IMG/VR virus record: IMGVR_UViG_3300034378_000102 | Span: 1 to 25,511 of that record | Length of the DNA: 25,511 bases | Source of the DNA: a virus | Strand: one strand, 5' to 3' | Shown here: in pieces, positions 1 to 25,511 of the stretch | How positions within the stretch are numbered: the stretch's first letter is position 1 | Layout: every line of letters starts with the position of its first letter | Program-made: the position numbers and the translations under genes | The notes under the pieces: generated by a model | Told to the model about the DNA's origin: nothing | Database searches by the model: none | Seen by the model: only the letters and a program-made list of their open reading frames with translations

Positions 1-40
1 AGGCAAAAGGCATCTATTAGCTTTACGGCAGAGGATCTCA

Positions 41-505
41 ATGCCTCTCCAAGAGCTCACACCCACAAGAATTATCGTGCATCACTCTCTTACGAAAGAC
101 GATGAAATTGTCAGCTGGGGGGCCATACGTAACTATCATAAAAATGTCCTGGGCTGGTTGGATATCGGCTATCACGCGGGGGTCGAGCTCACGACTCGAG
201 GCATCTACGAGGTCCTGTGGGGAAGGCCCTGGGACCTGGTGGGCGCTCATACTCGAGGCGAGAATCACAACGCTCTAGGGATTTGTTTTGTAGGCAATTA
301 CGATCGGGAATCGCCTCCGAGCGAGATGCTGAAGACCGGTGCCAAGCTCCTAAGGTATTGGTGCCGGCTCTTCAATATTCCAGTGGACCGGATCTATGGC
401 CACAGAGACTTTACACGGCTTAAGAGCTGCCCGGGTGAGCATTTCGATCTCGAGATCCTCAGGGGGCTTGTCAGCCTACAGGCGAGAGTAGAACACATTG
501 AATAA
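41..505 (+). CDS. N-acetylmuramoyl-L-alanine amidase (endolysin, Amidase_2/PGRP fold)
   Basis: Phage endolysin that cuts the amide bond between MurNAc and L-alanine in peptidoglycan at the end of infection. The 154-residue protein is a single catalytic domain with no separate wall-binding domain, about the size of T7 lysozyme. Visible zinc ligands are H14 (in IIVHHS), H121 (in YGHRDF) and C130 (in KSCPG). Y44 and K128 sit where T7 lysozyme has its catalytic Tyr and Lys, so the active site looks complete. No signal peptide is seen, so export probably depends on the holin-like proteins encoded next. ATG 41 follows a GAGG site by about six bases. It opens a lysis cassette of closely packed genes. 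Confidence in family is high; the bond specificity is taken from the family. Confidence 0.95.
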   Translation: MPLQELTPTRIIVHHSLTKDDEIVSWGAIRNYHKNVLGWLDIGYHAGVELTTRGIYEVLWGRPWDLVGAHTRGENHNALGICFVGNYDRESPPSEMLKTGAKLLRYWCRLFNIPVDRIYGHRDFTRLKSCPGEHFDLEILRGLVSLQARVEHIE

Positions 506-518
506 GGAGTAGCTAGCT

Positions 519-893
519 ATGAGTGAATCTGCAGGTATGCCAACGACGGCTTACGGTCTGATTTATCTGGTCGTAGGTCTTCTGCTATCCAATATAGGAA
601 TGTGGATCAGGGAGTGGCTCAAGCACCGCAGCTGGAAGCGTAACAACGGAAGCATCGAAACGATCAAGACCCTGGCCACGGAAACCAAAACCGAGGTAGG
701 CAAGACACAGAATAAGGTGGACTGCCTCGATCGGAAAATGGGAAGCGCGAGGGAGGATATCCGAGAAGTGAAGATAGCCGTCAAGGCTCAAACGAGCCAC
801 TGTAAGACCACGGTCGCTCATATCAATACGGCGATAACCGAAAACAGCAAGCAGATCTTCGAGCTCGCCAAGGATAAAGGAGGCAAGGACTGA
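519..893 (+). CDS. Membrane protein with one N-terminal TM helix and coiled coil (holin or spanin candidate)
   Basis: Unrecognised 124-residue protein in the lysis cassette. Residues about 11-31 (YGLIYLVVGLLLSNIGMW) form one membrane helix, followed by a basic stretch (KHRSWKR). The remaining 85 residues are charged and heptad-like, consistent with a coiled coil. One TM followed by a long coiled coil resembles inner-membrane spanins (Rz type) or XhlA-like lysis proteins with reversed topology. No lipobox-containing outer-membrane spanin partner is visible nearby. The start has a GGAG site (AAGGAGTAGCTAGCT before ATG 519). It begins 14 bases after the amidase stop and shares TGATG with the next gene. 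The lysis role is inferred from position and topology only. Confidence 0.7.
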   Translation: MSESAGMPTTAYGLIYLVVGLLLSNIGMWIREWLKHRSWKRNNGSIETIKTLATETKTEVGKTQNKVDCLDRKMGSAREDIREVKIAVKAQTSHCKTTVAHINTAITENSKQIFELAKDKGGKD

Positions 894-1087
894 TGATCAT
901 ATTTGTTTGGGGGACGGGTTTTGGGTTTTTGTTAGGGGCGTTGACCATGGTCCTCCGCTATAAGTGGCTGGTCCGCCGGCAGCAGAAAGCGGAGAACCGG
1001 TATTGGGACCAGGTCGCAAAGGTCATGCGCCGGCAGTGGGAAGAGTTCCTCGTGAGCGTAGTGAGCGGAGGCCGCAGTGTCAGTTAA
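893..1087 (+). CDS. Small single-TM membrane protein of the lysis cassette
   Basis: A 64-residue protein with an N-terminal membrane helix at residues about 2-21 (IIFVWGTGFGFLLGALTMVL). A strongly basic segment (RYKWLVRRQQK) and an amphipathic tail follow. By the positive-inside rule the tail should lie in the cytoplasm. Its ATG overlaps the previous stop (TGATG), with AAAGGAGG just upstream, so it is translationally coupled. Its own end overlaps the next gene by 11 bases. The family is not recognised. It could be a holin, antiholin or lysis regulator; nothing in the sequence decides between these. Confidence 0.6.
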   Translation: MIIFVWGTGFGFLLGALTMVLRYKWLVRRQQKAENRYWDQVAKVMRRQWEEFLVSVVSGGRSVS

Positions 1088-1370
1088 AGACGCCCGGAGA
1101 ATGCTCCGGAGACTCACGCCGAGCAACGTGGCAGCCTTCCTCATCACCTTCGGGTGTGGAGCGCTGGCAGCCATTGTCCAGGTATATGGCCACTTCGAAG
1201 ACCGCCCCGCTGTAGGACGAATAGCCGTTATCCTAGCTTGCCTCGGCTTAGCCGTCCTCCCTCGAATCGTAGGATATCACCGTGAGCGCCGGAAGATAGA
1301 TAAGTGGTTGAATCAAGACCCGTGGACCAGGGATCCAAATCCAGACATCAGCTTGAGTGAGGAGCTATAA
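1077..1370 (+). CDS. Two-TM holin-like membrane protein
   Basis: A 97-residue protein with two predicted membrane helices, roughly residues 17-37 (SNVAAFLITFGCGALAAIV) and 46-62 (VGRIAVILACLGLAVLP). A short polar turn separates them, and a charged C-terminal tail follows (HRERRKIDKW). Two helices, small size and a charged tail next to an endolysin are typical of class II holins, which make lesions in the cytoplasmic membrane that release the endolysin. The start is GTG 1077, inside the previous gene and preceded by GGAGG. No homologous family is recognised with certainty, so holin is the best reading rather than a proven one. Confidence 0.6.
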   Translation: MSVKDARRMLRRLTPSNVAAFLITFGCGALAAIVQVYGHFEDRPAVGRIAVILACLGLAVLPRIVGYHRERRKIDKWLNQDPWTRDPNPDISLSEEL

Positions 1371-1381
1371 GGACAATCCCC

Positions 1382-1492
1382 ATGAGCGACCTAGAAATGA
1401 TGATCTTGATTCAGGGACCGCTCTATCTTCTGATGATCGCGCAGACCGCCGGTCTGTATTGGGACTACAGGGATAAGAAGGAAGAGGACTGA
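1382..1492 (+). CDS. 36-residue membrane microprotein
   Basis: A short ORF beginning MSDLEMMILIQGPLYLLM and ending DYRDKKEED. Residues about 6-26 are hydrophobic enough for one membrane helix, and the tail is charged. It begins 11 bases after the preceding stop, with AAGGA nearby, and its stop overlaps the ATG of the next ORF (TGATG). Location in a run of membrane proteins next to the endolysin supports it as a further lysis-cassette member, for example an antiholin. Evidence is limited to size, spacing and hydrophobicity. Confidence 0.45.
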   Translation: MSDLEMMILIQGPLYLLMIAQTAGLYWDYRDKKEED

Positions 1493-1707
1493 TGCCACGC
1501 CTGTTGAAAAAATCCGGCCGCCGCCTCAAAGGCTCTAAATCCCCTATACACTATAGAAGAAGAAAAAGAGCTAGGGATCAGCGTCCCGGGTGTTGCTCGC
1601 AATCCCACTCCACGAGCGTACACCCGGGAATAAACCTTAAAACACAAGTGCCTCCCAAGCTCTCTCCTCTTCTTCCCCTCCTCCCTCCTCTCTCTCAAAA
1701 GGAATAA
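1492..1707 (+). CDS. Doubtful basic ORF over a structured non-coding region
   Basis: This 71-residue ORF starts in TGATG overlap with the microprotein before it. It encodes a very basic, low-complexity product (KKSGRRLKGSK near the N terminus, LSPLLPLLPPLSQ near the C terminus). The C-terminal Leu/Pro run is simply the translation of a 37-base pyrimidine tract, and the middle covers a strong hairpin. Both suggest the DNA was shaped by something other than protein coding. I keep the ORF because of its coupled start, but think it more likely that the stretch is a packaging or regulatory region ahead of the small terminase gene. Confidence 0.2.
   Translation: MPRLLKKSGRRLKGSKSPIHYRRRKRARDQRPGCCSQSHSTSVHPGINLKTQVPPKLSPLLPLLPPLSQKE
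1584..1629. repeat. Strong inverted repeat (10 bp + 5 bp hairpin)
   Basis: TCCCGGGTGT (1584-1593) is the exact reverse complement of ACACCCGGGA (1620-1629). Inside, GCTCG (1595-1599) pairs with CGAGC (1613-1617), leaving a small internal loop (T1594 against G1618 T1619) and a 13-base apical loop. It lies between the lysis cassette and the small terminase gene. No T-run follows, so it is not a textbook intrinsic terminator. A DNA site for terminase binding or a cos/pac element is possible from its position; this is inference. Confidence 0.75.
1660..1696. other. 37-base uninterrupted pyrimidine tract
   Basis: From 1660 to 1696 the + strand contains only C and T, directly before the ribosome site (AAAAGGAAT) and ATG of the small terminase gene. 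Mirror-like homopurine/homopyrimidine tracts can adopt triplex (H-DNA) form. In phages, packaging initiation sites often lie just ahead of or within the small terminase gene. The tract is directly visible; a packaging role is inference. Confidence 0.6.
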
Positions 1708-1712
1708 CGGTC

Positions 1713-2306
1713 ATGAGCAAGGATCAAACGGCTACGCCACAGACTAAGGACGAGAAGCTCAACAGGATCATCTCCCAGGAACTGAATGACGATGAAAAAG
1801 AAACAGCAGTCGAAACCTTCGACAAAATGCACACACAAAGAAATGAACTCAAAGACGTCCGTAAAGAATTCTTCAGAGAACTCGGTCGTAAATCTCAACT
1901 CTCACCTAAACGAGGACAAGTAAGAAAATATAACGAGCAATTCGTCACCATAGTCAAAGCCTTAGCTGCATTAGGATTACCTGAAGACAATATGGCTCAC
2001 TTATTTGAAGTAAATCCACGTACATTCCAGAGATGGAAAAAGGCGCATCCGTCTTTCGCCATGAAAATAAAAGAGGGGAGGGCACTGAGGAACTCGATGC
2101 TCCTCCAAGGAATGATCAAGAGCGTTAAGGATGGGAGCTATGCTGTACAAATATTCCTGGCCAAGAACTGGCTGGGAATGACGGACAAGGTAGAGGAGAC
2201 ACACAAGGGAGGAATGACGATCACTTATAAGAGCAGGATCCCCAGGGAGAAAAACCTGCCTGATGTAGACCCTGAGAGTGTGAAAAAGCCTGGGCCGAGG
2301 AGATAA
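1713..2306 (+). CDS. Terminase small subunit (DNA-recognition subunit)
   Basis: A 197-residue protein that should recognise the packaging site and load the large subunit onto genome concatemers. Residues 1-70 are polar and helical. Residues about 74-112 form a helix-turn-helix (VKALAALGLPEDNMAHLFEV then NPRTFQRWKKAHPSF), as in terminase small subunits that carry an HTH before an oligomerisation core. Residues 144-156 (AVQIFLAKNWLGM) match the alanine/leucine-rich segment that ends with an aromatic-Leu-Gly-Met pattern common in this group. The basic tail (KKPGPRR) could contact DNA or the large subunit. A good ribosome site (AAAAGGAAT) precedes the ATG. The large subunit gene is unusually far away, about 2 kb downstream. 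The HTH and context are convincing, but exact family assignment would need a profile search. Confidence 0.8.
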   Translation: MSKDQTATPQTKDEKLNRIISQELNDDEKETAVETFDKMHTQRNELKDVRKEFFRELGRKSQLSPKRGQVRKYNEQFVTIVKALAALGLPEDNMAHLFEVNPRTFQRWKKAHPSFAMKIKEGRALRNSMLLQGMIKSVKDGSYAVQIFLAKNWLGMTDKVEETHKGGMTITYKSRIPREKNLPDVDPESVKKPGPRR

Positions 2307-2358
2307 GATTGTGTCGCATAACTGGTATTATGTCAACTTTTTTATAAGTTAAGTTATT

Positions 2359-2643
2359 ATGAATAAACAACTTAAGAAAATCGGTTGTAAAAATAGTGGA
2401 TCCCCAGGGGTAAATTCATCTGTCTTCCAGGAAGAGAGGAGAGGGAGAAAAACTTCCCGCAGCTCTCCCTCAATCCTCCAGGGATTCTCAGGTATTTTGA
2501 ATCAAGATGGAGGAGCACAAGGAATCTGCAGCAATAAATTTCTGCGATCGATCAAGACACTTCCTCGAAGAGAAATTATTTTTATTCAAGATAAACTTGA
2601 GAAATTATTTTTTGTAAAAAACTCTGAAGGGGGATACGGGTGA
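2359..2643 (+). CDS. Weak 94-residue ORF, probably not coding
   Basis: An open frame with ATG at 2359 but no Shine-Dalgarno site in the 20 bases before it. The ATG lies in the loop of a 7-bp hairpin (2349-2375). The product starts MNKQLKKIGCKNSGSPG and is Ser/Gly/Arg-rich in the middle. It shows no recognisable domain, membrane segment or regular secondary-structure pattern. It is listed because it is the only long frame in this gap. I consider a non-coding explanation more likely. Confidence 0.15.
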   Translation: MNKQLKKIGCKNSGSPGVNSSVFQEERRGRKTSRSSPSILQGFSGILNQDGGAQGICSNKFLRSIKTLPRREIIFIQDKLEKLFFVKNSEGGYG

Positions 2644-2681
2644 ATTTCTGTTTTTTTTATTTTGTCATCTCCGTATCGCTC

Positions 2682-2727
2682 AGTAGGCATACCACAAAAA
2701 ACAGATGTATGTCTACTAATTTAGTAG
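2682..2727 (+). promoter_or_regulatory. Two mutually exclusive hairpins (possible attenuator or operator)
   Basis: AGTAGGCATAC (2682-2692) can pair with GTATGTCTACT (2707-2717) over 11 bp with one G-U pair. The right arm overlaps a perfect palindrome, CTACTAA-T-TTAGTAG (2713-2727). Only one of the two structures can form at a time, as in attenuators and riboswitch expression platforms. The palindrome could instead be a DNA-protein operator. It lies about 140 bases before the next gene. The base pairing is visible; function is inference. Confidence 0.5.
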
Positions 2728-2862
2728 GGTTTATTTATACATAATGAAATATATTAGAGTAGAGAGGTGGAGGTCGTTGAATTTTGGAGTGGAGATAGGT
2801 TTGTTTTTCTTTAGTATCTATTTTTTATTATGGGGTATTAGGTTTGGTATAGATTTGGAGGA

Positions 2863-3081
2863 ATGATGGAAGGGAGTGATCCACTGGTATTTAGTGAGCC
2901 TGAGCTCTTGGCTTATTTGGAGCAGTGTCCTGGTGGGACGGTGTGGGAAGTGGAGATGAGGATGTTTTTGCGGTTGATGGTTGCGATGTGTTTTCATCCC
3001 GGGTTGAGTGCTTATGAATTGCGGAGTTATTTGAAGTTGAAGGGGTATGATTATGACGAAGAGCGAAAAGCTGTTGGATAA
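2863..3081 (+). CDS. Hypothetical small acidic protein
   Basis: A 72-residue protein of unknown family, predicted mostly helical, with an acidic N terminus (MMEGSDPLVFSEPELLAYLEQ) and a Met-rich helix (MRMFLRLMVAMCF). GGAGG at 2857-2861 is very close to ATG 2863 and four bases from ATG 2866, so the second Met may be used. The region is strikingly G/T-rich and C-poor, unlike the terminase genes on either side. The 3' end overlaps the start of the next gene by 29 bases, which supports both being translated. No function can be assigned. Confidence 0.6.
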   Translation: MMEGSDPLVFSEPELLAYLEQCPGGTVWEVEMRMFLRLMVAMCFHPGLSAYELRSYLKLKGYDYDEERKAVG

Positions 3082-3400
3082 AATAGCTGATCAGGTGATT
3101 GACTTGGGGGAGGAGAGGGCTGATCTCAAGGCAAGGCTGAGGAGGGTTGAGAGCGCGGCTGATCGTGTGGTATTGCGTGCGAAGCTGGTGGCGTTGAATG
3201 CTGAGATCGGGACGGCGACCGAAAAATTTTCGGCTGTCAGGGCTGGGAAACCGAAATTAGGTCGCCCCCCAAAAAAATTGGAGAGCGAGGCGAGGATTCC
3301 GGACGCGGTTGCGGACCTCGATCCGCCCGGGATGCGGGATGACGAGGAGCTGGAAAAACAGTCGCCGGCGACCACTTTGGAAACGGGGGAGGGAGAATGA
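3053..3400 (+). CDS. Coiled-coil protein with AT-hook-like motif
   Basis: A 115-residue protein. Residues about 4-58 are charged and heptad-like (KLLDKIADQVIDLGEERADL onward), consistent with a coiled coil. Residues 70-75, GRPPKK, resemble an AT-hook minor-groove binding core. The C terminus is acidic. I prefer ATG 3053 over ATG 3047 because AAGGGG (3040-3045) lies seven bases before it. It overlaps the previous gene and shares ATGA with the next one. A DNA-associated role is suggested only by the motif, and lies between the small and large terminase genes. Confidence 0.6.
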   Translation: MTKSEKLLDKIADQVIDLGEERADLKARLRRVESAADRVVLRAKLVALNAEIGTATEKFSAVRAGKPKLGRPPKKLESEARIPDAVADLDPPGMRDDEELEKQSPATTLETGEGE

Positions 3401-3594
3401 GTGCGTGCAGAAATTGCGGGAGAAGAGTTCGGGCGGCGAACCGTAAACGAGTATATTCCGGCACCCGGCACCGGCCACGGAAATTTTGGGTGCACAGGAT
3501 CTGCCCGCTAGATGATCTTGTAGCGGCAGTCGGTCGCGCCGTGAAGAGCCACTTTGAAGACAGGCTCAGGGCCCTGGAGGAAAAATATGGCTAG
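3397..3594 (+). CDS. Small basic protein with possible zinc-binding cysteines
   Basis: A 65-residue protein. C4 and C7 (CRNC) plus H33 and C36 (HRIC) could form a zinc-binding knuckle, with an Arg/Lys-rich linker between them (RRVRAANRKR) suitable for nucleic acid contact. The C-terminal 25 residues form an amphipathic helix. The ATG lies in the previous stop (ATGA), with GGGAGGGAGA as ribosome site, so translation is coupled. The family is not recognised. Confidence 0.6.
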   Translation: MSACRNCGRRVRAANRKRVYSGTRHRPRKFWVHRICPLDDLVAAVGRAVKSHFEDRLRALEEKYG

Positions 3595-3691
3595 AGTCAT
3601 AAACGTAGAAAAATGTAATATCTCTTGCCCCTATTTTTTTATCGCCGGGCGCTTTCCTAAGAAGGTTGTTCGCTGTCATCATCCGGTCTGA
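3587..3691 (+). CDS. 34-residue cysteine/histidine microprotein
   Basis: A short ORF with an excellent ribosome site (GGAGG at 3576-3580, six-base spacing to ATG 3587), overlapping the previous gene by eight bases. The product begins MARVINVEKCNISCPYFF and ends VVRCHHPV. Cys10, Cys14, Cys30 and the His-His pair look like a minimal zinc knuckle. Many phages encode similarly tiny CxxxC...CHH proteins, but no function is known to me. The strong ribosome site is the main support. Confidence 0.55.
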   Translation: MARVINVEKCNISCPYFFIAGRFPKKVVRCHHPV

Positions 3692-3732
3692 TGTGGAGAA
3701 AGTCATCAACTATTTGAAAGAGGAGAAGAAAC

Positions 3733-3918
3733 ATGATCCGCATAAACCTTGACGGCGTGTCTTCGAATGCTTTCAGCCGGATAGAAGCCAAGATGATGAT
3801 AGCCGGAAGGCTCGAGTCCCTCGGTTATTTCGATAATCCCTGGCAGATGAACGTGGGAGTGCCGCGCTGCCCCTATGTCCAGAAACAAATCGAGAGGCGA
3901 ATGGGAGGCAAATGCTGA
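3733..3918 (+). CDS. Hypothetical protein, 61 residues
   Basis: A short protein, MIRINLDGVSSNAFSRIEAK at the start and CPYVQKQIERRMGGKC at the end, with a GAGGAGAAGAAAC ribosome site. The sequence looks like an alpha/beta fold with a basic terminal helix. No domain is recognised. Its last seven bases overlap the first possible start of the next gene. It belongs to the run of small genes between the two terminase genes. Confidence 0.5.
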   Translation: MIRINLDGVSSNAFSRIEAKMMIAGRLESLGYFDNPWQMNVGVPRCPYVQKQIERRMGGKC

Positions 3919-4325
3919 TGGCCAGTGACAATCACAAAGAATATAACTGCGGCACGCGCTGCGGACTCTGCTGCATCGTCGTGAGCTCGGTGCGCCTGGC
4001 CAAGTGGGAACACGAGTTGGGCATTTACGATGTCGTCCTCGTGCCTAAATCCAGGACGGGGGACCGGCATAGGGATTGGAGCCGATATGTGCTGCGGCAG
4101 AAAGTGATCGAGCTTCCTCCCCACGGTAAGATCCTCGCTTGCGTGTATTTCGATCCCGAATCAAAAAGCTGTGAGATCTATGAACGGCGACCGGAGGTCT
4201 GCAGAACATTCAACTGCGAGAGGAGTCGGCACTGGCTGAAGATGGAAGAGGAGGAACTCATCAAAAATAAACAGGGCTGGGCCGAAGACCATATGGAGGA
4301 GCTGAGTGGAAGTCCCGCGGTCTGA
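3918..4325 (+). CDS. YkgJ-type cysteine cluster protein
   Basis: A 135-residue protein with two groups of four cysteines: C11, C15, C18 and C19 (CGTRCGLCC), then C75, C85, C95 and C100 (CVYFD... CEIYERRPEVCRTFNC). This layout, including the YERRPxxCRxF signature, matches the YkgJ/UPF0153 zinc- or iron-binding family. Members are widespread in bacteria and occasionally carried by phages; the biochemical role is not established. ATG 3918 overlaps the previous stop (TGATG) and lies nine bases after GGGAGG; ATG 3912 is an alternative two codons upstream. The end overlaps the large terminase start by 20 bases. Confidence 0.8.
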   Translation: MASDNHKEYNCGTRCGLCCIVVSSVRLAKWEHELGIYDVVLVPKSRTGDRHRDWSRYVLRQKVIELPPHGKILACVYFDPESKSCEIYERRPEVCRTFNCERSRHWLKMEEEELIKNKQGWAEDHMEELSGSPAV

Positions 4326-5805
4326 AGTCGAGAGCATCGATCCCACGGGTAAACAGGCCCTGGCGTTCGAAGCCCCTGAGCGCTTTATCCTCTACGGGGG
4401 TGCTATGGGCGGCGGGAAAACAACCTGGCTCTGCGCGTATGCCGTGGATCTCAGCATGCGGTATTCGGATAACATTGGATTTCTCTGCCGGCACGAACTC
4501 CGGAGTTTCCGGCGATCGACGATGCTCACGCTGCAGGAGTGCTTGCCCCTAGAGCTCATCGCTCAGCATCACAAAACGGAAAACTTCATCCGCTTTAAAA
4601 ATGGGTCACTGCTCTTCTACGGCGGCCTGGGTGATGACACGCGGGCTATTGACCGATTGAAGAGCATGGAGCTGGGATGGTTTGGGATCGACCAGGCTGA
4701 AGAGACGAGCGAGAAATTCTTCTTCATGCTGGCATCGAGGCTGCGACACCGGACGGCCAAGGGCCTCCGGTATAAAGGGCTGCTGACGGCAAATCCCGAG
4801 CCCAACTGGATCAAAACGAGGTTCATCGATCAGAAGCTGCCGAATCATACTTTCATTCCGGCGCGTCCATCTGATAACCCCCATCTGCCGGCGGACTACG
4901 AAGAGAATTTAAAGCAAATGAACCTGCCTCCGGAGCTCCTCCGGGCATGGCTCGAGGGGGACTGGAACGCCATCGCCAGCATCAAAAATATCTTTCCCCA
5001 TGAGCAAGTCCTGGATGCCATGAGCCGGACGGTCCACACCAAGGAGAGCGATGAAGAGGAATACGGTGTGGATGTGGCCGAGTACGGGGGAGATGAAACA
5101 ATAATCGCAAAGAAAAAAGGATGGAGCTTCTCCCTCCCAGGGATCTACAGCCATCAGGATCCCATGGAGAGCGTGGGAGACGTCATCCGCATCGTGAATT
5201 ACGATAAAACAAAACCGATCAAGGTAGACGCTATCGGTCCCGGGAACGGCGTTTATTTCAGGCTAAAAGAGCTGGGCTTCAACGCCTACCCCATAAAAGG
5301 CAGCGAGCGGCCGAGCGACGAGTACCTCGAACGCTATAAAAACAAAAAGACAGAGCTCCATTTTCACCTGGCGAAGCTCCTGCCGTATATCGACCTGCCC
5401 GCAGACGACGTCCTGCGGTCACAGATGCAGAGCATCCGCTATCGTACACTGAGTAATGGGATTATAGCCGTGGAGTCGAAAGAGGAGCTGCGACGCCGCG
5501 GCTTACCATCACCCGATCGCATGGAAGCCTGTGTGTATGCCGCAGCTGAGGTCGAAGAGGAGACGGATGGCGAGGTCTACCACACGGGCATAGCGAGAGA
5601 CGAGAAAGAAGCCCAGGAGAAAAAAGAACAGAGGGAGAGAAAGCGGCGACCATATTTATCCGCAGAGCAGGAGGACCGCGTAGAAATCGAAGAGGAGATC
5701 GCGAGGGTGACACGCGGCCAGAAACCCGGGAAGCGTCTGCCGCTGTTCATTGGGGAGAAAGGCGATGAAGAAGACGAAGGTAAAGTCTACTACGGCAACG
5801 AGTAA
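4306..5805 (+). CDS. terL: Terminase large subunit (packaging ATPase and nuclease)
   Basis: The motor that cuts concatemeric phage DNA and drives it through the portal. The N-terminal ATPase shows Walker A at residues 31-39 (GGAMGGGKT) and a Walker B region at 123-133 (LGWFGIDQAEE), in which D129 is followed by Q rather than the usual E. A coupling motif (LLTANPEPNW) follows. The C-terminal RNase H-like nuclease begins at VDVAEYGGDET, continues through VDAIGPGNGV and ends at SPDRMEACVYA. The start is GTG 4306 with GGAGG six bases upstream. The last 57 residues (443-499) are a charged tail beyond the nuclease core; its sequence recurs in the next ORF (see duplication). Length is about normal for the family. 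Confidence 0.95.
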   Translation: MEVPRSEVESIDPTGKQALAFEAPERFILYGGAMGGGKTTWLCAYAVDLSMRYSDNIGFLCRHELRSFRRSTMLTLQECLPLELIAQHHKTENFIRFKNGSLLFYGGLGDDTRAIDRLKSMELGWFGIDQAEETSEKFFFMLASRLRHRTAKGLRYKGLLTANPEPNWIKTRFIDQKLPNHTFIPARPSDNPHLPADYEENLKQMNLPPELLRAWLEGDWNAIASIKNIFPHEQVLDAMSRTVHTKESDEEEYGVDVAEYGGDETIIAKKKGWSFSLPGIYSHQDPMESVGDVIRIVNYDKTKPIKVDAIGPGNGVYFRLKELGFNAYPIKGSERPSDEYLERYKNKKTELHFHLAKLLPYIDLPADDVLRSQMQSIRYRTLSNGIIAVESKEELRRRGLPSPDRMEACVYAAAEVEEETDGEVYHTGIARDEKEAQEKKEQRERKRRPYLSAEQEDRVEIEEEIARVTRGQKPGKRLPLFIGEKGDEEDEGKVYYGNE

Positions 5806-6115
5806 ATCGAGATCTCGTCCCGCAAAGTCAGGGGACGGAGACAGGGGCGAGGTCTTTTTTCTAAGTACGAGCAAAGGGCTATTCCCGGCCACGATCCTGA
5901 AGGCGGCCGAAACCCCCTCGAGAGCGGCTTCGAAGCAGTTGAAGCAGCAAGCCAGATGGCTGTCGGACCAGGGCCTGGTACAGCATCCGTATGACGTGAG
6001 CGGGATGCTCTACCTCATGGACAATTCCAGCTACCTCGATGCGTGTGTCCGGCAGATCGCCCAGGACGTCGTTGGTCAGGGATGGAAGATCAAAGCCAAG
6101 GCGAACGTGGCGAAG
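5632..6115 (+). repeat. Terminase tail/portal head duplication, copy 1
   Basis: Copy 1 covers the code for the terminase C-terminal tail (443-499) and a portal-like N-terminal segment. Copy 2 follows immediately. The best nucleotide match is around 6047-6085 against 6486-6524, offset 439 bases. Boundaries are approximate because they were set from protein alignment by eye. Confidence 0.85.
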
Positions 6116-6283
6116 CCCGAAGAGAAGAAAAAGAAAAGGCCAATGACTCCGGAAGAGGAGGACCGCCGGGAAATAGAGGAAGAGATCGCCAAGATAACCA
6201 GGGAATACCCTGGCCGAAAAAAGAAAAAACAAGAAGACTGGGAGGATGAGGATGAAGGAAAAGTCTTTATCTCAGACGTCTGA
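5765..6283 (+). CDS. Hybrid ORF: portal N-terminal fragment fused to terminase C-terminal tail
   Basis: A 172-residue ORF made of two borrowed parts. Residues 28-115 resemble the N terminus of the downstream portal: GLFP at 38-41, NSSY at 87-90 and DACVRQIAQDVVGQGW at 92-107, the last identical in the portal at 76-91. Residues about 121-172 resemble the terminase tail: EEDRREIEEEIAKITR against QEDRVEIEEEIARVTR, and DEDEGKVF against DEEDEGKVY. This is the product expected at the joint of a tandem duplication spanning the terminase/portal boundary. ATG 5765 has GGGGAG seven bases before it and is preferred over TTG 5750. It lacks the portal core, so it cannot form a portal. It could be a relic, or a small protein that interferes with or assists terminase-portal docking. 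Confidence 0.7.
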   Translation: MKKTKVKSTTATSKSRSRPAKSGDGDRGEVFFLSTSKGLFPATILKAAETPSRAASKQLKQQARWLSDQGLVQHPYDVSGMLYLMDNSSYLDACVRQIAQDVVGQGWKIKAKANVAKPEEKKKKRPMTPEEEDRREIEEEIAKITREYPGRKKKKQEDWEDEDEGKVFISDV

Positions 6284-6551
6284 ACAGGACGAAGGCAAAG
6301 TCTATTTTATAAAAACCGACAAGGGACTCTTTCCCCTCTCGGTTCTGAGGGGTGCCGAGAAGAAACCCAAGACCGAACAGATCAAGCCGAAGAAGTGGTT
6401 GACCGAGCATGGCATGGTCCCCCATCCCTTCAACGTGGATGGGCTTCTGACCTTGGAGGAGAACTCAAGTTATTTCGACGCCTGTGTCCGGCAGATCGCT
6501 CAGGATGTGGTTGGCCAAGGATGGGAGATCAAGGTCAAAGAGGGAGTGAAG
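6122..6551 (+). repeat. Terminase tail/portal head duplication, copy 2
   Basis: Copy 2 encodes the second terminase-like tail (in frame at the end of the hybrid ORF) and the true portal N terminus (residues about 15-100). Both copies keep the same overlapping-gene arrangement, with the portal start nested in the terminase tail in another frame. Boundaries are by eye. Confidence 0.85.
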
Positions 6552-7742
6552 GAACACAAGGAAGAGGATCGCCAAAGGGTCAAGGACTTTCTCCTGGATC
6601 CGAATGAAACGGATGAGGATATAACCGACATCATAAAGAAAGCGATGGTGGACTGGGGATCCGTTGGATGGTGGGGACTGGAGGTAGAACGAGATCCACC
6701 GATCGAGGGCAAAGTCATCGGGCTTTGGCAGATCCCGGCTCACACTCTTTATATCAATGAGGATATGATGCGCTATGCTCAACTCCGGAACGCAAAGAGG
6801 GTCTGGTTCACAAAGTATGGATCCGGACTCCGGATCTCATCGAAGACCGGCAAAGAGGTCAAAGGGAAAAAGAACCTCGCCCATGAATTGATCTACCAGT
6901 TCGAGTATTATCAGAAGTCAGATTACTATGGCCGGCCAAACATCCTGCCGGCTGTGGGCGCTGTGATGGGATTGATCGGTGTCCGGGATTATAACCTGGC
7001 TTTCTTCGACAACTATGGAGTGCCGGCTGCGCTTGTGGTCCTCACCGGTCGATGGTCGGCAGAGGCAGCCAGACAGATAACAAATTTCCTGGACGTGGAG
7101 ATCAAAGGATCCTCCAATGCTCACAAGACCCTGGTCCTAAAACCGCCGGCCAACGGAAAGGTCGAATGGAAGCCCTTGAACGTGAAGACAGAAGAGGCCG
7201 GGTTTAAACTGTATCTGAAGATCCTCCGGGATGAGGTTCTCTCCGCTTATAAGATGCCTCCCTACCGGATCGGGATCGCAGAGACTGGATCTCTAGGTGG
7301 ATCCATCGCCGGGGAGTCAACGAAGATCTACGCTCAGTCAATCATCCAACCGCTCAAGATGCTGACTGGCCGGATCATAACAAACAAGGTCGTCCGGGAT
7401 GGGTTAGACATCAAGGACTTTTATTTTGAATGGAACAAGCTCGACACCAGGGATCACGATGCCCTGGTCAAGCGTCTCCAGATCCTGTTTATGATGGGCG
7501 CTGTGACTCCGAATCAGATCCGGAAAGAGATGGGATGGGAACCCCGGAAGGATCCGGAGGGGAATCAATACTACATAGCAGCCAACTTCCTGCCGGCTGG
7601 AGAGGAGTCAGTCGAGAAGAGGGAGGCCATAATGATGGCAGCCCTGGAGGAGCTTGGAGGGAAGATCCAGACTTTTATAGATTCCGATCAGGAAGGGAAA
7701 GAAAGGTTCAATCAAATAATAAACGAAGGCAAGGAGGACTAA
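6252..7742 (+). CDS. Portal protein (Phage_portal family, PBSX/HK97-like)
   Basis: Forms the dodecameric ring at one capsid vertex through which DNA enters and leaves. The protein has 496 residues, a normal length. Supporting features are the N-terminal NSSYFDAC...GQGW block, the clip/stem part with YYGRPNILPAVGAVMGLI and DNYGVPAALVVLTG, and the YKMPPYRIGIAE...SIAGESTKIYAQSIIQPL block typical of Phage_portal proteins. Next come FYFEWNKLDTRDHD and GAVTPNQIRKEMGWEP, a very common portal C-terminal signature. ATG 6252 is preferred over ATG 6246 because GGAGG (6241-6245) is six bases upstream. From here on the DNA is richer in GATC and GGATCC than the terminase gene. Confidence 0.93.
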   Translation: MKEKSLSQTSEQDEGKVYFIKTDKGLFPLSVLRGAEKKPKTEQIKPKKWLTEHGMVPHPFNVDGLLTLEENSSYFDACVRQIAQDVVGQGWEIKVKEGVKEHKEEDRQRVKDFLLDPNETDEDITDIIKKAMVDWGSVGWWGLEVERDPPIEGKVIGLWQIPAHTLYINEDMMRYAQLRNAKRVWFTKYGSGLRISSKTGKEVKGKKNLAHELIYQFEYYQKSDYYGRPNILPAVGAVMGLIGVRDYNLAFFDNYGVPAALVVLTGRWSAEAARQITNFLDVEIKGSSNAHKTLVLKPPANGKVEWKPLNVKTEEAGFKLYLKILRDEVLSAYKMPPYRIGIAETGSLGGSIAGESTKIYAQSIIQPLKMLTGRIITNKVVRDGLDIKDFYFEWNKLDTRDHDALVKRLQILFMMGAVTPNQIRKEMGWEPRKDPEGNQYYIAANFLPAGEESVEKREAIMMAALEELGGKIQTFIDSDQEGKERFNQIINEGKED

Positions 7743-8057
7743 ATGCCAATCATCGTCGTCTTAAAAAACCCACCTATCACCCTGGCTGTGAAAGGAAAAA
7801 TCGACCAAGCGTATCTTCAGAAATGCCGAGTGTTCGACGCAGTAGTCGAAGAGGCTATTGATGGGATGCCTATGATTATCCCGATCAAGCTCGACTCTAA
7901 CATCGCCTACATCAAAGAGATCTCCGAGGAAGAGTATAAGGAACTCGAGGCTGAAAAGGAAAAGAGAAAGACTCAGCAGGGAGGCCAGATTGTCCGGCCA
8001 GATGTTACGATGGGACCGCCAGGGAGAGGATTCAGGAGGCAGAGAGGACAGCATTGA
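7743..8057 (+). CDS. Hypothetical protein between portal and minor head protein
   Basis: A 104-residue protein that starts immediately after the portal stop, with AAGGAGG upstream. The N-terminal 60 residues alternate hydrophobic strands (PIIVVLKNPPITLAV, MPMIIPIKL). Then comes a highly charged helix (EEEYKELEAEKEKRK) and a basic Gly/Arg tail (GPPGRGFRRQRGQ). The family is not recognised. Small genes at this position often encode head accessory proteins. The stop overlaps the next start (TTGA). Confidence 0.6.
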   Translation: MPIIVVLKNPPITLAVKGKIDQAYLQKCRVFDAVVEEAIDGMPMIIPIKLDSNIAYIKEISEEEYKELEAEKEKRKTQQGGQIVRPDVTMGPPGRGFRRQRGQH

Positions 8058-8902
8058 ATGAGATCCTAGTCGATATCCACAAGTCAATCTACGTTGCGCT
8101 GGAGAAGCTCAACTACCGGCAACGAAGGCGCCGGCAGTTTCTACTCAATCAAAGGAAATACGAGCGAGCCTTGCGGAGCGCAGCCAATGAGTTCTTCGCC
8201 TTCCTAACAAAAGAGGTCCGGAAGGGACTTGGCCGGGCGAGAGGAAAGACTCCTTCCGCAATCGTTGAGAGCATGGCCAACTGGGGATACATCAAGGGAG
8301 AGGGACGGAAGATCTTTAACGGTCCCCTGTCCAGAATTGCAGCCTCCGGATCCGATGCTGTGGGGAGGTTTGAAAAGCAGGAAAGGACCGATCCGATCGG
8401 ACAGGCTTCTACATCCTGGGCGAACTCCCATGCCGGAAGCCTAGTGGCCGGCCTGACCAATGAGACCATGCAAGCTCTAAGGACTGTGGTCCGGACCGGG
8501 ATCGACCAAGGAAAGTCAATCCCTGAGATTGCCAGGGAACTCCGGCCAATCATCGGACTCAACAATCAACAGGCCGGCGCTGTGGGGAGCCTGGCCACGA
8601 AGCTCGAGGAGGAGGGATTGGCTCAAGCGGATATCGACAAGGCGCTTGACCGCTACATGAATAAAGCGCACCTGTCCAGGGCTTTGACCATAGCCAGGAC
8701 AGAGACTGCGAGCGCTCTCAATGAGGGCGCTATTATTGGATACAAGGATGCTGGTATAAAGAGGCTCATGAGAGTAGAGGATCCTGATTGCTGTGAGCGT
8801 TTCTGCCAGGATCATCAAGGACAAATCTATACAATCGGCGAGGCATCCGGGGTCCTTCCGGCTCATCCAAACTGTGAGGGGACCTGGGTGTCTGCTGAAT
8901 GA
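8054..8902 (+). CDS. Minor head protein (SPP1 gp7 / Mu gpF-like head morphogenesis)
   Basis: A 282-residue protein with a C-terminal Phage_Mu_F domain. ARTETASALNEG begins near residue 214, followed by YKDAGIKRLMRVEDPDCCERFC (243-251) and a closing LPAHPNCEGTW (HPNC at 271-274). These are the usual R-T-E-x-x-x-x-N-x-G, aspartate/cysteine and HPxC elements. Family members bind the portal and are injected or retained inside the head. The N terminus is basic and helical. The start appears to be TTG 8054, overlapping the previous stop, with a GAGAGGA site; no in-frame ATG is nearby. Gene order after the portal fits exactly. Confidence 0.88.
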   Translation: MNEILVDIHKSIYVALEKLNYRQRRRRQFLLNQRKYERALRSAANEFFAFLTKEVRKGLGRARGKTPSAIVESMANWGYIKGEGRKIFNGPLSRIAASGSDAVGRFEKQERTDPIGQASTSWANSHAGSLVAGLTNETMQALRTVVRTGIDQGKSIPEIARELRPIIGLNNQQAGAVGSLATKLEEEGLAQADIDKALDRYMNKAHLSRALTIARTETASALNEGAIIGYKDAGIKRLMRVEDPDCCERFCQDHQGQIYTIGEASGVLPAHPNCEGTWVSAE

Positions 8903-8913
8903 GGAGGTGAAAC

Positions 8914-9642
8914 ATGGCTTGGAAATTTAACCCTTTCACCGGGCAACTCGATTACTATGAATCCGGAGAGGTCGTGGTCACTCCGGAGTCCATCCAGTTC
9001 CGGGATGACTTCGATGACGCATCTGTTTACTGGGCTTGGAGACAAAATCCTGGATCCGCCGGGACAATCACCGAGGCTGGAGATGTTTTGACTCTAAGCA
9101 TAACTAGCGCCCTTGGGAGAGACTGGAGACAGAGTGAGTGGGACGAGTCACCACGAATCTTCGTGGGTCTTTGTGGATACCCTGCGATTGTCGAAACCAA
9201 GATCAATTCCTTTACAGTAAACGATGGAATCAGCGCTTACATCTTTGCCTCGTATAATCCGGGATACGACTATAAAGACGGAACCTGGATCCTGGCCAGG
9301 GAAAGATCTAGCGTCGGGGGATGGAACGGACTGGCTGCATGGGCAAACAATGTCTATGAGGCAACCAACGCTGTGACCACTATGCCGATCTGGTTGAGAT
9401 TGAAAATCGGAAGCTCCTCCACTTATTACAGCGACAGAGTTATCATGGAATATAGCACAGACGGAGAAACCTGGGTCAATCTGGCAACGGTGGAATCAAA
9501 CCTTGCTGGAGCTGCCGGCATTGATCTCCATGTGGGTTTAGGTTTGTGCAACAAGGTCCAGTTGGAGGGAGGCGCTGCCGGAGACGCTCCATTTGAATAT
9601 TTCCGGATGTATCGGGACTTCGGTCCATACTATTCACCGTAA
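8914..9642 (+). CDS. Concanavalin A-like (jelly-roll) domain protein, probable virion decoration protein
   Basis: A 242-residue protein with a very strong ribosome site (AGGAGGTGAAAC before ATG 8914), suggesting high expression. It begins MAWKFNPFTGQLDYYE, a start often seen on phage structural proteins. It continues as a beta-rich domain with the DDFDD..YW...GTITEAGDVLTLSI pattern and LRLKIGSS...YSTDGETWVNL, typical of LamG/DUF1349-like carbohydrate-binding folds. No transmembrane segment is seen. It could decorate the head and bind surface glycans. The fold assignment is from pattern only, and the glycan-binding role is inferred. Confidence 0.65.
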   Translation: MAWKFNPFTGQLDYYESGEVVVTPESIQFRDDFDDASVYWAWRQNPGSAGTITEAGDVLTLSITSALGRDWRQSEWDESPRIFVGLCGYPAIVETKINSFTVNDGISAYIFASYNPGYDYKDGTWILARERSSVGGWNGLAAWANNVYEATNAVTTMPIWLRLKIGSSSTYYSDRVIMEYSTDGETWVNLATVESNLAGAAGIDLHVGLGLCNKVQLEGGAAGDAPFEYFRMYRDFGPYYSP

Positions 9643-9657
9643 AGAAGGGAGGTAACT

Positions 9658-9915
9658 ATGGCCAAGAAAGGCTTAAAATCACTCTCGATTAGCACAGATC
9701 AACTGGCGCAAAGGATCGAGTATGACGTGAATAACAACCCGATCTATATAGGCGAGACTTTCTCTTGCAATCAAAGGCAGCAGAGTCAGCCTGTATGGAG
9801 GATCAAGAGGATCTACTGGGACGCCAATCAGAATGCCTTTGCGACGCTCTGGGCTAACGGAGACATGAACTTTAAATTTCGTTGGGACCAACGAGCGACC
9901 TATACTTATGGATGA
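9658..9915 (+). CDS. Small conserved phage structural-region protein
   Basis: An 85-residue beta-rich protein with a strong GGGAGG ribosome site. The pattern IEYDVNNNPIYIGE...PVWRIKRIYWD...WANGDMNFKFRWDQRATYTYG is a familiar small-protein type found in the head and tail gene blocks of many tailed phages, usually annotated as hypothetical. It may be a small decoration or connector-associated protein. Function is unproven. It shares ATGA with the next gene. Confidence 0.7.
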   Translation: MAKKGLKSLSISTDQLAQRIEYDVNNNPIYIGETFSCNQRQQSQPVWRIKRIYWDANQNAFATLWANGDMNFKFRWDQRATYTYG

Positions 9916-10082
9916 AAGTCCGACCGAAGCCTAGCATCATCTCAGATGAGAAATGTCCTCGCTGTGGATCCGGGATGTTTAGGAAACCGGCTTGCTGTGG
10001 GATGAGGAGACAAGGATGGAAGACCGTCCTTAAATGTGTGAGAGCCAGATGCGCCTATAAACGTGGAGAGATAAAAGCATAG
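9912..10082 (+). CDS. Zinc-ribbon-like small protein
   Basis: A 56-residue protein with C15/C18 (CPRCGSG), C28/C29 and C42/C47 (KCVRARC), a zinc-ribbon arrangement on a basic background. The start at ATG 9912 overlaps the previous stop (ATGA); the longer TTG 9882 version lies inside the previous gene and has no better ribosome site. A nucleic-acid or protein-binding role is plausible but not shown. Confidence 0.65.
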   Translation: MKVRPKPSIISDEKCPRCGSGMFRKPACCGMRRQGWKTVLKCVRARCAYKRGEIKA

Positions 10083-10106
10083 TGAGGATAGCTTAGGAGG
10101 AAAGGC

Positions 10107-13100
10107 ATGAAGATAGAAGACATGAATCCTGAGAGCTTAGGGAAGGCTCCGGATAAAGAGCTTTATAGTCTGCGCCTTCGATTTGTCCAGTTGTTTAACA
10201 AGTTCTTCTTTGGGAATAACAGGGAGAAAGCCAACAGCCTGGAGAGGAAAGACATGCTCTCCAAGTATAGGATCCTGATAAAAGAGATGAATACCAGGGA
10301 CCTCCGGACCATGAAGGAGACGAACATCGACCGGGCTGTGTTCAAAAATGCGATGCTCGGAGTGGATGTCCCAAGCATGGGCGAGTTTGTGGTCGTAGAA
10401 AATTACATCTCCATCGGAGGATCCTTTGTCAAAGATCCAAAGGGAGCCGAAGATGTCGATGTCATAATCAGGGATCAATCAGCAAGTCGAGATGAAGGAC
10501 TCGAGCTAAAGATTGGCCGGACCATCAGGACCAAGACCAAAAAGGATCCACATTTTGTCTATTCCCCGAAGGGTCCACATAGCTCTTACATTCCGCTTTT
10601 TGATCTAGTTCTAAGGAACCGCTCGGAGACAAAAAAGGTGGAGGTCAAAGAGGCTCTGGCCAAGATTGAAAAACAAAGTCAGGAGTATTTCGCTCAGTTG
10701 GATAACTGGGATGAGATCCTGCTCAGGGATAACTATGAAGTGATTAAAGCCCTGGATCAAGGATCCGTTCTGGATCTAGGCTGTGGGACCGGAAGGCTCC
10801 TCAAACTCCTGGAGCAAAGCGGAAGGCAAGTCGAAGGAGTGGACAAGAATGATATCGCCCTGGGCTTCTGCAAGAAGAAAGGGCTAACCGTTCACAAGTT
10901 AGATCTGGAGGATGGGACTCTTCCTTTTGAGGATGCTTCTTTCGATAATGTGATCTCAGTTCATGCCCTGGAACACCTCACAAACATCGAGCCGATGGTC
11001 AAAGAAGCCAAGCGAGTGGGAAGGAAGAAAGTCATCCTCTTGATTCCGCTCGGCCAAAGATGGGATAAGACCCACAAGCAGAAGTTCGACACGATCGACG
11101 ATCTGGAGAAAACTCTGGGATCCGGTTGGAAAATGAAGGAAATCAAGGACACCGATTCTGCATTGGCCTCCTGCCGGGTCCTGGAGAAAAAGACACTCAA
11201 GCCCCTCCAGAGATTCGTTCCCTTAAAGATGGGCAGAGGCTATGCGATGGGAGAGCAATTCGATATCGAGGAGATGTGGGACAAGTGGGCGAAAGCCTAT
11301 GTGGATCGGGGGATCCCATTGGCAGTTCAGAAAAAGTTCTCCGGATGGAGGGTTGTCCTGCAGCTTGGAGGCGAGGATAAGACCCTGATCTATTTTGAGG
11401 ACTCAAAAAAAGATCGATCCAAACAGTTCCCGGATCTGACTGCGGAACTCAAGACGATAAAAAAGCCGGTGATCCTGGATGCAGAACTCGAGGCTCTAAC
11501 TCCTGGAGGGGATCCGATCCCTCGGAAGGATCTAGCATACTGGGGAGACAACCCGACTGTGCCAAGAGAATTTGAGACTCCCGGCGGAGTTAAAGGCCGG
11601 TATATCTGCAACGTCTTTGACATCCTCTACTGTGAGGGCGAGGATCTCCATGATCGGGAATACAGGGACAGGAGAGAACAGTTGAAAAAGCTGTTCGGAG
11701 CCTTTGATTTCAAGCTCCTGAAAATGGTCCCGGAGATCGTGGTCAAATCAAAGGATGAGTTTGTCAAGGCGATAAAGAAAGTTTCAGATCTTCCAGGATC
11801 CGAAGGAGCGGTTGTTAAAACTGTGACCGGGAACTATCCTCTCACCGGCCAGTCTCCCACATGGGCGAAGATCAAAACCATAGTGGAGTTTAAAGTCCAG
11901 GTCCTTGAACAGATCCCGGTGAAAGATAAAGACACCTATGTTTACCGGATCGGATATCTAAGCGATGGCGAGATCAAGGAGATGGGAAAGACCTATAACA
12001 CGAAGATGAAGGCATCGAAGGGAGACATCCTCACGATCTCGGCGCAGGAAATTATCCCGAAGGTGGGCAAGGATGGAAAGCTGGAGATCTCTGCCATAGC
12101 TCCAGGAGTCCGGGATAAGGATATCTCCAGGAAGAAACCGGAGACTGCCAAGGAGATCGCAAGCCGGGCAAATAGAGCCGGGATCCTCCAGGTTACTCCC
12201 GACCAGGAAAAGGATCTCCGCTCTCAAGGATTGATAAAACAGGATGAGGGAGTTGGAGGAGAGTTCGGAAACATAGATTTCACCGAAGGGATGAAAGGAA
12301 CCGGAGTCCTCCAGGCTCATATCATGGGAATAGAAGAGGAGAATATCGAGCGATTGAGACAAGGATGGGATCGGATCAAAGTCGCTAGAGGAGATCCTCG
12401 AAAACTCGGATCCGTTCTAAAGAGCATCCTGGGAGAGCAGGGCGTTCATCTCGATATAAGGCTCCGGCCTTCCGGTAAGGACTACTGGGAGGGCGGAGAG
12501 TTCATGGTCGGAAACATCTCCGGCCTTCCTAAAATGGCAGAGGCAAAGACCGGTCGGAAGTTGCGCTTTGCTTGGAAACAGAGCCGGGTTGGAGAGAAGA
12601 AAACAAAGATCGTCAGAGGACCCCTGAGTTGGATGGATGTCGGATGGAACAAGATCGAGATCATGGCACCCGGAGAGGTGGGAGCGACAGCCAATCTCCA
12701 TGCAGCGATAGTGACTTTGGATAAGTTCAAGTGGGAGATCTATCAGGCCGATGAACATGCAAAGAAGTTTCGCTTCTCAGACCGGATCATTGATGGGAAT
12801 TGGCTCTTTGCTTTCGTCCCGGTGGGTGAAGGAAAGAGAGTCTGGATGGCCTCGCTCCTGGATCCGGATGACCACACAAAACCCAAGCCGGTGGAGAAGC
12901 TGAGTCCTGCTCAAAGGAAAGAGTGTGATGCGGAGACAGAGAAGATCCGGGAGAGCGCAAAGACCGCAGTCTTTCCTCACAAATTCAAGCCGGCGAAATA
13001 CACCCACAAGAATGGTCATCCTCGATGCCTGATCTGTGGAGATGAGGAGAGGATAGGTGGGATCTGTCGGAAAGGAGCCTTCTTCAAATTCCTAAAGGTG

Positions 13101-13442
13101 GACAAGAAGCAACAGATAGTCGGAGGGATTGTCTATGCTCCAGGAGAGGAGGATTCCCAGGGAGACTACACAGATAAAAAAGAGATTGAAAAAGCGATGT
13201 ATCGGTTCATGGAGAAATACTCGAAGGACTCCAAGCGGATCAAGGTCATGCACAAGGGAGAGACTAAACACTTCCCGATCCTGGAGTGCTTCCAACCGGA
13301 CGCAGACATCAAAAAGGGAGGCCAGGAGATCAAGGCTGGATCCTGGTGGTTGATGATAAAGGTCCCGGATAAAGAGATCTGGAAACTTGTTGAGAATGGA
13401 TCCCTGACCGGATTTTCGATGGGGGGGCAAGCCTGGGCGTGA
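10107..13442 (+). CDS. Five-domain fusion: nucleotidyltransferase, methyltransferase, ATP-dependent ligase, LigD-PE-like, XkdF prohead protease
   Basis: An 1111-residue protein with AGGAGG upstream. (1) Residues 80-190: polymerase-beta-type nucleotidyltransferase, with GGS at 104-106, D116/D118 and third acid D166 (FDLVL). (2) 192-360: SAM methyltransferase, motif I VLDLGCGTG at 221-229, D246, then LPFEDASFDNVISVHALEHL. (3) 380-670: ATP-dependent DNA ligase; motif I KFSGWR at 410-415 (Lys410 nucleophile, Ser instead of Asp), LDAE 457-460, FDILY 504-508, EGAVVK 566-571, TWAKIK 585-590, then an OB fold. (4) 720-920: resembles the LigD 3'-phosphoesterase, with VLQAH (H738) and HLDIRLR (781-787). 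(5) C974, C977, C987: possible zinc site. (6) 997-1111: XkdF/Peptidase_S78_2 protease, with VMHKG (H1049) and GFSMGG (S1104). The protease should mature the procapsid. The other domains suggest DNA end repair. Domains 3 and 6 are firm, 1 and 2 good, 4 tentative. Confidence 0.9.
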   Translation: MKIEDMNPESLGKAPDKELYSLRLRFVQLFNKFFFGNNREKANSLERKDMLSKYRILIKEMNTRDLRTMKETNIDRAVFKNAMLGVDVPSMGEFVVVENYISIGGSFVKDPKGAEDVDVIIRDQSASRDEGLELKIGRTIRTKTKKDPHFVYSPKGPHSSYIPLFDLVLRNRSETKKVEVKEALAKIEKQSQEYFAQLDNWDEILLRDNYEVIKALDQGSVLDLGCGTGRLLKLLEQSGRQVEGVDKNDIALGFCKKKGLTVHKLDLEDGTLPFEDASFDNVISVHALEHLTNIEPMVKEAKRVGRKKVILLIPLGQRWDKTHKQKFDTIDDLEKTLGSGWKMKEIKDTDSALASCRVLEKKTLKPLQRFVPLKMGRGYAMGEQFDIEEMWDKWAKAYVDRGIPLAVQKKFSGWRVVLQLGGEDKTLIYFEDSKKDRSKQFPDLTAELKTIKKPVILDAELEALTPGGDPIPRKDLAYWGDNPTVPREFETPGGVKGRYICNVFDILYCEGEDLHDREYRDRREQLKKLFGAFDFKLLKMVPEIVVKSKDEFVKAIKKVSDLPGSEGAVVKTVTGNYPLTGQSPTWAKIKTIVEFKVQVLEQIPVKDKDTYVYRIGYLSDGEIKEMGKTYNTKMKASKGDILTISAQEIIPKVGKDGKLEISAIAPGVRDKDISRKKPETAKEIASRANRAGILQVTPDQEKDLRSQGLIKQDEGVGGEFGNIDFTEGMKGTGVLQAHIMGIEEENIERLRQGWDRIKVARGDPRKLGSVLKSILGEQGVHLDIRLRPSGKDYWEGGEFMVGNISGLPKMAEAKTGRKLRFAWKQSRVGEKKTKIVRGPLSWMDVGWNKIEIMAPGEVGATANLHAAIVTLDKFKWEIYQADEHAKKFRFSDRIIDGNWLFAFVPVGEGKRVWMASLLDPDDHTKPKPVEKLSPAQRKECDAETEKIRESAKTAVFPHKFKPAKYTHKNGHPRCLICGDEERIGGICRKGAFFKFLKVDKKQQIVGGIVYAPGEEDSQGDYTDKKEIEKAMYRFMEKYSKDSKRIKVMHKGETKHFPILECFQPDADIKKGGQEIKAGSWWLMIKVPDKEIWKLVENGSLTGFSMGGQAWA

Positions 13443-13671
13443 TTATCCTTTAAAACCCTTTAAATAAGGGGCAAATAAGGCGATTTAAAGGCCATATACC
13501 GCACTTTAGCCCAGGGCGCATATATCCCTATTAAAAAAGGGGGAGACAACCAAATAGGGCTTTAAATCTACCTCCCCAGAAAAACAAAGCTCTGAGAGCC
13601 TCGTAGAGCGAAGAACTCAAACTACCTAATGATATTATATGGCAGATTTACAGGGGAGAGAAAAAAAGTTC
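13443..13671. other. Non-coding gap, first part: TTTAAA repeats and folded RNA candidate
   Basis: Gene-free DNA between the protease and the promoter. It holds CCTTTAAA twice (13447-13454, 13457-13464), AAATAAGG twice (13462-13469, 13473-13480, 11-base period) and the pairing elements at 13457-13577. From 13578 to 13671 only weak small repeats are seen (GCTCT/AGAGC near 13590). No GATC occurs from 13443 to 13850, unlike the flanking genes. Confidence 0.7.
13457..13577 (+). ncRNA. Possible pseudoknotted structured RNA
   Basis: GATTTAAAG (13482-13490) pairs with CTTTAAATC (13560-13568). CCCTATT (13526-13532) pairs with AATAGGG (13553-13559), so the two helices abut without a gap. ATATA (13494-13498) pairs with TATAT (13521-13525). 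The loop GGGGAG (13540-13545) can pair with CTCCCC (13572-13577), which would make a pseudoknot. In competition, CCTTTAAAT (13457-13465) pairs perfectly with ATTTAAAGG (13483-13491). All pairings are read from the sequence; whether an RNA is made and folds this way is unknown. Confidence 0.4.
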
Positions 13672-13699
13672 TTGACAAACTACTTTCAATGTTTATAGT
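13672..13699 (+). promoter_or_regulatory. Sigma-70-type promoter for scaffold and capsid genes
   Basis: TTGACA (13672-13677) is a perfect -35 box. After 16 bases, TATAGT (13694-13699) is a near-consensus -10 box. Transcription would start near 13706, leaving a leader of about 145 bases before the scaffold ATG at 13851. It is the only near-consensus promoter I found in the window. It fits the need for strong capsid protein expression. Confidence 0.65.
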
Positions 13700-13708
13700 T
13701 TATTAACG

Positions 13709-13799
13709 AACTTCGGATATGAAGTTTGAAGGCGAAGGTAGATGCTTCGCCATGCTACGCTCTCGGCGTTCAAGACTTCATAATGCCTGATAGGTCTTG
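13709..13799 (+). promoter_or_regulatory. Structured 5' leader with three-way junction and competing hairpins
   Basis: A 13-bp helix forms between 13718-13730 and 13769-13782, with one bulged G at 13774. It encloses a 7-bp hairpin (GGCGAAG 13731-13737 / CTTCGCC 13745-13751) and a small CGC/GCG hairpin (13758-13768). Competing pairings are AACTTC (13709-13714) with GAAGTT (13721-13726), and CAAGAC (13771-13776) with GTCTTG (13794-13799). These would break the main helix from either side, which is the layout of a switching leader RNA. It could instead be a free-standing small RNA. Confidence 0.55.
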
Positions 13800-13850
13800 G
13801 ATGCCTCATCAAAAGGGGATTCAAGAAATCTAAAGTCTAGGAGTTTGTGG

Positions 13851-14585
13851 ATGGCTCGCAAACTAAAAGACATCGACGTGGCAGAGATCTCATTAGTGGA
13901 TGCTGCTGCCAATCGAGAAAAATTCTTTATCGTTAAAAGGAGACAAGCTATGGAATTTTTTGAACTTCTGAAGAAATTCCTGGGCGACGAAGACGTCTCT
14001 GATGAGGACATTGCAAAAGCCAAAGAGTTGTCAGAGAAAGCTATCAAGGCGATTCAGGGGGCTTTGAATATCCTCACTAAATACAAGGAAGACATGCCTT
14101 CAGATGTCCTCAATGCCATCAAGACCCTGACCAAATATGCCAGTTATGGCTATCCGGCAAAGAAAGCTGAATTGACACAGGAAGAGTTTATCGAAGAGAT
14201 CTTGCAGAAAGCCGGCGCTCGTTTGAGCAAGGCGACCGTCGAGCAGTTGAAAAAGATCCAGTCCATCGTTGAGGGTTTGATCGGAGAGAAAGAGAAAACC
14301 CGGAAAGACAAGTTCGGTGACGTCTCTGATGAAGTCAGAGAGCGTCTGGAGAAGCTCGAGAAGCTAGAGAAAGAGGAAGCCGATCGGAAGAAGAAAGAGA
14401 AAGAAAAAGCTGACGCCGACAAGCAGAAAGAGATCGACGATCTCAAGAAGCGCCTGGAGAAATTAGAGAAGAAGAAACCGGTCCGGAAGAGTGTCAAGGG
14501 TCAAGAAGGGGACGACGATGAGGATGATGATACGGTCAAATGGCCTTCACTTTTACCCAAAGATGAAGAGGGAGGAAAAGAATGA
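13851..14585 (+). CDS. Scaffold protein, detached continuation of the XkdF protease
   Basis: A 244-residue protein. Residues 5-30 (LKDIDVAEISLVDAAANREK and following) match the segment that normally follows the XkdF protease domain within one polypeptide (EVSLVDxPANxxKF pattern). Residues about 150-225 are a very charged coiled coil (EKLEKLEKEEADRKKKEK and on), as in scaffold proteins that fill the procapsid before DNA packaging. The acidic tail GQEGDDDEDDDTVKWPS ends the protein. ATG 13851 with AGGAG seven bases upstream is preferred; the frame is open back to 13794 but has no better start. The stop overlaps the capsid gene (ATGA). It is probably a substrate of the protease domain encoded upstream. 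Confidence 0.8.
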   Translation: MARKLKDIDVAEISLVDAAANREKFFIVKRRQAMEFFELLKKFLGDEDVSDEDIAKAKELSEKAIKAIQGALNILTKYKEDMPSDVLNAIKTLTKYASYGYPAKKAELTQEEFIEEILQKAGARLSKATVEQLKKIQSIVEGLIGEKEKTRKDKFGDVSDEVRERLEKLEKLEKEEADRKKKEKEKADADKQKEIDDLKKRLEKLEKKKPVRKSVKGQEGDDDEDDDTVKWPSLLPKDEEGGKE

Positions 14586-15721
14586 AATCGACAAAAGACC
14601 TGCTCTCTAAATTCAAGCTGGACAAATCCTACAATCTGATCTCCATGCCGACCATTGCCCTGACCGCAGAGGAGGCCGACAGGTTCATCGACTACATCGT
14701 AGATGAGAGCGTGATGAAAAATTATGCTCGAATCGAGAAGATGTCTAGGCCACAAAAGAACATCCGAGCCATCGGGTTCGGAGATGCCAATTTCCTCTAT
14801 CCTGCTGATGAGTTCAATGAGTCCAAGTATAAAAAACAATGGACTCACAACAAGATCCAGTTGAACACCAAAAAGGTGAGGGGAGCTATTGCTGTATTCG
14901 ATGATGATCTGGAGGATATCCGGCACATCGAATCGCAAGATGCTTTCATGGATCAACTGATGAGGATCGTTTCCCGGAAGATAGCCAATGAGCTAGAGGA
15001 AGCCTATTACATGGGTGACACTCATGGTCTCAATGGCTTTGCGGTGGATAACATCAACGTCCTTTGGGACGGTTGGCGTTATATCATCAATCATAGTGGT
15101 GCAGGACAGCTATACTTAAACAATGTTACAGGCAGCGCCCATCTCAAAGAAGCCTGTCTTTGTGAGAGTGGAGCTTCCTGCCCAAGCGGTCAATCAGATC
15201 CCGACGCTCATTTTCAGTTCCCTGGAATGATCGCCGAGCAAGATCCTAACCCTCCATACAACTGGGAGTTCAAATACCACCAGATGCTCAAGAACATGCC
15301 CTCGAAGTATAAAGCGAACAACGGCCTGGCAAACATGGTCTTCCTGAACTCAGATCTCGTCTCTCAGGACTATATCGAAGCCTTGAGTCAGAGGGGAACC
15401 GCCCTTGGTGATGCGATCTTCACCGGAAAGGCGCCAATGGCCTACGGTAAGGTCCCCATCATTGACGTTCCTCTTATGCCAACGAATCTTGGCCAAGATA
15501 CGGACGGAACCTATGGTCTCATAGGCGGAGGGGAATATACCGACGTCTTACTCACACCAAAGAACAACCTGGTTATCGGAATCCAAAGAGAGATCAAAAT
15601 CGAAAGCCAAAGAGTCCCTGCCGATGAAGCGACTTATGTCTTTTACAGCATGAGATCCGATGTCTCCATCGAGAACGTGGATGCTATCGTCTTTCTGAGA
15701 TGCCTTGAGCATCGTTGCTAA
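14582..15721 (+). CDS. Major capsid protein (HK97 fold)
   Basis: A 379-residue protein that forms the icosahedral shell. The N-terminal segment (DESVMKNYARIEKMSRPQKN), the KVRGAIAVFDDDLED strand-turn and the long helix DAFMDQLMRIVSRKIANELE followed by YYMGD are typical of HK97-fold capsid proteins in this type of gene block. PSKYKANNGLANMVFLNSD and PIIDVPLMP belong to the A-domain. An unusual insertion at about 165-235 carries C192, C194 and C200, and two further Cys are near the C terminus (C374, C379). These might bind metal or form disulfides. It is translationally coupled to the scaffold gene and lies downstream of the strong promoter. There is no separate N-terminal delta domain; the scaffold is encoded separately. 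Confidence 0.92.
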   Translation: MKSTKDLLSKFKLDKSYNLISMPTIALTAEEADRFIDYIVDESVMKNYARIEKMSRPQKNIRAIGFGDANFLYPADEFNESKYKKQWTHNKIQLNTKKVRGAIAVFDDDLEDIRHIESQDAFMDQLMRIVSRKIANELEEAYYMGDTHGLNGFAVDNINVLWDGWRYIINHSGAGQLYLNNVTGSAHLKEACLCESGASCPSGQSDPDAHFQFPGMIAEQDPNPPYNWEFKYHQMLKNMPSKYKANNGLANMVFLNSDLVSQDYIEALSQRGTALGDAIFTGKAPMAYGKVPIIDVPLMPTNLGQDTDGTYGLIGGGEYTDVLLTPKNNLVIGIQREIKIESQRVPADEATYVFYSMRSDVSIENVDAIVFLRCLEHRC

Positions 15722-15722
15722 A

Positions 15723-16019
15723 ATGTTAGCGAGAATCACTAACTACGGATACCGGAAAATTTTCCCGACCTGTCTGGGCAATATGTTCATTCCGAGGCAG
15801 AAGCCTTTTGAACTCGATAATCCCAAAGCGATCAAGGAGCTTAGTCATTTCAAGGATGTGGTCGTAGAGATCCTGGAGGACGATGAGAGAATTGACTATG
15901 CTCGCTATCCAATTCATCAGCTTCGGAAGATCGCCAGTCAGCTAGGGATCAAGGGATCTTTCTATATGAAAAAGATAGATCTCATCAAAAAACTGGAGGA
16001 GCAAAATGCCACAGTATGA
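15723..16019 (+). CDS. Small head-region protein with Rho_N/SAP-like domain
   Basis: A 98-residue protein (ATG 15723; TTG 15705 would add six residues). The C-terminal 40 residues, PIHQLRKIASQLGIKG then MKKIDLIKKLEEQ, match the Rho_N/SAP-like helix-extended-helix pattern known for nucleic acid binding. Genes with this motif are common just after the capsid gene in phages, usually annotated as head or Rho-N domain proteins. No strong ribosome site precedes the start, which lies two bases after the capsid stop, so it is probably coupled. The end overlaps the next gene by 14 bases. Confidence 0.7.
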   Translation: MLARITNYGYRKIFPTCLGNMFIPRQKPFELDNPKAIKELSHFKDVVVEILEDDERIDYARYPIHQLRKIASQLGIKGSFYMKKIDLIKKLEEQNATV

Positions 16020-16788
16020 ATTTCCGCATGCCTACGCCGGCGACGAACAGAAAGAGAAGTTTATCAGGGACATCGAATTTCTCAACTACCATATAAACCA
16101 TGACAAATGGGCATGGTATAGAATCTTTCACATCGCTTTTGCCCATCGACTTGAACTTGATTTTTGTTGCTTCGATTCCGACTGCTGGACCATCACCACG
16201 ACTGAAGAGGGAAGCGGATCCGCAACCGAGGGCTGCATCGACGCTGTAAATGGCGTCCTCCAGATCGTTAATGCCGGTGGGCTTAACGATATGGACGAGC
16301 TAGTCTATGGTTGTGAGTGCTTCCAGTTGGTTGACAATTTCCCACTCTATGCTGAGATCAGATTCAAGGTAGATGACCCTGATGCAGCCTCTTTCTGGTT
16401 TGGACTAATCACCGGAAATCAATGGTTCACACCGCCCAACGACTATGTAGTTTTTTACATTCCTGCTGCCGATGACAGTATCTATTTCGGGAACGCTGTA
16501 AATGGTGGAGCTACGGATACAGATACTGGACGAGATCTCCCTGATGACGAATGGTATCGGCTCGGATTCTTATGGGATGGAGAAGAGAGACTCCGCTATT
16601 TCGTGTTCGATGAAAGATCTGGATACGAAATGCAGGGAGGCTACTGCATCGCCACAGGAATCGTGACGACCCATATCTGTCAGGACGAGGTTATGAATCT
16701 CGGATTCGGACTCAGGAACGATGAAGCTGACGCACATTCAATGGACATTGATTATGTCTATTGTGTCCAGAAGAGAGTCATCGAGTAG
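16006..16788 (+). CDS. Second lectin-like (ConA/LamG-type) structural protein, Cys-rich
   Basis: A 260-residue protein. Residues 1-50 are helical; the rest looks like a beta sandwich. Typical parts are FDSDCWTITTTEEGSGS, VNGVLQIVNAGG, LYAEIRFKVDDPDAASFWFG, DDEWYRLGFLWDGEERLRYF and SMDIDYVYCVQK, matching the strand pattern of LamG/concanavalin A-like domains. About ten cysteines (CCFDSDC, GCEC, GYC, HIC) are unusual for a cytoplasmically made phage protein and may be paired in the virion. GGAGGAG lies just before ATG 16006. It probably decorates the head and may bind glycans; the ligand is unknown. Confidence 0.6.
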   Translation: MPQYEFPHAYAGDEQKEKFIRDIEFLNYHINHDKWAWYRIFHIAFAHRLELDFCCFDSDCWTITTTEEGSGSATEGCIDAVNGVLQIVNAGGLNDMDELVYGCECFQLVDNFPLYAEIRFKVDDPDAASFWFGLITGNQWFTPPNDYVVFYIPAADDSIYFGNAVNGGATDTDTGRDLPDDEWYRLGFLWDGEERLRYFVFDERSGYEMQGGYCIATGIVTTHICQDEVMNLGFGLRNDEADAHSMDIDYVYCVQKRVIE

Positions 16789-16814
16789 GCTGAAACTTTT
16801 TTAGTTTGAAATGT

Positions 16815-16874
16815 AGAGGGACAGATTCCCTCTAATGACCAGTAAGAGAGGACTGTCCCTCTGCATCCAGAGGG
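16815..16874 (+). promoter_or_regulatory. Long hairpin and alternative pairing over a ribosome site
   Basis: AGAGGGACAG (16815-16824) pairs perfectly with CTGTCCCTCT (16853-16862), with a further partial helix inside (TCCCTCT 16827-16833 against AGAGAGGA 16845-16852). The ribosome site of the next gene, AGAGGG (16869-16874), is identical to the left arm. It can therefore pair with CCCTCT at 16857-16862 or 16828-16833. Folding would decide whether the connector gene is translated. No T-run follows, so a terminator is less likely. Confidence 0.55.
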
Positions 16875-16878
16875 AATA

Positions 16879-17508
16879 ATGGGCAATTATATTGACCCTT
16901 CGGATATAGATAATTGGCCTTCTGGTTGTGACCTGGCTTGCCAGGAAGCCCTCATCGCCAAATACGAGTTGATGCTCGAGGAACTAACCGGCACACATTT
17001 TTACGCAAAGAACTTTGACGTTGAAATAAATGGGAACGGAAAGAACAGGATCTTTCTTGGCCTAGCAGCCGACATCATTTCTATCACCGCAGTCTATATC
17101 TGTCTGCTTGAACTTCCGACTTCTTGGTATGGCTTTGACGCCGATTCTGTCTATTTGGATCTATGCACATCGGGAGCTACGACCGGGGTCGCTTGGGGGG
17201 AGTTATTTTATAGGCTAGGCGAAGCCGAAGAGAAAGGACTTTTCCCAAGAGGATATAATAACTGTCGATTCGTCGGAACCTACGGACAGCCCTATCTTTT
17301 GCCCTTGGCAAAACAGGCTGTCACCATGTTAGTTGAATCCCACAATGATGGATCCATCTATCCCAAGCTGATGATATCCGAGAAGATCGGAGATTACAGC
17401 TATAAGTTCGGAGGGACAGTCTATGGGAACATCTACACAGGGATCCGGGAAGTCGATGAGGTTATTGATATCCTGGCCAGAAAAAAACCGGTGATCCTAA
17501 CTCCATGA
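16879..17508 (+). CDS. Head-tail connector (adaptor) protein
   Basis: A 209-residue protein with the usual features of connector proteins that sit under the portal. It has an N-terminal helical segment (CQEALIAKYELMLEELTGTHF), then NRIFLGLAADIISITAV and a Y-strand region. Then come LFPRGYNNCRFVGTYGQP and LAKQAVTMLVE, comparable to the FPxGxxNVxVxGTYG and terminal helix seen in HK97 gp6/SPP1 gp15-like adaptors. The last block (KIGDYSYKFGG) is the common G-D-Y-S-Y signature. It starts after the hairpin at 16815-16874. Its stop overlaps the first gene of the glycan cassette (ATGA). Confidence 0.82.
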   Translation: MGNYIDPSDIDNWPSGCDLACQEALIAKYELMLEELTGTHFYAKNFDVEINGNGKNRIFLGLAADIISITAVYICLLELPTSWYGFDADSVYLDLCTSGATTGVAWGELFYRLGEAEEKGLFPRGYNNCRFVGTYGQPYLLPLAKQAVTMLVESHNDGSIYPKLMISEKIGDYSYKFGGTVYGNIYTGIREVDEVIDILARKKPVILTP

Positions 17509-18212
17509 GAAGAAGGATCCTAAATATGCCGATGTTATATAGATCCAAAGAGTATGGCAATCCATTCATTATGGAGGTCCTTCCTGACAACTCCTGGAAG
17601 GACAAGCCTTGTTTCATAATAGGCGGAGGTCCCAGTTTAAAGGATTTTGACTGGACCAAGTTAAAAGGCAAAAGGACGATCGGGATCAATCTGGCTTATT
17701 TGAAGCATGATCCCACAATTATTTTTTCGATGGATACACGATTTTTAAACTGGCTTGAACAAAAATACTATGGTCCGGAAGCCCTGGATCTATTCTGGAG
17801 ATCTCCGGCATATAGGGTCTGGCTTGCCACTTATGTCATCTCCCTTCCTGGAGATATCCATCTTGTCAAAGTTTATAAAAATTATAACGCCGGCCTTCGG
17901 GGTTTTACTTGGTCAATGAAGGATGGGATCGGTCATGGCAATAACTCCGGATATGCTGCACTCAACCTGGCTGTCTGCCTGGGCGCAAACCCGATCTATC
18001 TTTTAGGATTTGATTGCTCGCATGAGAACGGAAAGAGTCATTGGCATAAAGGCCATCCTGTTAAACAGTCCGAGGTGACTGTCCAGAAGTTCATCTTCTA
18101 CTTTGAAAAAGCATCCCAGTTATTAAAAAGCAAAGGGATAAGAGTCATAAATTTAAACCCGGAATCCGGGCTTAACTGTTTCCCTAAAATGGATCCAGGA
18201 GAGATTTTATGA
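17505..18212 (+). CDS. DUF115/MptE-like Rossmann protein (putative glycosyl or nonulosonate transfer)
   Basis: A 235-residue protein. CFIIGGGPSLKDF (36-48), GIN (60-62) and FSMDTRF (74-80) form the nucleotide-binding start. GNNSGYAALNLAVCLG (145-160) and IYLLGFDCS (164-172) match the GxNSGxxAxNLA...IYLLGFD signature of the DUF115 / MptE-like group, related to flagellin-glycosylating Maf proteins. HWHKGHP (179-185) may contribute to an active site. Such proteins occur in phage glycan loci. The first possible start is ATG 17505 overlapping the previous stop; AAGGA fits ATG 17526 too. The reaction is not established for phage members. Confidence 0.7.
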   Translation: MRRRILNMPMLYRSKEYGNPFIMEVLPDNSWKDKPCFIIGGGPSLKDFDWTKLKGKRTIGINLAYLKHDPTIIFSMDTRFLNWLEQKYYGPEALDLFWRSPAYRVWLATYVISLPGDIHLVKVYKNYNAGLRGFTWSMKDGIGHGNNSGYAALNLAVCLGANPIYLLGFDCSHENGKSHWHKGHPVKQSEVTVQKFIFYFEKASQLLKSKGIRVINLNPESGLNCFPKMDPGEIL

Positions 18213-18553
18213 GTATGCAAGGAAAGGTCTGGGGAGAGACGACTCAGTTTTTTCAAACTGATACTGTGGAAGCTCACTTTCTCAAAATTAAAAAGGGAGG
18301 CTTCTGCTCGGAACACAAACATGACCACAAGTCGAATCTATTTTTTGTGATATCGGGAAAGCTGATGATAACTATCTGGAGGGATGGATCCGAGGATCTC
18401 ACCGTTCTTGGACCTGGCCAGGCTTCGGCTGTTGCCCCTGGATTCTATCATAAGTTTGAAGCCCTGGAGGACTGCAAGTGCATTGAGATTTATAGAGTTT
18501 TCCTCCAGCCTCCAGACATAGATCGCCGGACAGTCGGAGGGATGAAAAAATGA
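18209..18553 (+). CDS. Cupin-domain protein
   Basis: A 114-residue single cupin. Motif 1 is GGFCSEHKHDHKSNLFFVISG (spanning residues 30-50, with H36, H38 and H40 as candidate metal ligands). Motif 2 is PGQASAVAPGFYHKFEA (69-85, with H81). Cupins in sugar loci are often isomerases or sensors of activated sugars; here the substrate cannot be told. It shares 4-base overlaps (ATGA) with both neighbours, so it is made in step with the transferases. Confidence 0.8.
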   Translation: MSMQGKVWGETTQFFQTDTVEAHFLKIKKGGFCSEHKHDHKSNLFFVISGKLMITIWRDGSEDLTVLGPGQASAVAPGFYHKFEALEDCKCIEIYRVFLQPPDIDRRTVGGMKK

Positions 18554-19428
18554 AGGTTGCGATCTACTCCAGGACACCGCTTGCTGCTGCACCCTGGGAG
18601 ATCTATAAAGCCCTCAAAAAATACACCTCTATCAATGTGGCTCTGATAAATGAGAACCGGCGATATCCGGATGGCCGGTCCTTTCCCTGTCATCTTTTAA
18701 TCAGATCTAATGATGGGACCGCTAGAGCCTGGCTAGATCAGAGCGATGTCTGGCATGTTCATAACTACTGGACGAGAACCCTCCAGGATATCAGACACGA
18801 TCAAAGGATCCTGGCTCAATTTCATTCGGTCCCGAAGATGGGGAACTGGAAGGAATTGATGAGCGTTGCCGATGAAAGCTATACGATCCAACAGCCCCTC
18901 CAGATGAAGGAATACAATCTCTCAACCCTTCCTAATATCATAGATCCGGATGAGTATCGACCGATTAAAAGGGAGAAGAAAATCAAGATCGCTTTCGCTC
19001 CTACCACAAGGCTCCGCTATGGCCATGTGGCGAGCAAGGCATACTATGAGGTCCGGACGATCTTACAGGATATCGCCCTGAAGAAAGGTGTTGATATTAT
19101 CTGGATCGAGGGGAAGCCATACAAGGAAAATCTCAGGATGAAAAGCGAGGCTCATATCCTGATTGATGACGTGGCTACCGGGAACTGGCATAGAACCTCA
19201 TTGGAAGGTGGATGCTTTGGCTGCGCTGTGATCAACAAGGTAAAGAAACATCCCTTTGTCTATGCCGGAATCAAAGATCTAAAAGAAAAGCTGATCTGGC
19301 TGATAGATAATCCAGGGACTTTGAGAGATATCCAGCATTGGACTAGACTTTGGGTCCTCCAGGATTGGCATGCGATAGACAGGATCCAGGAATACGCCAA
19401 GGCTTATGAGGGACTCTATGCACGTTGA
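18550..19428 (+). CDS. Glycosyltransferase, GT-B fold (GT4-like)
   Basis: A 292-residue protein with two Rossmann-like halves. The N-terminal half is short (MKVAIYSRTPLAAAPWEIYK, DVWHVHNYW). The linker LPNIIDPDEYRPI (127-139) and the C-terminal IAFAPTTR (147-154) are characteristic of GT4-type enzymes. HILIDDVATG (202-211) and SLEGGCFGCAVIN (217-229) lie where the donor-binding E-x7-E/glycine-rich loop is normally found. It should transfer a sugar from a nucleotide donor to an acceptor that cannot be inferred. It is coupled to its neighbours by overlap at both ends. Confidence 0.78.
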   Translation: MKVAIYSRTPLAAAPWEIYKALKKYTSINVALINENRRYPDGRSFPCHLLIRSNDGTARAWLDQSDVWHVHNYWTRTLQDIRHDQRILAQFHSVPKMGNWKELMSVADESYTIQQPLQMKEYNLSTLPNIIDPDEYRPIKREKKIKIAFAPTTRLRYGHVASKAYYEVRTILQDIALKKGVDIIWIEGKPYKENLRMKSEAHILIDDVATGNWHRTSLEGGCFGCAVINKVKKHPFVYAGIKDLKEKLIWLIDNPGTLRDIQHWTRLWVLQDWHAIDRIQEYAKAYEGLYAR

Positions 19429-20065
19429 TATAATTATCCCGACCTATGACAGACCACAACTGTTGAGACAATGCGTCTCCTCGATCCTGAAGGGATCCTA
19501 TAAAGACATCTCAATCATAGTGGTGGTTGATGGGAATCTAAGGCTCGCTGTCAAACTAGCCGGCCTTCCCACCTTGATGGTCCTGAATAAAAATAGAATA
19601 GACTGGGTTGCCAGTCAAAACAAAGTCCTAAAGATGACCCATGAAGGAGCGGTGATCTATGCTTCTGATGATCTTCAGTTCTCAAAGGACTGTATCCTCC
19701 ATGCTGTTAATAAGCTAAAAAAGAAAGCGCCGGATACAGATGCCATGATTGCCATCGAGCAGGATGTAAAAGGATGCTCAACAGCCTTTGGTTTGCTTGG
19801 CCGGAAGTTTATTGAGAGATTCCCTGATAGTCAAGTTTTCTGTCCGGACTACATTCATTATGGAAGTGACTCCGAGCTAGGAAGATTCGCCCGGCACATA
19901 GGCCGGCTTTTTATGTGTCCGGAAGCAAAGGTCCTACATAACCGGCCAAAGGATTCAACCTATAAATTGGCCAAGCCGATGGAACCCCAGGACTTCAATT
20001 TCATCCGCCAGAGGAGAGAAAAAAATCTGCTATGGGGTAGGGATTTTGAGAGGCTGAGAAAATGA
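19418..20065 (+). CDS. Glycosyltransferase family 2 (GT-A fold)
   Basis: A 215-residue protein. VDIIIPTYDRP (3-13) is the GT2 opening. VVVDGN (35-40) and YASDDL (81-86) contain the acidic pair used for metal and nucleotide-sugar binding. C-terminal FCPDYIHYGSDSELG provides the usual acidic acceptor-side residues. I choose ATG 19418, four bases after GAGGGA, over ATG 19406. The protein is shorter than many GT2 enzymes and lacks membrane helices, consistent with a soluble enzyme. It overlaps the genes on both sides. Confidence 0.85.
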   Translation: MHVDIIIPTYDRPQLLRQCVSSILKGSYKDISIIVVVDGNLRLAVKLAGLPTLMVLNKNRIDWVASQNKVLKMTHEGAVIYASDDLQFSKDCILHAVNKLKKKAPDTDAMIAIEQDVKGCSTAFGLLGRKFIERFPDSQVFCPDYIHYGSDSELGRFARHIGRLFMCPEAKVLHNRPKDSTYKLAKPMEPQDFNFIRQRREKNLLWGRDFERLRK

Positions 20066-20904
20066 AAGGGATCGAATTTCCGGCGAACACCGGCCAGAGA
20101 TACTATGAAAGCCATTATAAATTTTTCCTGACAATGGCCAGGGCTGCCGGGATGAAGGTCACAGTAAAACGACTCCCGGAAGATGGCCGGGGATTTTGGT
20201 TTAGATATAAGGGAATCAAGATCCTTGTGGACTTTGGGGACCACAGAACGATAGGTCAAAACATCAAAAATTATCCGATCATTTTTAGATATCACTTCTC
20301 ACCCAGGATCCACAATAAAATTGAAAACTGCTATCCTCTAACTCCTATCAGTTTTTATGACTGGGATAAATTCAATCTGCTAAAAAGATATATCGCATAT
20401 CGGGCAAACAATCATCGGATCCTAAATAATCAAAAGCCTGGCGCTGCTGCTGAGAAGAGGAGGAGATTTGTCCAGGCCAGGCTCATCAAAGAATATGGAG
20501 GATGGCTCGATACCTCCATCACAAGCAAGGAGATCTTCTGGAAGAAAATAAATGAGTGTCTTGTTTCGGTTTGTGTTCCTGGAGCCAGGAATGACATCCT
20601 GGACCGGGGACAATTTCAATACATGGCATTCGGGGCCTGCACTATCTCCCCACCCTTGGATGTGACGCTGCCCTTTTGGAGAAGACCGGTGCCTAACATT
20701 CATTATCTCGCATGCCGGCCAGATTATCTGGATCTGAAAGATCGGATTGAATGGTGTCGAGAGAATAGGGAGCGGTGTGTCATCATAGGGCAGAACGCAA
20801 AGATCTTGTTTCATGAGACCTCTACCCCGGAGAAAGTGTGGGCCTGGATTAATAATTGTATCGAAGGAGGATACAATGGAAAAGCTACTCAAAGAGTTAA
20901 TTAA
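20062..20904 (+). CDS. Glycosyltransferase-like protein (GT-B C-terminal half, CgeB/GT1-like)
   Basis: A 280-residue protein. The N-terminal 130 residues are unrecognised but alpha/beta-like (KILVDFGD, YPIIFRYHFS). The C-terminal half shows VPGARNDILDRGQFQYMAFG (172-191) with GACTISPPL, then IHYLACRPDYLDLKDRIEW and CVIIGQNAKILFHETSTPEKVW. This is the order found in the Glyco_trans_1_2 domain (donor loop, yl..nxxDLxxxI, NAkxlfxxxxtpxxv). It shares ATGA with the gene before and overlaps the next by 29 bases. Donor and acceptor are unknown. Confidence 0.7.
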   Translation: MKGIEFPANTGQRYYESHYKFFLTMARAAGMKVTVKRLPEDGRGFWFRYKGIKILVDFGDHRTIGQNIKNYPIIFRYHFSPRIHNKIENCYPLTPISFYDWDKFNLLKRYIAYRANNHRILNNQKPGAAAEKRRRFVQARLIKEYGGWLDTSITSKEIFWKKINECLVSVCVPGARNDILDRGQFQYMAFGACTISPPLDVTLPFWRRPVPNIHYLACRPDYLDLKDRIEWCRENRERCVIIGQNAKILFHETSTPEKVWAWINNCIEGGYNGKATQRVN

Positions 20905-21238
20905 ATCCACAGTTGGGAGAAGAAAAAAAATCTTCAATTCGTCACTCAGAGATCTCAAGCTCGGAAACATAAAGCTAGGCGCAGAGGATGGAGCCTTTAC
21001 CGCAGCAGTCATCCAGGGAACGGTCAGGAGAGCTAAGGATCCAAAGCAAGCCATAGCTGAGTATGCCAGGATCCTAAGACCAAAGTCTCCGGCATTGATT
21101 ATTCTCTGGACTGGACCCTCATTTAAAGAGGCTTCAGCTTCATCCCTCATCGCTTTGGGATTTGATGTTAAATCGACCGACTCTCTGAAGACTGAGGGCG
21201 AAAGAACTTTGATCGCATTTACCTGTCGGAAGAAATGA
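20876..21238 (+). CDS. Methyltransferase-like fragment lacking SAM motif I
   Basis: A 120-residue protein starting at ATG 20876 after GGAGG. Residues about 38-75 (DGAFTAAVIQGTVRRAKDPK then IAEYARILRP) and SPALIILWTG resemble the C-terminal half of class I methyltransferases (FDxVxxxxVLEHxxDPxxxxxExxRVLxPxG). The glycine-rich SAM-binding motif is missing, so on its own it should not methylate. It may be a degenerate partner of the complete methyltransferase encoded next, in ATGA overlap. I mark it as methyltransferase-like with moderate confidence. Confidence 0.55.
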   Translation: MEKLLKELIKSTVGRRKKIFNSSLRDLKLGNIKLGAEDGAFTAAVIQGTVRRAKDPKQAIAEYARILRPKSPALIILWTGPSFKEASASSLIALGFDVKSTDSLKTEGERTLIAFTCRKK

Positions 21239-21819
21239 AGCGCTCGAACTGGATAGGTCCCACAGATCAATTTGATTACATGGGAGCTATGCAGTTCTGC
21301 AATCTTTTCATGTTAGGAATGAGAAGCCATAACACACTCCTGGATTTTGGATGTGGGAGCCTCCGGCTCGGAAGGTTTGCGATTCAATTCCTGGATCCAG
21401 GGAACTATTGCGGAATAGAACCGAATGCTGAGATTGTGAATGAGGGAGTGAAGCTCAACCACCTGAAGGATCTTATCAAGGCAAAGGATGTCCGGATAAG
21501 GATCTCCGATGATTGTGACATGGCCTGGTTCCAGAAGAAGTTCGATTACATCATGGCCCAGTCTGTCTTTACTCACATGCCTAAAAGCCAGATTAAATTG
21601 ACCCTGGCTTCAGCCAAAGGAGTGATGAAAAGATCCTCTCTATTCGTCGCCAACTATAAGCATGGGATTAAAAACTATGAGGGAGATGTATGGACCCAAA
21701 AGAACATCACCTATCGACCGGAGGCCATGATGAAGATGATCTCTGAGTCAGGGCTTACAGCCTCGCCCATTCATCTGATTCACACTCACCTCCAGACTTG
21801 GCTACTTATAAGACGATGA
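21235..21819 (+). CDS. SAM-dependent methyltransferase (class I)
   Basis: A 194-residue protein. Motif I LLDFGCGSLRLG (35-46), the acidic end of strand two (GIEPN, 60-64) and FDYIMAQSVFTHM (103-115) show a complete SAM-binding Rossmann fold, followed by a strand with SLFVANYKHG. In a sugar locus this type usually methylates glycans or their precursors. Alternatives such as protein or small-molecule methylation cannot be excluded. The 4-base overlaps with both neighbours indicate coupled translation. Confidence 0.85.
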   Translation: MKRSNWIGPTDQFDYMGAMQFCNLFMLGMRSHNTLLDFGCGSLRLGRFAIQFLDPGNYCGIEPNAEIVNEGVKLNHLKDLIKAKDVRIRISDDCDMAWFQKKFDYIMAQSVFTHMPKSQIKLTLASAKGVMKRSSLFVANYKHGIKNYEGDVWTQKNITYRPEAMMKMISESGLTASPIHLIHTHLQTWLLIRR

Positions 21820-22463
21820 AAGTTATTGTCACAGGGATGCACAGATCCGGGACCTCGATGATGGCCGGGCTTCTGATGAAGTGCGGATTGTATCTTGGGA
21901 ATAACCTGATCGGGATCCTGCATGATAACCCGAAAGGTCATTTTGAGGATCGTAACTTTATGAGGATCAATGCGGAGATCTTCGAGGCCAATGCTGGCCG
22001 GTGGGGGATGCCTCCAAAGAAAATCGAGATTGTCCCTCCAAAGCTCATAAATCAGATGAGGGCTTTTGTGGGGATGTGGCCAAAGGATCGACCGGTGGGG
22101 TGGAAGGATCCCAGGGCTTGTCTAACGGTTCAGATCTGGAGGGGATTAATCGAGCCAGAGAGCCTGAAGGTGGTCCACATAAAAAGGCCGGCGATGGAGA
22201 TCGCCCACAGCTTGAAGAAAAGGAACAAATTCCGGATCCAAAAAAGTTTAGATCTAACAAAATTTTATCTCGACAGGTTCTATAAAAACGTGGATGGGAT
22301 CCCATACATTGAAACCTCATATCACGATTATTTTAATGATTGGAGGTCAACGCTTGGATCCGTCTGTGAGTTTATTGGCTTGCGGATCCCGAAGGATATC
22401 AAACCGATCACCGATTTCATTGAGCCTAAACTATGGCATCACAGGGAGAAAGATGAAGGCTAG
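21816..22463 (+). CDS. PAPS-dependent sulfotransferase-like protein
   Basis: A 215-residue protein. GMHRSGTS (7-14) is the 5'-phosphosulfate loop, KDPRACL (97-103) is the conserved helix-start seen in bacterial sulfotransferases, and VVHIKRP (119-125) is the 3'-phosphate binding strand. HFED and SLKKRNKF fill the remaining expected positions. It would move sulfate from PAPS to a hydroxyl, probably on a sugar made by the neighbouring transferases. Start ATG 21816 overlaps the methyltransferase stop (ATGA). Related kinases share a similar P-loop, but the RSGTS and RP pairing favours sulfotransferase. Confidence 0.8.
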   Translation: MKVIVTGMHRSGTSMMAGLLMKCGLYLGNNLIGILHDNPKGHFEDRNFMRINAEIFEANAGRWGMPPKKIEIVPPKLINQMRAFVGMWPKDRPVGWKDPRACLTVQIWRGLIEPESLKVVHIKRPAMEIAHSLKKRNKFRIQKSLDLTKFYLDRFYKNVDGIPYIETSYHDYFNDWRSTLGSVCEFIGLRIPKDIKPITDFIEPKLWHHREKDEG

Positions 22464-22965
22464 AGAGACTCAACTTCTCCGGTCAATCCCGGATATTCTT
22501 GATTGCAAGACTATCCTCTATATCGGGATCAGCCAGGAAAGGGAGGAGATCCTCCGGCTATTCAAAAATAAGAATTTCAAGATCACAATCATAGAAGCAT
22601 GGAAGCCTAACGTGGAAGCCCTGAAGCCTAAGTATCCGGATATCATCTGGGGAGACATAACGGATCCGGAGATCATGGCTTCCCTGCCTCAATGCGATAT
22701 CGTGATGTGGTGGCATGGTCCGGAGCATGTGAAGAAAAAGGATCTCCCGGATCTACTGGGAGCATTGAGGAAAAAAGCCTTGAAATTTGCAGTCGTCGCC
22801 TGTCCCTGGGGGATCTATAAACAGGGAGCGGTCAAGGGCAATCCCTATGAGAAACATCAGTCCTATCTTTATCCGGATTTCTTCCGGGATCAGGGATGGA
22901 TGACAAGTGTGATCGGCCAGAAAAATGTGAGAGGATCCAATCTCATAGCATGGACAAAAGTATGA
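22453..22965 (+). CDS. SAM-methyltransferase-like protein (weak motif I)
   Basis: A 170-residue protein. ILYIGISQEREEI (21-33) sits where motif I (VLDIGxGxG) is expected but lacks the second and third glycines. IIEAWKPN (46-53) ends strand two with an acid, and CDIVMWWHGPEHV (81-93) resembles the FDxVxxxHVLEHV element. I therefore read it as a diverged methyltransferase fold; catalysis is uncertain. ATG 22453 overlaps the sulfotransferase gene by 11 bases and follows AGGGAGAA; upstream in-frame starts lie deep in that gene. Confidence 0.6.
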   Translation: MKARETQLLRSIPDILDCKTILYIGISQEREEILRLFKNKNFKITIIEAWKPNVEALKPKYPDIIWGDITDPEIMASLPQCDIVMWWHGPEHVKKKDLPDLLGALRKKALKFAVVACPWGIYKQGAVKGNPYEKHQSYLYPDFFRDQGWMTSVIGQKNVRGSNLIAWTKV

Positions 22966-23900
22966 AAAAATTAATCTATGCGCCGGCGATCTTTAACACT
23001 AATGGATCTCTCTCTGATCGGATTAATAACCTCTTCCTGGAATTTGAAAAGACTCTAGGATTCAAGACGATATACTCGGATCTGATGACCGAGGAGGCGA
23101 GGGAGGCATCGCTGATTTTAGTCTATGCCGGCTATCATGGACATAGGCTTTTAAGAGGATCCTTGAGGATCCCAAAAAGGACCAAAATAATCTATCTCCT
23201 CACCGGACCCCACAGCTTCAATTTGAATCTTATTAACCAGGTCATTGAGAGGGGGGATCTCAACCTCATTACCTATGAGGATTTCTTTTTAAAGCGATTC
23301 CCTCATTTAAAAAATAAAGTGGAATTTTTTCCTTTATACTTTGCTCCCTATGAACGGTATGCTAAACTCAAGTGGAAGAGGAATCCTATTATGATGTGTT
23401 TGCTGACCGGACACACAAATCCGAGGCTGTATCCCCTTCGATATTGGCTCCGCTCAGAGCTATCCAAAAGTAGGATCCTTCAGAAATATATCGTGTTCGC
23501 TCGACATCCGAGATGGGGAGGGATGACCGCAAAAACATCTTCTTTTGAAGTCGGTCCTTTTCTGAATGAAGACTATGCCAAGATCTTGAACGAGTATTAT
23601 TGTTCGATAGCAACGGACTCGATCTATCGCTATGGCTTGGCCAAGTATTATGAGATCCCGGCTGCCGGCTGCCTCCTCCTGGCCACTCAAAGTCCGGATA
23701 TTGACAAGGTAGGATTCAAGCCCTGGAAACACTACATCCGGATTAATAAATCCAATGTGATCCGGGTGATTAAAAGGATCCTCAGTTATCCTGAGAACTT
23801 TGATTTTATAAGACAGGGAGGTCGGGATTTTGTGATGGAAAATCACAGCGCCAGGAACAGGGTTGCGGAACTCGAGGAGTTGATGGAGAGGATCCAATGA
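22962..23900 (+). CDS. Glycosyltransferase, GT-B-like (CgeB/GT1 type)
   Basis: A 312-residue protein. The first 125 residues form an alpha/beta half (KLIYAPAIFNTNGSLSDRIN, LILVYAGYHGH, KIIYLLTGPHSF). FFPLYFAP (122-129) links to the second half, with LLTGHTNPRLYPLR (147-160). The donor-site region YGLAKYYEIPAAGCLLLATQ (224-242) and a tail with YIRINKSNVIRVIKRILSYPENFDFI (in part) and GRDFV fit Glyco_trans_1_2-type enzymes. ATG 22962 overlaps the previous stop. It is the last gene of the cassette and shares ATGA with the head-closure gene, tying the cassette to virion gene expression. Confidence 0.72.
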   Translation: MKKLIYAPAIFNTNGSLSDRINNLFLEFEKTLGFKTIYSDLMTEEAREASLILVYAGYHGHRLLRGSLRIPKRTKIIYLLTGPHSFNLNLINQVIERGDLNLITYEDFFLKRFPHLKNKVEFFPLYFAPYERYAKLKWKRNPIMMCLLTGHTNPRLYPLRYWLRSELSKSRILQKYIVFARHPRWGGMTAKTSSFEVGPFLNEDYAKILNEYYCSIATDSIYRYGLAKYYEIPAAGCLLLATQSPDIDKVGFKPWKHYIRINKSNVIRVIKRILSYPENFDFIRQGGRDFVMENHSARNRVAELEELMERIQ

Positions 23901-24202
23901 GTTATGACGGTCTGCTAATAAACACTTGCACGATCAAGAGGAGAGACTTCGATAAGTGGGGAGACGTTTCGTCAACAACTCTGGTCCCGAATCAAAAATG
24001 TCGATTTATGAGGATCATAAAATTAATCCGGGATTTCAAAGGAGAGGAAAAAATCAGCGTCGGTAAATTTTTCTTTAAAAGAAATGCGGTCCTCGAGCAT
24101 CAGGATCTCATTCTTTTCGATGGGATCGACTATGCAATATTAAAAATAAACAAACCTCAGAACTCGATCACTCATCATCATACGGAGGTCTGGGTAGATT
24201 AA
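23897..24202 (+). CDS. Head closure protein (SPP1 gp16-like)
   Basis: A 101-residue beta-rich protein. Features are LLINTCTIKRRDFDKWGD, CRFMRI, a SVGKFFFK strand, LILFDGIDYAILKI and the ending NSITHHHTEVWVD, the recognised pattern of head-closure/stopper proteins that seal the connector after DNA packaging (also called YqbH/XkdH-like). It returns the operon to its connector series after the glycan cassette, which starts directly after the adaptor gene. ATG 23897 overlaps the glycosyltransferase stop. Confidence 0.8.
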   Translation: MSYDGLLINTCTIKRRDFDKWGDVSSTTLVPNQKCRFMRIIKLIRDFKGEEKISVGKFFFKRNAVLEHQDLILFDGIDYAILKINKPQNSITHHHTEVWVD

Positions 24203-24604
24203 ATGGCTGAACAAACTGGGCTGACTATGGATTTCACGAACTTTGATGCCGGGTTCAAGGATCTCATCAATAACGTGATCCCTGGCCATGCACAGAAAGG
24301 ACTATTCCAGGCCGGAGCCTTGATTATAAAGTATGCGATCACAGAGGAGCCAAGAGCGCCTCATTTAACCGGGCATCTCTGGAGGAGTCAAAAGATAGAG
24401 GTCATCAAGGAGTCTGGTTATATAGGAGTGGCAGTTGGATTTAACACAAGCTATGCAGCCAAGCTCCATGAGGCTCCCTCGAATTGGAACTGGACCATGC
24501 AGGGGTCCGGACCAAAATATCTTGAGACTCCTATGTCGGTTCATAGAAATGATGCCATGAAAAAATGCGCTGATTATATTCTGTCTCAAGGGAGGAGGGT
24601 CTAA
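24203..24604 (+). CDS. HK97 gp10-like tail completion / head-tail joining protein
   Basis: A 133-residue protein. GALIIKYAITEEPRAPHLTG with LWRS, then GVAVGFNTSYAAKLHE and WTMQGSGPKYLETPM, is the standard sequence pattern of the HK97 gp10 / minor capsid group. These proteins attach the tail to the closed head. The start codon directly follows the previous stop (TAAATG), and the stop overlaps the next gene (TAATG). Gene order agrees with this role. Confidence 0.85.
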   Translation: MAEQTGLTMDFTNFDAGFKDLINNVIPGHAQKGLFQAGALIIKYAITEEPRAPHLTGHLWRSQKIEVIKESGYIGVAVGFNTSYAAKLHEAPSNWNWTMQGSGPKYLETPMSVHRNDAMKKCADYILSQGRRV

Positions 24605-25038
24605 TGTCTCTCCTCAAACACATCGCTCAATGGATCGAGGATAATTCAGCTTGGCAGATCGGGAAGGATCTCTTTGTCGGGCATCTTCCATTGGAGCTAG
24701 TAGGTGGAGGAAAGCCTCCGGATAGATGTGTTGTCTTGCTTCAGAATACTCCAGGCGCTGTGGTCGGAGATCTTCCTGATCGAGTTGATAAGCCTATCCA
24801 GGTTTGGAATCGAGCAGAGAATTATAGTGATGCCGAAGATGATGCGATTGGGATCTTCGATCTTATTCATGGGACCGCCGGATGGAACCTCCCGACCTGG
24901 CCGGCTGAACTCACAGAATATCTGGCTATGGTCATTGATGCGGTGGGATCCCCGGCGCCCATCGAAAATCCTGGAGAGAAAGGCTTGTTTGTTTTTTCAA
25001 CAAATTATATATGGAGGATTGAAAAAGACTCCTGCTAA
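24604..25038 (+). CDS. Tail terminator / minor capsid protein (SPP1 gp17-like group)
   Basis: A 144-residue protein. DLFVGHLPLELVGGGKPPDRCVVLLQNTPG, read in parts, and DRVDKPIQVWNRAENYSDAE followed by FDLIHG are the usual signature of the small proteins that cap the tail tube (minor capsid protein 3 / tail terminator group). It is coupled to the preceding gene through TAATG, with GGGAGGAGGG upstream. Assignment is from pattern and gene order. Confidence 0.75.
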   Translation: MSLLKHIAQWIEDNSAWQIGKDLFVGHLPLELVGGGKPPDRCVVLLQNTPGAVVGDLPDRVDKPIQVWNRAENYSDAEDDAIGIFDLIHGTAGWNLPTWPAELTEYLAMVIDAVGSPAPIENPGEKGLFVFSTNYIWRIEKDSC

Positions 25039-25045
25039 TTTAAAT

Positions 25046-25058
25046 CCTTTAAAGGAGG
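25046..25058 (+). promoter_or_regulatory. Palindrome overlapping the tail tube ribosome site
   Basis: CCTTTAAAGG (25046-25055) is a perfect 10-base palindrome whose right half runs into the ribosome site AGGAGG (25053-25058) of the gene at 25065. ATTTAAAT (25038-25045) lies just before it. The same CCTTTAAA core occurs at 13447-13464, so it may be a shared recognition or regulatory motif. Confidence 0.4.
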
Positions 25059-25064
25059 AAAGCG

Positions 25065-25511
25065 ATGCCAAAATGGCCATTCGGAGACATCGGACCTTGC
25101 GAAGTGACCTGGGATTTTGCTGGAACCCCGATCATACTCGCTCCTTATCTTGGAACCGTTTCTCTCAGAGCCACAGATAGTGTTGAAGATGTCCAGGAGG
25201 AAGGATGGGGCAATACCCCAGTCGATGCTGTTTATTCTGGAACCGTCTGCGATCTTGATGTTCCGCTCACCAGACAAGAATATGCCAATCTAAAGGATTG
25301 GCTGCCCGGAGTTACATATCAGTCTGGCGCTTTGACCTATTCTCCAAAAGCCGGATGCGATATGTATGAGAATGCAGTAGAGATGATGATTAAACCCCTC
25401 TGCGATAATGTCCCAGACCCAGATCAGTTGAGTTGGATCCACATTTTCAAGGCGCATCCCTGGAGAGAGACAGAACTCACTTTTGACAGAGCAGCTCAAA
25501 GAGTGATGATG
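25065..25511 (+). CDS. Tail tube (major tail) protein, 3' end outside window
   Basis: An open frame of 149 codons without a stop at the window end, starting at ATG 25065 with AAAGGAGGA seven to eight bases upstream. The product begins MPKWPFGDIGPCEVTWDFAG. It continues with beta-strand patterns typical of tail tube proteins in this gene position (GTVSLRATDSVEDVQEEGWG, then TPVDAVYSGTVCDLDVPL). FKAHPWRETELTFDRAAQRV lies near the end. Tail tube monomers stack into the hollow tube that conducts DNA. Position after the tail terminator is the strongest argument; the family match is from pattern memory. Confidence 0.7.
   Translation, partial: MPKWPFGDIGPCEVTWDFAGTPIILAPYLGTVSLRATDSVEDVQEEGWGNTPVDAVYSGTVCDLDVPLTRQEYANLKDWLPGVTYQSGALTYSPKAGCDMYENAVEMMIKPLCDNVPDPDQLSWIHIFKAHPWRETELTFDRAAQRVMM

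Follow-up and report, generated by a model that had tools for sequence, protein, structure and literature searches.

The locus described here raises the question why a viral gene that ends with a head maturation protease should also encode, in the same polypeptide, a nucleotidyltransferase (NTase), a methyltransferase (MTase), an ATP-dependent DNA ligase and a predicted LigD-type 3′-phosphoesterase (PE). An earlier note, made from the letters alone, had described this fusion as a LigD-like toolkit for the repair or circularization of genome ends. By computation we find the domains, a family-wide chassis with swapped cargo, a linkage of ligase, PE and NTase, and a position within the head gene cluster. 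No earlier paper on this fusion was found in a literature search covering few subscription journals.

The reading frame and the head gene cluster

The window, that is the whole stretch of 25,511 nucleotides that was analysed (IMG/VR record IMGVR_UViG_3300034378_000102), contains the fusion gene among genes for head formation (Table 1). The frame has no internal stops over its 1,111 aa, and the opposite strand of the same region is interrupted by stops. The earlier note had called the frame intact and had considered that it might be an assembly artefact. The first statement is correct, and the same protein is encoded on a second IMG/VR contig (L001, IMGVR_UViG_3300035158_000066) with 11 nucleotide differences over ∼10 kb. 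As the domain order is the same in this contig and recurs in relatives from many other contigs, an artefact or chimera as source of the long frame is excluded. RNA families, tRNAs and tandem repeats were not found when the window was scanned, and the idea of a group I intron in L030 was dropped, as Rfam gave no match.

Table 1. Features of the fusion gene and of the surrounding head gene cluster (positions in the window)
Feature	Position	Strand	Evidence
Terminase large subunit	4306..5805	+	phrog_2 2.7e-31
Portal protein	6246..7742	+	phrog_12 9e-47
MuF-like head morphogenesis protein	8054..8902	+	phrog_3517 8e-19
Whole fusion gene, 1,111 aa: NTase, MTase, ligase/OB, LigD-type PE, Cys motif, XkdF protease	10107..13442	+	ORF, Pfam, copy in L001
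Polymerase-beta-type NTase, aa 1–188, conserved chassis domain	10107..10670	+	Alignment, AlphaFold, homologues
SAM-dependent MTase (Methyltransf_11/MetW-like, VLDLGCGTG), aa 222–312	10770..11042	+	Pfam 3e-17
ATP-dependent DNA ligase nucleotidyltransferase domain, aa 404–590	11316..11876	+	Pfam DNA_ligase_A_M 3e-17
Post-core ligase region, aa 591–700, aligned with the OB-fold part of ligases	11877..12206	+	Collinear with ANMV-1 to aa 644
Predicted LigD-type 3′-phosphoesterase domain, aa 718–923	12258..12875	+	AlphaFold, PDB fold match, LigD_N in relatives, conservation
Short Cys/His motif (NGHPRCLICG)	12996..13082	+	Sequence; recurs in the family at varying places
XkdF head maturation protease domain, aa 993–1109	13083..13433	+	Pfam 2e-26; phrog_3017 1e-26
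Scaffold-like protein starting with the XkdF N-terminal motif (RKLKDIDVAEISLVDAAANREKFF)	13851..14585	+	phrog_3017 positions 3–36
Major capsid protein (virion structural protein)	14582..15721	+	phrog_1623 6e-48

The XkdF protease, which had been recognized from its GFSMGG motif, scores far above the Pfam cut-off (Peptidase_S78_2, PF14550; 92.7 bits vs. 24) and has its active-site residues H1049 and S1104, the latter within this motif. In ordinary tailed phages XkdF is one chain made of an N-terminal motif, the protease and the scaffold. Here the same protease family is found at the same place, before the scaffold and the major capsid protein (MCP), but the protease part (phrog_3017 positions 44–152) has been relocated to the C-terminus of the cargo protein, whereas the N-terminal motif is left with the scaffold gene, as also seen in relatives.

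The enzymatic domains

Pfam matched three domains of the window protein: Methyltransf_11, DNA_ligase_A_M and Peptidase_S78_2. The earlier reading of the N-terminal domain as a polymerase-beta-type NTase holds: the motif residues are present (GGS at 104–106, D116, D118 and D166), and the best PDB matches of the AlphaFold model (pLDDT 80) are MNT nucleotidyltransferases, with a probability of 0.91 but an E value of 0.07. The relatives of this domain match DUF6932/Polbeta weakly, and its profile found no match among PDB sequences. The archaeo-eukaryotic primase-type polymerase domain of LigD has no match in the window protein in Pfam or NCBIfam. The N-terminal domain is thus a pol-beta-type NTase and not a LigD-type polymerase, so that the set is LigD-like in its ligase and PE and not in its polymerase. 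The MTase resembles MetW/UbiE-type models of NCBIfam; in relatives its position is taken by an MBL fold or by nothing.

The ligase is ATP-dependent and, judged by its sequence, closest to LigD ligases: among the NCBIfam ligases it scores best against LigD-type models (TIGR02776, DNA ligase D, 1e-15). An OB fold, as the earlier note had proposed, is likely in aa 591–700 from the alignment. Residues K410, E460, E566, K571, K588 and K590 are kept. Motif I reads KFSGWR, the Asp being replaced by S412; many relatives have KxNG, unlike the usual KxDG of DNA ligases, the ligase of L009 has the canonical KFDG, and most MTase-bearing relatives have lost the Glu of motif III. The Asp of motif I and the Glu of motif III help to position the catalytic metal (PMC6698739). 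In the motif table the Lys, the Glu (IV) and the Lys (V) are retained throughout, and the dN/dS of the ligase (0.042) is as low as that of the protease, with all domains at 0.04–0.07, indicating strong purifying selection.

The PE was the least certain domain in profile searches. PF13298 (LigD_N) does not match the window protein itself and the PE profile yielded only noise against PDB sequences; therefore, fold comparison and divergent relatives were needed, and by these the earlier assignment is borne out. The six best PDB matches of the AlphaFold model (pLDDT 92) are all LigD 3′-phosphoesterases with probabilities of 0.99–1.00 (among them 3n9b with 1.5e-4, 3p43, 3p4h and 5dmp), and the next match has a probability of 0.12. 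Of ten segments from divergent relatives, seven match LigD_N or nothing better, all below the curated cut-off, the best with 5.9e-5 over positions 6–105 of 107. On the strength of its model, aa 718–923 is a LigD-type phosphoesterase.

Since no plasmid LigD PE sequence matched for a residue-level alignment, the catalytic residues are those read from our alignment, with roles taken from PMC8656161. Q736, H738, H781, D783 and R785 (Q-x-H ... H-x-D-x-R) are invariant (19 of 19) and, by alignment and fold, the metal triad His42, His48 and Asp50 as well as Gln40 and Arg52 have counterparts. His84 and Tyr88 have none, their positions being Gly/Pro and Trp; in LigD of Pseudomonas aeruginosa, mutants of these two residues are inactive (PMC8656161). 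The invariant H884 might replace the His84 or Tyr88 partner.

A fixed chassis with exchanged cargo

The window protein is one member of a family that comprises about 106 unique proteins, mostly from metagenomic virus contigs, which start with the NTase, end with the head protease and carry variable cargo between them, including ligase and PE, MTase, MBL, uracil-DNA glycosylase (UDG), Dam-like MTases and ADP-ribosyltransferase. Relatives differ in what fills the central part of the protein, a slot for swapped domains, which makes a cargo chassis of what looked like one odd fusion. The usual locus lies between the MuF and the scaffold/MCP genes; by hand count of 54 representatives the scaffold gene follows immediately in 45 and MuF is found upstream in at least 36.

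Among the 54 non-redundant full-length members on which the statistics are based, the PE accompanies all 29 ligases (the first profile detected it in 27, and for L140 and L146 one iteration was needed), and 22 members are devoid of ligase/PE cargo. All 30 scorable proteins that have ligase or PE keep an intact DxD motif in the NTase, as against one of the 22 that have neither (Fisher 1e-11, counting two unscorable proteins as negative), a linkage that corresponds to three to six independent changes. On the protease tree both traits change together in three of three supported pairs, with six changes on the best tree; the independent-pair test (p 0.25) has too few pairs for significance.

UDG is added in three relatives (L143, L145 and L147). 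In another one (L142) the NTase is encoded separately from the ligase–PE–protease part, each by a gene of its own within a single operon. Acb1 (anti-CBASS) and zeta-toxin-like domains occur in the same operon in relatives, and three Dam-like MTases and ADP-ribosyltransferase domains are also found. Matches in genome contigs come from unrelated MAGs (Aminicenantes, Desulfobacterales, Pacearchaeota, Omnitrophota and Thermoplasmatota); as these are probably phage contigs binned with the MAGs, they yield no safe host. One MAG match and one IMG/VR contig both have 56,298 bases and the same kind of match.

Comparison with known systems

The polyvalent proteins known from phages and conjugative elements likewise combine many enzymatic domains per chain, are encoded among head genes and are presumed to be packaged into the particle and injected; they typically include pol-beta NTases, ARTs and DNA methylases, and head proteins with pol-beta NTases and C-terminal assemblin-like peptidases have been described (Iyer et al. 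2017, PMC5512222). The features of this type found here are a multi-domain enzyme among head genes, a phage with portal and terminase, and exchangeable domains. In contrast to the described cases, the peptidase of our family is XkdF, which is always last and goes with a fixed N-terminal NTase, and that text (PMC5512222) does not contain the terms "DNA ligase", "end joining" or "glycosylase".

With bacterial and archaeal LigD and stand-alone archaeal 3′-phosphoesterases the window protein shares a ligase core that is nearest to LigD models, the PE fold and the metal-binding motif. It differs from LigD in the type of polymerase domain, in the loss of His84/Tyr88, in that no Ku was found in 24 related virus records, and in the additional MTase and head protease. 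A one-chain counterpart is the "ATP-dependent DNA ligase" of ANMV-1, a virus of an uncultured archaeon (AJP62006), which is homologous and collinear over NTase, ligase and PE and is encoded among the head genes, flanked by portal and a MuF-like gene, but is devoid of MTase and protease. Neither in ANMV-1 nor in the relatives was there a sign of genome ends as substrate.

Proposed role of the fusion protein

We lean towards the explanation that the protein is a virion-loaded polyvalent protein which delivers a strand-break or base-excision repair set together with the phage genome. As a modular head protein of a tailed phage it would be brought into the procapsid by its C-terminal XkdF protease, which we infer from the known role of XkdF-type proteases. 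The idea of loading into the capsid fits the fusion with a head protease as well as the conserved location between MuF and scaffold/MCP. That related viruses exchange the cargo suggests a use of the shell protease for bringing enzymes into the particle and carrying them into the next cell. The fused enzymes would remain in the head past maturation, possibly with a cleavage between cargo and protease, and would enter the host alongside the DNA. There the LigD-type phosphoesterase would clean 3′ ends, the LigD-type ligase would act in the same strand-break repair set, the NTase could add or fill nucleotides, and the MTase would be a further part of the cargo. During packaging or on entry such a set may repair the phage genome at nicks and at damaged 3′ ends, resembling a small kit for base-excision or single-strand-break repair.

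The function proposed by the earlier note, genome-end repair or circularization, would mean that the ends of the linear genome, once injected, are trimmed and filled and that the LigD-type ligase then joins them to each other. Ligase and PE are both LigD-type, and the genome of mycobacteriophage Corndog is reported to be recircularized by NHEJ with a phage Ku (PMC4351075). Nevertheless, we regard this role as rather unlikely. Ku (PF02735) had no match in 24 related virus records, many of which may be incomplete, and the polymerase is not of the LigD type. The changed motif I, the missing His84/Tyr88 and the lack of Ku thus give no specific support to end joining, and because several relatives carry UDG, which better matches damage repair, base-excision or single-strand-break repair is favoured.

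Ligase and NTase could instead nucleotidylate protein or nucleotide signals rather than DNA ends, serving anti-defence or host takeover. The Acb1, zeta-toxin-like, Dam-like and ADP-ribosyltransferase domains of relatives would suit such an effector, the NTase fold is nearest to MNT, an AMPylator of a toxin, and the changed ligase active site could mean a new substrate. The invariable company of the PE, a DNA-end enzyme, and the co-occurrence of UDG with ligase and PE make this unlikely. Repair of RNA is improbable: in that case ligase, 3′-PE, NTase and a Hen1-like MTase would, after injection, repair host tRNAs that anti-phage nucleases have cleaved. In Hen1-Pnkp a methyltransferase neighbours a ligase, as here, and the KxNG motif of many relatives departs from that usual in DNA ligases. 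Yet the ligase matches DNA-ligase/LigD models and no RNA-ligase family in Pfam or NCBIfam, the MTase resembles MetW/UbiE-type models, and UDG is DNA-specific. L142 matches phrogs annotated as "RNA ligase" and as polynucleotide kinase, but the former match falls on its Acb1 (2H phosphoesterase) domain. Very unlikely, finally, is a protein that is no cargo at all and acts late in the cytoplasm, for example in nick sealing before packaging, or is structural filler with decaying activities. It is true that no ATP-dependent ligase besides the fused one was found in most of these contigs, that some ligase motifs are degenerate and that many members are without this cargo; the purifying selection on all domains, the retained Lys and Glu residues and the fusion to a head protease speak against it.

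We tentatively extend the repair reading, with somewhat less than even confidence, to a wide group of uncultured phages in which XkdF-type proteases would be a loading device for exchangeable enzymes; the self-contained machine that this branch would carry, made of LigD-type ligase and PE, pol-beta NTase and sometimes UDG, acting in the capsid or at entry, would then be the first virion-borne DNA-repair system of tailed phages. Phage DNA stays naked and receives no repair from its packaging until infection is some minutes old, and a head-borne repair set, if true, would answer how some phages handle nicks, blocked ends and uracil before host or phage genes act. The family also shows that enzymes can be exchanged on a head maturation protease as on a general chassis. 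Anything between the N-terminal NTase and XkdF may serve as a search handle for new injected effectors, anti-defence included, and nature may here offer a design by which enzymes are loaded into capsids.

A viral pairing of a pol-beta-family enzyme with a ligase is also found in the eukaryotic virus ASFV, whose repair set consists of the separate proteins Pol X, DNA ligase and AP endonuclease (PMC5330486); we claim no homology. There a very small pol-beta-family polymerase of 174 aa works with the viral ligase in base-excision repair (PMC5330486).

Domains of the fusion protein

From the sequence alone, an earlier note had read one intact frame uniting a polymerase-beta-type nucleotidyltransferase (NTase), a methyltransferase, an ATP-dependent ligase, a LigD-type 3'-phosphoesterase (PE) and an XkdF protease. 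In the window, an IMG/VR virus record of 25,511 bases, the frame is borne out by its 1,111 codons without a stop and by a second contig (L001, IMGVR_UViG_3300035158_000066), which also encodes this protein and differs from the window at 11 nucleotides over 10 kb; the opposite-strand frame is not open. The methyltransferase, the ligase and the protease are confirmed by Pfam matches well above the cut-offs (Methyltransf_11, DNA_ligase_A_M and Peptidase_S78_2), and the nearest NCBIfam ligase model is DNA ligase D (1e-15, under the curated cut-off).

Residues 718–923 have no Pfam match. However, an AlphaFold model of this part, built from an alignment of 19 relatives (pLDDT 92), finds in the PDB six best matches which all belong to the LigD PE family (probability 0.99–1.00, the seventh 0.12), the matches including P. 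aeruginosa LigD, archaeal PEs and Methanocella. Divergent relatives match Pfam LigD_N at this position below its curated cut-off (the best, 5.9e-5, over nearly the full model length) and weakly TIGR02777 LigD_PE_dom. In the alignment the counterparts of Gln40, His42, His48, Asp50 and Arg52 are invariant, but His84 and Tyr88, both required by the P. aeruginosa LigD PE (PMC8656161), are replaced by Gly/Pro and Trp.

Residues 1–188 also lack a Pfam match. In the PDB their AlphaFold model (pLDDT 80) is best matched by MNT, the minimal nucleotidyltransferase, although E-values reach only 0.07–0.15. As these matches agree with the pattern GGS...DxD...D and with weak Polbeta, DUF6932 and NTP_transf_2 matches in relatives, we take this domain as the putative polymerase-beta-type NTase.

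Relatives and exchangeable cargo

The family, gathered from virus contigs and GTDB contigs, comprises 167 frames, or 106 after dropping those with identical C-terminal 150 aa. The proteins, from 344 to 2,177 aa long, share an N-terminal NTase-like domain, a variable middle and the C-terminal XkdF protease. Among 54 non-redundant proteins having both ends, the first profile detected ligase and PE together in 27, a ligase without PE in two, PE without ligase in three and neither in 22. One more iteration detected PE also in ANMV-1 and in both ligase-only exceptions (L140 and L146; L-numbers denote contigs of relatives), so that every ligase is accompanied by a PE.

The remaining cargo varies (see the table). 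A metallo-beta-lactamase fold (MBL) occupies the methyltransferase slot in L009, L054 and L147, uracil-DNA glycosylase (UDG) is found in L143, L145 and L147 (1.6e-20 in the last), an ADP-ribosyltransferase in L112 and one or more D12-class adenine methyltransferases in L146. In L142 the protein is split within one operon, the ligase–PE–protease gene lying ∼7 kb beyond the NTase gene and directly before scaffold and capsid-like genes. ANMV-1, whose host is an uncultured archaeon, differs in having NTase, ligase and PE as a single protein without methyltransferase and protease, its gene being flanked by a portal gene and a long, Cys-rich gene whose end is MuF-like. Thus, dissimilar viruses encode the repair set in their head regions, some with the protease and others without it.

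Features of the window and of related contigs
Contig	Position	Strand	Feature
Window	3912–4325		Small Cys-rich protein (CGTRCGLCC...) 5' of terminase; weak match to PHROG of no assigned function
Window	10107–13442	+	Protease-fusion gene
Window	13443–13850		∼400 bases without clear gene between protease and scaffold-like genes; no Rfam match
Window	17505–23900		Glycosyltransferase-, sulfotransferase- and methyltransferase-like frames between head–tail adaptor and neck genes (sequence reading)
L002	9721–10554	+	Radical-SAM-like gene between protease gene and scaffold
L004	2795–5842	+	Dehydrogenase- and thiamine-enzyme-like genes between protease gene and scaffold
L013 (ANMV-1, KP703175.1)	1913–3193		Annotated MutT-like phage hydrolase; portal protein (Phage_portal_3, 3e-22)
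L026	5977–6681, 6645–9503	+	MBL-bearing member; frame change within MBL domain (decay or assembly error)
L030	7169–7768	+	HNH-like frame splitting the gene after the methyltransferase and before the ligase; no intron match in Rfam
L034	5995–7251, 7209–8609	+	ADP-ribosyltransferase-looking insert (no Pfam match) in place of ligase core; OB and PE retained; separate 296-aa ligase elsewhere in same virus
L078	943–7473	+	Longest member, 2,177 aa; three tandem D12-class adenine methyltransferases before methyltransferase–ligase–PE–protease part
L142 (= L158 minus strand)	5959–8985	+	NTase, anti-CBASS Acb1 (Pfam 2.8e-25), methyltransferase, zeta-toxin-like kinase

Linkage of the repair domains and state of the ligase

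Both acidic positions of the NTase DxD segment (its first and third residues) hold Asp in all 30 scorable proteins that contain a ligase or PE, as against 1 of 22 without. Fisher's test, counting as negative two further ligase/PE proteins without the segment, gives 1e-11, a figure inflated by the relatedness of the sequences. On the best protease-domain tree, the presence of repair domains changes six times, and at least three times on supported branches; the DxD state changes along with them in every supported pair, but with three such pairs significance is out of reach. Taken together, the evidence that the NTase acts jointly with the ligase and the PE is good, though short of conclusive.

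In ligases, the motif I Asp and the acids of motifs III and IV hold the catalytic metal through water (PMC6698739). The window protein has Ser in place of this Asp; most relatives with a methyltransferase have Asn there and have lost the motif III Glu too. Canonical KxDG is found where an MBL, or no additional domain, is present (L009, L027, L054, L080 and ANMV-1). Retained throughout are the Lys of motifs I and V and the Glu of motif IV, and dN/dS among six close relatives is 0.042 for the ligase (PE 0.043, protease 0.046, NTase 0.056, methyltransferase 0.068). Judged from the retained residues and the low dN/dS, selection acts on the ligase, which is not enough to assume that it seals nicks.

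Possible role

Head proteases enter the procapsid, and most likely the XkdF domain would take the fusion protein there in the same way; the fused enzymes would then most likely stay inside the head and enter the host with the DNA. T4 Alt is an established case of a head protein carrying an injected enzyme, MuF and polyvalent proteins are proposed ones (PMC5512222), and we infer the same for the fusion protein. Ligase, 3'-end cleaning and NTase, together with UDG in relatives, resemble a compact kit for base-excision and single-strand-break repair, which would serve the phage's own DNA. Gap filling by a pol-beta-type enzyme of such small size is known from the 174-aa Pol X of the ASFV repair set (PMC5330486).

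The earlier note had suggested that the set repairs or circularises genome ends. Circularisation by end joining may take place, but no Ku was found in 24 related virus records, many of them possibly incomplete, and the window protein contains no LigD polymerase, so that end joining has no specific support. The cargo may also serve RNA repair or anti-defence. We favour the repair kit for the phage's DNA.

The polyvalent protein concept covers NTases, methylases, ADP-ribosyltransferases and C-terminal peptidases (PMC5512222), but "DNA ligase", "end joining" and "glycosylase" are absent from that text, and in the literature searched no fusion of a head protease with a ligase and a PE was found described.

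Genome neighbourhood

The window has the order terminase, portal, MuF-like protein, two small frames, protease-fusion gene, scaffold-like gene, capsid protein and head–tail adaptor. A scaffold homologue lies downstream in 45 of the 54 representatives and a MuF homologue upstream in at least 36, missing neighbours being partly due to contig ends. In ordinary phages the whole of phrog_3017, from its N-terminal motif through the protease to the remainder, is a single protein, whereas in the window its residues 3–36 match the beginning of the following gene and its protease part the C-terminal end of the 1,111-aa protein. In L002 and L004, which have additional metabolic-looking genes there, the gap between protease and scaffold genes looks as if it were a spot taking up cargo genes.
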